Part shown: positions 1 to 64,000 of the stretch, piece by piece
Layout of the letters: each line of letters starts with the position of its first letter
How positions within the stretch are numbered: position 1 is the stretch's first letter
Origin: Rheinheimera sediminis
GTDB taxonomy: Bacteria; Pseudomonadota; Gammaproteobacteria; Enterobacterales; Alteromonadaceae
Direction: 5' to 3'
Length of the DNA stretch: 64,000 nt
NCBI RefSeq assembly: GCF_004005375.1
Contig: NZ_RZUF01000008.1
Location: 62,001-126,000, forward strand
The notes under the pieces: generated by a model
Told to the model about the DNA's origin: nothing
What the model saw: the letters and a program-made list of their open reading frames with translations, nothing else
Databases searched by the model: none
Translations under genes and position numbers: made by a program

Positions 1-938
1 TGTGGGATGTACAGCACTATAGCAACTATCAGTTTTACCAGGCTGACATTATAAATCGTCAGCAATTAAGTCAGATTTTTGCACAGTTTCAACCTGACTG
101 CGTTATGCATCTGGCTGCAGAATCTCATGTTGACCGCTCCATAGAAAACGCTGGCAGCTTTATTCAAACCAATATAGAGGGCACCTTCCAGTTGCTGGAA
201 GCCAGTTTGCACTATTGGAAAAGTTTAAGCCCTGAAGCACAACAAGCATTCCGGTTTCATCATATTTCTACCGATGAAGTTTTTGGCGATCTGGCGGGCA
301 CAGAAGCTTTATTTAATGAAGACACAGCCTACGCGCCAAGCTCTCCCTATTCAGCGTCAAAAGCAGCCTCAGACCATTTAGTTCGTAGCTGGCATCGTAC
401 CTACGGCCTGCCGGTTTTAATCACTAATTGTTCCAACAACTATGGTCCTTATCAGTTCCCGGAAAAACTGATCCCACATATAGTTTTATCAGCGATACAA
501 GGTAAAGAATTACCTGTCTATGGTGATGGCGGTCAAATCCGTGACTGGCTGCATGTAGAGGATCATGTGAGTGCATTATGGGCAGTGTTATGCCGGGGTC
601 AGGTGGGTGAAACTTATATGATTGGCGGCAATGCAGAGAAAACCAATCTCGAAGTAGTTCACTGCATCTGCAGCTTATTGGATCAATTACGCCCTTCGGC
701 AACAAGTAAATCCTACACAGAGCAAATTCGTTTTGTCAAAGACAGGCCTGGCCATGACCGACGTTATGCTGTTGATACCACAAAAATTTTACAGCAACTA
801 CAATGGCAGCCGATACAAAGTTTCGAGGCTGGATTACAGAAAACCCTAAAGTGGTATCTGAATAACCCACAATGGTGGCAGAATATTTTATCCGGTCATT
901 ATCAGCTTAACCGTAAAGGTCTTTCAGGAATTGAATGA
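1..938 (+). CDS. rmlB: dTDP-glucose 4,6-dehydratase, 5' end cut by window
   Basis: Second step of dTDP-L-rhamnose synthesis: dehydrates dTDP-glucose to dTDP-4-keto-6-deoxyglucose using bound NAD, in the cytoplasm. The frame is open from base 3, so the start and the N-terminal GxxGxxG region lie outside the window; about 311 residues of a usual 350-360 are visible. Visible features are the [11 protein letters not shown] block, the STDEVFGD catalytic Thr-Asp-Glu (normally STDEVYG), the YSASK Tyr/Lys pair and the [11 protein letters not shown] segment typical of RmlB. Its stop overlaps the rmlA start by 4 bases (ATGA), so the two are co-transcribed. The family assignment is secure. Confidence 0.95.
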
Positions 939-1819
939 TGGCAAAGTATAAAGGCATAGTGTTAGCTGGAGGTTCGGGCACCAGGTTGTACCCTCTGACC
1001 TTATCTACATCAAAACAACTTTTGCCGGTTTACGACAAACCTATGATTTTTTACCCTATCTCTGTGCTGATGCTGGCTGGGATCCGTGAAATATTAATTA
1101 TCACTACAGCTGAAAGCCTGTCTGGCTTTCTGAATCTGTTGGGGACAGGTGAAGATTTTGGTGTTGAGTTCACTTATGTAGTGCAGGAGAAACCTGAAGG
1201 TATAGCTCAGGCACTTATTCTGGCTGAGCCCTTTCTTGCAGGTGACAATTGCTGCCTGGTATTGGGGGACAATATTTTTTATGGTCAGAATTTTATTGAA
1301 CGCCTGATTCAGGCGACCAAAGTTGAAAAAGGCTGCACTGTCTTTGCTTATCATGTCACAGATCCGGAACGCTTTGGTGTTGTGGAAATGGACGCTAACC
1401 AAAATGTATTGAGTATTGAAGAAAAACCTCTGAAGCCAAAATCAGACTTTGCTTTGACCGGCCTGTATTTTTTTGACAACAGCTCTGTATCCATCGCCAA
1501 GAGTCTTACTCCGTCACAACGAGGCGAGCTGGAAATCACAGACGTCATTCGAAGTTACATCACTACTAAAAACCTTAAAGTCAGTTTACTGGGCCGGGGT
1601 TTTGCATGGCTCGATACTGGTACTTATGATTCGCTGTTGGATGCAAGCCAATTCGTAGAAACGGTAGAAAAAAGACAAGGTTTAAAAATTGCGTGCCTTG
1701 AGGAAATTGCGTACAGAATGGGTTGGTTGACTAAAGAGCAAATAGTGGCGCGCGCTAGGCTTTTTAAACAAAACGCTTATGGTAAATATCTACTGGATAC
1801 TGTGGCTTATTTGGCATAG
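935..1819 (+). CDS. rmlA: glucose-1-phosphate thymidylyltransferase
   Basis: First step of dTDP-rhamnose synthesis: joins glucose-1-phosphate and dTTP to give dTDP-glucose and pyrophosphate. The 294-residue length is normal. The N-terminal nucleotidyltransferase signature [13 protein letters not shown] and the following [12 protein letters not shown] block are intact, as are VLGDNIFYG and the EEKP and WLDTGT motifs. Start chosen at 935: AGGA lies five bases upstream and the ATG overlaps the rmlB stop; a second ATG follows directly. rmlC and rmlD are not downstream but sit on the opposite strand beyond galE, so the pathway is split into two converging units. Confidence 0.96.
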
Positions 1820-1826
1820 AGGAAGA

Positions 1827-1856
1827 CAGATCGCATCCGTTGAAAAATGCGATCTG
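1827..1856. terminator. stem-loop between convergent rmlA and galE
   Basis: A perfect 10-bp inverted repeat (CAGATCGCAT at 1827-1836, ATGCGATCTG at 1847-1856) with a 10-base loop lies in the 44-base gap between the converging rmlA and galE ends. No long T-run follows on either side, only TTTATTTAT after a CCCC on the plus strand. It could act for both directions, but its efficiency cannot be judged from sequence. Confidence 0.6.
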
Positions 1857-1863
1857 CCCCAGT

Positions 1864-2877
1864 TTATTTATAACCGTTCGGGTTATTTTTTTGCCAGTTC
1901 CAGCTGTCACGTACTATGTCTTGAAGACTTTGTTCTGTTTGCCAATTTAATCCAGTTTTAGCTTTAGATGGATCAGCGAAGTAACGCGCTACATCACCGG
2001 GGCGTCTGTCAACTATTTGATAGGGCACTGCAACCTGATTCACAGCTGCAAAGGCGTTCACTATATCAAGCACTGATAACCCCTCGCCACTGCCTAAGTT
2101 AAAACAATCAAAGCCGGGTTCTTTAGACAAATAGTGCAGAGCTGCGACATGGCCTGCGGCTAAATCTGTGACATGGATATAGTCCCGAACTCCTGTTCCG
2201 TCAGGGGTAGGATAATCACTCCCAAAAATCTGCAGTTGGGCACGTTTACCTACAGCCACCTGGGTAATAAAAGGCATCAGATTATTTGGTATGCCATTGG
2301 GGTCTTCGCCAATACAACCACTCGAATCAGCACCTACCGGATTAAAGTAACGCAGTACAGCTATGTTCCAACTGTGATCAGATTTATACAAATCCTGTAG
2401 GACCCACTCTGTCATTAGCTTAGATTGACCATAAGGATTCATTGCCACAGTGGGCGTAGTCTCGGGCAAGGGACTATTCTGCGCATCGCCGTACACAGTA
2501 GCAGATGAACTGAATACCAAATTTTTTACAGCAAACTTCGCCATCACCTGACAAAGTTTAATAGTGCCGCCTACATTAGTCTCGTAGTACCACAAAGGTT
2601 TTTGTGTTGATTCACCAACGGCTTTTAAACCAGCAAAATGCACTACTGCTTTCACTGGATATTGTTGGAACACTGCAGTTAATGCGACGGGGTCAAGTAC
2701 ATCCCCTTCAATCTGAATAATTGACTTGCCCGTTAACTGCTCTACCCGCTTTAATGACTCAGGGCTGGAGTTACTGTAATTATCAAAACTAATCACTTGT
2801 TCGCCAGCGCGAAGCAAAGCTAAAGCTGTATGACTGCCAATATAGCCCGCGCCACCAGTTAACAATACATAACTCAT
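1864..2877 (-). CDS. galE: UDP-glucose 4-epimerase
   Basis: Interconverts UDP-glucose and UDP-galactose through an NAD-bound 4-keto intermediate, supplying UDP-Gal for surface glycans. The 337-residue length fits. It has the N-terminal Rossmann motif GGAGYIGSHT, the catalytic serine block SSSATVYGD, the YGQSK Tyr/Lys pair, and the LRYFNPVGA segment and NPNGY tail characteristic of true GalE rather than generic epimerases. It is the last gene of the rmlC-rmlD-galE unit, 19 bases after rmlD. The substrate could in principle extend to N-acetylated sugars; I regard GalE as the likeliest call. Confidence 0.93.
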   Translation of the reverse strand: MSYVLLTGGAGYIGSHTALALLRAGEQVISFDNYSNSSPESLKRVEQLTGKSIIQIEGDVLDPVALTAVFQQYPVKAVVHFAGLKAVGESTQKPLWYYETNVGGTIKLCQVMAKFAVKNLVFSSSATVYGDAQNSPLPETTPTVAMNPYGQSKLMTEWVLQDLYKSDHSWNIAVLRYFNPVGADSSGCIGEDPNGIPNNLMPFITQVAVGKRAQLQIFGSDYPTPDGTGVRDYIHVTDLAAGHVAALHYLSKEPGFDCFNLGSGEGLSVLDIVNAFAAVNQVAVPYQIVDRRPGDVARYFADPSKAKTGLNWQTEQSLQDIVRDSWNWQKNNPNGYK

Positions 2878-2896
2878 AACTTATCCTTTTACTCGT

Positions 2897-3772
2897 TTAT
2901 CCAATTGAAAGTAACTTTAAAGCCTTCGCTAACTGCTGCTGCCAGGGTACTGGCGGCAAAGATAACAATTCTCTGAGCAAACCACTATCCAAAGCACTAA
3001 AAACCGGACGCTTAACGACGCTGTTCAGTTGTTCAGAATTGACAGCTATCAGTTCAACCTCGTCACCAACTAAGCCCAGTTGTATGGCTAAATGTTGGAT
3101 CTCACAAGCAAACTCATAGCGGGAACAAAACCCAGAATCAGCCCAATGATAGACTCCAGCAATCACAGTTTCATTACAGATAATCTGCCAAATAACTACG
3201 GCGAGGCCATATGCCCAACATGGAGAGCCCATTTGATCCTGCACCACTTGCAATTGTCGTTTCGTTTGCATCAGTTGCAACATAGTCTTTACGAAGTTTT
3301 TACCATAGACTGAATAAAGCCAACTAGTACGAATGATGAAACTCTGCGCTTTATATTCTTGCTGTAGCCACTGCTCTGCCAACAACTTCGTTTTCCCGTA
3401 GTAGTTTAGAGGGTATTGCTGATCTGATTCTTTATAAGAAGTCAGCTTTTCACCGTCAAAGACGTAATCTGTGGATATGTGTAACAACTTGGTTTGATTC
3501 AAGGCACAAAGTTGCTGCAGTTTCTGAACTAAACAAAAATTACCTGCAAGAGCCACGTCAGGAGATAACTCAGCCTGATCAACCTGATTATAAGCCACCG
3601 CATTAACCACCCAGTCCGGCCTGAATCGCAAAAAAAAATCTGTTAAAACTGCATCAGACAAAGTACAAAACTCAGCGTGACCCAGTACTCTGAGCTGGAT
3701 AAACGCAGGAGCGCTGAACTTAAGTTCTGATGCCAGCTGACCTGATTGTCCAAGCAATACTACTTTTAACAT
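2897..3772 (-). CDS. rmlD: dTDP-4-dehydrorhamnose reductase
   Basis: Last step of dTDP-L-rhamnose synthesis: NAD(P)H-dependent reduction of dTDP-4-keto-L-rhamnose. At 291 residues it has the RmlD layout: N-terminal nucleotide motif LLGQSGQLASEL, HISTDYVFDG with the conserved Ser/Thr, and YGKTK carrying the catalytic Tyr and Lys, then IIRTSWLY. It shares one base with rmlC (TAATG), indicating translational coupling, and is followed closely by galE. The C-terminal half is less conserved than typical enterobacterial RmlD, but nothing essential appears missing. Confidence 0.94.
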   Translation of the reverse strand: MLKVVLLGQSGQLASELKFSAPAFIQLRVLGHAEFCTLSDAVLTDFFLRFRPDWVVNAVAYNQVDQAELSPDVALAGNFCLVQKLQQLCALNQTKLLHISTDYVFDGEKLTSYKESDQQYPLNYYGKTKLLAEQWLQQEYKAQSFIIRTSWLYSVYGKNFVKTMLQLMQTKRQLQVVQDQMGSPCWAYGLAVVIWQIICNETVIAGVYHWADSGFCSRYEFACEIQHLAIQLGLVGDEVELIAVNSEQLNSVVKRPVFSALDSGLLRELLSLPPVPWQQQLAKALKLLSIG

Positions 3773-4338
3773 TAAATCTGTTCTAACCCCATTGTTGGGT
3801 AAACATCGGCGCTAGCAAAAGATTGGGCCGCTGCATCTTTGGCTGAGACTAGAGGAGGCTTTTGTAAGGGCCAGTTTATTGCCAATTGCCGGTCGTCCCA
3901 TTTGATAGCACGTTCTGAGGAAGGATCATAATACTGATCCGTTTTATAAGCGACTTCAGCGTACTGGCTTAAAGTTAAAAAACCATGAGCAAAGCCGGCC
4001 GGAATAAAAAGTTGGTGTCTTTTTTCCGCACATAATTCCAGACCATACCACTGGCCAAAACTGGCTGATTGTAGCCTTAAATCCACAACGACATCAAAAA
4101 TCTGGCCACTTAACACTCGTATTAATTTAGCTTGTGGTCTCTCCAACTGATAATGCAACCCCCGAAGCACATGGTGCACAGAGCCAGATTGTGACTCCTG
4201 TACAAAGTCGATATGACCCAATATTTGCTCGAGCTCAGCACTTCGGTTTACTTCAAAAAAATAGCCTCGCTCATCTTCGTAGACTTTAGGCTGCAAAAGC
4301 AATAAACCAGGCAGAGGTAAAGCTGTAATCTGAACCAT
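3772..4338 (-). CDS. rmlC: dTDP-4-dehydrorhamnose 3,5-epimerase
   Basis: Cupin-fold epimerase that inverts C3 and C5 of dTDP-4-keto-6-deoxyglucose, third step of the rhamnose pathway. The 188-residue size, DERGYFFEV start of the fold, the RGLHYQ motif with the catalytic His, and the IPAGFAHGFLTLS block identify it. A GGA eight bases before the ATG supports the start. It opens the rmlC-rmlD-galE unit. Only 62 bases separate it from yjbH upstream, and a strong terminator fills part of that gap, so its promoter must be very close to or inside the 3' end of yjbH. Confidence 0.95.
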   Translation of the reverse strand: MVQITALPLPGLLLLQPKVYEDERGYFFEVNRSAELEQILGHIDFVQESQSGSVHHVLRGLHYQLERPQAKLIRVLSGQIFDVVVDLRLQSASFGQWYGLELCAEKRHQLFIPAGFAHGFLTLSQYAEVAYKTDQYYDPSSERAIKWDDRQLAINWPLQKPPLVSAKDAAAQSFASADVYPTMGLEQI

Positions 4339-4356
4339 TCATTTTTTCCATCAAAT

Positions 4357-4386
4357 AATAAAGCCACTCATAAGAGTGGCTTTATT
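4357..4386 (-). terminator. intrinsic terminator after yjbH
   Basis: A perfect 13-bp hairpin: AATAAAGCCACTC (4357-4369) and GAGTGGCTTTATT (4374-4386) around a 4-base loop. Read on the minus strand the stem ends in CTTTATT and continues ATTTGA, a T-rich tract, 14 bases after the yjbH stop. It should end the yjbEFGH transcript before rmlC. Confidence 0.9.
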
Positions 4387-4400
4387 CTACCAATCTCACT

Positions 4401-6494
4401 TTATCTCATAAACGGAGAACGAGCTTCGGTTAACCCATTTAAATTTACCGGTCTATTCAGCATTTGGCCGCCATCGCGGGCTATTGGAACCCATGGAATA
4501 CGCCCCCTGCCTATGGCTGATTTCAACGAGAATAAATCAAAGGGGATAGACAGATAAAAACCTTTGGTAAAACTGCCTTCACCATATTCTTCGGACGACA
4601 TATCTGTAATAGCGGCATAAGCACCTACTACAATGCCGCTATCAAAACGTTTGGCGAAATCCAGCGTCACGCCTTTATCTTTCGCCAGATATTGACCGAA
4701 ACTGGCAGTCAGCATAGTGTCTTTTAACCACTGAGGAGTCCAATAAAAGCTCAAATGACCTGTGAGCGCCTTGTAGTCAAAAAAGGCCACCTCGCTATCA
4801 TAATCACGTTGACGAACGTAATTTACGTCTAAACCAATAGCCAATGATGTATCTATGGGTTTGTATAACAGTTCACCACCTATACCGCCGTACATGGTTT
4901 CCAAATACCCTGCGTAAGCTTGACCGTACCAGTTTTCTGAAACTTGATCTTTCCAAAGTCCGTATAGATTCTCCATGGTCACGTCGCTACGGCTCACATA
5001 CTCACGAACATAAGTACGAACGCGAGGTACACCAGTTTCCTGCGCATCAACTTTAAAGTTAAAGTCATCAAAGTTGGTCAGTACGTTCACTTTCACTGTG
5101 GTTTGCAGACTAAAATGCGTATCAAATTGATAACCACCGCCTAGTAATAACCCCCCCTGATACATATAGAAGCTTTCAGGATTACCAAAGGTCTGTATCC
5201 AGAAAACATCCGCAGTGTACCCAAAGCCACTTTCGTTGCGCTCTACAGCCCACTGTTGATTATCTACTGCAGGCTCCACTCTTTGATAGGTTGTACGAAC
5301 ATCCGCTTCTGGTGATTCGTAACGTGCAGCTTTGGCAAATTGCTCTGCATCAATCACAGTCTCGACCATAGGCAAATCCATCGCTTGAATGATCACCCTG
5401 TAAGTTTTGATGCTTCGAGGCAAATGGGTTGCGAGCACTCGACCAACACGATTCATGGCAACATCTTCGTCGCGGTAAGCTATCTGTGAACCTTTTAAAA
5501 TAATTTCGTCAGCTTTTAATACGTAGTTATTCACCACAAAACCTGCATTCAAATACAAATCCTGCCGAAGCTGCACTTTATCTAAAACATCGATCGAAGC
5601 CACTGGAACGTCAGGTATTTGCTTAACTGCAGGGTCAAATTTGATTTGTTTCAGGTTATTAAAATCGACCTTGTAGTTCACACCAAAGCCAAAAGTATTG
5701 CCGCGTTGGTAGTTTAAATTCAGATCAAATGAGTCGTTCAGAGCATAAACGGCGCCGATATTAAAATCGGAATCTTGCTGCAATACACCAGCATAATCCT
5801 GTAAATAGTTATTGCCATCGTATTCCAGTTTCAAGCGCAAAGGCTGCCATGGAGTCTGATACTCAATACCACCGTATAAAGCGGCAGGTCCTTTAAAAAA
5901 ACGTTGGTAGTCAATTTTTCCGCCTGAACCACTGAATCCACCGGGCCTTTCGCAATAACTATCTCTGATTTCACAAAATGGATTAGTGATATTACCTTTG
6001 CGGCCTAAATACCCCCAACCAATGCCTAAATGCAAATCAAAAGGACCTAATCTTTTACTTGCCGCAATAAATTCACTTTCAAATAAACCTGTACCGCCAA
6101 AGTCACGAAAACCTACAGCAAGGTCTGGCAAAAACTCACTTTCCTTCCACAACTTAAACTTAACGTCGATCCCTTTATCCTTATAGGTCTGATCGCCGCT
6201 AAACCCAGGATCATCGCTATAAAACTGGGTACGAACATCTGAATAACGGAATGTCGTTTCCATCCAAGGGAACAACATCAAGGACGCTGACCAAAATCGG
6301 TACTCTTCACTATCCTGGTAATTCAGGCTAAAGGCTCCGGCATCATTCATACGAGCTGTTGGCATCTGAATTAAGCCAATACCCCCATGATTGCCTTGGG
6401 AATAACCGTTTGATGCAGGAGAAAAGTATTGATCCGCAATGACTGTCGAGCACAACAGCGAGGAAATAAGAGCAGCTAAACAGGACTTCTTCAT
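4401..6494 (-). CDS. yjbH: YjbH-family exopolysaccharide outer-membrane protein
   Basis: Member of the YjbH/GfcD/WbfB family of predicted outer-membrane beta-barrel lipoprotein-like proteins associated with exopolysaccharide secretion. It is 697 residues long, the usual size. A signal peptide is visible (MKKS, then a hydrophobic run ending near ADQYFSP); the motif GGIGLIQMPTARMNDAG near residue 35-50 is typical of the family's N-terminus. The rest is rich in alternating aromatic residues and tyrosines, as in beta-barrels, with a central non-barrel stretch around residues 290-400. There is no lipobox cysteine at the cleavage site. It is the last gene of the yjbEFGH operon and overlaps yjbG by 4 bases. 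Its molecular mechanism is not known to me. Confidence 0.88.
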   Translation of the reverse strand: MKKSCLAALISSLLCSTVIADQYFSPASNGYSQGNHGGIGLIQMPTARMNDAGAFSLNYQDSEEYRFWSASLMLFPWMETTFRYSDVRTQFYSDDPGFSGDQTYKDKGIDVKFKLWKESEFLPDLAVGFRDFGGTGLFESEFIAASKRLGPFDLHLGIGWGYLGRKGNITNPFCEIRDSYCERPGGFSGSGGKIDYQRFFKGPAALYGGIEYQTPWQPLRLKLEYDGNNYLQDYAGVLQQDSDFNIGAVYALNDSFDLNLNYQRGNTFGFGVNYKVDFNNLKQIKFDPAVKQIPDVPVASIDVLDKVQLRQDLYLNAGFVVNNYVLKADEIILKGSQIAYRDEDVAMNRVGRVLATHLPRSIKTYRVIIQAMDLPMVETVIDAEQFAKAARYESPEADVRTTYQRVEPAVDNQQWAVERNESGFGYTADVFWIQTFGNPESFYMYQGGLLLGGGYQFDTHFSLQTTVKVNVLTNFDDFNFKVDAQETGVPRVRTYVREYVSRSDVTMENLYGLWKDQVSENWYGQAYAGYLETMYGGIGGELLYKPIDTSLAIGLDVNYVRQRDYDSEVAFFDYKALTGHLSFYWTPQWLKDTMLTASFGQYLAKDKGVTLDFAKRFDSGIVVGAYAAITDMSSEEYGEGSFTKGFYLSIPFDLFSLKSAIGRGRIPWVPIARDGGQMLNRPVNLNGLTEARSPFMR

Positions 6495-7252
6495 TGGGTC
6501 ACAACCTTGTGTAACAAGAGTTCTACAATTTGTTCATTAATATCACTAAATTCGCTTGGCAAGTGTCGTTGTTCAAAAGGAATAAATAACAGACTACCTG
6601 GTGATACTTCCTGATAACTTTTATTCCATAACCCTGTTTTTGCAATGTAAAACTCACCAAAAGCAGGAATCACATAAACAAAAGAGTGGCTGCCACCTTC
6701 CAGTATAGAGATGCTTCCAAGATAGCTATCGACAGAAACGGCATTTCGCAATGGCATCTTGTATTCAGCCACTAAGCCTTGCATTGGTAATTCTGTCGGT
6801 CTGGTACCGACACGCAGTGTGTATTGTCCTGCAGCAAGCAAAGGATTAAGAGACTTTTTAGCTCGAACGCTATCGGGGTCCAGAGGTAGATTCATATTGC
6901 CCGCCAATTCCCAGGACGCAATATCTTTTTCTATTTTTTCAACACTTGCCGCTAAAGCTGGATCAGAATCTTGCTGAAATTCATGTTTAAGTGCGGCTAG
7001 TCGGTTCAGCAGTGCTGTACGTTGTTGCTCAAGCTTTAATGTGGTTTCTGCATCCGTTTTAAAAAGCTTTGCCGCTGGCCAGTACAAAGAAGCGGAGGTA
7101 TTGAACTGATAAACAACCAACCCCAATCTGGGCTGCTCAAAATAACCTTGATACTTGCCTTGATGCTCTACTAAAACCACTGGCGTTGCAGCTTTAGCTA
7201 TACTTATGCTAATAATCCACACAGCGAGGCCGAAACAGCTTAAGCGGCTCAT
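6491..7252 (-). CDS. yjbG: YjbG/GfcC-family periplasmic polysaccharide protein
   Basis: Capsule biosynthesis GfcC-like (WbfC-like) protein, expected in the periplasm. It is 253 residues with an N-terminal signal sequence (LSCFGLAVWIISISIAKAA) followed by a mature domain. A coiled-coil-like segment around residues 70-115 (LEQQRTALLNRLAALKHEF and on) is visible, then a domain ending in the PFEQRHLPSEFSDIN motif, the part I associate with GfcC family members. Start and stop overlap its neighbours by 4 bases on both sides, so it is tightly coupled to yjbF and yjbH. Exact role unknown; inferred to help export or assembly of an exopolysaccharide. Confidence 0.85.
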   Translation of the reverse strand: MSRLSCFGLAVWIISISIAKAATPVVLVEHQGKYQGYFEQPRLGLVVYQFNTSASLYWPAAKLFKTDAETTLKLEQQRTALLNRLAALKHEFQQDSDPALAASVEKIEKDIASWELAGNMNLPLDPDSVRAKKSLNPLLAAGQYTLRVGTRPTELPMQGLVAEYKMPLRNAVSVDSYLGSISILEGGSHSFVYVIPAFGEFYIAKTGLWNKSYQEVSPGSLLFIPFEQRHLPSEFSDINEQIVELLLHKVVTQ

Positions 7253-7935
7253 CTTAAACTCCCTTTTTTAATGACACCCAATAAACGACCTGCATTACTG
7301 ATATGAACCAGCTCAACTTCAGGCCAGAAAGGTGCAATGGTCTGACGGCTTTTTAATAACCAACCGCTATTTAAATCAAACCAAAACTGATTAATAGCCG
7401 TCTGGCCATTAGAAAAAGTAACCTGCTCTGTGACTAATTTGGTTTGAAACTTCTGTTCAAGTACATCAAGGGAGGTTACTTCGGTATAAAGGATTTCATA
7501 ACTCACCGGGTGGCCAGATTCCGAATTTCCAGACCAATCGGTTACACTTTGCCAGGCCTGACCCGCTTGAATTTTTGTCATTTTTTGTTGTAGTGGATCC
7601 AATGCAGTATCAGATAGATATAGCAAGTTGTTGTCAAAACCTGTTGTCTTTACCAAACGCCCTTTTTCAAGCACCAACATGGCTTCGTCGGCTGATATCC
7701 ATTTGTGCTGCCCATGCTCGATAAAAGCCAATACAAGCACGGCATTAGGCAAAGCACCTACTTTAGCGTATAAAACATCACTTTCTCTGGCTGCAAGCTC
7801 AGTTTTAGTTAAACTGGCTCCGTCGCCTGGATTAAATGCCAGTTCCAAAGTTTGGGTATAAGTGCGAATAGTACTGGAACACCCTGCCAGGCTGACCAAA
7901 GCAAAAAAGACAAAAAGCCATATTAATCTGTGCAT
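7249..7935 (-). CDS. yjbF: YjbF/GfcB-family lipoprotein
   Basis: Predicted outer-membrane lipoprotein of the YjbF/GfcB/WbfD family. From the chosen ATG it is 228 residues: MHRLIWLFVFFAL then the lipobox LAGC with Ser-Ser after the cysteine, a canonical lipoprotein signal. The open frame runs further up to a TTG at 7953 and another ATG at 7944, but GGAT just before the 7935 ATG and the short positively charged start of the signal peptide favour 7935. The mature part includes a DUF2886-like body with WFDLNSGWLLKSRQTI near the end. It overlaps yjbG by 4 bases and lies after an intrinsic terminator, so it is probably expressed less than yjbE. Confidence 0.85.
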   Translation of the reverse strand: MHRLIWLFVFFALVSLAGCSSTIRTYTQTLELAFNPGDGASLTKTELAARESDVLYAKVGALPNAVLVLAFIEHGQHKWISADEAMLVLEKGRLVKTTGFDNNLLYLSDTALDPLQQKMTKIQAGQAWQSVTDWSGNSESGHPVSYEILYTEVTSLDVLEQKFQTKLVTEQVTFSNGQTAINQFWFDLNSGWLLKSRQTIAPFWPEVELVHISNAGRLLGVIKKGSLR

Positions 7936-7967
7936 AAGATCCATTTCTAGCAAAAGTTATAGATAAC

Positions 7968-7993
7968 AAAAAGCCGCCAACAGGCGGCCTTTT
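7968..7993 (-). terminator. intrinsic terminator/attenuator between yjbE and yjbF
   Basis: On the minus strand GCCGCC-TGTT-GGCGGC is followed directly by TTTTTG, a compact GC-rich hairpin with a U-tract. It sits 20 bases after the yjbE stop and about 30 before yjbF. The position suggests partial termination that gives excess yjbE message over yjbFGH. Confidence 0.85.
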
Positions 7994-8007
7994 CACAGTA
8001 CAATCAA

Positions 8008-8436
8008 TTAACGCAGTGTTGGTGCGTAAGTGAAGGTCACTGGAACAGAAATGGTAGAAGTATTAGTACCTGTACCTGACACTGTTACAGTTGAAGTAGT
8101 ACCAACACACACAGTACCCACTAATGGATCGCTACCATTACAACCTGGTTGTGGTTGCGGGTTATTAGTACAGACACCATTCACCAACGTTTGACCTGTA
8201 GGGCAGTTCACCGGAGAATCACTACGGTTGTTAGCAACAACAGAAGCTAACACACCAGCAGCAATAGCACCAGCTACGATAGTACCTGTAGCAATACCAC
8301 CGATAGCACCTAAACCAGCACCGGCAGCAGAAGCACCTGAGCCAGCGCCTGCAGCGCCAGTTTCTTCGCCCTGGGCCATAGCAGCACTAGATACCACTAA
8401 CATAGCAGCCATTACGACACTTAATTTTTTCATCAC
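8008..8436 (-). CDS. yjbE: YjbE/GfcA-like small secreted Gly/Ala-rich protein
   Basis: Small exported protein, 142 residues, in the position of yjbE/gfcA at the head of the operon. It has a clear signal peptide (MMKKLSVVMAAMLVVSSAAMAQ), then a glycine/alanine-rich stretch to about residue 70 that includes a hydrophobic segment (IATGTIVAGAIAAGVLASVV). The C-terminal part carries four cysteines in CPTGQTLVNGVC and a later C...C pair, and ends in a Thr/Ser-rich beta-like tail. E. coli YjbE/GfcA is similarly small and Gly/Ala/Thr-rich, but low complexity makes homology uncertain; assignment rests mainly on position. GGGA seven bases before the ATG serves as ribosome site. Confidence 0.65.
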   Translation of the reverse strand: MMKKLSVVMAAMLVVSSAAMAQGEETGAAGAGSGASAAGAGLGAIGGIATGTIVAGAIAAGVLASVVANNRSDSPVNCPTGQTLVNGVCTNNPQPQPGCNGSDPLVGTVCVGTTSTVTVSGTGTNTSTISVPVTFTYAPTLR

Positions 8437-8461
8437 ATCATCCCTTTAAAAAAGTCCTCTT

Positions 8462-8490
8462 AGGATAGAGGTTTTTCGAACTACCGACAA
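8462..8490 (-). promoter_or_regulatory. candidate sigma-70 promoter of yjbEFGH
   Basis: On the minus strand TTGTCG (8490-8485) and TATCCT (8467-8462) are separated by exactly 17 bases, four of six matches each to consensus. Transcription would begin near 8454, leaving a leader of about 18 bases that includes the GGGA ribosome site of yjbE. No Rcs box was recognised. Confidence 0.5.
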
Positions 8491-8519
8491 GCATTTTTTT
8501 GCCACCGCTTTACATCTCC

Positions 8520-8539
8520 CCTGCTTTCATTTAAGCAGG
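8520..8539. terminator. stem-loop after the second membrane dehydratase gene
   Basis: CCTGCTT (8520-8526) pairs with AAGCAGG (8533-8539) over a 6-base loop, 27 bases beyond the stop of the gene ending at 8566. On the minus strand a T-run (GTTTTT) lies before rather than after the hairpin, so this is not a textbook terminator. It may still separate the O-antigen transcript from yjbE. Confidence 0.4.
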
Positions 8540-8565
8540 AAAAACTTGTTTTTCATGGTTTTACG

Positions 8566-10482
8566 CTAGTGAACCAACTCTTTTTTCGCTGACTCACTGC
8601 GCCGACCACTTAAAAATAACAAGTCACAAATTTCACTATTCGGAGCAAAGCCCGTGGGTGCATCCAATAAAATTTGCCTGAGCATTTGCTGGTCAAAAGA
8701 CTGGCAGGCGACATCCAGGCTATTTAACAACAGCATAGTGGCAGACCATGACAGAAATTGTTCTTTGGCCGCTCTTATCCTCGAATGCTCTGTTTTACTT
8801 TCGTTATTACCAATCAACAGCTCTTCGTAGAGCTTTTCACCAGGCCTAAGCCCTGTGATCTGAATTTCTATATCGCCATTAGGATTAGTTTTGTCCTTTA
8901 ACGTTAAGCCAGCCAAATGAATCATGCGTTTGGCTAAATCATAAATACGCAGAGGCTCGCCCATATCCAGCACAAAAACTTCTCCGCCTTTTGCCATAGC
9001 ACCAGCCTGAATAACTAACTGCGAGGCCTCAGGTATCGTCATAAAAAACCGGGTAATGTCTTGATGAGTCAAAGTAACAGGGCCGCCCGCTTTAATTTGC
9101 TGGGCGAATAAAGGCACTACAGAACCTGAAGAACCCAGCACATTACCAAAGCGTACCATACACATACGAGTGCTATTTTGCCTACTGGCAAGGCCCTGCA
9201 ACACCAGTTCGGCCACACGTTTACTGGCTCCCATCACATTGGTAGGACGAACGGCTTTATCTGTAGAAATAAGTACAAAATTCTCTACCTTTGCCGCAAT
9301 GGCGGCTTCTGCACAAGCCCAAGTACCAAAAACATTGTTACGCACTCCCTCGACCATATTGTATTCAACTAAGGGAACGTGTTTGTACGCAGCGGCGTGG
9401 TAGACCGTTTGCACCTGAAAGTTTGTCATCACCTGCTCTAACAATTTTTGCTGCTGGACAGAGCCTAAAACAGGCTTGACTGTACAAGAGTAACCAAAGC
9501 GCCGTTTCAAGGCATTAAGTTCTCGTTCTATCGAATACAAGGCGTACTCAGATACGTCAAATAACACTAAAATTCGAGGTTTACACCGGATGATCTGGCG
9601 GCATAACTCAGAGCCAATAGAGCCACCAGCGCCTGTCACCATCACTACTTTGCTTCTGATATTGGCATACATTAATTGCTGATTGGGCTCAATCACTTCG
9701 CGGCCCAACACGTCTTCGATACGTATATCCTGCAGATCGTCTATTTTCATGTGACCTGCGACCAGATCAGCCATGCCTGGGATACTTTGAACTGGCACTG
9801 GCAATGCAGACAGCCACTCCAGTAACTCACGCTTACGACCACGGCCTGCAGACGGCATAGCCAAAAGTACCCTGTCTATACGATAACGTTGTATGGCTTT
9901 TTCCAGAAGTTCGGCTGGAAGTACTGTCAAACCGCAAACTGTAGTTTTCTGTAGTTCTGTGTTGTCATCAACAAAAACAACAGGTTTATACTCGTCACCG
10001 CTTTGCAGTGCGTACAATAACTGTCGGCCAGAACAACCGGCACCATAAATAAGCACTCGATGTTTTGCTTTATGCCGTTGCAGTTGAATGGCACTACGAA
10101 AGCCCCATCTGCTGCCACCAATCAGCAACACAGCTATTACACTGAAGCACAAAACAAAACGAGCTATGTCAGCGATGGCTAAAAACCACAACAAAGCAAC
10201 CAAACCAGCACTAGCAAAAAGAACGCCGTTTATCACAGTGGCCACAGCCTGAGGAGCCATATAACGCAAAATAGCGCGATAGAGCCCTAACAATGAAAAC
10301 ACTGCAATACTAAAGGCCAGCCAGACCAACAAACCCAGACTATGAGACGAGAAAAACTCAGCTAGTTGTAAAACACCTGACAACCAACTGGCTATGAAAA
10401 GTGCACTTAATAAAAAAAACAAATCTGCTAAAACAGATATTCCGCGCTTTGTTGTACGGGGTAGCGACATCATCCAAGTCAC
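8566..10482 (-). CDS. membrane NDP-sugar 4,6-dehydratase, WbpM/FlaA1/CapD family (copy 2)
   Basis: Integral-membrane nucleotide-sugar dehydratase of the WbpM/PglF type, which typically makes UDP-4-keto-6-deoxy-GlcNAc. From a GTG at 10482 (GAGGGAG seven bases upstream; the longest frame uses a TTG at 10536) it is 638 residues. It has four hydrophobic segments in the first 130 residues, a CoA-binding-like domain (LIYGAGCSGRQL), and a catalytic Rossmann domain (TGAGGSIGSELC). The STDKAVRPTNVMGASK block shows the Ser-Met-Lys triad of large membrane members instead of Ser-Tyr-Lys. The C-terminal TGLRPGEKLYEEL is standard. It is the last gene of the polysaccharide transcript and a paralogue of the next gene upstream. 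Confidence 0.88.
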   Translation of the reverse strand: MTWMMSLPRTTKRGISVLADLFFLLSALFIASWLSGVLQLAEFFSSHSLGLLVWLAFSIAVFSLLGLYRAILRYMAPQAVATVINGVLFASAGLVALLWFLAIADIARFVLCFSVIAVLLIGGSRWGFRSAIQLQRHKAKHRVLIYGAGCSGRQLLYALQSGDEYKPVVFVDDNTELQKTTVCGLTVLPAELLEKAIQRYRIDRVLLAMPSAGRGRKRELLEWLSALPVPVQSIPGMADLVAGHMKIDDLQDIRIEDVLGREVIEPNQQLMYANIRSKVVMVTGAGGSIGSELCRQIIRCKPRILVLFDVSEYALYSIERELNALKRRFGYSCTVKPVLGSVQQQKLLEQVMTNFQVQTVYHAAAYKHVPLVEYNMVEGVRNNVFGTWACAEAAIAAKVENFVLISTDKAVRPTNVMGASKRVAELVLQGLASRQNSTRMCMVRFGNVLGSSGSVVPLFAQQIKAGGPVTLTHQDITRFFMTIPEASQLVIQAGAMAKGGEVFVLDMGEPLRIYDLAKRMIHLAGLTLKDKTNPNGDIEIQITGLRPGEKLYEELLIGNNESKTEHSRIRAAKEQFLSWSATMLLLNSLDVACQSFDQQMLRQILLDAPTGFAPNSEICDLLFLSGRRSESAKKELVH

Positions 10483-10703
10483 GCTTTCACTCCCTCTTTG
10501 CTCACCAGAATCGTCTTTTTTGTTGGCTAAAGGCAACTTTAAAGAACATCAGCTTAGAACAGCATCTGACGCTCTACCAGTTTTAGCGCAGCAAAAATGA
10601 ACTATCTATGAATAAAGATGTCCTTCGAGCTCATTATTTACAGCAACATTACATATTTTTCCATAATGGCACAAGCCCTAAATTGGTAACTAAACGTTAA
10701 CCA

Positions 10704-12659
10704 TCAGATACTTTTATTGGCTTGCCACCATAAATCACAAATACCATCTGTTGGATTAAAGCCTGTAGGAGCACTTAACATTAACGCTCTTATTTTCTCT
10801 AAATCATAATTCAGACAGGCTTCACTCAGTTCACTCAACAGGGCTTGCATATCAGGCCAGCTTAAACATATTTCATTCGCGGCTTTTATCCTGGGGTGAC
10901 GGGTAGGCTTTTCATCCTCTCCAATCAATAACTCTTCATATAATTTTTCGCCAGGTCTTAATCCTGTGATCTTGATTTCAATATCGCCCATAGGATTTTG
11001 CTTATTTTTAATTTCAAGCCCTGTCAGATGCACCATCTTTTTCGCAAGGTCATAAATTTTAACAGGCTCCCCCATATCCAACACGAAGACATCCCCGCCT
11101 TCGCCCATAGCGCCAGCCTGGATCACCAACTGTGAGGCTTCAGGGATCGTCATAAAATAACGGGTAATGTCTTCATGAGTAAGGGTGATAGGCCCACCTT
11201 TATTGATTTGTTTACGAAATAAGGGCACTACAGAGCCTGATGATCCAAGCACATTACCAAAACGCACCATACAAAATCTGGTACTTTGCTGCCTCGTTGC
11301 CAAAGCCTGTAATGTCAGCTCAGCCAGCCTTTTGGTTGTACCCATAACATTTGTTGGTCTGACCGCTTTGTCTGTCGAAATTAGTACAAAAGTTTCAACC
11401 TTTGAAGCTATAGCTGCTTCAGCTGTGTGCCAGGTGCCAAACAAGTTGTTACGTAAACCTTCAATCACATTAAATTCAACCAGAGGCACATGCTTGTATG
11501 CCGCCGCATGGTAAACAGTTTGCACATGATAGCTTTGCATAATTTGCTGCAAGCGTTGTTGGTCGACCACCGTACCTAACACTGGCAGCAATTGAACGTC
11601 TAACTGCCGACTACTCAACATAGCTGTCAGTTCTTTATCAATTTCATACAAAGCAAATTCAGAGGCTTCGAATAACACTAGTTTTTGTGGCGACTGTAAA
11701 ATAATTTGCCGGCATAGCTCTGAGCCAATAGAGCCTCCGGCACCAGTTACCATCACGACCTTGCCCGTTATGTTAGCTGTTAGTAACGAAGGTACAGGTG
11801 CCACTGGATCACGCCCCAACAAGTCTTCAATTTTGACATCCTGAAGCTCATCAATTTTCATTTTACCGTCAACTAAATCCGCCATTCCGGGGATAGTCAA
11901 CACAGGCAAACCTAGAGGCTCCAAGCGTTCAATCAGTTTAGCTCTGGTACCACGACTGGCAGAAGGTAAGGCCAATAAAATACGGCTAATGCCATATTTT
12001 TGAATAACGGCTTTAATACAATCAGGAGAATAGACTTTAACATCTCTGATCATTACGCCGTGAAAAGATGGATCGTCATCAGCAAAAGCTACAGCTCGAA
12101 ATTCAGCGCTGCTGGCCAGCGCTAAAAGCAATTGCCGACCGCTGGCACCAGCACCATAAATTAGGACCTTGTGCTGCGCTGCACGACCAATCACAGTGAC
12201 CAATTCACGTAACAACAAACGACTGCCTGCTATTCCGACAAAAGCAAAAAATACATAGTTTAAATTGCCCGACAAACTATATAAAAAAGCATTCGCGTCG
12301 ATGGCAAAATTAAGCAACACGCCAGAGACAATAGCACCTGCAGCTATGGCAATCATAGAACGCAAACCTATATATCGGACCACAGCCCTATAAAGACCAA
12401 ACAGACTAAAAACAACAAGAGTAGCCAATACTACGGCCATAAAACTTAAGATAAAAGATTCATCTCGAACCAGCTCAAAACTGTCGTAGCGTAAATAATA
12501 AGCCAATACCCAGGAAGCAAATAAAATGATCGCATCGACCAACATAGATATTGAACGTTTAATAAAGCGCGGCCAATCCATCAGAGGTTGCAAGCAATGT
12601 TGCAGTGTTTTAGAGGTTAAATTGCGCAAGAAAAACTCCATACTTAAAACATAACTCAT
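10704..12659 (-). CDS. membrane NDP-sugar 4,6-dehydratase, WbpM/FlaA1/CapD family (copy 1)
   Basis: Same family and architecture as the following gene: four N-terminal membrane segments, LIYGAGASGRQL nucleotide-binding domain, TGAGGSIGSELC catalytic domain, STDKAVRPTNVMGTTK with the Met/Lys pair, and TGLRPGEKLYEEL. The ATG at 12659 (GAAG six bases upstream) gives 651 residues; a TTG at 12671 is an alternative. The proteins are alike over their whole length but clearly diverged at the nucleotide level, so this is an old duplication or two independently acquired genes. One could serve a UDP-GlcNAc dehydratase feeding the WbpV-like reductase upstream; which copy does this cannot be told from sequence. 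Confidence 0.88.
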   Translation of the reverse strand: MSYVLSMEFFLRNLTSKTLQHCLQPLMDWPRFIKRSISMLVDAIILFASWVLAYYLRYDSFELVRDESFILSFMAVVLATLVVFSLFGLYRAVVRYIGLRSMIAIAAGAIVSGVLLNFAIDANAFLYSLSGNLNYVFFAFVGIAGSRLLLRELVTVIGRAAQHKVLIYGAGASGRQLLLALASSAEFRAVAFADDDPSFHGVMIRDVKVYSPDCIKAVIQKYGISRILLALPSASRGTRAKLIERLEPLGLPVLTIPGMADLVDGKMKIDELQDVKIEDLLGRDPVAPVPSLLTANITGKVVMVTGAGGSIGSELCRQIILQSPQKLVLFEASEFALYEIDKELTAMLSSRQLDVQLLPVLGTVVDQQRLQQIMQSYHVQTVYHAAAYKHVPLVEFNVIEGLRNNLFGTWHTAEAAIASKVETFVLISTDKAVRPTNVMGTTKRLAELTLQALATRQQSTRFCMVRFGNVLGSSGSVVPLFRKQINKGGPITLTHEDITRYFMTIPEASQLVIQAGAMGEGGDVFVLDMGEPVKIYDLAKKMVHLTGLEIKNKQNPMGDIEIKITGLRPGEKLYEELLIGEDEKPTRHPRIKAANEICLSWPDMQALLSELSEACLNYDLEKIRALMLSAPTGFNPTDGICDLWWQANKSI

Positions 12660-12741
12660 CACCAGCTTCAAGCAAAAAAAGAAAGCTGGTTTATCGAATC
12701 ATCGAAAAGCCCAATTTTTTATCAGGCAAACAACACAGGGA

Positions 12742-14082
12742 CTAAAACTGCAATACACTTTGGCCCCGACCTATAGCGTAGTATTGCAAACCTTTTTGTT
12801 TAAGCCGTTCAGGGTCAAACAAGTTACGGCCATCAAAAACAACTGGCGTCTTGAGTTGTTGTTTTAAAAAGTCAAAATCAGGCGCTTTGAATTGTTGCCA
12901 CTCTGTACAGATTATTAAGGCATCTGCTTCCTGTAAAGCGGCCTCTTTAGTGCCACAAAGCACAAAATCAGACCGGACACCATAAATGCGCTGAGTCTCT
13001 TCCATCGCCTGAGGATCATAAGCATGAACCTTTGCTCCAGCAGCCCACAACTCTTCAATTAACACCCTGCTGGACGCTTCGCGCATATCATCGGTATTGG
13101 GCTTAAAACTTAAGCCCCATACTGCAAAAGTTTTGCCTGTTAAATCATCGCCAAAGTGTTTTTTTACCAGGGTGGGTAGTTTGTACTTCTGCTTATTATT
13201 CACAGCTTCAACAGCCTGTAGAATTTTTGGCGTATAGCCATTTTGTGCAGAAGTACGAATAAGTGCCTGCACATCTTTAGGGAAACAAGAGCCTCCATAA
13301 CCGCAGCCAGGATAAATAAAGTGATAGCCAATACGAGGGTCTGACCCTATACCTTTACGCACAGCCTCAATATCGGCACCAAGTAACTCAGCCAGATTTG
13401 CCATTTCGTTCATAAATGAGATTTTGGTCGCTAGCATGCAATTGGCTGCATACTTAGTTAGCTCTGCACTACGAACATCCATAAAAATCATTTTGTCGTG
13501 ATTGCGATTGAAAGGCTCGTAGAGCTCACGCACAACGTCGATGGGTTGCTCATTGTAGGTTCCAATAATAATACGATCTGGTCGCATACAATCAGCTACC
13601 GCAGCGCCTTCTTTTAAAAATTCAGGGTTAGATACAACATCAAAAGGAATATCCACAGCCCGTTCTGTTAACACAGTCGAAATTTGCTGTTTCACTTTGT
13701 CTGCGGTGCCTACAGGTACAGTGGATTTATCAATCACGACTTTGGGAGAATTCATATGAGTAGCAATGGTTTTAGCGACAGCTAACACATACTGTAAATC
13801 GGCTGAGCCGTCTTCGTCAGGCGGTGTCCCCACGGCAATAAACTGAATTAAACCATGTTCCACACCAAAAGCAGCGTCAGTGGTAAAACGAAGGCGTCCC
13901 GCCTGAAAGTTATTAGTCACAAGCGGCGTTAAGCCAGGCTCATAAATAGGGATAATGCCCTGATTCAGTTTCTCAACACGCTCAGCATTGATATCGACAC
14001 AAACCACTTCATGGCCAACTTCAGCTAAAACTGCAGCTTGCACCAAACCAACATAACCAATACCAAACACCGTAACTTTCAT
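12742..14082 (-). CDS. ugd: UDP-glucose 6-dehydrogenase
   Basis: Oxidises UDP-glucose twice with NAD to UDP-glucuronate, a precursor for acidic surface sugars. The 446-residue protein has the N-terminal FGIGYVGL dinucleotide motif, EPGL, the [10 protein letters not shown] block and the active-site [12 protein letters not shown] with Cys266. The C-terminal UDP-binding domain ([16 protein letters not shown]) is complete. It stands about 76 bases from the sugar transferase upstream and 80 from the membrane dehydratase downstream. No epimerase or aminotransferase specific for glucuronate is adjacent, so UDP-GlcA itself, or a product from genes elsewhere, is the likely output. Confidence 0.95.
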
Positions 14083-14157
14083 AAATATTGCTTAATCCTT
14101 TAGTGGGTTTTAACCAAGCTTACTTGTCAGAGCATTAACGCGAAGTGAACTTAAAGC

Positions 14158-14712
14158 TCAGTGTCTTACCCTGTCGCCTGCACCTTTACCAGCAACGGTC
14201 ATAAAAATGTATTTGAAATAGTTTTTTGAAGACAAATTCGAAAGCATTTTTTGATCAGTTTCGGCCAGCAACACAGGAGTAGACATATCAATATCGTTGA
14301 CCTGTGCAAGCCCTGTAATACCTGGTCTGTAATTAAACACCCCACGCTGATCGCGTTCTGCAATCAACTCTTCCTGATTAAACAAACAAGGCCTTGGCCC
14401 AACCAGACTCATTTCCCCTCTCAGCACGTTCCATAACTGTGGTAATTCATCTAGTTTAGTTTTACGTAAAAATCCCCCAAAAGGTGTAATAGCTGAGGCG
14501 CTGGCTAAATGACTGGCGACAGAAGCTGTATCAGGTCTCATAGTACGGAATTTTACTAGTGTAAAAGGCTGCTTGTTACGCCCTACCCTGACTTGACGAA
14601 AGATCGGTGAGCCAGTATCAAACAAACCAATTAGAGTGAGAATGATCAAGAAAGGAAAAGTCAAAACTAATCCAATTATTGAAAATAGAACATCTAATAA
14701 ACGAAACATCAT
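14158..14712 (-). CDS. initiating sugar-phosphate transferase (short PglC-like form)
   Basis: Bacterial sugar transferase that moves a sugar-1-phosphate from a nucleotide sugar to undecaprenyl phosphate, the first committed step of repeat-unit assembly at the inner membrane. It is 184 residues from the ATG at 14712, the short catalytic-core form without the multi-span N-terminus of WbaP/WcaJ. A hydrophobic re-entrant/membrane helix occupies residues 1-28; [38 protein letters not shown] and [11 protein letters not shown] are the family motifs. The longest frame begins at a TTG (14733) overlapping the upstream gene; AAGGA upstream of 14712 favours the ATG. Next to a WbpV-like reductase, its sugar is probably QuiNAc or FucNAc. 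Confidence 0.9.
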
Positions 14713-14719
14713 AAGAGCT

Positions 14720-15658
14720 TTATTCCTTTGCAAAGCATTTCTTTATTGCCTCATGTACTGAAACAACTGGGCTCCAACCTAGAGCATTTTTAGTAAACTC
14801 TATATTGACCTCCAAATTGCCATATAGGCGATCAATTACACTACCCTTACCTAAAAGCCTGGCTGCAAAATGCAATACTTTGACCGGAACAGGAATAAAA
14901 ATAGCTTTTTTACCAATTGCTCCAAACATTGTTTCAACCAATTCAGTGGTAGAAAGATCATTGTCGTCACTGACTAAAAAAGTTTGGTTAGCCGCTTTTG
15001 GGTGAGTAACACAAGTAACAACTAAGCTCGTCAGATTATCAATTGCAACCAGGCTACGTTTGTTATTTATCGCGCCTAAAGGAAGAGGCAGATTTTTTTT
15101 GGCCAAAGACATCATAGCTGCAAAATTTGCTTTCACTCCAGGTCCGTAAACCAAAGGAGGACGAATAATTACAACTTCCATCCCGGTTTTTAAAGCGATT
15201 TGCCTAAGTCCTGTTTCTGCTTCTGCTTTAGATATACCATATGCATCTTCAGGCATAGGTTTATCATCGTATTGAAAAGGCTTACCAGGAAAAGTTTTTT
15301 CGCCATTCACTTTAATCGAACTGATGAAAATAAAACGCTTTACGCCTGAATCTGCCGCTTGTTGCGCTAAATTCAAGGTTCCGGCAGTATTCACTTCACG
15401 AAACTCAGCAAGTGGATCAGAACTTTTCTCATCCATAACATGCACTCGGGCAGCACTATGGATAATGACATCAATACCTTTTAAAGCAGCTGAGTAATCT
15501 GTGTTTCCTGCTATATCAGCATGGAAAAAAGCCTTGAAATCGCCCTGTACTGACTTTCTACCCAGAATACTCAAGTGTTTCGGACCTAACACGCCGAGAA
15601 GAGCATTCCCAACGAAACCGCTTGCTCCGGTTAATAATATTTCAGGGTTACTATTCAC
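14720..15658 (-). CDS. NAD-dependent epimerase/reductase, WbpV/WreQ-like
   Basis: Short-chain dehydrogenase/reductase acting on a nucleotide sugar; 312 residues. It has the N-terminal TGASGFVGNAL motif, HSAARVHVMD, the FISSIKVNGE serine block and YGISK Tyr/Lys pair. HSAARVHVM and RPPLVYGPGVKANF are features I associate with WbpV/WreQ-type 4-reductases, which convert UDP-4-keto-6-deoxy-GlcNAc to UDP-QuiNAc (or the FucNAc epimer). The neighbouring initiating transferase and downstream WbpM-type dehydratases complete such a pathway. The start overlaps the stop of the glycosyltransferase by 4 bases. A UDP-glucose 4-epimerase role is less likely because galE is already present. Confidence 0.8.
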   Translation of the reverse strand: MNSNPEILLTGASGFVGNALLGVLGPKHLSILGRKSVQGDFKAFFHADIAGNTDYSAALKGIDVIIHSAARVHVMDEKSSDPLAEFREVNTAGTLNLAQQAADSGVKRFIFISSIKVNGEKTFPGKPFQYDDKPMPEDAYGISKAEAETGLRQIALKTGMEVVIIRPPLVYGPGVKANFAAMMSLAKKNLPLPLGAINNKRSLVAIDNLTSLVVTCVTHPKAANQTFLVSDDNDLSTTELVETMFGAIGKKAIFIPVPVKVLHFAARLLGKGSVIDRLYGNLEVNIEFTKNALGWSPVVSVHEAIKKCFAKE

Positions 15659-16416
15659 GCGGATGGCCTTCTGAGCAATTCAATCAACTTAAAAGGAATT
15701 TTAAACATCAAAAATAACATATTCGTATATATATTATTCTCTCTACAGGCTCTGATAATTTCATGATTTAAAGTCATTGAACTTTTCAAACCTGAAGTGC
15801 TGGCTCCACCGGATCTCATACGGATCAATACTTTATCAACATGCTGGAAAGCGATTTTCTGAACCATGAGTAGTCTTACAAAAAGCTCATAATCAGCAGC
15901 AATTTTGAAATTAGTTTTGTACAAACCAAAACGATCGTAGACGTCTTTTTTAATGAAAGTTGCTGGGTGCGGAGGCATCCAACCAAAGCGGAGCTTCCAG
16001 CCGGCATAGTTAGGCAAAGAATAAAAGCGAGTCACTTTAGTCAAATCTGTTGGCTTAACAAAAACTAAGTCACCAAATATCATTTCTGCCTTTTCGCACT
16101 CACCGAATGCATTTACGACCGAAGACAAAGCATCCCTGGACTCGTAAAAATCATCCGAGTTAAGTATGCCAACGATATCACCGGTAGCAGCCTTGATACC
16201 TTTATTCATCGCATCATAAATACCTTTATCCGGCTCGCTGATTACTCTTGCGATATGGTCACGGTACTCATTTACAATACTCAAGGTATTATCTTTTGAT
16301 GCACCGTCGACAATGATATATTCGATATCGGAGTAATCTTGTGCCAACACTGATTCGATAGTATCGCGAATAGTGGCAGCGCTGTTATAGCAAACCGTAA
16401 TAATAGAAACTTTCAT
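15655..16416 (-). CDS. glycosyltransferase family 2
   Basis: Inverting GT-A glycosyltransferase that probably adds one sugar of the repeat unit at the cytoplasmic face of the inner membrane. It is 253 residues. SIITVCYNSAATIRDTIES opens the fold, EYIIVDGASKDNT and SEPDKGIYDAMNKGI form the nucleotide-sugar site, and LNSDDFY carries the metal-binding aspartates. PPHPATFIKK and KIAADYELFVRL are typical of the WcaA/WcaE-like group. It lies 1 base from manB and overlaps the next gene by 4 bases. Donor and acceptor cannot be deduced; the manB/manC neighbours make GDP-mannose a candidate. Confidence 0.9.
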   Translation of the reverse strand: MKVSIITVCYNSAATIRDTIESVLAQDYSDIEYIIVDGASKDNTLSIVNEYRDHIARVISEPDKGIYDAMNKGIKAATGDIVGILNSDDFYESRDALSSVVNAFGECEKAEMIFGDLVFVKPTDLTKVTRFYSLPNYAGWKLRFGWMPPHPATFIKKDVYDRFGLYKTNFKIAADYELFVRLLMVQKIAFQHVDKVLIRMRSGGASTSGLKSSMTLNHEIIRACRENNIYTNMLFLMFKIPFKLIELLRRPSA

Positions 16417-16417
16417 C

Positions 16418-17833
16418 TCAGTTCAGTAATCCCTTCACCGCGTTAAGAATAACAAGCACTAAATCTTGAGCTTTAGCTTGTTCTGTAGATTCCGCATAAC
16501 AACGCAGCTCAGGCGCATTACCTGATGGACGTAAATGCACAATTTCACCGTCGACAAACCGCATGCGCAAGCCGTCGGTCTGATCCAGACTTTGCAGTGT
16601 GCGTGCACTCTGGCCTAACTGATCAAGGAACTCTTCTGGGGACGAAGCCGCTTTGGCTAAAAACTCCTTACTCCACTGGGTTGGTACCTGCTGTAAACGG
16701 TCACTCGCGGTATAACGTTGCGGTAAAGCTTCGGTCAGCTTTGACAGCGGCAGTTCACCAGCTAATGCAAGTAATGCCAAACCTGGCAATAAAGCATCAC
16801 GGGTTGGTAAAGCCTTCAGCACCTGTTCGGAAACTGTTACATCAGATCCAAGTAAAAACCCACCATTAGCTTCGAAACCGGCGACAGAACCGGTAAGTTC
16901 AGCAAAAGCAGCAATCACATAAGGAGAACCAATTTTAGTACGAATTACGGTAGAAAATATTCCGGCTTGTTCTATCGCTGTATTGCAGCTAACCGGCACA
17001 GCCAGCGACTGAATACCTAGAGCTTTAGCACAAAGCAGGCCAACTATATCGCCACGCAACCATTGACCTTTTTCGTCTGCAATGAGTGGACGGTCACCAT
17101 CTCCGTCGGTAGAAAAAATTGCATCGAAACCATACTGCTTCGACCAATCCAGTCCTTTTTGCTGATCCACTTCTGTGACCGCTTCGGTGTCGATTGGAAC
17201 AAAGGTGTTTGTACGCTCTAACGAGATAACTTCAGCACCTAACTTAGTAAAGACTCTATGATACAAATCACGTCCTGCACTGGAGTGCTCATAAATACCA
17301 ATACGTTTACCAGCCAGCATCTGCTGAGGGTAAATATCTAAATAACGTTGTATATAGTTATCAGATGCAACAGAACTGGTGGCAGGCAAAGCAGAGATAA
17401 AACAAGTTAGCTCGTCTGAGACGTTCAGAATTGCTTGCTCATCATCTTTACTGATTTCGCCGTCAGGGCGATAAAACTTTAAGCCATTACGGTCGAACGG
17501 AATGTGACTACCCGTCACCATAATTGCCGGCACTTTGTCCTGCATAGCCTGAAAGGCCAATGCAGGCGTTGGCAAAACACCATAATAATCAACCGAATAA
17601 CCCATTGATTCTAAAACACCGGCACAAGCAGCAGCCATCTGGGGGCTGCTTGGTCTGTTATCAATACCTATGGCAATGCGCTTAAAGCTAAAAGAACGCT
17701 GCATGACCCTTACAAAACTTTGTGCAAAGGCGGCGCACACTTCGTCTGTAAAGTCTGTTACCAAGCCTCTGGCACCACTGGTGCCAAAGGCTATATTACT
17801 CTGTGCAATAACCTGAGCTAACACTAATAGCAT
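16418..17833 (-). CDS. manB: phosphomannomutase
   Basis: Converts mannose-6-phosphate to mannose-1-phosphate for GDP-mannose synthesis. The 471-residue alpha-D-phosphohexomutase has FGTSGARG at the N-terminus, the phosphoserine loop VTGSHIPFDRNG (usually TASHNP), the metal-binding DGDGDRP, and the C-terminal RPSGNAPELR phosphate-binding loop. The TGSHIP variant is that of the CpsG/RfbK-like group in O-antigen loci. The ATG follows three bases after the manC stop and has no strong ribosome site, so coupling with manC is likely; an in-frame GTG lies at codon 4. Phosphoglucomutase activity cannot be excluded. Confidence 0.9.
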   Translation of the reverse strand: MLLVLAQVIAQSNIAFGTSGARGLVTDFTDEVCAAFAQSFVRVMQRSFSFKRIAIGIDNRPSSPQMAAACAGVLESMGYSVDYYGVLPTPALAFQAMQDKVPAIMVTGSHIPFDRNGLKFYRPDGEISKDDEQAILNVSDELTCFISALPATSSVASDNYIQRYLDIYPQQMLAGKRIGIYEHSSAGRDLYHRVFTKLGAEVISLERTNTFVPIDTEAVTEVDQQKGLDWSKQYGFDAIFSTDGDGDRPLIADEKGQWLRGDIVGLLCAKALGIQSLAVPVSCNTAIEQAGIFSTVIRTKIGSPYVIAAFAELTGSVAGFEANGGFLLGSDVTVSEQVLKALPTRDALLPGLALLALAGELPLSKLTEALPQRYTASDRLQQVPTQWSKEFLAKAASSPEEFLDQLGQSARTLQSLDQTDGLRMRFVDGEIVHLRPSGNAPELRCYAESTEQAKAQDLVLVILNAVKGLLN

Positions 17834-17836
17834 GGA

Positions 17837-19240
17837 TCAAGCCCTGCCGTATCTGTCAGAAAAACGCACAATATCATCTTCGCCCAGGTACGAACCTGAT
17901 TGCACTTCGATTAATTCCAAAGGGATTTTGCCAGGGTTTTCCAGTGCATGTATTGCGCCCAGAGGGATATATATAGATTGGTTTTCTGACATCAGAGTAT
18001 CTTTACCATCGACAGTTACATTGGCTGTACCGGATACAACAATCCAGTGTTCAGCTCTGTGGTGGTGCATCTGAATAGATAGCTTCTCGCCTGGTTTTAC
18101 AGTAATACGCTTGACCTGATAACGAGCACCATTGTCGATAGAGTCATATTTACCCCAAGGGCGATATACTTCACGATGAATCCTATGCTCGGTGCGGCCT
18201 GCGCCTTTTAATTGCTGAACAATAGACTTCACATCCTGCACTTTATCTTTAGCAGCAACCAATACCGCATCTTTGGTTTGAACCACAATGATGTTTTCAA
18301 GACCTACAGTAGCGACAAGACCAGTCTCAGCAAATACATAGTTATGTTTGCTGGCAACGCTCAACACATCACCTTTATGGACATTGTTGTTTTCATCTTT
18401 AGCAGTGACATCCCACAAAGACGACCATGACCCTACATCGCTCCAGCCGGCATTTAATGGCACAACAACCGCCTTGGTGGTTTTTTCCATCACAGCATAA
18501 TCGACAGAGTCGTCCGGACAAGCTAAAAATGCTTCTTTATTTACACGGATAAAATCTAAGTCGGGGTCAACTTCAGCCATTGCTTGTTCGCAAGCTGCAT
18601 AGATGTCGGGACGATGCTGTTTGAGTTCAGCAAGATAAACGCTTGCCTTGAAAATAAACATGCCGCTATTCCAATAGTATTCACCAGAGGAAACATAGCT
18701 TTTGGCTGTCTCTAAATCAGGCTTTTCAACAAATTGCTGAACACTGTAAGCACCTGATTTCTCGCCGCCTCTTTTTATATAACCGTAGCCAGTCTCAGGA
18801 CCTGTAGCGACAATACCAAAGGTAACCAAATTATCTGCTGCTGCAAATTCTGAAGCTTGAGTCACAACCTGACGGAATTCCTGACTATCGGAAATAATAT
18901 GATCGGCCGCCAACACTAACAAAAGAGGATCTTGTCCTTTTTTGACAGCAGTCATTGCAGCAAGGGCAATGGCTGGCGCTGTGTTGCGGCCAACAGGCTC
19001 AAGAATAATATTATGATCAAGCTGGTTGATTTGACGCATTTGCTCAGCAGCAATAAAACGATGCTCTTCGTTACAAATTACTAAAGGCGGTAAAGCATCT
19101 AACCCGTGCAAACGCTGAACTGTGGCTTGAAGCATAGTAGTATCGCCATCCAGTTTTAAGAACTGCTTTGGCATTAAATCACGTGACAAAGGCCACAAAC
19201 GACTACCGGTACCGCCGCATAAAATAATTGGAACAATCAT
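17837..19240 (-). CDS. manC: mannose-1-phosphate guanylyltransferase / mannose-6-phosphate isomerase
   Basis: Bifunctional enzyme making GDP-mannose, with a C-terminal cupin domain of type II phosphomannose isomerase. The 467 residues include [21 protein letters not shown] at the N-terminus, FVEKPD and NSGMFIF in the transferase domain, and in the cupin [10 protein letters not shown], the HHHRAEHW metal site and [11 protein letters not shown] strong AGGGG lies five bases before the ATG. Together with manB it begins a new block after a 426-base gap, so it probably has its own promoter. Its GDP-mannose feeds gmd and mannosyltransferases. Confidence 0.96.
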
Positions 19241-19666
19241 AAGACCCCTAACATGTCATATCACATCAAATTAAAAAGTGGATATACTTTATCAATTTTT
19301 CATACAGAATACATTTACATTAAAACTATAAAAAAACGGCGAACATTCAACTCAAAAGCGACCAACATTCAAATATCGAAATAAAAACTACTGCGACGAT
19401 GTAACCCACAGATAATAACCTAATTCAGAAACAAAAGCACCACAGTGCTTCACCCATGGCAAGAACAACATCATAAAACACAAAAACATTCAGTTTCGGT
19501 AAGTAATCTAAGTGATATAGTAGAGCATTCGCTATAATAAGCATCACGACAAATCATGATGAAGTAAATTTAAAAAATATAATTACAAAAAACGCTTTAT
19601 TACTGCATCACATTATGTGAGATGTACTTGTCCATAGTATTTACAAAATAAAAGACAGTAAAAGAA
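19241..19666. other. 426-base AT-rich gap upstream of manC
   Basis: No coding sequence is supported here. The stretch is very AT-rich and holds short near-repeats (two ACATTCAA copies around 19340-19375). A TTGATA on the minus strand near 19290 might serve as a -35 element for manC, but no convincing -10 is placed correctly. It separates the variable glycosyltransferase block from manC-manB. Confidence 0.6.
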
Positions 19667-20479
19667 TCATTTTTTCATCCACTTATGCTTAGCATGGTCG
19701 AACCGCCAATTAGTGGATACAAGTTTCTCTCTCACTCTAACATCAAGAAGCCAATATAATCCCTCCCAAAGAACCTCAAGCTTATTAAATAAATTCGAAG
19801 GTTCAGTGAATTCTCCAACTTCTTTCCAATAGCGATGCAAATCTTCCGAAAGCTGCCCTTCGTGTTTTTTGAATGCACCTAACGGGGTTTTCAGTATTTC
19901 AAGTTTACTTTCTTTAGAAAAACAGTACCACAAGTAATAATCGCCAGCCAATCGAAGACTTCTTAGCTTATCAAAATCTATCTTGTGGATTAGCCTTTTA
20001 CTCCAAAATGTAGACTCCTGCTGGATATATGGCAGATACTTACCATACATGCCTCTCTGAATTAAATGTGTTTTGTACCTAAAAGGCAAGTCTATCTTCG
20101 TTATCTCGTTACTCTCATTACACTCACTAATATAACCAGTTACCCAATCTAATTTGTTTTCAGATAAAAATTTGACTACTTTACTAGCAGCATCAGGGTA
20201 TAAAATATCACCAGCGTTTAAGTAGCAAATAAAGTCACCTTTGGCGACTTTCAGCCCTTTTGACAACGCATCATACATCCCAGAATCCTTCTCCGAAATT
20301 AACACGCTTACCATTTGAGAGTTATCATTTATTATGTCAATAGTTCCATCAGTAGAACCACCATCAACAATGATATATTCAATATTGTCATATGTTTGAT
20401 TCTTAATCGAATCTATAGTACTTTGAAGCAACTTGGCAGAATTAAAAACCGGGGTGATTATTGTCAACAATGGGTTCAT
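19667..20479 (-). CDS. glycosyltransferase family 2
   Basis: 270-residue GT-A glycosyltransferase: TIITPVFNSAKLLQSTIDS, IEYIIVDGGSTDGT, SEKDSGMYDALSKG and a metal-site variant LNAGDI in place of NSDD. IQQESTFWSKRL and LAGDYYLWY match the acceptor-side region of WcaE-like enzymes. The tail after residue 210 is rich in charged and aromatic residues. AT-rich codons like those of wzy and wzx contrast with manC. It is the last gene before the 426-base gap, 80 bases after wzy. Specificity is unknown. Confidence 0.88.
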   Translation of the reverse strand: MNPLLTIITPVFNSAKLLQSTIDSIKNQTYDNIEYIIVDGGSTDGTIDIINDNSQMVSVLISEKDSGMYDALSKGLKVAKGDFICYLNAGDILYPDAASKVVKFLSENKLDWVTGYISECNESNEITKIDLPFRYKTHLIQRGMYGKYLPYIQQESTFWSKRLIHKIDFDKLRSLRLAGDYYLWYCFSKESKLEILKTPLGAFKKHEGQLSEDLHRYWKEVGEFTEPSNLFNKLEVLWEGLYWLLDVRVREKLVSTNWRFDHAKHKWMKK

Positions 20480-20559
20480 TAGTACACCTTAACTTAATCA
20501 AATTAAAATATTTAAGCAGAAAAACTCATATACATCTACTAACTAAAGCAACTTTAATA

Positions 20560-21783
20560 TTAGGATATATACTTCTTGATTCCGCTGAAAGGTCCATCAA
20601 GCTTCTCATTAAAATTTACAATTTTATATTGATACAATATTAATAGAATTGGAAATATGAACTCAGGCAAAAATATGCCGCCTGAAAATTGTAAACTCGC
20701 AAAAATAAACCACCAAAAAATCACCCCTTTATAATTCCGAAAATATATAGCAACAAGCAATTTATAAACAATAGCTGCTAAAAATATAAATGCAAAAAGC
20801 CCAAAGTAAAAAAACAATATTGCAAAACCATTATCTAATGAAGTGCCCTTCTCTCCACCATGATCTATACCTAAGTTATAAACAAAATCATTTACTTGAC
20901 CGAAAGGAATTCCTAAAGGCAACACTAACATTGCCTCATAAATAATTTTTATCGGAGCAACCAACCTCCAATAACCTGAGGTCCCCTCTAAATTCACTTC
21001 ATTTAACCTAACCATAAGTTCCTCTGGGATCATCGAAACTAAAGCTATGGGCACCAAAAACAGTAAAACCAGCCTAAGTACGTTATTTTTAATTACAGTC
21101 AACCAAAAAATTAAAAATAACAAAATGAATGTTAACAGGATTCCTGACGCAGACGCGGTGAAAACGATCCCCAAAGCTCCGATGACATAAACGAATATTC
21201 TGAAATTTGATCTATCATCCATCAGAATCATCGACATTAAGAAAAACATTATAAAAGAATTGTAAGATGGCTCTAAGAATAATCCATAAGCTCTAGGGCC
21301 AGTCAAAGAATAAACTCTATCCAAACTATATTGACTTAAATAAGTGAATTCTCCGAATGGATTGTACAAAGCTTCGATATCAAAAACCCTCAAAGCTAAC
21401 ACTTGCACAATAGAAAAAGAAATAACTAAAAACAAAGCCATTATATATATACTACTATATCTCTCAAATTTCTTAATATGACTTATAGATCCCAGCACAA
21501 CGGCTACCGAACCGAATAACCAAAGGAGATAAGTACTTGCAAATTCAGTTATTTCAATTGTTTTAATAAATAGCGAGTATGTCAAAAAAATAAATATCGG
21601 CCAGAAAATCACAAAAAATAATAATAAGCACTTTTTTTTGTTAAAGGTAATACGGTAGTGCCTAGTTAAAAATATACAAATAGCCAAAGGAGCAATGGTT
21701 AAAGGAAATTTACTTATGGATAAAAACATGAAATGAATGAATATTATCGATAAAAGTAAAAAAAAACGGTATCTAATTATCAT
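20560..21783 (-). CDS. wzy: O-antigen polymerase Wzy-like membrane protein
   Basis: Predicted polymerase that joins repeat units in the periplasm in the Wzx/Wzy pathway. The 407 residues are nearly all hydrophobic, with roughly ten to twelve membrane segments and a larger periplasmic loop around residues 260-310. The motif RAYGLFLEPSYNSF after a hydrophilic loop is a Wzy/Wzy-like feature, and GTSLDNGFAILFFYFG is the usual late segment. Wzy proteins share little sequence, so the call rests on topology, this motif and position within the transferase block next to wzx. It overlaps the GT4 gene by 4 bases. An O-antigen ligase is the alternative. Confidence 0.82.
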   Translation of the reverse strand: MIIRYRFFLLLSIIFIHFMFLSISKFPLTIAPLAICIFLTRHYRITFNKKKCLLLFFVIFWPIFIFLTYSLFIKTIEITEFASTYLLWLFGSVAVVLGSISHIKKFERYSSIYIMALFLVISFSIVQVLALRVFDIEALYNPFGEFTYLSQYSLDRVYSLTGPRAYGLFLEPSYNSFIMFFLMSMILMDDRSNFRIFVYVIGALGIVFTASASGILLTFILLFLIFWLTVIKNNVLRLVLLFLVPIALVSMIPEELMVRLNEVNLEGTSGYWRLVAPIKIIYEAMLVLPLGIPFGQVNDFVYNLGIDHGGEKGTSLDNGFAILFFYFGLFAFIFLAAIVYKLLVAIYFRNYKGVIFWWFIFASLQFSGGIFLPEFIFPILLILYQYKIVNFNEKLDGPFSGIKKYIS

Positions 21784-23009
21784 GATAATTTGTTAGCCGA
21801 AATTAAACGCTTGTAAATTTTCACATAATTCTGTGTCGCAGCACTATGGCCAAACCTCTCGAAGATCGAGACTTGTAAAGATTCTCTTGTCTTATTAAGA
21901 TATTCTGTTGGTAACGTTCTTGACCTGATTAACTCTATAATATCCGCGTAAGAATCTATAGGTTTAATGTTGAGAGCTAATAGTACTTCCTCAGCTGCTT
22001 TACTTTTTACAGCTAATACTGGTACACCACATGCCAAAGACTCAATCATTACTAATCCGAAAGTGTCTATTTTAGATGTAAATAAGGAAACATCACATGA
22101 AGATATCACTTTTACCATCTCAATACGGTCTGTAATTTCGCCATGGTTATATACATTTTTTCCAGAAAAAGGCGAGTTTTTACCAATTGTGTGTAAAAAT
22201 ACTCCCTCGACATCTAACAGGCTAATAATTAATTCCTTATTAACCTTGGATGTGTCGTCCAAATTATTAGACACTACAAGAACATTTACTGAACCAAAGG
22301 GCAGTTTAATTAACTCATTCGCTAAGATATTATTACGACAAGCGTCTTCAAAGTTCTTGTCTAACCAATTTGGAATATGGCAAACGTCTACGTTAGGTAA
22401 TTCTGTTTTAAGCTCATTAGCAAGAAAACTGGAAGGAGAAACTAAAACCAAATTTGAGCTAATTTTACTTAGGTACATTCGTTTTCTTTTGAATTCTGTT
22501 GCAGAAAAATCCACAAAGGTAGCCGGATAGCTTGATAAATTAGGACAATGACCACAACCACTTTGCCACTTATTACAATCCCCTACGGAAGAACACCTAC
22601 CTGTAAGAATCCAGTAATCATGCGAAGTCCAAACTACAGGTTTATTAGCACTAGCTATTGCGTCAAGAATCCATGAAAATCTAATGAAATAACTATGAAT
22701 CACATGCAAATGAACGACATCAGCCATTTTTATCGCGTCAATTAGCTTACTACGCCCAACACCAAAAGGGCTGAACAAATCAAACCCGAAAAGATTATGG
22801 AATACAAAATTAGCTATTACTTGAGGTTTTGATCCTATCCGAAAGCAATTCTTAACATTTGATTCAGAATCACTCTTGCCTCCCTTAACACCCCAACCAT
22901 ACGCAAACTGACTGTTTACATCAATTTTTTGTAAATTATTGTGCAAATCAAGAGCAACTTTTGCTGCACCGCCTTTATCAAGGCATACATTAATTTGTAG
23001 TATATTCAT
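21780..23009 (-). CDS. glycosyltransferase family 4
   Basis: Retaining GT-B glycosyltransferase. From the ATG at 23009 it is 409 residues and starts MNILQINVCLDKGGAAKVA, the normal beginning of the fold; the open frame extends to 23078 but that part overlaps the preceding gene and looks unrelated. The C-terminal domain has FGLVMIESLACGVPVLAV, the E-x7-E nucleotide-binding element. A Cys-rich insertion (CSSVGDCNKWQSGCGHC, around residues 145-165) resembles that of WcaC/WbaZ-like mannosyl- or fucosyltransferases. Overlap of 4 bases with wzy. Donor unknown. Confidence 0.88.
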   Translation of the reverse strand: MNILQINVCLDKGGAAKVALDLHNNLQKIDVNSQFAYGWGVKGGKSDSESNVKNCFRIGSKPQVIANFVFHNLFGFDLFSPFGVGRSKLIDAIKMADVVHLHVIHSYFIRFSWILDAIASANKPVVWTSHDYWILTGRCSSVGDCNKWQSGCGHCPNLSSYPATFVDFSATEFKRKRMYLSKISSNLVLVSPSSFLANELKTELPNVDVCHIPNWLDKNFEDACRNNILANELIKLPFGSVNVLVVSNNLDDTSKVNKELIISLLDVEGVFLHTIGKNSPFSGKNVYNHGEITDRIEMVKVISSCDVSLFTSKIDTFGLVMIESLACGVPVLAVKSKAAEEVLLALNIKPIDSYADIIELIRSRTLPTEYLNKTRESLQVSIFERFGHSAATQNYVKIYKRLISANKLS

Positions 23010-23040
23010 TTTAATCTTAGCAACGTTCTTTTTATAAAAT

Positions 23041-23790
23041 CTATAACAGCAGTCTTTTTGTTGATTGCAAAAGATCAACCAATTTCTTTTTGACCCTGTT
23101 TGCTATATACCAATAATAAATTAACACCTTGTAGTCAGTCTTATTTTTTAACTGCGCTCGTCTAAACTCTTTAAAAGTCTCTTTGACTAAACGAGAGCTA
23201 ACTCCCTCACATCCCATCAAAGCTATTGGCATATTATAGAATGAAAAAGTTAAATCTTTTTTTCTTAAAACCAGCTCATAATCAATCGCAATTTTAAACG
23301 ACTCATCAAAGTCACCCAATTCTTGCAAAAATTCAACTCTATTAAAAGTAGCAGTATGAGGAAACGTCATCTTTCTTTTTAATTCGGCTAAAGTGGTTTC
23401 CTTACCTATTCGAATACCTTCATATTCTCCACCGTCAAACACAATTTGACCAAACACGAAATCAGCGACACTCTCTTTCAACACTGCAGCCATTCGCTCG
23501 AACACATCAACGCTATAAAACTGATCATCCGCACCTAAAAATATTACCCACTCTCCAGTAACGTGTTTTAATGCTTTATTCCAAGCATCAGCAATTCCTG
23601 AATCCTTTTCTGATTTCCAATAACTTATCTCTTTATCATACTGCTGCAAAATACTTCTAGTGCTATCGGTGGAATGCCCGTCGAAAACTATTAGTTCTTT
23701 TTCTGAGTATGTTTGTTTTAAGAAACTATCAATGCAAGATCGAATAGTCTTCTCACCATTAAATACCGCTACCACTACAGAAATTTTCAT
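23041..23790 (-). CDS. glycosyltransferase family 2
   Basis: 249-residue GT-A glycosyltransferase with VVVAVFNGEKTIRSCIDS, KELIVFDGHSTDST, SEKDSGIADAWNKAL and FLGADDQFY as metal site. FPHTATFNR and KIAIDYELVLR are the WcaE-like features seen also in the two other short GT2 proteins here. The C-terminus is basic (NRVKKKLVDLLQ), suggesting membrane association. It lies 31 bases before the GT4 gene and 155 bases after the previous GT2 gene; that gap shows nothing recognisable. Confidence 0.88.
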   Translation of the reverse strand: MKISVVVAVFNGEKTIRSCIDSFLKQTYSEKELIVFDGHSTDSTRSILQQYDKEISYWKSEKDSGIADAWNKALKHVTGEWVIFLGADDQFYSVDVFERMAAVLKESVADFVFGQIVFDGGEYEGIRIGKETTLAELKRKMTFPHTATFNRVEFLQELGDFDESFKIAIDYELVLRKKDLTFSFYNMPIALMGCEGVSSRLVKETFKEFRRAQLKNKTDYKVLIYYWYIANRVKKKLVDLLQSTKRLLL

Positions 23791-23945
23791 ACTTTAAACT
23801 CATATTAAATACTAAAACCTGCAACTGGTTTATTTGAAATATCAAACTCAAAAAAGTAAGGCAAGAGTGTCAATGAAATAAACGTCAGTAATACTTGCTC
23901 GATAAATACTAAATAGCTCATTCCCCTACTACATTAATAAGATTC

Positions 23946-24896
23946 TTAATTGAAAAATTTATTAAAATAATTTTTTGGCAATCGTAGTATTTTTTTTAGT
24001 ATACGCATGAATATTTTTCTTTTACTCACCGAAACATTAGTGCTGAAAAAATCACTAACCGAATGCATGTTATATACAGTAGAATCTTTATATTTCCAAA
24101 GCATAACTTGAATTCTAGCGGCTAAATTATTCTTCTCAGCTGGCAAAAAATTTTCAACAAAATGAGCCTTTGCTAAAGCGTAATGTAATAATAGTTTACC
24201 ATTTGTTGAAGAGGTACTTATTGAGCCTCCATGAGCTCGGAAAAATGCAAGAGGTTCTGTAACATGACCAAAAAATTTATAGTTCGAAGCGGTCAAGAGA
24301 AACAACATCAAATCATTACCTATCGCATGCATTGAAAAATCACTTTTTATTTTATTAGGTATGTCAAGCCACAAATTTTTTCTTATATCATTCATCCTGA
24401 AAATTGCACAACCTGGGGAGAATGGGGCATCCAAATCTGAAAGTATTTTGTTTATATAATCTACAGAATCGTATATTCCAGTATCCTGCATTTGATAGTG
24501 CGTTGTGCCACAATCTGGTTTATCGTCAGTAAATATTTTAACTCCAGTATATACAAAACCAACATCACTTCGCAGCAACGGCAACGTTCTTTCAAGAAAA
24601 TCTTTCGCTATTAAGTCATCAGACCACAAGATCTTACCTATTTCTCCTCTGGCACGTTCAACACAAAGCAACCAATTACGAACAGGCCCAAGATTAACCT
24701 CATTTCGAAAAGCCAGAACACGACTATCTTTTTCTGCAAATTCTTTTATAACCCGCCAGGTATCATCTGTACTGGCATTATCAACAACTATAACTTCAAT
24801 ATTATCGTGGGTCTGAGCTAATGCAGACTCTAAGGTTTCAGTAATAATATTCTCTCGATTGTATACTGGGATCAGTATAGATACTAAAGGTGTCAT
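23946..24896 (-). CDS. glycosyltransferase family 2
   Basis: 316-residue GT-A transferase of a different subgroup from the other three: SILIPVYNRENIITETLES, IEVIVVDNASTDDTW, NEVNLGPVRNWLLC and ILWSDDLI. A central region with PGCAIFRMNDI and HAIGNDLMLFLL followed by EPLAFFRAHGGSISTS matches abequosyl-like/WbaN-like GT2 enzymes in general shape, but I cannot assign the donor. Given the CDP-dideoxyhexose genes directly upstream, transfer of tyvelose or paratose is a reasonable guess for one of these enzymes. It shares one base with the wzx stop. Confidence 0.86.
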   Translation of the reverse strand: MTPLVSILIPVYNRENIITETLESALAQTHDNIEVIVVDNASTDDTWRVIKEFAEKDSRVLAFRNEVNLGPVRNWLLCVERARGEIGKILWSDDLIAKDFLERTLPLLRSDVGFVYTGVKIFTDDKPDCGTTHYQMQDTGIYDSVDYINKILSDLDAPFSPGCAIFRMNDIRKNLWLDIPNKIKSDFSMHAIGNDLMLFLLTASNYKFFGHVTEPLAFFRAHGGSISTSSTNGKLLLHYALAKAHFVENFLPAEKNNLAARIQVMLWKYKDSTVYNMHSVSDFFSTNVSVSKRKIFMRILKKILRLPKNYFNKFFN

Positions 24897-26221
24897 TATC
24901 TTTTCCTTACAAGAATTCTATAAACTTGGATTGGGCCTAGAAGGCTGAAAAACGATAAACTAATTACCGTTGCTAAGAGAATACCTTCTAATCCCATATC
25001 CAAAACACGTACAAAATAAACTGATAAAGGAACATTAACAATTGCGGCAATAACTGCGGTGAATAACTGCAAATTTAATTTATTAACCGCATTTACAAAA
25101 TACGCAAATACGTTACTCCAAATGGTAAAGGCAATGAAAAGAGCAAATAGGTAGTATAATCGTGGAGACACACTGACGAGATCATCAGTCCAAATACTAA
25201 CGATTATTGGGCCCAATACAGCCATTAAAAATGTGCAAATAAAAAGGAAAAGTGCGATCTTTAACTGTTGTTTAATATTTCGACGGATCCAATCAAATTC
25301 ACCACGATTATAAGCATCAGAGTAGGCTGGCCAAAGTGGGATAAGTATCATACCGTGTAAAATTGTAATGATGCTGAACAGCTTAAATAAAACCTCGTAA
25401 GGGGTTACATGTTCAGGACCCAGTAACTGGGTAATTAAAATTTTATCAGTCATAAAAATGACTAACACAGCTAACTGTATGATAAAAAATTTAATACCTA
25501 ATGATAGCAATGGTTTTATTTTATTGCGATCAAACTTTCGGCCAGTCGGAATTAGCTGAGGATATCTTTTAAAGAGAAATAAGCTAAAAACGACGTTAGT
25601 CAAAACCAACGCAAAACCATACCCATACACAATTAATAAAATTGAGGGTTCAGTAAAATTATACAGAATAGATATAAATACAAGTGCGAAGCTATTAGAC
25701 ATGCACTGACCTACAACAACTACAGAAGATTTTTGTAGGCCATGATAAATTTGGTTTATCAGACTAATCCAAAAATTAAAAAAAATGAAGAAACTGAGAG
25801 TAATTACAGAGCTTTTCAAATCTACTTCGGAAACAAATTGAGTATTAAATATACTCTGCCACGGCAACCATATAGCTGCTATTAGAAAACTCGCAAATAG
25901 TATAAAAGAAATTAAGCCTATTAGCATATACGCCGTTGAGATGTATTCAGCGGCGTAATTTGAATTATCTTTCGCTATACTTTCAGATACTTTATTTTTT
26001 AAGCCATTCCCGATACCTAAATCAAATAACATGACCCACGTTAGTAGTGTGAGCATCGTAGTCCAAATACCAAAACGTTCTGGGCCCAAATATTTAAGCA
26101 TTATTGGTAAAGCGATGAAAGAAGCAGCTATCGCGACAACTTTATACAAAGCAGATACTTTTAGTTGGGTAAAATAATTGTTGCTTCTAACATTAGATAA
26201 ACTCACTTGGTCGATACCCAT
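24896..26221 (-). CDS. wzx: O-antigen flippase Wzx
   Basis: Moves the undecaprenyl-linked repeat unit across the inner membrane. The 441-residue polytopic protein shows about twelve hydrophobic segments, with KVVAIAASFIALPIMLKYLGPERFGIW at the first segment: the LGPERFG element is typical of Wzx/RfbX and MATE-like polysaccharide flippases. GIGNGLKNKVSES and the later PLWPAYSDAYNRGEF are also family features. The start at 26221 overlaps tyv by 19 bases. As in Yersinia O-antigen loci it directly follows the dideoxyhexose genes. Confidence 0.92.
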   Translation of the reverse strand: MGIDQVSLSNVRSNNYFTQLKVSALYKVVAIAASFIALPIMLKYLGPERFGIWTTMLTLLTWVMLFDLGIGNGLKNKVSESIAKDNSNYAAEYISTAYMLIGLISFILFASFLIAAIWLPWQSIFNTQFVSEVDLKSSVITLSFFIFFNFWISLINQIYHGLQKSSVVVVGQCMSNSFALVFISILYNFTEPSILLIVYGYGFALVLTNVVFSLFLFKRYPQLIPTGRKFDRNKIKPLLSLGIKFFIIQLAVLVIFMTDKILITQLLGPEHVTPYEVLFKLFSIITILHGMILIPLWPAYSDAYNRGEFDWIRRNIKQQLKIALFLFICTFLMAVLGPIIVSIWTDDLVSVSPRLYYLFALFIAFTIWSNVFAYFVNAVNKLNLQLFTAVIAAIVNVPLSVYFVRVLDMGLEGILLATVISLSFFSLLGPIQVYRILVRKR

Positions 26222-27222
26222 TCAATCATCTTACGGATACCTTCGACCTTACTAACTTTAGGATGCCAGCCTAAACAATTTTTAGCTTGCGTAATATCGG
26301 AAACAAATACCCGCTGATCACTTTCTCTAACCGGCAATTGTTTATAGGTCATTTCAATATCAAGCTCTAGCTCTAAAAAGCTAAATAGCTCTAACAAAGA
26401 TGACGAGTTATCAATACCACCACCAATGTTAAAAGCTTTTCCTTTTATCTCACTAATTTTTTTAGCCGCATCCAAGTAGAGAGCAACACAATCAGTTGCA
26501 TAAAGTAAATCACGTACTTGTTTTCCATTTCCTGAAATTGTGAAAGGCTCTGCCAAATTACCTGTTTTAGTTTCAATAGCCTTTTGTGTAAACCAACCGA
26601 CCCACCCCTGATCGAATGTTGCGAACTGACGACCACCAAACATAGATGAATGACGAAAAACTGCTGTCTTTAATCCATAAATTCTTGCAAAATCGAGCAT
26701 ATACTGATCGGCACTTCCTTTGGATGTGCCATAAGGAGAATGAAAGTCTAAGTTAACAGCTTCATCAAAACCATTTGGCTTATCAACACATTCGTAGCGG
26801 GTTTCAGTCTCTTTATATCGAAATTGCTCAAGATCGCCGTATACCTTATTAGTAGAAGAATAAATAATCGCGCTTTCTGGCGAATATAGGCGTACCGCAT
26901 TCAGTAGATTAAAACTGCCGCCAACATTTACCTCAAAATCCATTCGAGGATCAGCAATAGATGTTGTCATAGCTACCTGCCCCGCCAAATGGTAAATCAC
27001 ATCAGGTTTATGCTGCTTAATAGTTCTCTCAACATCATTGGTATTTCGTATATCACCGTGGATAAACTCAAATTGACCTTGAGTTCTCAACCATTCTAAG
27101 TTTTGATTGCTACCAAACCGATAAAGGCTGTCGAATATGATTACCTCTTGGCCTTGCTTCAATAGCTCACTGGCAATATTTGAGCCTAAAAAACCACAAC
27201 CACCCGTTATTAAGTACTTCAT
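26203..27222 (-). CDS. tyv: CDP-paratose 2-epimerase (CDP-tyvelose synthesis)
   Basis: Short-chain dehydrogenase-type epimerase that inverts C2 of CDP-paratose to form CDP-tyvelose. The 339 residues begin with ITGGCGFLGSNIASEL (NAD motif); the block QVAMTTSIADPRMDFEVN, the SSTNKVYGD serine/threonine region, YGTSKGSADQY (Tyr and Lys) and FRHSSMFGGRQFATFDQGWVGWF (given here in overlapping parts) are what I know of RfbE/Tyv. It is last of the ddh-prt-tyv set and overlaps prt by 4 bases. Substrate assignment rests on family resemblance plus the complete CDP-paratose pathway upstream. Confidence 0.88.
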   Translation of the reverse strand: MKYLITGGCGFLGSNIASELLKQGQEVIIFDSLYRFGSNQNLEWLRTQGQFEFIHGDIRNTNDVERTIKQHKPDVIYHLAGQVAMTTSIADPRMDFEVNVGGSFNLLNAVRLYSPESAIIYSSTNKVYGDLEQFRYKETETRYECVDKPNGFDEAVNLDFHSPYGTSKGSADQYMLDFARIYGLKTAVFRHSSMFGGRQFATFDQGWVGWFTQKAIETKTGNLAEPFTISGNGKQVRDLLYATDCVALYLDAAKKISEIKGKAFNIGGGIDNSSSLLELFSFLELELDIEMTYKQLPVRESDQRVFVSDITQAKNCLGWHPKVSKVEGIRKMIEWVSTK

Positions 27223-28100
27223 ATACTTTCCTTTAAACTATTTTCGATACCTTGCTTTAGGCATATTTTTGGTGACCACCCCAAGCTGATTAAGGCCTGA
27301 TTGTTAACTTCAACAGTCATCATTTCGCCATCACGATAAGGCAATAAACCAAAAGCTAGTGTGGTAGGCGATGCACCAAAACTATCCTCGTAAGCTTGCT
27401 TAAGTTGCAATAAAAATGATTTAACCGAAATTAACTTACCAGTCCCGACGTCAAACTCACTGAACTGACCCAAACTACGAATGTTATCGAAAACAGTTAA
27501 GAAAGCAGAAACAACATCGTCGATATAAATAAAATCACGCTGCTGTTCGCCTTTGGTAAGTTTAATTTCTATTTTATTTTGCCTAAGTTGCGATACGACC
27601 CAAGGAACAAATTTAGTCGTATCGTCTTTAGGACCGTACATATGCTCAAGCTTCAGATTGATCACTTGAATTTTTTCGGATTGCTGTTTTAACCAATCTA
27701 CCAACTGTTTTTTTGATAAGCTGTATGCGTTTAACTCTCTTGGCAACATAGAATCCGTGTTTATAAAGGTATTTACATTATGAGCTATTGCAGCATCCAG
27801 CACCTTTAAACCAAACATAAGGTTACTCTCTACAATAAGATGTAAAGAGTCCCCGTTACGTCCATAGTGACAGGCTGTATGAATGACGCAGTCAATCCGT
27901 TGCTGTTCAAAAGCAAGTGATATAGGGTCAATGTCAATGTTGTAGCTTACAACCCGATCCATGTACTGTTTGATACGCCAAATATCTGAGGTTGAACGTT
28001 TTAGAATAACAACTTTATATTCCTGATCTAACAGCGCTTTGAGTAGGTTACTACCCAAAAATCCAGTCGCACCAGTTAATAAAACAGTGGCTTTGGTCAT
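27219..28100 (-). CDS. prt: CDP-paratose synthase (or CDP-abequose synthase)
   Basis: NAD(P)H-dependent reductase that reduces CDP-4-keto-3,6-dideoxyglucose. The 293 residues have TGATGFLGSNLLKAL, HTACHYGR, NTDSMLPRE followed by AYSLSKKQ (Tyr/Lys pair), then NLKLEHMYGP and QQRDFIYIDDVVSAF. These last motifs, and the ACxYGR block, resemble Salmonella Typhi and Yersinia Prt (RfbS). Abequose synthase (RfbJ) differs only in C4 stereochemistry; the presence of tyv next door makes paratose the sensible product. It shares one base with ddhC and overlaps tyv by four. Confidence 0.85.
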   Translation of the reverse strand: MTKATVLLTGATGFLGSNLLKALLDQEYKVVILKRSTSDIWRIKQYMDRVVSYNIDIDPISLAFEQQRIDCVIHTACHYGRNGDSLHLIVESNLMFGLKVLDAAIAHNVNTFINTDSMLPRELNAYSLSKKQLVDWLKQQSEKIQVINLKLEHMYGPKDDTTKFVPWVVSQLRQNKIEIKLTKGEQQRDFIYIDDVVSAFLTVFDNIRSLGQFSEFDVGTGKLISVKSFLLQLKQAYEDSFGASPTTLAFGLLPYRDGEMMTVEVNNQALISLGWSPKICLKQGIENSLKESI

Positions 28101-29416
28101 TAGAAATTTACACCAAAGAATTCTTCTAATTTTTCAGCTATGAAATTCAAATGTTCTTCACCTAAACCAGGATAGATACCAACCCAAATAGTGTTGTTCA
28201 TTGTATTGTCGGTGTTCATCAGTTCACCTACAACCTTATACTCAAGATTGTGAAAATAAGGTTGTCTGATCAAATTGCCCGCAAACAATAACCGGGTTCC
28301 AATTTTATGCTGATCGAGATATTTAGTCAGGTCAGTGCGATTTACACCAGCTGAGTTTTTCACTGTAATAGGAAAACCAAACCAGGAAGGCTCTGAGTTT
28401 TCAGTTGGTTTAGCAACGTCGATATATTCGGATAAAGATTCCAGACGATTCTTTAAATACTCAAAGTTGGAATTACGCTTGGCAATAAACTCAGGAAGGC
28501 GCTTCAACTGAGCCAAACCACAGGCAGCTTGCATATCGGTGATTTTGAGGTTGTATCCCAAGTGTGAGTAGGTATATTTATGATCATAACCCGCTGGTAG
28601 GCTACCTAATTTCATACTAAATCTAGTACCACAAGTATTGTCACAACCAGGCTTACAGTAGCAGTCACGGCCCCAGTCTCTAAAAGACTCAGCAATACTA
28701 ATCAACTCTGAGTTGTTGGTGAATACAGCGCCGCCTTCACCCATGGTCATATGGTGAGCCGGATAAAAGCTCAGCGTTGCGATATCACCCCAAGTGCCAA
28801 CCATCTTACCGTCAAATTTAGCACCTAGTGCATCACAACAATCTTCGACTAACCAAAGACCATATTTTTCACAAAGAGCTTTCACTTTCGCCAGGTTAAA
28901 TGGGTTACCTAAAGTGTGAGCCAGCATAATAGCTTTTGTCTTCGGTGTGATTGCTGCCTCGATTAAATCGGCGTCGATATTATGAGTAGCCATATCCACA
29001 TCGACAAACACCGGTATAGCACCAAATTGCACTATAGGGTTCACAGTAGTTGGAAAGCCCGCTGCGACACCGATAACTTCATCACCTTTTTTAATAGCCC
29101 TTTCACCTAGTTTTGGCGAAGTCAAAGTGCTGAACGCAACGAGATTTGCAGAAGAACCAGAGTTAACAGTAATTAGGTGTTTTATACCGATAAAAGCTGC
29201 CAGTTCTTTTTCAAACTGCTCATTAAAACGACCTGTGGTTAACCAGCCGTCTAAGGAAGCGTCAACCATATACTGCAATTCGGTAGCACCTATCACTTTA
29301 CCTGAAGGCGGAATTGGAGTCTGACCAGCAATAAATAGTTTTTCTGCATATTGCACTTTGGCATACTGCTCTACTAAGTCTGCTATTTGTTTTCTTAAAG
29401 AATCAGTTGTCTGCAT
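28100..29416 (-). CDS. ddhC: CDP-6-deoxy-4-keto-glucose 3-dehydrase (PMP and 2Fe-2S enzyme)
   Basis: Removes the C3 hydroxyl of CDP-4-keto-6-deoxyglucose with pyridoxamine phosphate, working with the reductase DdhD. The 438-residue aminotransferase-fold protein has the diagnostic replacement of the PLP lysine: SFYPAHHMTMGEGG with His221 where aminotransferases carry Lys. The four-cysteine element near residues 252-262 (C-Y-C, then C and C) is the 2Fe-2S ligand region of the E1 enzyme. It overlaps ddhB by 14 bases and prt by one. This His plus Cys pair of signatures separates it from ordinary DegT aminotransferases. Confidence 0.95.
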   Translation of the reverse strand: MQTTDSLRKQIADLVEQYAKVQYAEKLFIAGQTPIPPSGKVIGATELQYMVDASLDGWLTTGRFNEQFEKELAAFIGIKHLITVNSGSSANLVAFSTLTSPKLGERAIKKGDEVIGVAAGFPTTVNPIVQFGAIPVFVDVDMATHNIDADLIEAAITPKTKAIMLAHTLGNPFNLAKVKALCEKYGLWLVEDCCDALGAKFDGKMVGTWGDIATLSFYPAHHMTMGEGGAVFTNNSELISIAESFRDWGRDCYCKPGCDNTCGTRFSMKLGSLPAGYDHKYTYSHLGYNLKITDMQAACGLAQLKRLPEFIAKRNSNFEYLKNRLESLSEYIDVAKPTENSEPSWFGFPITVKNSAGVNRTDLTKYLDQHKIGTRLLFAGNLIRQPYFHNLEYKVVGELMNTDNTMNNTIWVGIYPGLGEEHLNFIAEKLEEFFGVNF

Positions 29417-30476
29417 TATTCATATCTCTCATATAATCGTTTATTTCTTCTGCACAGGCTTTTTGCATATCATGCTTATTCAACCATGCCTGTTGCCACA
29501 GTATTATTCGCGTTAATGTCTGTTCCAAGCGCCAGGTTGGACCCCATCCCAAATGCTTTTTGGCTTTTGATACATCTAACTTTAAATAGCCAGCTTCGTG
29601 TGGATGAGCGTCGTTATCAAGCTTCCATGAGGAGTTTGGCCACAGCGCTGTCATTTTACTTAAAATCCAATCTACTGGTTTAGCATCGCCTTCAAAAGGA
29701 CCAAAGTTCCAGCCTTCTGCATACTTAGTTGGCTCTTCATAGAGTTTCTGGGCTAAAACCAAATAGCCTGACAATGGTTCTAAAACGTGTTGCCAAGGCC
29801 TGGTCGATTTAGGGTTGCGAATCACTACAGGCTCGTTGCGTTCAAACGCACTCAAAATGTCAGGGATCAGGCGATCATCAGCCCAATCACCGCCACCAAT
29901 CACATTACCAGCCCGAGCAGAAGCCAAACCAATACCTTTTTCCTGCATAAAAGAACGTCGGTAAGCAGATGTCACTAATTCGGCACAGCCTTTAGAGCTG
30001 CTATAAGGGTCAAACCCGCCCATAGGTTCATCTTCTCTGTAACCCCACTCCCATTCTTTATTCTCATAGCATTTATCTGTAGTCACGCTGACTATAGCTT
30101 TCAGATACTTACAGACTTTTGCTGCTTCCAACACTTTGGCTGTGCCCATAACATTTATGTCATAAGTCTCCAAAGGTTCTCTGTAAGACAAACGAACTAA
30201 AGGCTGAGCTGCCATATGGATCAGTATCTCAGGCTCAAAAGCTAATATACTGGATTTTAATTGTTCAAAATCACGTATATCACCAATCTCCGATTCTACT
30301 AAAGATCCTACCTTGGCTTCATTATATAAGCTGGGTGTTGTCGGTGGGATTAGTGCATAACCCTTGACTTTGGCGCCCATCAGATGTAACCAAATAGACA
30401 ACCAACTGCCCTTGAAGCCTGTATGACCAGTAACGAAAACGCGCTTGTTACGCCAAAAGTCTGGATTAACCATCAT
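29403..30476 (-). CDS. ddhB: CDP-glucose 4,6-dehydratase
   Basis: NAD-dependent dehydratase forming CDP-4-keto-6-deoxyglucose. From the ATG at 30476 it is 357 residues, the usual length; a longer frame to 30524 would overlap ddhA by 40 bases. NPDFWRNKRVFVTGHTGFKGSWL at the N-terminus, VSVTTDKCYENKEW with the Thr-Asp-Lys active site, the YSSSKGCAEL Tyr/Lys pair and GNVIGGGDWADDRLIPD are characteristic of RfbG/DdhB. AAGAGA precedes the two adjacent ATGs. It lies 8 bases after the ddhA stop. Confidence 0.95.
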   Translation of the reverse strand: MMVNPDFWRNKRVFVTGHTGFKGSWLSIWLHLMGAKVKGYALIPPTTPSLYNEAKVGSLVESEIGDIRDFEQLKSSILAFEPEILIHMAAQPLVRLSYREPLETYDINVMGTAKVLEAAKVCKYLKAIVSVTTDKCYENKEWEWGYREDEPMGGFDPYSSSKGCAELVTSAYRRSFMQEKGIGLASARAGNVIGGGDWADDRLIPDILSAFERNEPVVIRNPKSTRPWQHVLEPLSGYLVLAQKLYEEPTKYAEGWNFGPFEGDAKPVDWILSKMTALWPNSSWKLDNDAHPHEAGYLKLDVSKAKKHLGWGPTWRLEQTLTRIILWQQAWLNKHDMQKACAEEINDYMRDMNNADN

Positions 30477-30484
30477 ATTCTCTT

Positions 30485-31258
30485 TTATTCCCACACTTTC
30501 CAGGGAGCTTTGCCTGACTGCCACAAGGATTCCAAATGGACTTTATCACGTAACGTATCCATGGGTTGCCAGAAGCCATGATGCTCATAGGCCATAAGTT
30601 GCTTATCTTCAGCAAGAGTTATCAAGGGCTCTTGTTCCCATATAGTTGAATCAGCAGTAATGCGGCTGAGTACTTTAGGCGATAACACAAAAAAACCACC
30701 ATTAATCATGGCCCCATCGCCTTTAGGTTTTTCCTTAAAGCTCAGTACCTGACCCTTATTGATGTCTAAAGCTCCAAACCGACCAGGTGGGTAGGTTGCA
30801 GTTAAAGTAGCATCCTTTCCGTGAGTTTTATGGAACGCTATAGTTTCGGCAATATTAATATCACCCACACCATCACCATAGGTAAAACAAAACGCTTCTT
30901 CGTCCTTAACGTAATCAGCAACTCGTTTTAAGCGGCCACCAGTCATTGATTCGTCGCCTGTATCAACTAAAGTTACAACCCAAGGCTCAGCTCGTTTCTG
31001 ATGAACTTTCATCTGATTATCATGCATAGCGAAAGTGACATCTGATTGATGCAAGAAGTAATTGGCGAAATACTCTTTGATTACATATCCTTTGTAACCA
31101 CAACAAATGACGAACTCATTTACACCATGAGCTGAATACATTTTCATGATATGCCAGAGTATTGGTTTACCACCTATTTCGATCATAGGTTTGGGTCTTG
31201 TACTGGTCTCTTCACTGAGTCTGGTACCAAGGCCACCAGCAAGGATCACTGCTTTCAT
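30485..31258 (-). CDS. ddhA: glucose-1-phosphate cytidylyltransferase
   Basis: Joins glucose-1-phosphate and CTP to CDP-glucose, the entry step of 3,6-dideoxyhexose synthesis. The 257-residue length and ILAGGLGTRLSEETSTRPKP (nucleotide-binding loop), GGKPILWHIMKMYSAHG, CCGYKGYVIKEYF, and TYGDGVGDINI are textbook RfbF/DdhA. It sits 24 bases after ddhD and 8 before ddhB. Confidence 0.96.
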   Translation of the reverse strand: MKAVILAGGLGTRLSEETSTRPKPMIEIGGKPILWHIMKMYSAHGVNEFVICCGYKGYVIKEYFANYFLHQSDVTFAMHDNQMKVHQKRAEPWVVTLVDTGDESMTGGRLKRVADYVKDEEAFCFTYGDGVGDINIAETIAFHKTHGKDATLTATYPPGRFGALDINKGQVLSFKEKPKGDGAMINGGFFVLSPKVLSRITADSTIWEQEPLITLAEDKQLMAYEHHGFWQPMDTLRDKVHLESLWQSGKAPWKVWE

Positions 31259-31282
31259 CTGTTCATTTCCTATTTAAGTAAT

Positions 31283-32272
31283 CTAATAACTTTGCACAAA
31301 AGCGTCTGAGTAAAATTTATTTTCCGCTAATCCTGAAGCTAAAAAGCGCTCCTTTGCTGACTGAATCATTATATTTGAACCACAAGCGTAAACAGCTGAC
31401 TTTGCCATATTGTGATCTGATGCCAAAGCAACATCCTGGACATAGCCAGTATGATGAGGCCAGTTATCAGCCTTTCTCGACAGCACATAATTCACGTTTA
31501 CTTGCAGTTTTTTAAAAGAATGTGTCCAGAAAAACTCTTCAGGGAAACGATTCCCCCAATACAAACTGATTGGGCCACTTTGTACAAAATCCGGGTCATT
31601 ATCTAAACCGGACAGAATTGAAATAATGGGTGCTATTCCGGTGCCTGTAGCCAAAAAGACCAAATCTTGCTTACTGTCACGTAAAAAGAATGTTCCCTTA
31701 GGGCCTTCCATTCTTAACAAATCATTCTCTTTTGCCTGATTAAACCAATAATTACTCATTTTTCCATTTTCGAAACGCTTAATAAAAAGAACTATGTCGT
31801 TCTGCTCAGCTGTGCTAGCTACCGAATAACTTCTCCGAATGCTATTAGGACCTATTATATCTATATATTGGCCTTCCAAAAACTTAAAATGAGCCGTTGG
31901 TGGAAGTCTGAGAGTTACGCCTATCAACTCATCGGAAAAACGTGTGATGTGTTTAATCCGACAGGGCAAAGTTTTAATATCAATGCCATGTAATGCGCCT
32001 AAATCTTCAGCATCAATCAACAGGTCTGAACTTGGAGCACAACAACAAGTGAGAATTTTATTCTCAGCCCGATCATGTTCAGTTAGCGCGAGTTGTGTTT
32101 GCAGTTCAGCTATGGTGCCGGAAATCACTTTTGTTTTGCACACGCCACACTGACCAGTCTTGCAGCTGTACTCAAAAACTAAGCCAAACTTCAACGCTGA
32201 ATTCAGAATAGTCTCAGCAGCATTTCCGACAAATTGCTTCGCTTCACGGGTGTTTATTTTTAAATCATTCAT
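31283..32272 (-). CDS. ddhD: CDP-6-deoxy-delta-3,4-glucoseen reductase
   Basis: Iron-sulfur flavoprotein that passes electrons from NAD(P)H through FAD and a 2Fe-2S cluster to DdhC. The 329 residues divide into an N-terminal plant-type ferredoxin domain with CKTGQCGVC and a fourth Cys in the later TCCCAPSS, an FAD domain (RRSYSVAS), and an NAD domain (FLATGTGIAPIISIL, then YACGSNIMI). Length and domain order match Yersinia DdhD/AscD. It opens the ddh block, 53 bases after the Nudix gene gmm. Confidence 0.94.
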   Translation of the reverse strand: MNDLKINTREAKQFVGNAAETILNSALKFGLVFEYSCKTGQCGVCKTKVISGTIAELQTQLALTEHDRAENKILTCCCAPSSDLLIDAEDLGALHGIDIKTLPCRIKHITRFSDELIGVTLRLPPTAHFKFLEGQYIDIIGPNSIRRSYSVASTAEQNDIVLFIKRFENGKMSNYWFNQAKENDLLRMEGPKGTFFLRDSKQDLVFLATGTGIAPIISILSGLDNDPDFVQSGPISLYWGNRFPEEFFWTHSFKKLQVNVNYVLSRKADNWPHHTGYVQDVALASDHNMAKSAVYACGSNIMIQSAKERFLASGLAENKFYSDAFVQSY

Positions 32273-32325
32273 ATTGATGCTCTGAGCTCTCAGCTATCCC
32301 ATATCTATTTTAAATAAATGCTCAT

Positions 32326-32793
32326 CTAATTCAGATAACTTAATAAGTCTGAGAGAAAGACTTTGCTAAAACGATGTATTGTCTCATCAACCTCAACAGC
32401 TTGAATAGGAACCCAACGATAATTGTGATGTTGTACTAATGGGAGCTTCAACTCTTTACTATTTACTAACATGAAATGTGGGGCATTAATATAATGAGTT
32501 GATACTGACTCATCGAAACAACTGTTTTCGTAAAAATGGTCATAGATACCAAGCATTACAGAAGATTCGCGTTCAAATGAGCGCCCAAGCTCTGCTGCTG
32601 TGATACGTCTAAAAGCCTCTACTATAGTTTCACCTTTATAGGTACGACCGCCAGGTACAAACCAAAAATCGCTTGCTGGTTCGTTCTTACGTAAACCAAC
32701 CAACATTTCATGCTTTTCGTTCAGTACGACTAAATCAATAGAAAACAGTGGAGCAGTCTTAACCACTTGCTTGAAATCTTCAACGCTAAGCAT
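32326..32793 (-). CDS. gmm: GDP-mannose mannosyl hydrolase (Nudix)
   Basis: Hydrolyses GDP-mannose to GDP and mannose, adjusting the GDP-sugar pool. It is 155 residues with the shortened Nudix box peculiar to Gmm: PGGRTYKGETIVEAFRRIT followed by AAELG, in which the usual REUxEE glutamates are replaced. FWFVPGGR and the C-terminal HHNYRWVP are also as in WcaH. It shares one base with fcl and precedes ddhD. gmd-fcl-gmm is the standard order in colanic acid and many O-antigen loci. Confidence 0.92.
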   Translation of the reverse strand: MLSVEDFKQVVKTAPLFSIDLVVLNEKHEMLVGLRKNEPASDFWFVPGGRTYKGETIVEAFRRITAAELGRSFERESSVMLGIYDHFYENSCFDESVSTHYINAPHFMLVNSKELKLPLVQHHNYRWVPIQAVEVDETIHRFSKVFLSDLLSYLN

Positions 32794-33752
32794 TATTTTC
32801 TAAACACTTCCTGGTTGTCTAAAAACCATTCGTAAGTGCTTTCCAGCCCTGATTCCAAATCAACAGAATACTGCCAGCCTAGCTCTTTAAGACGGTCAAC
32901 ATTCATCAGTTTGCGTGGTGCACCATCAGGTTTAGTGGTATCCCATACGATGTTACCGGTGTAGCCAACAACCTTAGCTACAGTTTCAGTTAACTCTTTG
33001 ATCGTACAATCTAAGCCAGTGCCTACATTAATGTGGCTTAACATAGCGCTGGTGTGCTTATCGTAAGTCGACTTATCAAGTTCCATCACAAAAATGCTTG
33101 CTGCTGCCATATCATCAACATACAAAAACTCGCGCATTGGCGAACCTGACCCCCAAGCAATAACTTCTGTAGCATTTGCAAGCTTTGCTTCATGGAAGCG
33201 TCTTAGCAATGCCGGTATTACATGACTATTGTCAGGATGAAAATTATCATTAGGACCGTACAAATTTGTTGGCATTACACTACGGTAATCACGGCCATAT
33301 TGTCTTTGATAACTTTCACACAACTTAATACCTGCAATTTTCGCTAAAGCATAAGGCTCGTTGGTTGGCTCTAAAGTGCCTGTTAACAAAGCATCTTCAG
33401 CCATAGGCTGAGCAGCAAGTTTCGGATAAATACAGCTGGAACCGAGAAAAAGTAACTGTTGTACGTTGTTAACATGAGCTGCATGAATAATGTTGGCTTG
33501 TATCATTAAGTTTTCATAAATAAAGTCGGCAGGGTAGGTATTGTTAGCGATAATGCCCCCAACCTTAGCCGCGGCCAGGTATATCTGGTCTACATTTTGT
33601 TCAGCAAAAAACTGTTGAACAGCCGACTGATTAGTCAGATCTAATTCTTTGCGAGTTCTGGTAATAACCTCTGCTGTTCCGCTTTTTTCAAGCTGCCGCA
33701 CTATAGCCGAGCCAACCATACCGTTATGACCAGCAACAAATATCTTTTTCAT
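32793..33752 (-). CDS. fcl: GDP-L-fucose synthase
   Basis: Bifunctional 3,5-epimerase/4-reductase turning GDP-4-keto-6-deoxymannose into GDP-L-fucose. From the ATG at 33752 it is 319 residues; GAGG nine bases upstream decides this over the longer frame to 33785. [31 protein letters not shown] with the Tyr/Lys pair, and [11 protein letters not shown] are the WcaG motifs. A hairpin (33770-33801) lies in the 63-base gap after gmd. Confidence 0.95.
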
Positions 33753-33769
33753 GAAAACCTCAAATATGA

Positions 33770-33801
33770 AAACCACAATACACAAGGATATATTGTGGTT
33801 T
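33770..33801 (-). other. AT-rich intercistronic stem-loop between gmd and fcl
   Basis: Eleven paired bases (AAACCACAATA and TATTGTGGTTT) enclose a 10-base loop. On the minus strand TTTTCATATTTG follows. The stem has few GC pairs, so it could be a leaky terminator or an mRNA-stabilising hairpin; the fcl ribosome site GAGG lies 8 bases further on. Confidence 0.55.
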
Positions 33802-33815
33802 CAGAACACTAGTCG

Positions 33816-34934
33816 TTACTCTACAGATACTGGCAACTCATAGCCATGCGCTTTTAATAAAGCATGGCGCTTTGCTGATTTTAGATCGGCTGCAACCATT
33901 TCAGCACACATTTCCTGTGTGGTAATTTCGGGCACCCAACCTAATACTTGCTTCGCTTTAGTTGGGTCACCTAATAAAGTTTCCACCTCGGCAGGTCGGA
34001 AATAACGAGGATCAACTTTTACAATAACATCTCCCACTTTCAGTGCCGGAGCGTTATCACCTTCGATTTGTTCAACAACAGCAATTTCATCAACACCCTG
34101 GCCTTCGAAACGCAAAGTGACGCCTAATTCTTTTGCCGACCAGCTGATAAACTCACGAACCGAATATTGCACACCCGTCGCAATTACGAAATCGTCTGGC
34201 TGCTCTTGCTGCAACATCATCCATTGCATACGTACATAGTCTTTCGCATGACCCCAGTCACGCAAAGCATCCATGTTGCCCATGTACAGGCAGGACTCTA
34301 AACCTTGGGCAATATTTGATAAGCCACGAGTAATTTTACGGGTAACAAAAGTTTCGCCACGGCGCGGAGATTCATGGTTAAACAGAATACCGTTACAAGC
34401 ATACATACCATAGGATTCGCGGTAGTTAACAGTGATCCAGTAGGCATACATTTTGGCAACAGCGTAAGGAGAACGTGGGTAAAAAGGCGTAGTCTCTTTC
34501 TGCGGTATTTCCTGCACTAAACCATAGAGCTCTGACGTTGAAGCTTGATAAAAGCGGGTTTTCTTTTCCAAACCTAGCAAGCGAATTGCCTCAAGTAACC
34601 TTAGAGTACCCATTGCATCTACATCAGCAGTGTACTCCGGCGATTCAAAACTTACGGCAACATGGCTTTGTGCACCTAAATTGTACACTTCGTCTGGCTG
34701 AACCTCCTGCAGTATACGCGTAAGGTTTGATGAATCCGTCAAATCACCGTAATGAAGGATAAAATTTTTATTATCTATGTGCGGGTCCTGATAAATATGA
34801 TCCACACGTTGTGTGTTAAAAGATGAAGCACGGCGTTTAATACCATGAACTTCATAACCTTTTTCCAATAAAAACTCGGCCAAATAAGAGCCATCTTGAC
34901 CTGTTACACCAGTGATTAACGCTTTTTTCTTCAT
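33816..34934 (-). CDS. gmd: GDP-mannose 4,6-dehydratase
   Basis: Converts GDP-mannose to GDP-4-keto-6-deoxymannose, the first step toward GDP-fucose and related sugars. The 372 residues start [18 protein letters not shown] and include [19 protein letters not shown], the QASTSELYG block, [15 protein letters not shown] with the Tyr/Lys pair, and [17 protein letters not shown]. All are diagnostic of Gmd. It follows wzz by 38 bases and precedes fcl. Confidence 0.97.
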
Positions 34935-34972
34935 TATAAATGCCTATGTCAATTAAAAATTTTATCTACTAT

Positions 34973-35911
34973 TCAATTTCTTAGTCTTGGAAAGAGCAGA
35001 ACAACAAAAACTCCGAAAATGCAACCGAAAAAGGTGGTAACAACGACAATAATCGAACGTCTCGGCTCATATTTCATTTCAGGAACAAACGCCGAATCAA
35101 TCATTTTGAACATATATTCGTCACGAGAATTTGCAAGCATCAAAGTTTTAGTCTGTTCTTCAATTAATGAAAATAAAGTTGTTTTAACCTCAGATATATT
35201 AGTTTTTAAAATTTGTTGCTCTAAATACACAATACTTTTTTCAGCCTCTTGAATATCTTTTAACTTCATATCCTGATTTATATCAGCAACTAGCCAGTCA
35301 AGTATCTGCTTTGCGAGAAACGGAGAATAATGTTTAAACTCCAAAGTAATCAATCCTGATTTTATGTCTTTTGATAACTTAAAAAGATCACTAAAAACAG
35401 CATAAGCCTCTTGCATCGATGGCTCAGGTTTTCTTGGTGCTTTAACATTTCTTATCCAAGACATATCCTTAACACTATATAAACTCCCGTCGATAGCTAA
35501 TGTATTACTTTGCCGATCCCAGCCTTTAGCTGCCATAAGTTCCACTAGTATATTGTGTTTTCTAATAAATTTCGAAATGAAATCTCTGGATTGTAAAGTC
35601 TGTAACGCTATTGTTGTTTTGTCTATTCCACCAGAACCTAAATTTACTCCTGCCATTGCAGCTAAACCACCTAACTGCCCAGGTAATACACTGGAATTTT
35701 TTTGTTCAGCAGGAACCATTAACAATTCACTTCTGTATATATCACTCAAACCTAGCGAGTAATAAATCGAAGAAGCTCCAAATAAAAAGGTAACTAAAAT
35801 GATGGTTAACTTTCCCTTCCAGATAAGTGAAAGGAGACCAATTAAGTCTATCTCGTCATCACCGGATTTATTCACAAGCTCATTATTTGTGCTATTTTTA
35901 TCGTGAATCAT
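34973..35911 (-). CDS. wzz: O-antigen chain-length determinant Wzz
   Basis: Polysaccharide co-polymerase that sets the modal number of repeat units, anchored in the inner membrane with a large periplasmic coiled-coil domain. The 312-residue protein has a Wzz-type N-terminus (EIDLIGLLSLIWKGK then membrane segment TIILVTFLFGASSIYYSLG) and a second membrane segment near the C-terminus (SIIVVVTTFFGCIFGVFVV). The proline-rich pre-TM2 motif appears as AFVPEMKYEPRR. There is no Walker-type kinase domain, so it is a class 1 rather than Wzc-type co-polymerase. It stands between the WbfF-like exporter and gmd, as OtnB beside OtnA. Confidence 0.92.
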   Translation of the reverse strand: MIHDKNSTNNELVNKSGDDEIDLIGLLSLIWKGKLTIILVTFLFGASSIYYSLGLSDIYRSELLMVPAEQKNSSVLPGQLGGLAAMAGVNLGSGGIDKTTIALQTLQSRDFISKFIRKHNILVELMAAKGWDRQSNTLAIDGSLYSVKDMSWIRNVKAPRKPEPSMQEAYAVFSDLFKLSKDIKSGLITLEFKHYSPFLAKQILDWLVADINQDMKLKDIQEAEKSIVYLEQQILKTNISEVKTTLFSLIEEQTKTLMLANSRDEYMFKMIDSAFVPEMKYEPRRSIIVVVTTFFGCIFGVFVVLLFPRLRN

Positions 35912-36025
35912 TTACGAACACCAATATTAAAACGAATGAAAACGAATTGACATAAATCATGCCTATCAGTGCGATAGAATAATTAACTGCCTAATACTTT
36001 TATTAAAAAACGCTCACAAATACTA

Positions 36026-38821
36026 TCAGAATGAATTCAATGCAGCTAAAGCAACGGCTGATTGATAGAATATCTGCGTAACAGAGGTCCAAAGACCTAA
36101 ACTGTCTTTATATTCAGTATCCACAGGGACAATAATGGCATCGCCAGGTTCAAGCTGAGAGCTCTTCACCGCAAACCAGCCTTTTGTAGATGGTATAACC
36201 ACTGAACCATTTGCTTTGATCACATAAATACGTTCTTCATCAGCACGCTTACGCAGGCCTCCAGCAAGGTTCAGATAATCGTCAACCGTCATATTGTCTT
36301 TAAATCTGTGGCTACTGGCATGCTGTACTTCACCGACAACCGAAACTGTATAATCAGTGCGCGGAATATAAAACAAGTCACCATCTTCCACAGGAATGTC
36401 TGCAGTGATATCGCCAGCTAAAATTGCTGGAACATCAAGTACTAATCGACCAACTGGAGGTTGTTTTTCTAACTGGTCGATCATCAGCATTGCTTCTTGT
36501 GGTGATGTTTGTATGCCAGCCTCAGACAAACTTTTTGTTGCTATGTCAGCGCGCAATTGGTCAGTCAGCTTCTTGAGTTGCAGACGTTCACGTTCTTTTA
36601 CGCTTTCACGGGTATACACCACACCTTGCATAAAAGCATTGCGACTTAAGCCACCAGCACGTTCAATTACATCAGATAACATTTCACCACGTTGAATTGT
36701 GTAGCGGCCAGGAAACTTGACCTCTCCACGAATTTCAATGGCTCGTTCTATATTCCAATCAGGGATTGCAAAAACATTCAGTCTGTCGCGACTTTGAAGC
36801 TGAATAACCTCATCGCCTTTAAAGGCTGCGTCGAGATTTACCGCGACATTTTTCACTTCCACAGAATTTGTATTGCTGCTTACTGCGTCAGCTCTGGTTA
36901 ATTCTGCGCGACCTAAATAAGCAGAGTCAGTTAAACCGCTAGCTGCAGCAATCAAATGTTTTAAATTAGCACCTTCAACCAACGGATATTCGCCAGGAAC
37001 TCTAACTTCACCACTTACACGCACCAATAAGGGGGTAGCACCGTTACGGGCTTGCATCTTCAGTTTTTCTATAAGCGGATACATCAGCTCTGTACGTTTA
37101 AAACTAGCTGATAATGCCAGCAGATCTTTATCATAAAAAAGCTTTGACATTACATGCTGCATAATTCCGGGTAATGCTTCAGCACCAGTAGAGCCAACTA
37201 TCGTAGCTTGCTCACTCACGCGACGTTGTTCATTGCCCTGCTGAGAGTCGACAATTTTTTGCCCCCCAACATCATTGGTCACTCCAACAGATAAGCTATT
37301 GGCGGCTCTGTATTCTTTACTTTCTGAGAGTTTGCTGAATCCTATAGCCGATAAATCCTGACCTGCAGCCCAGCGCACGTCCTCGCTGATATGAAAACGC
37401 TTCTGGAGTTCTTTACGAAAATAGTCGTTTAACGCTGTTCTGTTAACGGCTTGCTCGGCATAGTTAAAAACTAAGACTAAATCGCGTGGTTTTAACTCTA
37501 TATTATCTGCGCTTTGCGGCTGATTTACGGCATTAGCTAATGCAAACTGTAGAACTTTGACATCACCGGCATCGTTAACTTCACGAACTATCAGTGCGTA
37601 ATCTAAATCTGCCGTCATATGCAGATCAGCCCAGAATGATTTAACAAGGTCAGTAACTCTTAAACCTTGCCGCCATGAATACTGGCCAGGGCGCACTACA
37701 GCCCCCACTAAAGTCACCTGATGTTCGATACGGGGAGAAGTTGCTGAGACGCTTAACACATCACCATCTCGCAAAGACATTTGCTTATTTACAGCATTGG
37801 TCAGATCAAGATTTAACAAATTACGTAAGTTATTACTATCAAAACGTTCGAGCACTACAGACTGAGGATAAGCACCAGCTTTGGTGCCACCAACCATAGA
37901 TAATAAGTTGTCTATAGTTTCGCCTGATTTGATTTCATAAACAGCAGGGCGTTTTACTTCACCTGTGGCTTCAACTGTGGCTTTTAATGGTGCGACAAAA
38001 ATAACATCACCATGTTTCAGTTGAATATCACCACTGTTGTCACCACGCAATAACAGGTTATATAAATCAAAACGAGCTACAGTTTCGCCGTTGCGTTTGA
38101 CCTGAATGTCTCGCAAGCTGCCGATTTCAGATACACCACCAGCTACATATAAAGCCTGAGTTACATTAGTTAAAGCGGAAACAGCAAACATGCCTGGTGT
38201 TTTTGCTTCACCAGCTACAAAAATATTGATGGTGCGTAATTTTCCCATAGTAACAACAGCGTCAACACCTATCATGGCTTCGCGCACTTTGTTAACAATA
38301 AGATCTGAGGCTTGGGCTACAGTTAAACCATTGACATTAACAGGGCCTATTTCAGGCAAACTTATTGTGCCAGTGCGGCTTACTTTTAATTCTTCACTGC
38401 TATTTTGTTTGCCAAACAATTGCAACAACACAATATCATCCGGGCCTAAGCGGTAGTTTTCAGCAACAGGCGCATTATCTATAGGAGCGAAGGTACTGAT
38501 CTGTGAATCAAACATTGCCATACCAAAGCGTTTAGGCGTTTGGTCGTAATCAACTGCTAGTTTGTCTGAGTTCAGAAGCGATTGTTCTCTAATAGCGGAG
38601 TGTTGCTTTGGAATCAAAACTTCAGGTTCAGCCTGAGAAGAAGTACTGTTTGCACCTGCCCCTGCTGGTAATTCAATCCCATATTGCTTAGCTAAGCGCT
38701 GCTGTTCTGCAGGAGACAAATTTTGAATCTGCGCTATCATGGCTGGTGATGGTGTCACAGCAGATATAGGCAATGCGGCAAATAATGCAGCAAATGCAGT
38801 GATTTTTACTAATTTCAGCAC
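36026..38821 (-). CDS. SLBB-domain polysaccharide export protein, WbfF/OtnA-like
   Basis: Large Wza-related outer-membrane/periplasmic export protein, 931 residues against about 380 for Wza. A signal peptide (MLKLVKITAFAALFAALPISA) begins at a GTG with GGAG seven bases upstream; no lipobox cysteine is seen. A polysaccharide-export domain at about residues 120-200 (NYRLGPDDIVLLQLFG) is followed by repeated SLBB domains recognisable as GEAKTPGMF, GEVKRPAVY, GAVVRPGQY, GEVRVPGEY, GEVKFPGRY and GEVQHASSH, at least six copies. Vibrio cholerae O139 WbfF/OtnA has this layout and also lies beside a wzz. It heads the polysaccharide transcript; no Wzc kinase or Wzb phosphatase is in the window. Confidence 0.9.
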   Translation of the reverse strand: MLKLVKITAFAALFAALPISAVTPSPAMIAQIQNLSPAEQQRLAKQYGIELPAGAGANSTSSQAEPEVLIPKQHSAIREQSLLNSDKLAVDYDQTPKRFGMAMFDSQISTFAPIDNAPVAENYRLGPDDIVLLQLFGKQNSSEELKVSRTGTISLPEIGPVNVNGLTVAQASDLIVNKVREAMIGVDAVVTMGKLRTINIFVAGEAKTPGMFAVSALTNVTQALYVAGGVSEIGSLRDIQVKRNGETVARFDLYNLLLRGDNSGDIQLKHGDVIFVAPLKATVEATGEVKRPAVYEIKSGETIDNLLSMVGGTKAGAYPQSVVLERFDSNNLRNLLNLDLTNAVNKQMSLRDGDVLSVSATSPRIEHQVTLVGAVVRPGQYSWRQGLRVTDLVKSFWADLHMTADLDYALIVREVNDAGDVKVLQFALANAVNQPQSADNIELKPRDLVLVFNYAEQAVNRTALNDYFRKELQKRFHISEDVRWAAGQDLSAIGFSKLSESKEYRAANSLSVGVTNDVGGQKIVDSQQGNEQRRVSEQATIVGSTGAEALPGIMQHVMSKLFYDKDLLALSASFKRTELMYPLIEKLKMQARNGATPLLVRVSGEVRVPGEYPLVEGANLKHLIAAASGLTDSAYLGRAELTRADAVSSNTNSVEVKNVAVNLDAAFKGDEVIQLQSRDRLNVFAIPDWNIERAIEIRGEVKFPGRYTIQRGEMLSDVIERAGGLSRNAFMQGVVYTRESVKERERLQLKKLTDQLRADIATKSLSEAGIQTSPQEAMLMIDQLEKQPPVGRLVLDVPAILAGDITADIPVEDGDLFYIPRTDYTVSVVGEVQHASSHRFKDNMTVDDYLNLAGGLRKRADEERIYVIKANGSVVIPSTKGWFAVKSSQLEPGDAIIVPVDTEYKDSLGLWTSVTQIFYQSAVALAALNSF

Positions 38822-39185
38822 CCTACAACTCCAGATTTTATAGTAGTTAGATCCAGCAAAAAACTTTACTTAGTTTACCTGCTTTACTCGTTTTTCCAAG
38901 CGAAAACTGGCCGCAGCTTCGGCTTTTGGCTGTCGCTATGCAGCAAACTCAAGCCTCTTTTTCCAACTTCGTTGGTTTTTCGGACAAAAAAGTATGGCCA
39001 AACTTTGCTTTTCGCACGTCTTTTAGTGTTAAACCAGCGTTATGTCAGAAGTAACTCAGTGAGGGTTTCTGCACATCCTGATGCCAAATGTCCTTCGTAG
39101 TTTTATTGCAACACAAAACCGGCCGCGACTTTAGCGAATTACGCTGTTTTTGTCTATGGAAAAATTGTGTATTAAAGGTAACAAA
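38822..39185. other. intergenic region upstream of the polysaccharide operon
   Basis: No convincing gene. The promoter of the polysaccharide transcript should lie here, but I could not place one and found no JUMPstart/ops GGCGGTAG. The part from about 38897 to 39054 is less AT-rich and includes a 38-codon plus-strand frame (38938-39054) with a gene-unlike composition; it may be a dispersed intergenic repeat. A small CCAAC-GAA-GTTGG hairpin is inside it. Confidence 0.5.
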
Positions 39186-39211
39186 GGCGAAATGTTTATT
39201 CACATTTCGCC
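39186..39211 (-). terminator. intrinsic terminator after wecB
   Basis: A perfect 9-bp stem (GGCGAAATG at 39186-39194, CATTTCGCC at 39203-39211) with an 8-base loop. On the minus strand TTTGTTACCTTT follows. It lies 23 bases beyond the wecB stop and should keep wecB transcripts out of the polysaccharide operon. Confidence 0.85.
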
Positions 39212-39234
39212 GCTATAAATACTGTCAAAATAGC

Positions 39235-40359
39235 TTAAAAGCCTGCTTTTATCGCCTCAATAATCCGAGCACAGGCTTTGCCATCACCATAAGGGTTATG
39301 GGCGAAACTCATCTGCTCATAGTAGGCTTTGTCCGTTAACAATCTGCTCACTTCCTGTACGATAACGCTGGCGTCTGTGCCGACCAGTTTGACTGTACCA
39401 GCAGCTACTGCTTCAGGGCGCTCTGTGGTATCTCGCATGACCAGCACAGGCTTTCCTAAAGATGGTGCTTCTTCCTGAATACCGCCCGAGTCGGTAAGCA
39501 CTACTGTGCTGCGGCTCATCAAATAAACAAAAGGCAGATAATCCTGGGGTTCTATTAAATGCACGTTGGACGTGTCGCTTAACAAACGAAACACAGGTTC
39601 ACGTACATTGGGGTTTAAGTGCACAGGATAGACCACATCTGTGTCGGGGAATTGCTGTGCAATTTGTTTTAAGCCTGCGCAAATTTGCTCAAAACCATCG
39701 CCAAAACTTTCACGTCTGTGACCTGTAACCAGCACTAAACGACGTCCATTCAAACCATAGGGGAATTGGTGCTCAAAGTTTTCAGTTAAATTGGCATCAC
39801 CATCAATTTTTGCCACCACCTGATGCAGAGCATCAATCACTGTATTGCCAGTCACTACAATGCCGGTGGGGTCAATATTTTCCTTAAGCAGATTTTGTTT
39901 AGACGTCTCTGTTGGTGCGAAATGCAGTTTAGTTAAAGCACCAGTTAACTTACGGTTGGCCTCTTCTGGCCAGGGACTATAAATATTGCCAGTACGAAGC
40001 CCTGCTTCGACATGGCCTACTGCTGTTTTCTCGTAGTAACAGGCTAATGCTGCGGCAAAGGTGGTACTGGTATCGCCGTGTACCAAGACTATATCGGGTT
40101 TGAAATCACGTAAAACAGCTTTGATGTTAAGAAGAATACTTGTCGTGACGTCATATAAATCCTGGCCAGCTTTCATAATGGCCAAATCGTAATCTGGCAC
40201 TATGTCAAACAGCTTCAGTACCTGATCCAGCATTTCTTTGTGCTGGCCTGTTACACACACTTTGCTTTCAATGCCTGAAGTTTCTTTTAATAAGTTCACT
40301 AAAGGCGCCATTTTTATAGCTTCTGGTCTGGTGCCAAACACACTTAATACTTTGATCAT
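39235..40359 (-). CDS. wecB: UDP-N-acetylglucosamine 2-epimerase (non-hydrolysing)
   Basis: Interconverts UDP-GlcNAc and UDP-ManNAc. From the ATG at 40359 it is 374 residues, normal for WecB; GGAAG five bases upstream favours this over the GTG at 40371. [51 protein letters not shown] and [16 protein letters not shown] are the conserved blocks, including the active-site His and Glu regions. It is a single gene unit ending at its own terminator. No wecC (ManNAc dehydrogenase) is in the window. Confidence 0.95.
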
Positions 40360-40484
40360 AGGGACTTCCACTGAGCTGAAACTACCGAAATGGTATCAGA
40401 ATTTATGCAATGCAGGCAGAGTAAAACAATCAGGCTGAATGAGAACTTAAAATTAACAAGTGGCAAGCTCGCCAATCTGAGCCA

Positions 40485-41900
40485 TTAGCCAATAACAACC
40501 TGATAGCCTCGTGCTTGCAGTTGTCGTTTCAGTTCTCGTTTAGCCTCCTCGTCGCCATGTACCAGCCGGATTTGCTCAGGCGCTTTTCGCATGCCCTCAA
40601 CAAAAGCAAGTAAATCCTGCTGATCTGCATGTGCTGAATACCCACCAAGTTGGATAACTTCAGCCCGCACTGGATATTTTTGTCCATCCAACATTAATTC
40701 GCCACCTGCTTTACCTAGCCTGAGTAATGCGGCACCCGGTGTGCCGCGTGCCTGATAGCCAATAAACAGAATTTGATGCTGAGCTGAACCCAGCAAAGCT
40801 TTCAGGTAATTGACTACCCTGCCACCGGCACACATGCCACTGGCCGCTATCACTATAGCGGGCCGTCCGGTTTCGGCCAGATACCGGACCAGGTTTTGGT
40901 GGTCATCATGAGAGTTTACCGTCAGTAGTTGCTCAAACTGCAAAGGGTGACGGCCATTTTGCGCTCTTTGTTTTGCCTCTTGATCCCAGAACTGTTTTAA
41001 CTCTTTGTAAGCTGAAGTAAAACCAGCAGCTAAAGGCGAATCAACAATAATATGCAGCTGTTCCCACTTCAGCTCGTTATGAATAGCTTGCCCCCGCATT
41101 CGATGAATTATATCTTCGAGCTCATAAAGCAGCTCCTGAGTACGGCCTATACTAAATGCAGGAATAAGAACTGTGCCATTATCGCTCAGCGCTTTCTGCA
41201 ACATCTGCTGTAAACGCTCTTGGCGGTTTTTACGGTTTTCGTGATTTTTATCGCCATATGTACTTTCAAGTACCAATAAATCGGCACTATCAAGCGGAGT
41301 AGGGTCAGGCAGCAAAGGCGTATCTCGTGATCCTAAATCGCCCGAGAACACAGCTTTGTACTCAGCTTGATGTGGAGCAGCTAGTGTGTGTGGAATAGAG
41401 TGTCGAATTTCAATATAGGCAGAGCCTAGTATATGACCCGCATTTTGAAAACGCACATCAACAACAGTATCGCAGCCTTCCAGTGGATACCAGTTATTGT
41501 AATCACAAGGTCTTAGTTGACGTGAAAGCGCCCGGATGAAGCCGCTGATCAGCCTTTTATTTTTCGTCACGCCCATTTTCAATGCGTCTTCTAAAACCAG
41601 CGGCAAGAGCAAAGCAGAGGCCTTGCTGCAATAGATTGGGCCCTTGAAACCAGCAGCTATCAGATAGGGAATACGACCCGCATGATCAATATGCACGTGA
41701 GTCAATAGCAAGGCTTGAATGCCATGCAGAGAAAATTCTATTTGGGCAGCGTCTGCTCCCGCTTTGTTCCTGCCCTGTTCGACCCCTTGAAACAAGCCAC
41801 AATCGATCAGAACACTTTGTTGGCGATTGAAATAATATTGATGGCAGGAGCCTGTTACACCGTCAGTAGCACCATGATGAACAAGAATTGGCTGATGCAT
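40485..41900 (-). CDS. metallo-beta-lactamase/beta-CASP RNase-like protein
   Basis: Member of the metallo-beta-lactamase superfamily with beta-CASP and RMMBL domains, as in CPSF-73-like and RNase J-like nucleases; probably an RNA-processing hydrolase in the cytoplasm. The 471 residues contain the zinc motif THVHIDHAGRIPYL (HxHxDH), NAGHILGSAYIE, FSGDLGSRDTPLL, LESTYGDKNH, the beta-CASP stretch IVIAASGMCAGGRV, and the C-terminal SAHADQQDLLAFV and VHGDEEAK. Typical length for this bacterial family. It is monocistronic, flanked by gaps of 125 and 349 bases. Its RNA or other substrate is unknown. Confidence 0.9.
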   Translation of the reverse strand: MHQPILVHHGATDGVTGSCHQYYFNRQQSVLIDCGLFQGVEQGRNKAGADAAQIEFSLHGIQALLLTHVHIDHAGRIPYLIAAGFKGPIYCSKASALLLPLVLEDALKMGVTKNKRLISGFIRALSRQLRPCDYNNWYPLEGCDTVVDVRFQNAGHILGSAYIEIRHSIPHTLAAPHQAEYKAVFSGDLGSRDTPLLPDPTPLDSADLLVLESTYGDKNHENRKNRQERLQQMLQKALSDNGTVLIPAFSIGRTQELLYELEDIIHRMRGQAIHNELKWEQLHIIVDSPLAAGFTSAYKELKQFWDQEAKQRAQNGRHPLQFEQLLTVNSHDDHQNLVRYLAETGRPAIVIAASGMCAGGRVVNYLKALLGSAQHQILFIGYQARGTPGAALLRLGKAGGELMLDGQKYPVRAEVIQLGGYSAHADQQDLLAFVEGMRKAPEQIRLVHGDEEAKRELKRQLQARGYQVVIG

Positions 41901-42249
41901 AGCTTATCCGGAAATGAAGCTTTCTTTGTCGCTAAACTATAGCAGAATGACGTCAGGTCACAGTGGTTAACCTGATGTGATGGCTTAAGCTGTGAAACTG
42001 ACCAAAGCTCTTTTCGCTCTTCTGTACCTTGCTTCGTCTAGCCAAAGTCAGCTCTGGCGTACCGCAAAGCGCGCTGAGATCTACAAAAATCTGTGAATGC
42101 GGTCAGTAAAGGCTGAAGCTACTGGTATGGATTAGGGCGTGTTTATCTGTCTGATTTATCGCGTTAAATGCACTGTGTTCGACACTCGTTGTTCCGAGTT
42201 CATATATGATTAACTGAAATGATTTGAGCCAAGTTTTCTGCTTGTTAGA
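41901..42249. other. 349-base intergenic gap between MBL gene and chemotaxis operon
   Basis: No gene, RNA or terminator could be supported. The beginning (to about 41945) should carry the MBL gene's promoter and leader. A short imperfect repeat TCAGGT...ACCTGA lies at about 41953-41975. This gap separates the surface-polysaccharide region from the flagellar and chemotaxis block. Confidence 0.6.
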
Positions 42250-42738
42250 TTATTGAGTTTGCTTATGCAGATTAAATAGCAGTTCAGCTTCTGCCTGTGG
42301 CAGTTCGCACTCGAGCATGATTTCATCCAGGCTGGCACCTAGATGGACCATTTTCATGGCTCTGCTGTAAATTTTTGACTCTGGGTCAAACAAATGCAGT
42401 GATTTTTGTTGCTCAGCCAATTCCGCAACTTGTTGCATACCTTGGCCAAGATGACTCTCTAATGTCAGAACTCTTTGTCCAACACCAATAACAGTAGACC
42501 GCAACTCTTCGATATCCTGATGTGCACGCTTAAGTTTCTGCGCTTGTAGCTCCAACTGCTGACTCAGTTGCTCAAACTGTTGTTGCTGTTGCCAGGTCGC
42601 AGCTGCATTTTCATTGATGATACTTAGCAATTTCTTGATTTGGCGTGAACCAAGCATTGCCATAACAGCAGAAAGCAGCAGTATGGCTGCTATGAGTAGC
42701 AGCCATACCCATGAGAATTCAGTCAGAAGATTAGCCAT
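42250..42738 (-). CDS. DUF2802 membrane-anchored coiled-coil protein
   Basis: 162-residue protein of unknown function that closes the chemotaxis operon. One N-terminal membrane segment (VWLLLIAAILLLSAVMAML) is followed by a long coiled coil (residues about 30-110: QQQQQFEQLSQQLELQAQKLK and onward), then a small C-terminal domain (YSRAMKMVHLGASLDEIMLECELPQAEAELL) that looks like a helix-turn-helix-like DUF2802 segment. The same position directly after cheW is usual in polar-flagellated gammaproteobacteria. It shares one base (TAATG) with cheW. Role unknown to me; a motility function is inferred from context. Confidence 0.8.
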   Translation of the reverse strand: MANLLTEFSWVWLLLIAAILLLSAVMAMLGSRQIKKLLSIINENAAATWQQQQQFEQLSQQLELQAQKLKRAHQDIEELRSTVIGVGQRVLTLESHLGQGMQQVAELAEQQKSLHLFDPESKIYSRAMKMVHLGASLDEIMLECELPQAEAELLFNLHKQTQ

Positions 42739-43232
42739 TAAATGCTACGGATCTCTTCCCATTCGTCGTCAGATAAAAGCTTGTTCAGATCGACCAGGAT
42801 TAACAGCTCGCCATCACGATTTGATACCCCTTGAATAAACTTAGCGCTTTCATCAGTGCCTACGTTTGGTGCTGTATCGATTTCAGATTGCTTCAGATAC
42901 ACAACCTCAGCGACGCTGTCGACCATAATACCTATAACCTGCCGTTCTGATTCAATGATCACAATACGGCTATTGTCTGTGACTTCTGAGGGCGCTAAAC
43001 CAAAACGTGATCGGGTATCAATGACTGTGACGACGTTGCCACGTAAATTGATAATGCCCATCACATAATCAGGCGCACCTGGCACTGGGGCTATGTCGGT
43101 GTACCGCAGAACTTCCTGCACCTGCATGACATTAATACCGTAGGTTTCTTCCTGCAGTTTAAAGGTCACCCATTGCAGCACTAAGTCTGTGACTTCTTTA
43201 GTTTTGCCAGATTGTGCTGTTAAATTACTCAT
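42738..43232 (-). CDS. cheW: chemotaxis coupling protein CheW
   Basis: Links transmembrane chemoreceptors to the kinase CheA in polar arrays. The 164 residues are a single CheW domain: LQWVTFKLQEETYGINVMQVQEVL, DIAPVPGAPDYVMGIINLRG, and the VDSVAEVVYL and GVSNRDGELLILVDLNKLL blocks. A strong AGGAG six bases before the ATG supports the start. It follows parP by 41 bases. Length and motifs are standard. Confidence 0.95.
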   Translation of the reverse strand: MSNLTAQSGKTKEVTDLVLQWVTFKLQEETYGINVMQVQEVLRYTDIAPVPGAPDYVMGIINLRGNVVTVIDTRSRFGLAPSEVTDNSRIVIIESERQVIGIMVDSVAEVVYLKQSEIDTAPNVGTDESAKFIQGVSNRDGELLILVDLNKLLSDDEWEEIRSI

Positions 43233-43273
43233 GCCTAGCTCCTACCCAGAGGTTAAATGCTTGTATTCTGAAC

Positions 43274-44032
43274 TCAGTCTTGACTATTCATGCCCTTTGC
43301 CAGTAAAGCGATAAGAGCATCGACATCCAGCAAAGCACACATATGTTGTTTAATTAAACCGGCGAGCCATGGCCTTTTACCTTCGGTCTCCCGCCACTTT
43401 ACTTCGTCTTGCTCCAGAGCAATAGTGTTGACCAAGGTATCACAAGCCAAACCCCAATGACTATTGCCTAGCATAATAACATATTGATAGTTTAGCTTTT
43501 CTGCCAGCTCTTGATCATATTTTTCTGGCATGACCCAAAGTGCAGTATCAACGACGTTAATTTTCTGCTCACGGTATAACATCACGCCTTTAAGCCATTG
43601 TGGCTGGCCTGGCAAAGAGCTGACAGGCATTATCTTATGAATACCGCCCAGCGCTTTCAAGGGTAACGCAACTTTTAAGCCTGCGACAGTAAAAAACAAC
43701 GCTTGAAAACGGCCTTTTCGATATTCTTTCACCACAGGCGCTGCAGCTTGTACAGCTGGAACAACAGCAGCAAGCTTCACTTGCTCTGTAACGGGGGCTA
43801 GCGGAGTTGCCACCGGTGCTTTTACAGCTGGAGCCACTACTGGAGCTACAACTGCAGGTTTTACCTGTGCCGGAGTTTTCACAGGGGCAATAACAGGAGC
43901 TGAAACAGTCGCCAGTAATGCATTCAGTTGCTGTTTTTTGGCTTGATCAATAGGCGTTTCAACCACGTCCTCTGTCAATAAAGCATTCATGTAATGCTTC
44001 ATCACTTTTTGGCTGGCTTGTAAATCGCTCAT
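43274..44032 (-). CDS. parP: ParP-like CheW-domain array-tethering protein
   Basis: 252-residue protein with a proline/valine/alanine-rich linker (residues about 45-105, repeats of APV and PVV) followed by a CheW-like domain (RFQALFFTVAGLKVALPLKALGGIHKI, LPGQPQWLKGVMLYR). In Vibrio, ParP sits beside ParC in this operon position and binds CheA to hold polar arrays in place; the gene order here, cheA-cheB-motC-motD-parC-parP-cheW, fits. The ribosome site GGAGGAC lies within the last codons of parC. Naming is by architecture and context. Confidence 0.82.
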   Translation of the reverse strand: MSDLQASQKVMKHYMNALLTEDVVETPIDQAKKQQLNALLATVSAPVIAPVKTPAQVKPAVVAPVVAPAVKAPVATPLAPVTEQVKLAAVVPAVQAAAPVVKEYRKGRFQALFFTVAGLKVALPLKALGGIHKIMPVSSLPGQPQWLKGVMLYREQKINVVDTALWVMPEKYDQELAEKLNYQYVIMLGNSHWGLACDTLVNTIALEQDEVKWRETEGKRPWLAGLIKQHMCALLDVDALIALLAKGMNSQD

Positions 44033-44033
44033 C

Positions 44034-44813
44034 TTAGTCCTCCGGTGCTAACTGCAATAAATAAGTTAGCAATGTATTGTACGCAAAAACGCCGCGGGAT
44101 TTTGGCGCGAATACAGGTGGTGGAGTCTGAGCAAGACTGGCATCACGGAATTTGGTGTCTATAGGTATAACAGCTGACCATACTCTCTCCTGATACTGGG
44201 CTTTAAGTGCTTTATAAGCATCAAGCGAGGCCTTAGTTCTTTTATCATACATAGTGGGCACTATGGTAAAAGCATAGTCTTGTGGCGATGAGCTATGCAT
44301 AAGTTGCATTGTAGCAATCATCCGATCCAGACCTTTTAATGCCAAAAATTCGGTTTGCACCGGGATCAGAATTCGATCGCAGGCTGCCATGGCATTCACC
44401 ATCAACACACCAATAACGGGAGGGCAGTCAATCAATACGTAGTCATAGTCTTTTTCAATTTTTTGCAGAGCTTTTTTCAAAATAAGCCCCATACCACCTT
44501 GTTGACCATGCGAGCGGTCCAAAGTAGCCAACGCCATAGACGTTGGTAATATGTCTAAATTGTCCATACCGCTAGGGCAAAGTGACTGCAGGATCTCTTC
44601 ACCGGTAATATCTTTACCACGCAAAAAAATGTCGTAAACGCTGACTTCCAACTCTTCAGCATCAATGCCAAAGTAGTAAGTCAAAGAGCCATGAGGGTCA
44701 GTATCGATCAGTAAAACACGATGACCACGCTGTGCAAGCAAAGCGCCTAAAGTTACTGTGGTGGTCGTTTTGCCAACCCCACCTTTTTGATTTGCGATAG
44801 TCCAAACAACCAA
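44034..44813 (-). CDS. parC: ParC-like ParA-family ATPase of chemotaxis arrays
   Basis: MinD/ParA ATPase expected to place chemotaxis arrays at the cell pole. The deviant Walker A motif NQKGGVGKTTTTV occurs 8 residues into the protein when a TTG at 44813 is used as start; AGGA stands eight bases before it. This gives 259 residues and avoids overlap with motD, whereas the longest frame to 44888 overlaps motD by 65 bases and adds an unlikely N-terminus. Other ParA motifs: IDTDPHGSLTYYFG and VLIDCPPVIG. It directly precedes parP. Confidence 0.85.
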   Translation of the reverse strand: MVVWTIANQKGGVGKTTTTVTLGALLAQRGHRVLLIDTDPHGSLTYYFGIDAEELEVSVYDIFLRGKDITGEEILQSLCPSGMDNLDILPTSMALATLDRSHGQQGGMGLILKKALQKIEKDYDYVLIDCPPVIGVLMVNAMAACDRILIPVQTEFLALKGLDRMIATMQLMHSSSPQDYAFTIVPTMYDKRTKASLDAYKALKAQYQERVWSAVIPIDTKFRDASLAQTPPPVFAPKSRGVFAYNTLLTYLLQLAPED

Positions 44814-44823
44814 TTTACTTTTC

Positions 44824-45810
44824 CTACTGACTAGGTGGTTCTTCTTCGCCTGGTTCAGGCGGTCTGGTCGTGATCCGGATGCCACCATGAGGCAAACGGA
44901 TCACCCGTATTTTATTCTGTTGCTGCATAGCTGCAGACTCTGCAGCCTGTTCCACTTCGGTTTCAGTCTCAACTGACTCTGACGCTTTAACCGTCACAGG
45001 CTGATAAGCATATTTTGACAGAGCTATGACCACCTTACGGTTTTGACTACGACCTTGAGCTGTCGCATTGTCTGCAAAAGGCGAATACTGACCATAGCCT
45101 TCAATCGCCATACGCTCGGGAGCTATATCTAAGTCTTCCAATAAACGAACTATAGAGGCAGCCCGGGCGACAGACAATTCCCAGTTGGACGGAAACTGCT
45201 CAGTACGAATAGGTACCGAATCAGTATAACCCCGCACCCTTAAAATATTATTCGACTGTTTTAAAATAGCAGTTAATTCAGTCATCACCACAGAAGCTGA
45301 GCTATTTGCCCGCGCGCTGCCGCTGCCAAACAATAAACCACTATTTAATTCAACTGTTAACCAATCTTCATCCAATGTTACTTTAGCTAAACCTGACTCG
45401 ATTAAACTATGCAGAGCCAGATTTATCTCTTTTTGCATTCCCACTAAAGGGCTACCGAATTCTGTCTTGTCGATGTAATCCAGCTTAGGCTTGTCAGCTG
45501 ACACAGAAGGTCCCTGTGGCTCCTCTAAACCTGAATCATTCAGCTCGAAATCACTTTTTGCCTGACCCGACTCAGGCTTAGTTTGAACCAAGTCGCTCTG
45601 ACTAGTTGTTGCCGTGATATCCCCTGTCACAAAAACCTTAGCAATAGTGTCCTGCACAGCCTTAATCTGCTCCCGCTCCATGGTGGCCATCGAATAGAGC
45701 ACAACAAAAAGTGCAAACAACAGGGTCATGTAGTCAGCGTAAGACACCAACCAACGTTCTGCGTCTGACTTCTCAGGTTCAATGGCTGGCGAACGGCGAG
45801 GTCTGTACAT
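44824..45810 (-). CDS. motD: flagellar motor stator protein MotD (MotB family)
   Basis: Peptidoglycan-binding stator subunit. The 328 residues have one N-terminal membrane helix with the ion-binding aspartate in YADYMTLLFALFVVLYSM (Asp26), a linker rich in acidic and Pro residues, and an OmpA-like domain (LRVRGYTDSVPIRTE, SNWELSVARAASIVRLL, GYGQYSPFADN, RKVVIAL). The tail after residue 275 is Glu/Gln-rich and ends PPEPGEEEPPSQ. It follows motC without a gap. Pseudomonas MotCD at the same locus is a proton-driven second stator; ion choice here is inferred. Confidence 0.92.
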   Translation of the reverse strand: MYRPRRSPAIEPEKSDAERWLVSYADYMTLLFALFVVLYSMATMEREQIKAVQDTIAKVFVTGDITATTSQSDLVQTKPESGQAKSDFELNDSGLEEPQGPSVSADKPKLDYIDKTEFGSPLVGMQKEINLALHSLIESGLAKVTLDEDWLTVELNSGLLFGSGSARANSSASVVMTELTAILKQSNNILRVRGYTDSVPIRTEQFPSNWELSVARAASIVRLLEDLDIAPERMAIEGYGQYSPFADNATAQGRSQNRKVVIALSKYAYQPVTVKASESVETETEVEQAAESAAMQQQNKIRVIRLPHGGIRITTRPPEPGEEEPPSQ

Positions 45811-46554
45811 TTAAGCTGCTCTGTATGCCATCAACTTAGATTCTACATAACGAGGGTTTTCACCTAAAGCTATAGAACACAAACCTTCAATAATCATGGA
45901 GTGAAATAGCGCTCGCTCCTCAACTAACGCTCTGATTTTATTAAAGATAGGTATAAAAACAAAGTTAGCTAAACCCACACCGTAAATAGTAGCGACAAAA
46001 GCTATAGCTATACCTTGACCTAAGTCGTCGGGGTTAGAAATATTGGATAAGGCTAAAATAAGCCCTAACACAGCGCCCACTATACCTATAGTCGGACTGT
46101 AGCCCCCCATGGCTTCGAACACCTTGGCCGCTCTTAATAAACGTTCTTTGTCCAGATGCAGCTCAGTATCAAGAATATCCTGCAGTACTTTAGCTTCTGT
46201 GCCGTCTACCAATAAGTTTAAACCGCGTTTTAGTAGAGGTTCTTTTTCATTTAATGCATCCTGTTCCAAGGACAAAAAACCTTGCAACCGCGCTGAGTGC
46301 CCCCACTGAGTCATGCGTTCGATCGTCGCGTCAAAATCAAGCTTAGGCGGCCGGATCACCCAAGGCAGCAGACTGATACTCAACCGAAACTGCGAGGCAG
46401 GACTTTGAATAAGCACAGCACCCAAAGTACCACCAAACACAATCACAAAGGCGGGCCAATGCAACAAAGTGAAGACGTCGCCACCTTCCTGACTAAAGCC
46501 CCCTACTATGGCAACTAATACAATCAGGATCCCGGCAAAAGTAAGCTTATCCAT
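45811..46554 (-). CDS. motC: flagellar motor stator protein MotC (MotA family)
   Basis: Four-span stator subunit that pairs with MotD to drive rotation. The 247 residues show two N-terminal helices ([35 protein letters not shown]), a cytoplasmic loop, and two C-terminal helices (APTIGIVG-like segment [18 protein letters not shown] and [20 protein letters not shown]). The conserved Pro and charged loop residues of MotA appear present. Its start overlaps the cheB stop by 8 bases and motD follows directly. Confidence 0.93.
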
Positions 46555-47743
46555 TGCCTACTTCGGAAACAATGCGAGTAGCTACTTCAGATAACGCCAC
46601 TTCAAGATCTGTTAAGCCAGCAGCAGTAACGGCTTGTGGCATGCCATAGACCACACAACTGGCTTCATCCTGAGCCCAAATACGGGAACCAGCCTGTTTA
46701 AGCAGACGAGCACCCTCCCGACCATCCGAGCCCATACCTGTCAGCACTATAGCCAGCACTTTGTCGTTAAAAACTTTTGCTGCGGTACCAAAAGTAACAT
46801 CTACACTGGGCTTAAAGGTGATACGAGGAGAATCATCTTCACGCACCCTAAGCCTGGCCTGATTTTCATTCCCATCTACCAGCATTTGTTTACCACCTGG
46901 AGCTAAATAAGCTACGCCAGGACGCAACACATCGTTGTCTGCTGCTTCTTTCACTTCAATTTTAGCCAGACCATTTAACCGGCTGGCAAAAGCACCGGTG
47001 AAGGCCGCAGGCATATGCTGAATAAGGACTATCGGCAAAGGGAAATTGGCCGGCAAAGCGGTGATAATTTGCTGCAACGCAACAGGTCCACCGGTAGAAG
47101 TGCCGATAGCAACCAGTTTGTAGTTTTTGCCGCTGGAATCAAAGCTGACTGAACGATGAGTTTCGGCCCGCTCTGCAGCACGAGTTTGCAATTCAGCACG
47201 CTCAGCTAAGGCTCTGGCAGCAAGGCTTTGAGCCAAAGGCGCTCTCGCTGGTATAGCGGTTGAGCTTGCTGCAGGCGTAGCTGAAGCACGGGATGCTAAG
47301 ATGGAATTGGCAGACCCGGTTAAACTTGAGGGTCTGCTGATCACGCGACGTCTGGCGACTGTCTTGACACGCTGACGCAACACATCAGCGGCTTCTGCTT
47401 TGTCACGAGCAATGTCTTCAAATTTCTTCGGCAGGAAGTCGATAGCGCCGGCTTCTAATGCGTCTAAAGTGGCTTTTGCACCTTCATGCGTCAGCGAGGA
47501 GAACATCAGAATGGGAGTACGTTGGACTTTTAAAATTTCACGTACAGCCTGAATGCCATCCATTACCGGCATTTCGATGTCCATCGTAATGACGTCAGGC
47601 CTTAAGGCTAAAGCTTTTTCTACCGCCTCTTTGCCATTATTGGCGGTAGCGATGACCTCTAACTCGGCATCCTGACTCAGTATTTCCGTCAGTCGGCGAC
47701 GGAAAAAACTGGAGTCATCAACAACTAATACCCTTATGGTCAT
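46547..47743 (-). CDS. cheB: protein-glutamate methylesterase CheB
   Basis: Chemotaxis adaptation enzyme that removes methyl groups from receptors when phosphorylated by CheA. The 398 residues comprise an N-terminal receiver with VDDSSFFRR and the phosphoacceptor Asp55 in [12 protein letters not shown], an Ala-rich linker (about residues 145-200), and the esterase with catalytic Ser in [11 protein letters not shown], His in [10 protein letters not shown] and Asp in [10 protein letters not shown]. It is 11 bases downstream of cheA. No cheR is in the window. Confidence 0.96.
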
Positions 47744-47754
47744 AGTTCACTCTC

Positions 47755-49998
47755 TTAAGCTGAGAACTTGTCAAAGCGATCAAATTTTATTTTGGAGCGT
47801 TTGGCATAATGTTTCAGCAAGTTAGGCACATCCAGAATAAGGGCTATACCACCGTCTGACGTAATAGTAGCGCCAGCCATACCAGGTGTACCTTGCAGTA
47901 AGGCATCCAGAGGCTTGATCACTACTTCTTCCTGACCAATCAAAGAGTCCACTACAAAACCAATTTGCTGAGTGCCGATTTGCACTATCACCACATGGCC
48001 CTGCTCGCGGCGTATCTTCTTGGTCGAGCCTCTGACGAGCCAGTGCTCGAGGTAAAACAACGGTATAGCTTTGTTTCTGACCACTATAGTCAACTGACCA
48101 TCAACATTATTTGTCTTAGCTAAGTCCAGATGGAAAATTTCATTCACTGTAGCTAAAGGCAAAGCGAAGGTCTGCTCACCTACTATCACCATCAAGGTAG
48201 GTAAGATCGCCAGAGTTAAGGGCACTTTAATCTCAAGAATAGTACCCTGACCCAGTTTAGAATTGATATGCACAGTGCCATTGAGCTGGGTAATTTTGGT
48301 TTTCACCACGTCCATACCCACACCACGGCCCGAAATATCAGAAATTTGTTCTTTGGTTGAGAAACCTGGCGCAAAAATCAGATTGAAGGCTTCAGTGTCT
48401 GACATACGAGCTGCGGCATCAGGCTCAAGCACACCGCGTTTAATGGCTATGCCCTTCAGTTTTTCTGGATCCATACCTGCACCATCATCTGTGATGGTTA
48501 ACAAAATATGGTCACCAGCCTGAGATGCGGCTAACCGGACTAAACCTGTGCGTGGTTTACCCGCTTTCACACGAACATCAGGCATCTCGATGCCGTGATC
48601 AACCGAGTTTCGCACTAAGTGAACTAATGGATCAGCCAGAGCTTCCACCAGATTTTTATCTAAATCTGTTTCTTCGCCTTCCAGCACCAGATTGATATCT
48701 TTTTGCAGCGAACGGGCTAAATCCCGAACTACTCGAGGGAAGCGACCAAAGACTTTTTTGATCGGCTGCATCCGGGTTTTCATCACTGCGCCCTGTAAGT
48801 CTGCAGTCACTACGTCCAGGTTAGCTATGGCTTTGCTCATTTCTTCATTTTGAGCCGAGCCGGATAAACTGACTAAACGGTTACGCACCAAAACCAACTC
48901 GCCGACCATATTCATGATCTGATCCAAACGTTTGGTATCAACACGAACCGTAGTTTCAGGTTGATTCGCAGCAGCTTTAGGATCCGCATCAGCATCTTTT
49001 GCTGCTGCAGCAACAGGTGCAGCTTTTGGCGCTGGTGCAGGAGGTGCAGCCGGAGTTGCAACTTTTGCGGGTTCAACGGCTTTGGCAGCAGCTTTTGCAA
49101 CTGGAACGACCTTAGCTGCAGCAGCAGCGGCTTCAGCTGGACCGATCGGAGCTTTGCCTTTACCGTGTAATTCATCCAACAAAGATTCAAACTCATCGTC
49201 AGAGATATCGTCTGTATTGGCTACCTTAGGTTTTTCTTCAGTTTTAGCCGGCGCCTTGTCTACAGCTTTTGGCACTGCAGCTGCTGTTTCTCCGGGTATA
49301 AAGGAACCCTGACCATGCAATTGATCTAAAATGGCTTCAAATTCATCGTCAGTAATGTCTTCGCTTGCGGTTTCTTTAGTCGCAGGAGGTGGTAAGTTTG
49401 CAGAGGTATCACGGCCGGGCGCACCGCTGCCATGCAATTCATCCAGTAAAGATTCAAACTCATCATCGCTGATTTCGTCAATAGACGCAGAGCTTTCAAC
49501 AGCTGGTGCAGCTGCAAACTCTACCACAGCATCAAATTCTTCCATGCTGATTTCAGGTTCTGGTTCAGGTTCTGCAGCAGGAGCGTGCTGGGTCTGTTCA
49601 TCTTCAGACTCTGGCATACTCAGACGGTGCAGAGCTTCGATAATAGCAGGGTCAGCAGGGGTTAAAGGAGCGCGATTTTGCACGTCTGCAAACATAGCAT
49701 TGACCGCATCAAGCGCTTGTAAGATAACATCCATCAATTCTGCAGTAACACGGCGTTTGCCGGTACGAAGAATATCAAACACGTTTTCGGCGCCATGACA
49801 GGCGTCTACTAATTCTGTCAGCGATAAAAACCCAGCGCCACCTTTAACAGTGTGAAAACCACGGAAAATGGCATTTAATAAATTTGCGTCATCCGGATTG
49901 TTTTCCAACTCAACCAACTGCTCTTGCAGTAGTTCAAGGATCTCGCCGGCTTCGACTAGGAAATCCTGTAAAATATCCTCATCTAAATCAAAGCCCAT
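47755..49998 (-). CDS. cheA: chemotaxis histidine kinase CheA with triple linker motif
   Basis: Receives receptor signals and phosphorylates CheY and CheB. The 747 residues begin with a P1 Hpt domain (His49 in FRGFHTVKGGAGFL). A long low-complexity linker, residues about 128-348, replaces a recognisable P2 domain and holds three copies of an acidic motif, SDDEFESLLDELHG or close variants (residues 171-192, 212-231, 262-281), with a weaker fourth near 149-160. Then come P3 (KRLDQIMNMVGELVLVRNRL), the P4 kinase (HLVRNSVDHGIE, ITDDGAGMD, FSTKEQISDISGRGVGMDVV parts) and a CheW-like P5. The linker is suitable for docking CheY, CheB or ParP. Confidence 0.95.
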   Translation of the reverse strand: MGFDLDEDILQDFLVEAGEILELLQEQLVELENNPDDANLLNAIFRGFHTVKGGAGFLSLTELVDACHGAENVFDILRTGKRRVTAELMDVILQALDAVNAMFADVQNRAPLTPADPAIIEALHRLSMPESEDEQTQHAPAAEPEPEPEISMEEFDAVVEFAAAPAVESSASIDEISDDEFESLLDELHGSGAPGRDTSANLPPPATKETASEDITDDEFEAILDQLHGQGSFIPGETAAAVPKAVDKAPAKTEEKPKVANTDDISDDEFESLLDELHGKGKAPIGPAEAAAAAAKVVPVAKAAAKAVEPAKVATPAAPPAPAPKAAPVAAAAKDADADPKAAANQPETTVRVDTKRLDQIMNMVGELVLVRNRLVSLSGSAQNEEMSKAIANLDVVTADLQGAVMKTRMQPIKKVFGRFPRVVRDLARSLQKDINLVLEGEETDLDKNLVEALADPLVHLVRNSVDHGIEMPDVRVKAGKPRTGLVRLAASQAGDHILLTITDDGAGMDPEKLKGIAIKRGVLEPDAAARMSDTEAFNLIFAPGFSTKEQISDISGRGVGMDVVKTKITQLNGTVHINSKLGQGTILEIKVPLTLAILPTLMVIVGEQTFALPLATVNEIFHLDLAKTNNVDGQLTIVVRNKAIPLFYLEHWLVRGSTKKIRREQGHVVIVQIGTQQIGFVVDSLIGQEEVVIKPLDALLQGTPGMAGATITSDGGIALILDVPNLLKHYAKRSKIKFDRFDKFSA

Positions 49999-50013
49999 GC
50001 TACAGCTCCCCTT

Positions 50014-50769
50014 TTAGAAACCTAAACTTGATAATAAATCGTCAACATCATCCTGACCGGACACCACATCATCACGCTCTGCTGCGTCGATAATAGGGCC
50101 TTCAGCTTCGTGACCTGCTTTTGGTTTTTTTGATACGGCTGCGGGACGCGCTTCCGTGCTCAGATTGGTCTGGCCAAAGGCTGTTAATAAACCAATTAAG
50201 CTGTCTTCCACTTCCCGGACCAATTCGATGACCCGCCGTAAAATCTGCCCCGTCAAATCCTGATAATCCTGCGCCATCAAAACTTCGGTCAGCCTCGCAT
50301 GTAAGGTAGCAGAGTTTCCGGTGGCTTGATGCAAAAAGCCATTAAGATTGTGACATAAGGCTTTGAACTCACCGACTTTTAAATCGCGACTCATCAGCTT
50401 TTGCCAGTTTGGCAAAATAGATTGTAAGTGGGAATTCAATTCGTCGGCTATTGGGAGACAGTTTTCTACAGCATCCATGGTTTTATTGGCGGCTTGTTCT
50501 GTCATATCGATTACATGATTCAAGCGTTTTTTGGCGTCCGGAATATCATCTTCCAGCAACGAACTTAAAGATGGATCAATTTGGAAGCTTTTTAACGAGT
50601 CATGCAATTGCCGGGTCAGTTTTCCAACCTCGGCAAATAACTCAGAAGAACCAGGAACGGCCAACTGTTGTACCAGTTCATTTGCTGCGTCGGTTTCACC
50701 AAACTCCAACAATTGAACCAGTTCTCTGGCTTGCTCTAAAGTAATCAAAGGTGCCGTAGTTACAGACAT
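50014..50769 (-). CDS. cheZ: CheY-P phosphatase CheZ
   Basis: Dephosphorylates CheY-P and ends the signal at the motor. The 251 residues form a long helical bundle; AQDYQDLTGQILRRVIELV holds the catalytic Asp and Gln of the family (QDLTGQ). The C-terminal tail after a flexible linker ends DDVDDLLSSLGF, the CheY-binding peptide seen in CheZ proteins. It lies between cheY (25 bases) and cheA (15 bases). Confidence 0.95.
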   Translation of the reverse strand: MSVTTAPLITLEQARELVQLLEFGETDAANELVQQLAVPGSSELFAEVGKLTRQLHDSLKSFQIDPSLSSLLEDDIPDAKKRLNHVIDMTEQAANKTMDAVENCLPIADELNSHLQSILPNWQKLMSRDLKVGEFKALCHNLNGFLHQATGNSATLHARLTEVLMAQDYQDLTGQILRRVIELVREVEDSLIGLLTAFGQTNLSTEARPAAVSKKPKAGHEAEGPIIDAAERDDVVSGQDDVDDLLSSLGF

Positions 50770-50794
50770 AGTGTACTCCTTTGTCGGTTACGGT

Positions 50795-51178
50795 TTAACC
50801 TAAGCGTTCGAATACTTTAGCCAGTTTTTCCTGTAAGGTCGCAGCGGTAAAAGGTTTGACAATGTAACCGTTCACTCCAGCCTGTGCAGCAGCAATGATC
50901 TGTTCCTTTTTGGCTTCAGCGGTAACCATCAGCACAGGAATATGTTTCAGCTTAGCATCAGCACGAATTGCACGAAGCAAGTCTATACCCTGCATACCTG
51001 GCATGTTCCAGTCTGTCACTACAAAATCGAAATCACCATTTTGCAACATAGGCAAAGCGGTACTGCCGTCATCAGCTTCAGACACATTGGTGAAGCCAAG
51101 ATCTCTTAGCAGGTTTTTAATAATGCGTCTCATGGTTGAGAAATCATCAACCACAAGAATTTTCATATTCTTATCCAA
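50795..51178 (-). CDS. cheY: chemotaxis response regulator CheY
   Basis: Single receiver domain, 127 residues, that binds FliM when phosphorylated. [21 protein letters not shown] begins the fold, Asp56 in [12 protein letters not shown] is the phosphoacceptor, [10 protein letters not shown] carries the Thr/Ala switch region and VKPFTAATL the conserved Lys. It stands 42 bases downstream of fliA, and that gap shows no obvious promoter. The sequence is the standard E. coli-like CheY of the flagellar operon. Confidence 0.97.
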
Positions 51179-51220
51179 AATCCCCTCCGGTGAGAGCCCA
51201 AGCTGGACTAACTCAAACTA

Positions 51221-51940
51221 TTACAACCAATCCTGCATTCTGGAGCGCAAGCGCACCAGCGCCTGACTATGAATTTGACTGACTCTGGACTCACTGACAT
51301 CCAGCACAGCACCAATCTCTTTCAAATTTAGTTCGTCATTATAATACAGAGACAACACTATCGCTTCTCGCTCCGGTAAGCTACTGATATTTTTTATCAA
51401 CGCCTGTTGAAACGCATCAGTTGCCTGTTGTTCATACAAATGATCGTCATCTTTATCATTTGCCGTCACTAAAACATCATCCGAGATGCCCAGATCTTCG
51501 ATACCAATAATTCGACCACTGCTGGCATCACTCAACATATGATGATACTCATCTAAGGATATATCAAGTTTTTCAGCAACTTCACTATCTTTTACATCAC
51601 GACCCAGTTCAGCTTCCAGTTCTGCGATAGCCTCAGCTATCATACGAGAATTGCGGTGCACCGAGCGTGGAGTCCAGTCGCCGCGGCGAATTTCATCCAG
51701 CATAGCACCTCGAATACGAATACCAGCAAAGGTTTCAAAACTTGCTCCTTTACTGCCATCAAAATTTTTCGCCGCTTCAATCAGCCCAATCATACCCGAT
51801 TGAATTAAGTCATCGACCAATACACTAGCGGGTAACCGGGCTAACAAGTGGTAAGCAATACGCTTCACCAAAGGGGCATGCCGCTCGACCATTTGAGTTA
51901 GTTGATCTGCGGCGCCATAGGCTGCAAGCTTGCTATTCAA
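51221..51940 (-). CDS. fliA: flagellar sigma factor sigma-28
   Basis: RNA polymerase sigma factor for late flagellar and chemotaxis genes. The 239 residues include region 2 (DDLIQSGMIGLIEAAKNFDGSKGASFETFAGIRIRGAMLDEIRR, read as separate helices), region 3 and region 4 (LPEREAIVLSLYYNDELNLKEIG then VLDVSESRVSQIHSQAL). It overlaps flhG by 4 bases. Its usual anti-sigma partner FlgM is not in this window. Confidence 0.97.
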   Translation of the reverse strand: MNSKLAAYGAADQLTQMVERHAPLVKRIAYHLLARLPASVLVDDLIQSGMIGLIEAAKNFDGSKGASFETFAGIRIRGAMLDEIRRGDWTPRSVHRNSRMIAEAIAELEAELGRDVKDSEVAEKLDISLDEYHHMLSDASSGRIIGIEDLGISDDVLVTANDKDDDHLYEQQATDAFQQALIKNISSLPEREAIVLSLYYNDELNLKEIGAVLDVSESRVSQIHSQALVRLRSRMQDWL

Positions 51941-52821
51941 ACCAGACCTCTCGCTTCAGGTTGTTGTACCAACTGCTCTAAAAAGAATTCCAGATGACCG
52001 GAGGCCACAGGAGGCACAGGCCATTGTACGGCACGGGTTGCTAAAGTTCGTATAGCCAAGGAAGCGGGCGTTTTTGGAAAAGCATCCACAAAGGCTTTTT
52101 GCTTACGAGCCGCTTTTCTTACGTTCTCGTCAAAAGGAATAGTAGCAACTAATTCCAGACTGACATCTAAAAATCGATCCGTGACCCGACTTAACTTAGC
52201 AAACAACTCCTGACCTTCTTTTAAACTGCGCACCATATTGGCGACAATTTTAAAACGTTGCACACCGTGTTCACGACTAAGGATTTTCATCAATGCATAG
52301 GCATCTGTGATTGATGAGGGCTCATCACAGACCACCACTAAAACATCTTGAGAAGCACGGGAAAAGCTTAGCACCATGTCTGAAATACCTGCAGCAGTAT
52401 CAACCAGCAGAATATCAAAACGTGTCCGCATTTCGCTAAAAGCACGAATAAGGCCAGCATGCTCTACTGGTTTTAACTCAGTCATGGATTGAGTACCTGA
52501 GGTCGCAGGCACTATTTTGATACCGAAAGGCCCCTCGATAAGAATATCATCCAGCTCAGCTTCGCCAGATAACACATGAAATAAGTTTTTCTGGACCCGC
52601 AGTCCAAGCATGACGTCGCAATTTGCCAACCCCAGGTCAGCATCCAAAACCAATACTTTTTTACCCAGTTGAGCCATAGCCATAGCAAGGTTCAATGTCA
52701 CGTTGGTTTTACCTACGCCACCTTTCCCCCCTGTCACTGCTATTACTTTTACCATCTGTTGCTGTTGGTTCATTCTTCTCAGGCCACTGGCTTGATCATC
52801 ATTCATCGGAAGATTATGCAT
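51937..52821 (-). CDS. flhG: flagellar number regulator FlhG (FleN), MinD-like ATPase
   Basis: ParA/MinD-type ATPase that limits the number of polar flagella, typically by antagonising FlhF and the sigma-54 activator. The 294 residues have an N-terminal extension with a Gln-rich stretch (the DQASGLRRMNQQQQ element resembles the FlhF-activating DQAxxLR motif), the deviant Walker A TGGKGGVGKTNVTLNLA, VLDADLGLANCDVMLG and the LLVDTAAGI segment. AAGGA precedes the ATG. It overlaps flhF by 8 bases and fliA by 4. Confidence 0.95.
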   Translation of the reverse strand: MHNLPMNDDQASGLRRMNQQQQMVKVIAVTGGKGGVGKTNVTLNLAMAMAQLGKKVLVLDADLGLANCDVMLGLRVQKNLFHVLSGEAELDDILIEGPFGIKIVPATSGTQSMTELKPVEHAGLIRAFSEMRTRFDILLVDTAAGISDMVLSFSRASQDVLVVVCDEPSSITDAYALMKILSREHGVQRFKIVANMVRSLKEGQELFAKLSRVTDRFLDVSLELVATIPFDENVRKAARKQKAFVDAFPKTPASLAIRTLATRAVQWPVPPVASGHLEFFLEQLVQQPEARGLV

Positions 52822-54220
52822 AGGTTCCTTCCACCCGGGTCACTGCATCTGAATACCACTGGTAACCCGTACTACTATTAGAGGTCCGTAACTGCTCTGC
52901 CTTGGCAACCATTGTTTTTGCGTCTGCCATTTCAATATCTTCAGGGACTCGTTGGCCATGAGTCAAGTAACTGACCGGTAACGCATTTTGTATTGCCACG
53001 TTAATGATTTCTCCCAAACTTAAGCATTCATCAAGTTTGGTGAAAATACAACCCGCTAATGGAATACGTTTGAAATGCTCAACGGTTTCCTGCATGACGC
53101 GAGCTTGAGATGTTGCAGACAATACCAGATAACTTTTTATTTTGACACGCGAATTATGCACTAAGGAGGCAAGTTTTTCAGCTAAACGAACATCTCGCTG
53201 GCTCATACCGGCAGTATCAATCAGTATCAATTTACGTTGTTGTAACTGATTTAACAGCATAGCTAACTCTTCGCTATCTTTCACCTGCTTTACCGGGCAA
53301 CCTATAATCCGGCCAAAGGTAGCCAGTTGCTCGTAGGCACCGATGCGGAATGAATCCGTAGTGATTAACGCCACCTGATCTGCACCATGGCGCTTTGCAA
53401 ATTGAGCAGCCAGCTTAGCCACAGTAGTGGTTTTTCCTACACCAGTAGGACCAACCAAAGCCACAACTCCGCCACGGCGCATAATATCGTCATTGGTGGT
53501 ACTCAACTGCCCGGTCAGTAACTCCAACGCGCTATCCCAAGCTTCAGCATCGCTAATGTCTTCAGGCATAAAACAAGCAATCTGATCGGATACAGGCTCG
53601 GATAACCCCAGAGCTAACAGCTTTTCAATCACCAAAGCACGGACAGGTTCACGCCGGGCTAAATCCTGCCACATCAGTCCAGATACCTGATGTTGCAATA
53701 GTTGCTTCATCGACGACATTTCGTTACGCATGGCATCAAACTGCTTTTGCATCAGTTTGGCTTGTTGCTCCTGATAACGGGTTAACTCGCTCAGGTTTAA
53801 AGCTGAAGCGCCGGAAGATTGACGTTCACTATCGACAGTTGCTGAATTTGCGACCGAAAATAACGCATTGGTTGCCGCAGCTGTTTTTGCAGCCGCCATT
53901 TTATTGGCAGAGATAGCCTGTGCAGCCGCAGGTTGTTTACTAATTTGCCGGGCCAACAGGGCCTGCAGAGAATCGGCGGGTGCAGGTTCAGCCTCATCAT
54001 CCACTTTGATATTGACACGAGCGCCAACAGCAGGCTGAGCTGAGGCTTGAATTTCTGACGCAGCCTTAGCTGGCAAGGCTTCGGGGTCAATAGCAGCCAC
54101 AATTTCAACACCGCCAGCTACCTTTTTATTCGACAGAATAATAGCATCAGGGCCTAAAAACTCTTTAACTTCTGTCAAAGCAGTACGCATGTCTTTGGCA
54201 ACAAAGCGTTTGATTTTCAT
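52814..54220 (-). CDS. flhF: flagellar placement GTPase FlhF
   Basis: SRP-family GTPase that sets the polar site of flagellar assembly. The 468 residues have an N-terminal basic domain (KIKRFVAKDMRTALTEVKEFLGPDAIIL), an Ala/Gln-rich variable linker (about 70-190), an N domain, and the G domain with ALVGPTGVGKTTTVAKLAA, TTDSFRIGAYEQL, LIDTAGMSQRD and FTKLDECLSLG. It lies 10 bases after flhA and is coupled to flhG. Confidence 0.96.
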   Translation of the reverse strand: MKIKRFVAKDMRTALTEVKEFLGPDAIILSNKKVAGGVEIVAAIDPEALPAKAASEIQASAQPAVGARVNIKVDDEAEPAPADSLQALLARQISKQPAAAQAISANKMAAAKTAAATNALFSVANSATVDSERQSSGASALNLSELTRYQEQQAKLMQKQFDAMRNEMSSMKQLLQHQVSGLMWQDLARREPVRALVIEKLLALGLSEPVSDQIACFMPEDISDAEAWDSALELLTGQLSTTNDDIMRRGGVVALVGPTGVGKTTTVAKLAAQFAKRHGADQVALITTDSFRIGAYEQLATFGRIIGCPVKQVKDSEELAMLLNQLQQRKLILIDTAGMSQRDVRLAEKLASLVHNSRVKIKSYLVLSATSQARVMQETVEHFKRIPLAGCIFTKLDECLSLGEIINVAIQNALPVSYLTHGQRVPEDIEMADAKTMVAKAEQLRTSNSSTGYQWYSDAVTRVEGTYA

Positions 54221-54230
54221 AGCTTAACTC

Positions 54231-56336
54231 CTAATTCGACTGGCCTACCACACTGACAATGCGGATTTGTTTGTTGTCAGGGATCTCTTGGTAAGACAAA
54301 ACCCGTAATCCTGGAATACTGTATTTCACGAATCGTGCCATAACTGATCGAAGAATACCGGACGTCAGTAAAACTGCTGGTTCGCCAGCCAGTTCCTGGT
54401 TCTGACAAGCGCTGGCCAGGGACTGTTGAATACGCTCAGCCAGACCTGGCTCAATGCCTGCGCCATCATTGCCAGCGGATTGCATTGACTGATGTAACAT
54501 TTGTTCTAAATCAGGTGCGAAAGTGATCACTGGAACTTCTGGGGCACTCCCTACCACTTCCTGAATGATCAGACGTTTTAAGGCGACGCGACAGGAGGCG
54601 GTTAACACATCGACATCCTGACTCTTAGCCCCGTAGTCTACTAATGTTTGTACTATAGTGCGCATATCCCGGATAGGCACGCCTTCATGCAGCAGGTTTT
54701 GCAGCACTTTCACGACTATGGTCAGTGGCAAGGTATCAGGCACCAGAGCCTCCACCAGCTTAGGTGAAGACTTGGCCAACATATCCAGTAAGTTCTGTAC
54801 TTCCTCATGCCCCAGCAACTGAGCTGCATTGTTAGTTAGGATTTGGCTTAAGTGAGTGGCCACTACTGTGGCTGCGTCTACCACTGTATAACCTAAGGTT
54901 TGCGCATGTTCACGCTGGTTTTTAGCTATCCAGACCGCTTCTAGACCAAAAGCAGGATCTTTAGTGGCTATACCTTTTACAGTACCGAAGACCTGACCCG
55001 GATTGATAGCCAGTTCGTTATCATGACGAAGCTCAGACTCTCCAGTGGTCACCCCCATCATAGTGACCCTGTAGGTATTAGGTTCAAGATCAAGATTGTC
55101 GCGGATATGCACGGCTGGGACCAGGAATCCCAGCTCCTGAGATAGTTTTTTACGCACACCTTTGATCCGGGTCAGCAGCTCTCCGCCCTGAGCTTTGTCG
55201 ACCAAAGGAATGAGCCGGTAACCTACTTCTAAACCTATAGTATCGACAGGTTGTACATCATCCCAGCCAATTTCTTTAACAGGAGCAACTTCAACAGGGG
55301 TCGTCATTTCGGCTTTTTTGATAGCTGCAGCTTTTTCTGGGGTTGGATGCTCTATTCTGTACAGATAATAAGCTGCACCACCCACTATTGCCGCCAGAGT
55401 TAAAAAAGCGACATGGGGCATACCAGGTACTATGCCCATAATAGTCAGGATAGCGGAGGCGAGCACCAGAACTTTGAAATTGCTAAACTGGCCCGCCATT
55501 TGAGTACCAAAATCACCGTCTTTATTCTGACGGGTGACGATAATGGCGGTACCAACTGATAACAACAAGCCAGGTATTTGTGCAACCAGACCATCACCTA
55601 TGGTCAGTAAAGTATAGATTTCAACAGCTTCCATAAAAGGTAAATCGTGCTGCAAAACACCAATGACTAAACCGCCTATGATATTGATCACCATGATCAC
55701 AATACCAGCCATGGCGTCGCCTTTAACGAATTTATTCGCACCATCCATAGAGCCATAAAAATCGGCCTCTTCGCCTATCTCTTCACGGCGTTTACGGGCT
55801 TGGTCAGCATCGATGAAACCTGCATTCAAATCAGCATCTATCGCCATTTGTTTGCCCGGCATAGCATCTAAGGTAAAACGAGCAGTTACTTCTGAAATTC
55901 GGGCGGCACCAGAGGTGACTACCATCATATTGATGATGACAAGAATAATAAAAACCACCAGACCCACAGCATAATTGCCACCTATGACGACTTCACCGAA
56001 GGCTTCAACAACTTTACCTGCGGCATCCGGGCCGTTATGGCCTTCAAGTAGGATCACCCGAGTACTGGCAATATTGAGGGTTAACCTCATGATAGTAGCC
56101 ACCAGAATCACACTGGGAAATATGGCAAAATCTAAGGGTTTTCTGGTGTAGATGGTAATTAACAGTACCACTAAGCCTAATGTGATATTAAAGGTAAATA
56201 AAATATCCAACATCAAAGGTGGTAGTGGCAGCACAACCATGGCTAAAGCAGCCAGGATCATAAGAGGAGTGCCTATACCTTTGATATAAGACAGCACTTC
56301 GGGGTCAATACGGGAAAATACTTGGGTCACCGACAT
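54231..56336 (-). CDS. flhA: flagellar export gate protein FlhA
   Basis: Large component of the flagellar type III export gate. The 701 residues show about eight membrane segments in the first 330, the FHIPEP-family signature ARFTLDAMPGKQMAIDADLNAG and the conserved cytoplasmic loop with RKRREEIGEEADFYGSMDGA, then a large cytoplasmic domain that docks export substrates (TVVDAATVVATHLSQ, GVPIRDMRTIVQTL). It is preceded by a 106-base gap holding a candidate sigma-54 promoter, so a new transcript probably begins here. Confidence 0.97.
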   Translation of the reverse strand: MSVTQVFSRIDPEVLSYIKGIGTPLMILAALAMVVLPLPPLMLDILFTFNITLGLVVLLITIYTRKPLDFAIFPSVILVATIMRLTLNIASTRVILLEGHNGPDAAGKVVEAFGEVVIGGNYAVGLVVFIILVIINMMVVTSGAARISEVTARFTLDAMPGKQMAIDADLNAGFIDADQARKRREEIGEEADFYGSMDGANKFVKGDAMAGIVIMVINIIGGLVIGVLQHDLPFMEAVEIYTLLTIGDGLVAQIPGLLLSVGTAIIVTRQNKDGDFGTQMAGQFSNFKVLVLASAILTIMGIVPGMPHVAFLTLAAIVGGAAYYLYRIEHPTPEKAAAIKKAEMTTPVEVAPVKEIGWDDVQPVDTIGLEVGYRLIPLVDKAQGGELLTRIKGVRKKLSQELGFLVPAVHIRDNLDLEPNTYRVTMMGVTTGESELRHDNELAINPGQVFGTVKGIATKDPAFGLEAVWIAKNQREHAQTLGYTVVDAATVVATHLSQILTNNAAQLLGHEEVQNLLDMLAKSSPKLVEALVPDTLPLTIVVKVLQNLLHEGVPIRDMRTIVQTLVDYGAKSQDVDVLTASCRVALKRLIIQEVVGSAPEVPVITFAPDLEQMLHQSMQSAGNDGAGIEPGLAERIQQSLASACQNQELAGEPAVLLTSGILRSVMARFVKYSIPGLRVLSYQEIPDNKQIRIVSVVGQSN

Positions 56337-56373
56337 ATAAGGCCTGACAAATAACTGACGCTACAGGCTGATA

Positions 56374-56389
56374 TACAAAAACCGTTCCA
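56374..56389 (-). promoter_or_regulatory. candidate sigma-54 promoter upstream of flhA
   Basis: On the minus strand TGGAACG-GTTT-TTGTA matches the sigma-54 consensus TGGCACG-N4-TTGCA at ten of twelve defined positions; the -12 GC is GT. Spacing is exact. Transcription would begin near 56363, giving a leader of roughly 27 bases before flhA. flhA operons are commonly sigma-54 dependent in Vibrio and Pseudomonas. No activator site was identified. Confidence 0.55.
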
Positions 56390-56442
56390 TAAAAATCAAG
56401 GCGGCACAAATTAGCGTTTAATAATGTGATCGGCCTCCATTT

Positions 56443-57570
56443 TTAGTGCCGGTAATCTTCGGGTATAGGTAAGTCTTTCGTCAGATTTTTCGGGCGTTTT
56501 CCTTTCCCTTTTTTATACATATTCAGTTGATAGACGTAAGCAAGAACCTGAGCGACGGCCGCAAACAACTGCTCTGGGATAGGATGATCCAACTCTGTGG
56601 TGTAAAAAATTGAACGGGCTAAGGCAGGTGATTCGAGCACTGGCACTTTGTTTTCTTCTGCCAAACGACGGATATAAAGCGCCATCTCATCCGCCCCCTT
56701 AGCAACAACCAATGGCGCTCTGAATTTAGCCTGGTCGTATTTAAGCGCAACAGCAAAGTGAGTCGGGTTAGTGACCACAACATCAGCTGTTGGAACAGCA
56801 GCTATCATTCGGCGGCGCGCAGCCTGATATTGCAGACTACGGATCCGACCTTTGACGCGAGGGTCACCTTCGGAATTTTTGTACTCGTCCTTGACTTCCT
56901 GCAAGGTCATTTTTAATTCTTTATGATGTTTCCAGCTCTGATAAGGCGCATCTATGGCCGCTATCACTATGACACTAAAACAAATGCCAAAAAACACCCA
57001 GGCTAAAATCTCTGCAGAAGCAAAAATATCTTCTGGGTTTGTCATTAGCGACAAGGCCATGATGTCGTCGAAAAAGGTAGAGAGCAAGGCAAAAGTTAAT
57101 CCGCCTATCACTAGTACTTTGGCAATACTTTTAATCAACTCCACTATAGCCTGCAGACCAAACATCCGTTTGATCCCAGCGACAGGGTTGAGCTTGCTCC
57201 ATTTAAAGCCAACAGCTTGCCAGGTAAAGTTATAACCACCGACCAACACACTTCCGACATAAGCCGCCAGCAAAATCAGTAAAAAAAATTTCAATAATCC
57301 GGGAAATAATTCTGTCAGAGCGTCTCCCCATACAGAAAACATCGAATAAGGATTAAAAATGTCTTTTTCATCCAAGGACAACAAACGACGACAAACCTCC
57401 AGCACGGCAGCCGCAATCTCTTTACCAAAAATTAAAACACCGGCACTGCTTCCTACCAGCACAGCAAAAGTAGCAAAGTCCCTGGACCGGGCAATTTGGC
57501 CTTTATCTCGGGTGTCGCTCAGCTTTTTACTGGTGGGTTCTTCGGTTTTTTCTTGACCTGAATCTGCCAT
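56443..57570 (-). CDS. flhB: flagellar export switch protein FlhB
   Basis: Export-apparatus protein that switches substrate class from rod/hook to filament. The 375 residues begin MADSGQEKTEEPTSKK, the family start, followed by four membrane segments and a cytoplasmic domain with the autocleavage site NPTH in VVVTNPTHFAVALKY. The C-terminus is basic (KKGKGKRPKNL). It is 12 bases after fliR and ends before the flhA promoter gap. Confidence 0.97.
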   Translation of the reverse strand: MADSGQEKTEEPTSKKLSDTRDKGQIARSRDFATFAVLVGSSAGVLIFGKEIAAAVLEVCRRLLSLDEKDIFNPYSMFSVWGDALTELFPGLLKFFLLILLAAYVGSVLVGGYNFTWQAVGFKWSKLNPVAGIKRMFGLQAIVELIKSIAKVLVIGGLTFALLSTFFDDIMALSLMTNPEDIFASAEILAWVFFGICFSVIVIAAIDAPYQSWKHHKELKMTLQEVKDEYKNSEGDPRVKGRIRSLQYQAARRRMIAAVPTADVVVTNPTHFAVALKYDQAKFRAPLVVAKGADEMALYIRRLAEENKVPVLESPALARSIFYTTELDHPIPEQLFAAVAQVLAYVYQLNMYKKGKGKRPKNLTKDLPIPEDYRH

Positions 57571-57582
57571 AACAGCCTCCTC

Positions 57583-58356
57583 TTAACAGCCAATTAACTT
57601 GCAGGTGTATTCGATACCGTGCTGCCAATTCAGATTAAAATGAAACAAAAAGGTATCCATAGTCAGCCACATAATCAGTAAACCTGCCAACATGCTGATG
57701 GGCATACCTATGGAAAAAATATTTAATTGAGGTGCTGTTCGGGTTAACACGCCAAAAGCGATATTCACCACTAGCATTGCAGTGACTGGCGCCAAGGTAA
57801 TGGCGAGAGCCGTCACTATGATCCAGCTACCAAACTCTGCTACTTGCCAGTATTTATTAACATCCAGCCACTGGCCGTTAATAGGTAAAGTTTCAAAACT
57901 AAATACGACCATCTGAAACATAATCAAATGACCGTCATACACCAAAAACAATAAGGTCGCTAAAATCAAATAGAACTGACCTATAGCCGGCACAGAAACA
58001 CCATTGGCAGGATCAGCCATAGCTGCAAAACCCAAACCGGTTTGAGTCGCCAAAATTTGACCTGCAGTGACAAAAGCCTGAACAAAAATTTGTGAAATAA
58101 AGCCAATTGCCAGACCGATCAGAATTTGCTGAATCATTTGCACCACCAGATTCAGCGACATCAGGTTCACATCTCTCACTGGCGGTACTACTGGCATGAT
58201 CATCACAATAAAAGCTGCACAAAATGCAGCTTTCACGCGGGTGGGAATATTTTTTGCACCAAAAGCCACCATAATAAACATCATGGCTGACACGCGGGCA
58301 AAAGGCAGCATAAAGTCAGCAATCACCTGAAGTAGTTGCTGTAATGGATACTCCAT
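57583..58356 (-). CDS. fliR: flagellar export protein FliR
   Basis: Membrane subunit of the FliPQR export channel. The true start is the ATG at 58356, overlapping the fliQ stop as TGATG, giving 257 residues, the normal size. The open frame continues upstream to 58584, but that part is a shadow of fliQ in another frame, with a gene-unlike composition. About six hydrophobic segments; the conserved FARVSAMMFIMVAFGAKNIPTRVK region and FAAMADPANGVSVPAIGQF are visible. It precedes flhB by 12 bases. Confidence 0.94.
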   Translation of the reverse strand: MEYPLQQLLQVIADFMLPFARVSAMMFIMVAFGAKNIPTRVKAAFCAAFIVMIMPVVPPVRDVNLMSLNLVVQMIQQILIGLAIGFISQIFVQAFVTAGQILATQTGLGFAAMADPANGVSVPAIGQFYLILATLLFLVYDGHLIMFQMVVFSFETLPINGQWLDVNKYWQVAEFGSWIIVTALAITLAPVTAMLVVNIAFGVLTRTAPQLNIFSIGMPISMLAGLLIMWLTMDTFLFHFNLNWQHGIEYTCKLIGC

Positions 58357-58625
58357 CAGCTTACTACCGTAGGAATGCTCATGTAGAGTTTCTCGGTGTA
58401 ATCCATCAGTGTTTGGGTCAGCCAGTGACCACCGTACATCAGGGCCAGCAAAGTGACTATTAAACGCGGCAAAAAGCTTAAGGTTTGTTCGTTGATCGAG
58501 GTTGCAGCCTGAAAAATTGACACAATCAAGCCAACAATGAGCGACGGAATAATGGCCATAGAAACGATCAGAATCACCAGCCACAGCGCATCATTCAAAA
58601 TATCAACAAAAACCTCTGGACTCAT
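58356..58625 (-). CDS. fliQ: flagellar export protein FliQ
   Basis: Small two-helix subunit of the export channel, 89 residues. The helices are [28 protein letters not shown] (given in parts) and [22 protein letters not shown], with [19 protein letters not shown] between them, the conserved FliQ signature. It overlaps fliP by 4 bases and fliR by one. Confidence 0.96.
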
Positions 58626-59368
58626 GTTCCCACTCCGTAGCTAGTGGCTAAAGTCCCCATCACTAATAACCAGCCATCCACTAAAACAAACATCATCAGT
58701 TTAAAGGGCAAGGCAATAATCATAGGGGACAACATCATCATCCCCATGGCCATCAAAATACTGGCTACCACTAAATCTATTATCAGAAATGGGATAAAAA
58801 TCATAAAACCAATTTGAAATGCTGTTTTTAGCTCGCTGGTGACAAAAGCGGGGATCACTATAGTAATAGGCAAGTCGGCAACATTATCGACTTTGGGTGT
58901 TCCGGCAATCTCAGCAAAAGTTTCTAAATCTTTCATCCGGGTTTGATGCAACATAAAAGCTTTCATTGGCTTTATCGCCTCATCAAAAGCCTGAATGGAG
59001 GTCATTTCTTCCGCCAGATAAGGTTGTAGTGCTTTTTGATTCACTTCATCAAAAACCGGCGCCATGATAAAAAACGTCATAAACAACGTAATACCTATCA
59101 GTATCTGGTTTGAAGGTGAAGACTGTAACCCTATGGCCTGACGCAAAATAGCCAGCACCACAATAATACGGGTAAAACAGGTCATCATAATGACCATGGC
59201 TGGCAGGAAACTCAGTGCAGTCATGACTGCGAGAACTTGCAGCGTCACACTATAATCCTGAGAACCATCCGGATTGGTGGTAACAGACAATGCGGACAAG
59301 CCGCCGCCCTGCTGGGCCAGCAAATCAGGAGATAACAATAAAAGTACTATCGCAATTAGTGGCCACAT
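58622..59368 (-). CDS. fliP: flagellar export protein FliP
   Basis: Membrane subunit of the export channel with a cleavable signal peptide ([20 protein letters not shown]). The 248 residues contain [46 protein letters not shown] and [27 protein letters not shown], all diagnostic of FliP (quoted in pieces). The final helices are complete. It follows fliO directly and overlaps fliQ by 4 bases. Confidence 0.97.
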
Positions 59369-59818
59369 TTAAGAATTCGACTTTTGTTTTTTTATTAACG
59401 CCTGAAGTTGAGCACGCCAATCAGGCGTTAGATGATCATCTGGCAGTGGTTGCTCTAACTCAAACAGCATATTAATTTGATTGGCTGTTACGCCAAGCAC
59501 CCTTTGTTTACCTTGCACTTCAATAACAAGTAAGCGTTCACGCGGTCCCAGCATGACTGAACTGATAATTTTTACGTGGCTCGAGCCTGGTAGTTTTATT
59601 GCCAGCTTTTTATAGAGCCAGGCTAAACCCAGCATCAATGCCAGCACCACCATCAAAGAACCAAACACATTGATAATATTCATGGCATTCATGCCATTAC
59701 CAGCCATAGAAGGGCTAGCTGTGACCGTTGTTTCAGCCGCTATGTCTGCAGCCATAGCCTGAACAGTGTTGAACACTGCCAGACTCAAGACCGAAAGACA
59801 AAGACCGCAGCGCATCAA
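59369..59818 (-). CDS. fliO: flagellar assembly protein FliO
   Basis: Accessory protein for FliPQR channel assembly. The 149 residues have an N-terminal signal-like segment, a second membrane helix (INVFGSLMVVLALMLGLAWLYKK), and the FliO domain (IISSVMLGPRERLLVIEVQGKQRVLGV, in parts, then NQINMLFEL). FliO is poorly conserved, but the position between fliN and fliP and the PRERL motif make the call firm. Overlaps fliN by 4 bases. Confidence 0.92.
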   Translation of the reverse strand: MMRCGLCLSVLSLAVFNTVQAMAADIAAETTVTASPSMAGNGMNAMNIINVFGSLMVVLALMLGLAWLYKKLAIKLPGSSHVKIISSVMLGPRERLLVIEVQGKQRVLGVTANQINMLFELEQPLPDDHLTPDWRAQLQALIKKQKSNS

Positions 59819-60204
59819 CGCAACTTCTTAATGCGTTCAATCTGACTGATGACGTCGGTCAGACGGATACCAAATTTGTCGTTGACTACAACCACTTCAC
59901 CGTGCGCTATTAAAGTGCCATTCACCAATACATCCAGTGGTTCACCGGCCAGACGTTCCAGCTCAACAACAGAGCCTTGGTTCAGTTGCAGTAAATTACG
60001 GATACTGATTTTGGCACGACCTACTTCCATAGAGATAGTGACAGGTATATCTAAAATAGTGTCAAGTTTGCGTTTTTCATCGACCGTCAGTTGAGCTGGT
60101 TCTTCTTTTAATTCATCCAGTTCGACTGCTGTGGCACCAGTGCCACCCTCGGCTTCGGCTAGAGCAGCAGCCCACTCGTCCATCGTATCTTGTTCATTGG
60201 CCAT
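59815..60204 (-). CDS. fliN: flagellar switch protein FliN
   Basis: C-ring component that forms the lower rotor with FliM. The 129-residue protein has a variable acidic N-terminus and a C-terminal SpoA domain: ILDIPVTISMEVGRAKISIRNLLQLNQGSVVEL, then GEPLDVLVNGTLIAHGEVVVVNDKFGIRLTDV (both quoted only as landmarks). It follows fliM by 2 bases and overlaps fliO by 4. Confidence 0.96.
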   Translation of the reverse strand: MANEQDTMDEWAAALAEAEGGTGATAVELDELKEEPAQLTVDEKRKLDTILDIPVTISMEVGRAKISIRNLLQLNQGSVVELERLAGEPLDVLVNGTLIAHGEVVVVNDKFGIRLTDVISQIERIKKLR

Positions 60205-60206
60205 GA

Positions 60207-61295
60207 TTATCTCCCCCCACGTTCAGATAAGTTTAAATCCGCTTCCAGTTCACTGATATCTGCATCGCTGTCCAGACGTCGGCCGCCTTTGGTGAACACA
60301 TGCATTTCTGATTTCACGGATTCAGGTCGTTTAATTTTTTCAATAATCTTCAAGGCAATATTGTCTCTGGAACGCCCCATTTTTGCTCTATAGGTTGGCA
60401 GGTCTTCAATCAAGACTGTAATATGATCGGGCATTTCTACCGGAATAATGTCGCCTGCCTGTAAATTCATCAATTGTTCCAACGTGACCTCTACATCCAG
60501 CATTTTGGTGGTCAGATCAACTTTGACATCCATGATTTCATCACGTAATGCTTTACTCCAGCGTAAATCAGTGTCTTCTTTATCGCTTTGTACACCGGCA
60601 TCCAGCAATTCCCGAATAGGCTCCAGCATCGAATAAGGCAAGGCCACATGGAAATCTCCACCACCGCCGTCCAGTTCGATATGGAAGGAGCTGATAACAA
60701 CCACCTCAGTAGGACTGACAATATTGGCCATGGCAGGGTTGACTTCGGAATCCAGATATTCAAAGGATACGTCCATGACAGGAGCCCAAGCCTCTTTGTA
60801 ATCTTCAAAGATTAGTTTTAGCAACATCTGGATGATGCGCCGCTCTGTTGGAGTAAATTCACGGCCTTCAATCTTGGCATGGTATCTGCCATCGCCACCG
60901 AAAAAGTTATCCACCAGAATGAATACCAGTCTTGCTTCCATTGTAATAAGGCCAGTACCTTTTAAAGGACGGAACCTCACCATGTTTAAACTGGTTGGAA
61001 CAAAGAGAGTGTGAACATATTCGCCAAACTTAATCATTTGCACGCCGTTAATCGACACCTCAGCAGTACGACGCATCATATTGAACAAGCTAATCCGCAT
61101 GTGACGGGCAAAACGTTCGTTGACCATCTCCAACGTGGGCATACGACCACGCACAATACGATCCTGGGAGGAGAAGTCATATTCGGTCGCAGAGCGCCCG
61201 CGACCGCCGCCACTTTCCTCGACCTCTTCTTCTTCGACGTCATCGACACCATGAAGTAGCGCGTCAATTTCGTCCTGGGACAATAAATCAGTCAA
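60207..61295 (-). CDS. fliM: flagellar switch protein FliM
   Basis: Rotor switch protein that binds CheY-P. The 362 residues start with the CheY-binding peptide LLSQDEIDALLHGV, then a CheC-like middle domain (RIVRGRMPTLEMVNERFARHM, LVFILVDNFFGG) and a C-terminal SpoA domain (MLDVEVTLEQLMNLQAGDIIPVEMP, GRSRDNIALKI). The acidic stretch DDVEEEEVEESGGGRGR follows the peptide. It lies 12 bases after fliL. Confidence 0.97.
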   Translation of the reverse strand: MTDLLSQDEIDALLHGVDDVEEEEVEESGGGRGRSATEYDFSSQDRIVRGRMPTLEMVNERFARHMRISLFNMMRRTAEVSINGVQMIKFGEYVHTLFVPTSLNMVRFRPLKGTGLITMEARLVFILVDNFFGGDGRYHAKIEGREFTPTERRIIQMLLKLIFEDYKEAWAPVMDVSFEYLDSEVNPAMANIVSPTEVVVISSFHIELDGGGGDFHVALPYSMLEPIRELLDAGVQSDKEDTDLRWSKALRDEIMDVKVDLTTKMLDVEVTLEQLMNLQAGDIIPVEMPDHITVLIEDLPTYRAKMGRSRDNIALKIIEKIKRPESVKSEMHVFTKGGRRLDSDADISELEADLNLSERGGR

Positions 61296-61307
61296 GCTAT
61301 TGCTCTC

Positions 61308-61835
61308 TTATTGCATCACAAAACCAGTGAACAGTACTTCTTCCACTACGTTACTGCCAGCCACACCCGTTAGGGCTTCCTGCACATCTTTCAGTGCTTT
61401 TTTCTTTAAGTTCTCTTTGCCTTCAACAGTGATCAATTCTTCCGCGTTACTGGTACTGAAGTTACGTAACAGGGTACTTTCAATCAGAGGAATGTGCACT
61501 TTAGCTGCTTCTTCATTGTTAGCGCCCCTGACTAACAGCTGCACTTTAATTTGTACCAGACGATCCTTAGACGCACCAGGAACATTAAAGATAAAAGGCC
61601 GCGGCATACTGACATACAAAGCAGAGCCCATGGTGGCCGGGGCATTTGCGTCTACAACAACAGCAGCTGCTTCCGCACCTTCTTCGGCCACTTCAGGCTC
61701 TGGTGTACCACCTGACATCATTAGCACAGCAACCACAGCACCAACGGCCAGCACGACCACTGCCCCTATGATGATCAACAACTTTTTCTTTTTTGCCTGG
61801 CCATCGCCAATTTCTAAGTCTTTATCCGCTGCCAT
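61308..61835 (-). CDS. fliL: flagellar basal-body protein FliL
   Basis: Membrane protein that surrounds or stabilises the stator. The 175 residues contain one N-terminal membrane helix (KKKLLIIIGAVVVLAVGAVVAVLM), an Ala/Glu linker, and a periplasmic SPFH-like domain (YVSMPRPFIFNVPG, VHIPLIESTLLRNFS, LKDVQEALTGV). It is separated from fliK by a 171-base gap that may hold a small open frame. Confidence 0.95.
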   Translation of the reverse strand: MAADKDLEIGDGQAKKKKLLIIIGAVVVLAVGAVVAVLMMSGGTPEPEVAEEGAEAAAVVVDANAPATMGSALYVSMPRPFIFNVPGASKDRLVQIKVQLLVRGANNEEAAKVHIPLIESTLLRNFSTSNAEELITVEGKENLKKKALKDVQEALTGVAGSNVVEEVLFTGFVMQ

Positions 61836-61867
61836 TTTTATTCCTTACCCCTAGAGATGAAGCCGTA

Positions 61868-61960
61868 TTATTGACCTCGCGATACATCAAAGGCAATCTC
61901 TAACTGAACATCTGCCGCTTTTCTGCCCTTCGCTAATAAATCTGTATATTTATCCACCAA
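61868..61960 (-). CDS. possible small ORF between fliK and fliL
   Basis: A 30-codon frame starting at TTG (or GTG at 61957) and ending at TAA: it encodes a charged, amphipathic peptide including DKYTDLLAKGRKAADVQLEI. Codons are like those of the neighbouring genes. The same frame is open upstream of an in-frame TAA for about 13 more codons (SEYKGYCQSLRD), so it might be a remnant of a longer gene broken by that stop. No good ribosome site is seen. I do not recognise the family; it may be chance. Confidence 0.25.
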   Translation of the reverse strand: MVDKYTDLLAKGRKAADVQLEIAFDVSRGQ

Positions 61961-62006
61961 AACTTAGTCTCTGAGACTTTGGCAATAGCCTTTGTATTCG
62001 GACCAA

Positions 62007-63947
62007 TCAAGCGTAATAATCCACCACCCGATCCGAATTTGTTGTCGCAACAGGTGCTGGGGCAATCAGTTCATCTGCAACGCCATTAGCAGCTCCACCG
62101 CCACCCGCAGCGCTTCGACCACCGCCCTGACCCGAAGAAGACTGGTTTTGCTGTTGTACCGATCCCTGGCTAAGTTCAATACCTTGCTGCTGTAACAATT
62201 CCTTTAGTTTTGGCATTTGTTGTTCCATCAACTCTTTGGCATTGCCTTGTTGCACCATAAATTGCACTGACATTTGATCCTGCTGCAGATTTATTTTAAT
62301 TTGCATCGAGCCTAATTCAGAGGGATCGAGACGGATTTCAGCAGTATGCACTTTGTCTTTTACCATCATCAGCATTTTTTCTTTCAGCTGATTTGACGCT
62401 TCAGGCTGCAGTAAACTCAATTTTTGTCCAAGCACATCTATTTGCTTTTGGTTCTGCTCCGCAATAGGTTCACGCCCCGTCACAGGAAGAGCAGACTGAG
62501 TTTTTTCGAGACTGGATTTCAACTGGTTGCTGAATGAAGAGGCCTCTGTCACGGCAAGACTGTTACCTTTTTGCTGTTCAATGCCACTGCGTAAGCTTTC
62601 CGCTTTATTCTGTTGCTCTGAACCATCAGATGAAGCCGCAGATCCCTGTTCAGAGTCTTCCGGCGTCGACGCCGCCTGAATTTGCTTTAAGGCCTCCTCA
62701 GTGGTCAGTTTGGAGTCTGAAGTTTTAGAGGGCTGAACCGCAACAGCTGCAGCGCTTTGCGTCTGAGTTATGGTCTTAGGTTCAGTAGCAAAAACAGCAG
62801 CTATACTTTCCCGCTCTGTATCTGCTCGCTCTGTATCAGGTTCTGCATCCAATGGCTGCTCGGTTTGATTCAAAGTGCCAGTAAGCACTTTAGCTAAAGT
62901 TGACTGCTCGACCTGAAGCTGAGTTTTATTCGCAGCGACCAGCGGCGATGTTTCTATCGGTGCTGTATCCCTATCTACGTTCTCAGCAACCCTCACTCCT
63001 TTTAATGTTTTGTCATTCGATGCTGATGTTTGGCTCTGATCGTGAGCAGACTCTTTAAAAGTTTTACTCAGGCTGATATCTGCAGTCTCTTTCGCTTCTG
63101 CAGAGGTTGCTGACTGATTTATTGCTGATTCTTGTTGTGTTTTTCCAGATAGCTTTTCAAGAAGTTCCGTCACTTTCTGTTGATCCGCTGCAGTCTCTTT
63201 ATTTACCCCCAGCAGAGATTTTGCTGGGGCAGCAGAAGCTTCTCCCTGAGCGCCTGTGGTCAGGCTTTTAGGCACTATCGTCTGCTTCATAGTGGAACTG
63301 AGCTGTTCAGCGTTTTGTTCATCCAGCGTTACTCCAGTTAACTTTAGAGCCCCCTGAGCGCCCTGTTCGTCTTTCCTCTGTACCGACGTCGCTACAATAT
63401 CAGCCTCTGTTACTGCTGTGGCTGTCAAAAGTTTGTCCTGCTCAGAACCCTGACCAGGGCCTGGTTTATCCACCCGGGCTTCGGGATCCAGCCTGGTATC
63501 AGCCTTTGCTTTTTCAGCCTTAACTAAACGATCGTGTAAACCTTTTGCTTTTTCCAACAACTGAAACCAATGAGATTGGCCGGCTTCGGCTGCCTCTTCC
63601 GACTGAGGCTCTTCTTCCGTATCAACAAGTAACCGCACCTTCTCTTCATCAGACTCTGTTGGAAGCGTTACTGTTATTGAGGTTGCATCACTTGGTGGCT
63701 CAGTCCCCACCTGATGCTTGTTTTCGGCAGACTTTTTGAGTTCCGCGGCATCAGAGGCAGTATTCTGCCGGGGGTTAGCCGGGTTCTTTGCAGATCGATC
63801 TGGCGCTTTACCATTCACTTCGGCAGCTAAAGTAGCAGCAAAACTTTGCTCCTGTTCGGTTGATCCCCCGTTAGACAAGGTAGCTTGTGATTTTGCTGCC
63901 GGGGCTGGCTCAGAGCTGAGCCTTGTCATTGATAATAATTCAGCCAT
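62007..63947 (-). CDS. fliK: flagellar hook-length control protein FliK
   Basis: Secreted molecular ruler that stops hook growth and triggers the FlhB switch. The 646 residues are mostly low-complexity, rich in Glu, Gln, Ser and Ala, as is usual for FliK. The conserved C-terminal domain is clear: TAEIRLDPSELGSMQIKIN, then QDQMSVQFMVQQGNAKELM and PKLKELLQQQGIELSQGSV. The tail is Gly/Gln-rich. GGAG nine bases before the ATG supports the start. Upstream genes (fliJ and others) lie beyond the window. Confidence 0.92.
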   Translation of the reverse strand: MAELLSMTRLSSEPAPAAKSQATLSNGGSTEQEQSFAATLAAEVNGKAPDRSAKNPANPRQNTASDAAELKKSAENKHQVGTEPPSDATSITVTLPTESDEEKVRLLVDTEEEPQSEEAAEAGQSHWFQLLEKAKGLHDRLVKAEKAKADTRLDPEARVDKPGPGQGSEQDKLLTATAVTEADIVATSVQRKDEQGAQGALKLTGVTLDEQNAEQLSSTMKQTIVPKSLTTGAQGEASAAPAKSLLGVNKETAADQQKVTELLEKLSGKTQQESAINQSATSAEAKETADISLSKTFKESAHDQSQTSASNDKTLKGVRVAENVDRDTAPIETSPLVAANKTQLQVEQSTLAKVLTGTLNQTEQPLDAEPDTERADTERESIAAVFATEPKTITQTQSAAAVAVQPSKTSDSKLTTEEALKQIQAASTPEDSEQGSAASSDGSEQQNKAESLRSGIEQQKGNSLAVTEASSFSNQLKSSLEKTQSALPVTGREPIAEQNQKQIDVLGQKLSLLQPEASNQLKEKMLMMVKDKVHTAEIRLDPSELGSMQIKINLQQDQMSVQFMVQQGNAKELMEQQMPKLKELLQQQGIELSQGSVQQQNQSSSGQGGGRSAAGGGGAANGVADELIAPAPVATTNSDRVVDYYA

Positions 63948-64000
63948 CTGTTACTCCGATCCGCAACCTGGCAGCCTGATGCTGCGATTATTTGTTTATG

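Follow-up and report, generated by a model that had tools for sequence, protein, structure and literature searches.

Tyvelose is an uncommon sugar, familiar chiefly from the coat that surrounds Salmonella and Yersinia cells, and together with its relatives it is treated as a signature sugar of these two genera. A genome survey likewise finds tyvelose and related sugars primarily in Salmonella and Yersinia (PMC7725333). The locus described here raises the question of whether a different gammaproteobacterium, probably an aquatic one, is equipped to make the same sugar, and of what such a gene set represents outside the enteric bacteria. It was found in Rheinheimera sediminis (Alteromonadaceae; GCF_004005375.1), in a stretch of 64,000 nt read on the forward strand (NZ_RZUF01000008.1, positions 62,001–126,000), hereafter the window, to which all coordinates refer; the genes given below with coordinates lie on its minus strand. 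These genes very probably direct the synthesis of CDP-D-tyvelose for a surface polysaccharide, and nine of them form a common block with Shewanella holmiensis.

The six-gene ddhD-ddhA-ddhB-ddhC-prt-tyv set

The tyvelose gene set sits within the variable surface-sugar (polysaccharide) cluster of the window. The initial annotation had described a complete CDP-paratose/CDP-tyvelose pathway at 26203–32272, and the six genes are adjacent, all open, and have the order and coordinates given there, so that the pathway is apparently complete, with weaker evidence for Prt than for the other enzymes. DdhA (30485–31258), a glucose-1-phosphate cytidylyltransferase, exceeds the 300-bit cut-off of TIGR02623 with 478 bits and reaches 479 bits against PDB 1tzf, while DdhB (29403–30524), a CDP-glucose 4,6-dehydratase, scores 500 bits against TIGR02622 (cut-off 278) and 523 bits against PDB 1wvg, and also matches 1rkx. 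The listed ddhB reading frame starts at a GTG within ddhA; since its similarity to 1wvg begins only at residue 19, translation probably starts from an ATG near 30476 instead.

DdhC (28100–29416), the CDP-4-keto-6-deoxyglucose 3-dehydrase (E1), reaches 747 bits against NF011936 (RfbH, cut-off 423) and 716 bits against PDB 3bcx, its best solved relative, which we take to be the Yersinia enzyme. Both hallmarks ascribed to this protein were confirmed. His221 aligns with the histidine of 3bcx and with the PLP-binding lysine of 3bb8, which rules out an aminotransferase, and four of its eight cysteines (Cys194, Cys252, Cys254, and Cys262), presumably the ligands of an Fe-S cluster, are conserved. The histidine and the four cysteines are present in 52/52 aligned DdhC reading frames, a set that takes in about a dozen near-identical cyanobacterial ones. 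The E3 partner of DdhC would be DdhD (31283–32272), a reductase that combines a [2Fe-2S] ferredoxin domain with FAD/NAD domains. In NCBIfam and the PDB it matches ferredoxin-type oxygenase reductases, none of them above a curated cut-off, and it is 34% identical to the corresponding Salmonella stretch; the ferredoxin domain proposed for it is present, with Cys37/42/45 and Cys76-78.

Tyv (26203–27222), the CDP-paratose/CDP-tyvelose 2-epimerase, overlaps prt by 4 bp and was assigned from solved relatives, residues, and its position in a tree. Among solved structures, two CDP-tyvelose epimerases come closest to it, 9rl0 (553 bits) and 1orr (508 bits), and the next sugar epimerase in the PDB list scores 140 bits. 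A grouping with UDP- or GDP-sugar epimerases, against which the initial annotation had advised checking, is thus absent by score, and such an identity was rejected. Thr124, Tyr164, Lys168, Trp207, Trp210, and Phe211 are all in place, and the nine residues named in PMC7851689 are present without exception (9/9). Because curated cut-offs and solved relatives concur for DdhA, DdhB, DdhC, and Tyv, chance or mis-annotation was also rejected.

The end product and its polysaccharide

Established knowledge of these enzymes allows the steps of the pathway to be assigned. DdhA would form CDP-glucose, which DdhB would convert into the 4-keto-6-deoxy sugar; DdhC, dependent on PMP and its Fe-S cluster and working with the reductase DdhD, would take off the 3-hydroxyl group; Prt would then reduce the 4-keto group to give CDP-paratose, and Tyv would invert C2 to yield CDP-tyvelose. 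On gene content, from which we infer the chemistry in vivo, CDP-tyvelose is the best-supported product.

The softest of the six calls is the identity of prt (27219–28100) as a putative CDP-paratose synthase (4-ketoreductase). It was recognized by its match to the annotated Salmonella CDP-paratose synthase (27% identity over 296 aligned positions, E 2e-36), whereas no NCBIfam cut-off was attained and no close solved relative was found in the PDB comparison. When Salmonella Prt was compared with the host's own genome, the window Prt was the sole strong match (E 7e-31; next, 9e-5), and the protein holds a YxxxK motif at 126. Relatives at 40% identity or more accompany tyv in 15/59 loci. Abequose and paratose synthases have been described as hard to distinguish by sequence (PMC7725333). 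The preference for a CDP-paratose synthase draws on the 27% identity and on the adjacency of tyv, the ribo stereochemistry being unreadable from sequence. A different 3,6-dideoxyhexose as the end product, arising from a reductase that makes abequose or from a silent tyv that leaves paratose, as in Salmonella group A, is nevertheless improbable: the low identity to Salmonella Prt would allow it, as would the relatedness and common substrate of Abe and Prt (PMC3715488), but tyv is open, carries all of the named residues and overlaps prt, and beside an abequose synthase Tyv would presumably be left with no known substrate.

The substrate of Tyv has to be considered as well, because the top-scoring solved relative, the TyvE-like epimerase of Thermodesulfatator atlanticus (TaTyvE, 9rl0), acts on CDP-glucose and is inactive on a 3-deoxy substrate (PMC7851689). 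The two proteins have their catalytic, cofactor, and CDP-binding residues in common, and the window enzyme might accordingly convert CDP-glucose into CDP-mannose, as TaTyvE does in vitro. This is very unlikely, however, as the window tyv adjoins the ddh genes and overlaps prt inside their operon, and GDP-mannose can be supplied by manC and a manB-like mutase of the same locus. Moreover, we know of no polymer built from CDP-mannose. The operon context favors CDP-paratose over CDP-glucose as the putative substrate of Tyv, and CDP-tyvelose as its product.

The surrounding genes are those of a surface polysaccharide. At the front of the locus (34973–38821; PF02706, PF10531, PF02563) lie a large SLBB export protein of 931 aa and a wzz-like chain-length protein, followed by gmd (GDP-mannose 4,6-dehydratase, 33816–34934; TIGR01472, 592 bits, cut-off 415), fcl (GDP-L-fucose synthase, 32793–33785; NF047922, 547 bits, cut-off 500), and a gmm-like Nudix GDP-mannose mannosyl hydrolase (32326–32793; NF011963, 140 bits, slightly below the cut-off of 146). 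On the other side of the ddh-prt-tyv genes, a wzx-like flippase gene (24896–26221; PF01943, 68 bits, cut-off 28; 45 bits against the Wzx-like model NF041503, far below its cut-off of 300) overlaps tyv by 19 bp and is followed by a family-2 glycosyltransferase, here named gtE (23946–24896; PF00535). Three more glycosyltransferases (PF00535, PF00534) and a candidate wzy occupy 19667–23790; the latter (20560–21783) matches PF04932 weakly, at 19.7 bits under a cut-off of 31.7, and matches none of the NCBIfam models at E 1e-30. The region 14158–19240 holds manC (TIGR01479, 786 bits, cut-off 373), a manB-like phosphohexomutase that attains no NCBIfam cut-off, a glycosyltransferase, an epimerase, and a pglC-like initiating sugar-phosphate transferase. 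The surrounding flagellar and rml/yjb genes mentioned in the initial annotation are present as well, in the form of rml, yjbH/gfcC, and flagellar/chemotaxis genes. This gene content suggests that L-fucose, mannose, and tyvelose could be part of one repeat unit.

Attachment of tyvelose to this unit would most likely fall to the transferase beside wzx, gtE, a candidate tyvelosyltransferase, before export of the unit by Wzx and polymerization by a Wzy. Among the five window transferases, gtE is the best match to the Salmonella transferase that follows wzx, a match that spans only the first 100 aa, within a common domain. Relatives of gtE at 40% identity or more are present in 11/59 tyv loci, and no match at the threshold used was detected in 20 kb of the closest relative, S. 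holmiensis.

Whether the product would be an LPS O-antigen or a capsule is a more balanced matter. The destination in capsule or free exopolysaccharide, which is compatible with tyvelose synthesis, is a serious possibility, if the less probable one: the SLBB protein at the head of the locus is of the EpsE/Wza kind, although below the EpsE cut-off, while the grouping in the locus of Wzx, Wzz, glycosyltransferases, and initiating transferase (Pfam matches above cut-off), along with a PF04932 (WaaL/Wzy-type) protein that the contig also encodes (90.6 bits against a cut-off of 31.7), suits an O-antigen too.

A nine-gene block in common with Shewanella holmiensis

The genes gmd-fcl-gmm-ddhDABC-prt-tyv form a block at 26214–34935, where a single gapless alignment of 8,722 bp has 88.6% DNA identity to the S. 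holmiensis locus (L004/L087). Identity in the flanks drops to 53–58%, and RpoB is 79% identical. Gmd, Fcl, and the Gmm-like protein reach 97%, 92%, and 86% protein identity, respectively. In S. holmiensis, the same nine genes are likewise placed after SLBB and wzz; however, SLBB (45%), Wzz (46%), and Wzx (26%) differ from those of the window. Both hosts have their order in common and differ in family code, and the block, found across families, carries signs of inter-family exchange; a direction of transfer is something we infer at most.

Within the genus, nine loci were compared, the best nine of 19 SLBB matches, chosen by score rather than at random. SLBB (65–85%) and wzz (45–59%) are kept in all nine, whereas the central genes differ, and ddh-prt-tyv is missing from every one of them, for which reason the block probably sets a serotype-like trait. 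The initial annotation had proposed an unusual serotype determinant: the serotype-type setting is supported, but the rarity outside enteric bacteria is overstated.

Relatives within and beyond the enteric bacteria

The group D-type O-antigen cluster of Salmonella enterica has the same order from ddhD to tyv and, also as in the window, continues with a MATE-type transporter and a family-2 glycosyltransferase. Tyv and DdhC are 66% and 69% identical between both clusters, but Prt is just 27% and the transporter about 25% identical, and the ddh genes are preceded by rml genes in Salmonella instead of gmd-fcl-gmm. In the tyvelose serotypes of Yersinia pseudotuberculosis O:4, tyvelose is a lateral sugar (PMC8533242).

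A scan with Tyv returned 58 loci, L061 being a weak one, in phyla that include Bacteroidota, Campylobacterota, Verrucomicrobiota, Cyanobacteriota, Acidobacteriota, and Chloroflexota. Many of these loci are contigs of metagenome-assembled genomes, possibly misbinned, while the records of L004, L008, and L009 bear strain titles; as many loci stop at contig ends, absences there are not firm. A ddhC at 40% identity or more lies beside tyv in 41/59 loci (38/56 without three loci found through DdhC). The window DdhC and Tyv fall in aquatic-dominated clades separate from Salmonella, in a quick, midpoint-rooted DdhC tree that omits 10 cyanobacterial loci and contains one very long row (L050), and in a Tyv tree that omits seven near-identical cyanobacterial loci and L032, L058, and L061 (partial or without a full reading frame). 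With 18/52 inner branches of the Tyv tree open, the Salmonella and Thermodesulfatator enzymes can be placed no closer than outside the starred 12-row clade of the window.

Environmental TyvE-like proteins, that of Mangrovitalea among them, have already been published (PMC7851689). The tyvelose pathway is known and proves widespread, and this locus is a new example of it. Its seemingly complete set, the block in common with Shewanella, and the relatives in many phyla suggest that bacteria in the environment draw on this pathway as a shared resource. More tentatively, the nine-gene block might be a discrete unit exchanged among families of aquatic bacteria, located in surface-polysaccharide loci at their wzz end, and the tyvelose serotypes of enteric bacteria might have branched off late, as one line, from a much larger environmental pool of 3,6-dideoxyhexose pathways in many phyla. 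This proposal has rather less than an even chance of being right. Salmonella is detected by PCR of the TyvE gene in clinical, food, and environmental monitoring (PMC13098431), so the environmental homologues merit keeping in mind.

Regarding mobile elements, the comparison of Tyv alone with viral contigs, limited to close relatives, confirmed no relative. DdhC matched eight phage records, seven of them, from five Synechococcus phages, an uncultured phage, and a marine phage, below 60% identity and the eighth, at 69%, a Salmonella phage record of 2,570 bp that may be host DNA. Plasmid matches comprised 154 records for Tyv, three of them at 60–80% (best, 65.7%), and 34 for DdhC, also with three at 60–80% (best, 69.0%).

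The six genes and their enzymes

On the minus strand, positions 26203–32272 are occupied by ddhD, ddhA, ddhB, ddhC, prt, and tyv, six open genes lying side by side, as the initial annotation had described, and their reading as the enzymes of CDP-paratose/CDP-tyvelose synthesis is well supported. In the profile search, DdhA, DdhB, and DdhC reach 478, 500, and 747 bits, over the curated NCBIfam cut-offs of their named models (300, 278, and 423, respectively); among the best 25 NCBIfam matches of each of Prt, Tyv, and DdhD, none attains its cut-off. The first three have solved relatives in 1tzf (DdhA, 479 bits), 1wvg (DdhB, 523 bits), and 3bcx (DdhC, 716 bits), and DdhD matches ferredoxin-type oxygenase reductases, which agrees with its expected two-domain design.

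Both hallmarks of a 3-dehydrase that had been claimed for DdhC are borne out. His221 aligns with the site held by histidine in 3bcx and by lysine in 3bb8, and this histidine, together with cysteines at positions 194, 252, 254, and 262, is present in all 52 DdhC ORFs from the window and the fetched loci (each longer than 300 residues and matching ddhC best among the window genes, across more than 60% of its length; places retrieved twice count once, and around a dozen near-identical cyanobacterial ORFs are included). The remaining four window cysteines are variable. Six fetched loci (L013, L015, and L017–L020) hold dehydrase-type DdhC genes with no DdhD match in the stretch compared, so a different electron donor may serve there. 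A second DegT-type protein, with 29% identity to DdhC, is encoded just beyond the window on the same contig (G000:C79:138169–139296).

Tyv might have belonged with the UDP- or GDP-sugar epimerases; its nearest solved relatives, however, are the two CDP-tyvelose epimerases 9rl0 and 1orr (553 and 508 bits), the next being a UDP-glucose 4-epimerase with 140. All nine residues for catalysis, cofactor, and CDP binding that PMC7851689 names are present.

Prt has no close relative among solved structures (best match 55 bits). It shares 27% identity over 296 aligned positions (E 2e-36) with a protein annotated as CDP-paratose synthase in Salmonella serovar India, which, when searched against the Rheinheimera genome, finds the window prt first (E 7e-31; next 9e-5). 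Relatives of the window protein at 40% identity or more occur in 15 of 59 tyv loci. Due to these similarities and to its position between ddhC and tyv, the reductase is regarded as Prt, a putative CDP-paratose synthase, paratose and abequose specificity not being readable from sequence.

A nine-gene block shared across genera

What this analysis adds is a sharply bounded, shared nine-gene block (gmd-fcl-gmm-ddhD-ddhA-ddhB-ddhC-prt-tyv) and its setting in a variable locus. From position 34935 down to 26214, the window aligns with a locus of Shewanella holmiensis (L087) over a single 8,722-bp stretch without gaps, 88.6% identical and running from the gmd start to just short of the tyv stop. In 300-bp steps, identity is 0.74–0.97 within the block, against 0.53–0.58 in the flanks, and two low steps (0.75 and 0.74) fall in prt and tyv. 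Protein identities are 97% for gmd, 92% for fcl, 86% for gmm, 95% for ddhD, 96% for ddhA, 94% for ddhB, 99% for ddhC, and 88% for both prt and tyv, whereas outside the block they are 45% for SLBB, 46% for Wzz, 26% for Wzx, and 79% for RpoB.

Other relatives share parts of the set. A 3.3-kb contig from a Paraglaciecola MAG (L032; RpoB 80%), which as a short MAG contig may be misbinned, carries part of ddhB-to-tyv at 84% DNA identity. Two Campylobacterota MAGs (L006 and L007) combine Tyv at 82–83% with DdhA, DdhB, DdhC, and Prt at 47–62% and RpoB at 48%, suggesting that tyv moved separately from its neighbouring ddh/prt genes. Belliella filtrata, a member of the Bacteroidota whose record is titled as a strain, has ddhA, ddhC, and tyv at 73–81%, ddhB and prt at 61–62%, and ddhD at 48%.

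In a 55-row tree, the window Tyv belongs to a starred 12-row clade (100/99) together with gammaproteobacteria, two further genomes of the same order, Belliella, and two Campylobacterota; the enzymes of Salmonella and Thermodesulfatator lie outside. Likewise, the window DdhC (quick tree of 42 rows, midpoint root) groups with gammaproteobacteria and two Bacteroidota in a starred 10-row set, with Salmonella apart. Neither tree has rows named as Yersinia. As both clades exclude Salmonella, the six genes do not have the appearance of a recent acquisition from it, and the trees give no direction between the two pools. A Salmonella serovar India record labelled as a plasmid (L075, NZ_CP022016.1 396828–409838) carries an O-antigen type ddh-prt-tyv set with rml and manC.

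A variable polysaccharide locus

The six genes are preceded by gmd, fcl, and a gmm-like gene; gmd in turn follows wzz and the gene for a large SLBB export protein. Downstream lie a wzx-like gene, glycosyltransferases, and a putative wzy that scores under its cut-off; this side also carries manC, a manB-like mutase, an epimerase, and an initiating transferase. Of 22 genomes from the genus, 20 encode the SLBB protein, the Rheinheimera genome itself being counted. In the nine best of the 19 other SLBB matches (one of them, L097, spans 10.9 kb before its contig ends), SLBB and wzz always head the locus, and ddh-prt-tyv is absent from the stretches compared. Where DdhC and Tyv have matches there at all, identities are 24–32% and 27–30%, respectively, a level to be expected between related enzyme families. 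In L101, one of these nine, gmd (98%) and fcl (92%) are at the same place. Among 97 other relatives searched, none gave a Tyv hit at E 1e-60; for DdhC at E 1e-120, 12 of 394 genomes of the order did, again with the Rheinheimera genome counted. Such a distribution is the one seen for serotype-like loci.

In Salmonella groups, the ddh genes are followed by abe or prt-tyv, and next by wzx and the dideoxyhexose transferase (PMC3715488). Among five window transferases, the family-2 glycosyltransferase gtE (23946–24896), adjoining the wzx-like gene, best matches the transferase located after the transporter in Salmonella (38%, with the alignment limited to the first 100 residues). At 40% identity, gtE has relatives in 11 of the 59 tyv loci, and the four remaining transferases have them in 1, 0, 0, and 0. 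No gtE relative was found in seven loci with ddhC but without tyv (stretches compared). The gtE relatives directly follow wzx in six loci (L008, L011, L013, L054, L080, and L083) and lie kilobases away from it in three (L006, L012, and L060). By inference, gtE is the best candidate tyvelosyltransferase, although the 20 kb compared of the closest relative's locus, in S. holmiensis, hold no gtE match, which counts against it.

Two adjoining large proteins with a PseB/FnlA-like dehydratase domain (WbpM type) are encoded at 8566–10536 and 10704–12671, the latter with matches of 82–89% in three of the nine same-genus loci. A ribonuclease-like protein of the beta-CASP metallo-beta-lactamase kind is encoded at 40485–41900, with polysaccharide genes on one side and chemotaxis genes on the other; both of its NCBIfam matches, one of which is named Cas14 of type VII CRISPR, score far under cut-off.

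Occurrence outside enterics

The initial annotation took a 3,6-dideoxyhexose pathway in a non-enteric host as unusual. The gene set is real, but the surprise is smaller than claimed, since related pathways are common in bacteria other than enterics. A survey of 12,939 genomes describes tyvelose, paratose, and abequose as rare and primarily from Salmonella and Yersinia (PMC7725333), tyvelose is the side sugar in Y. pseudotuberculosis O:4 (PMC8533242), and a published tree holds TyvE-like proteins of mostly extremophilic marine bacteria and Mangrovitalea sediminis (PMC7851689). Colitose is mentioned in a review devoted to antigens of marine bacteria, in which a term search gave no tyvelose, abequose, or ascarylose (PMC3210612). 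In searches that linked tyvelose to marine bacteria or to O-antigen and Shewanella, and paratose to Alteromonas, Pseudoalteromonas, or horizontal transfer, with few subscription journals covered, no listed title or abstract concerned this locus.

A DdhC-like protein of about 35% identity is encoded in five Synechococcus phage records; in phage S-H68 (L102), the gene (2893–4188) lies amid sugar-related and hypothetical genes. Cyanobacteria (Cyanobium, Synechococcus, and kin; L038, L040, L041, L043–L049, L052, and L059) hold ddhA-ddhB-ddhC-tyv, with a DdhC carrying the characteristic histidine and cysteines and with no match to the window prt at the thresholds used. In L038, the ORF before tyv best matches the window gne-like SDR, at 29%.
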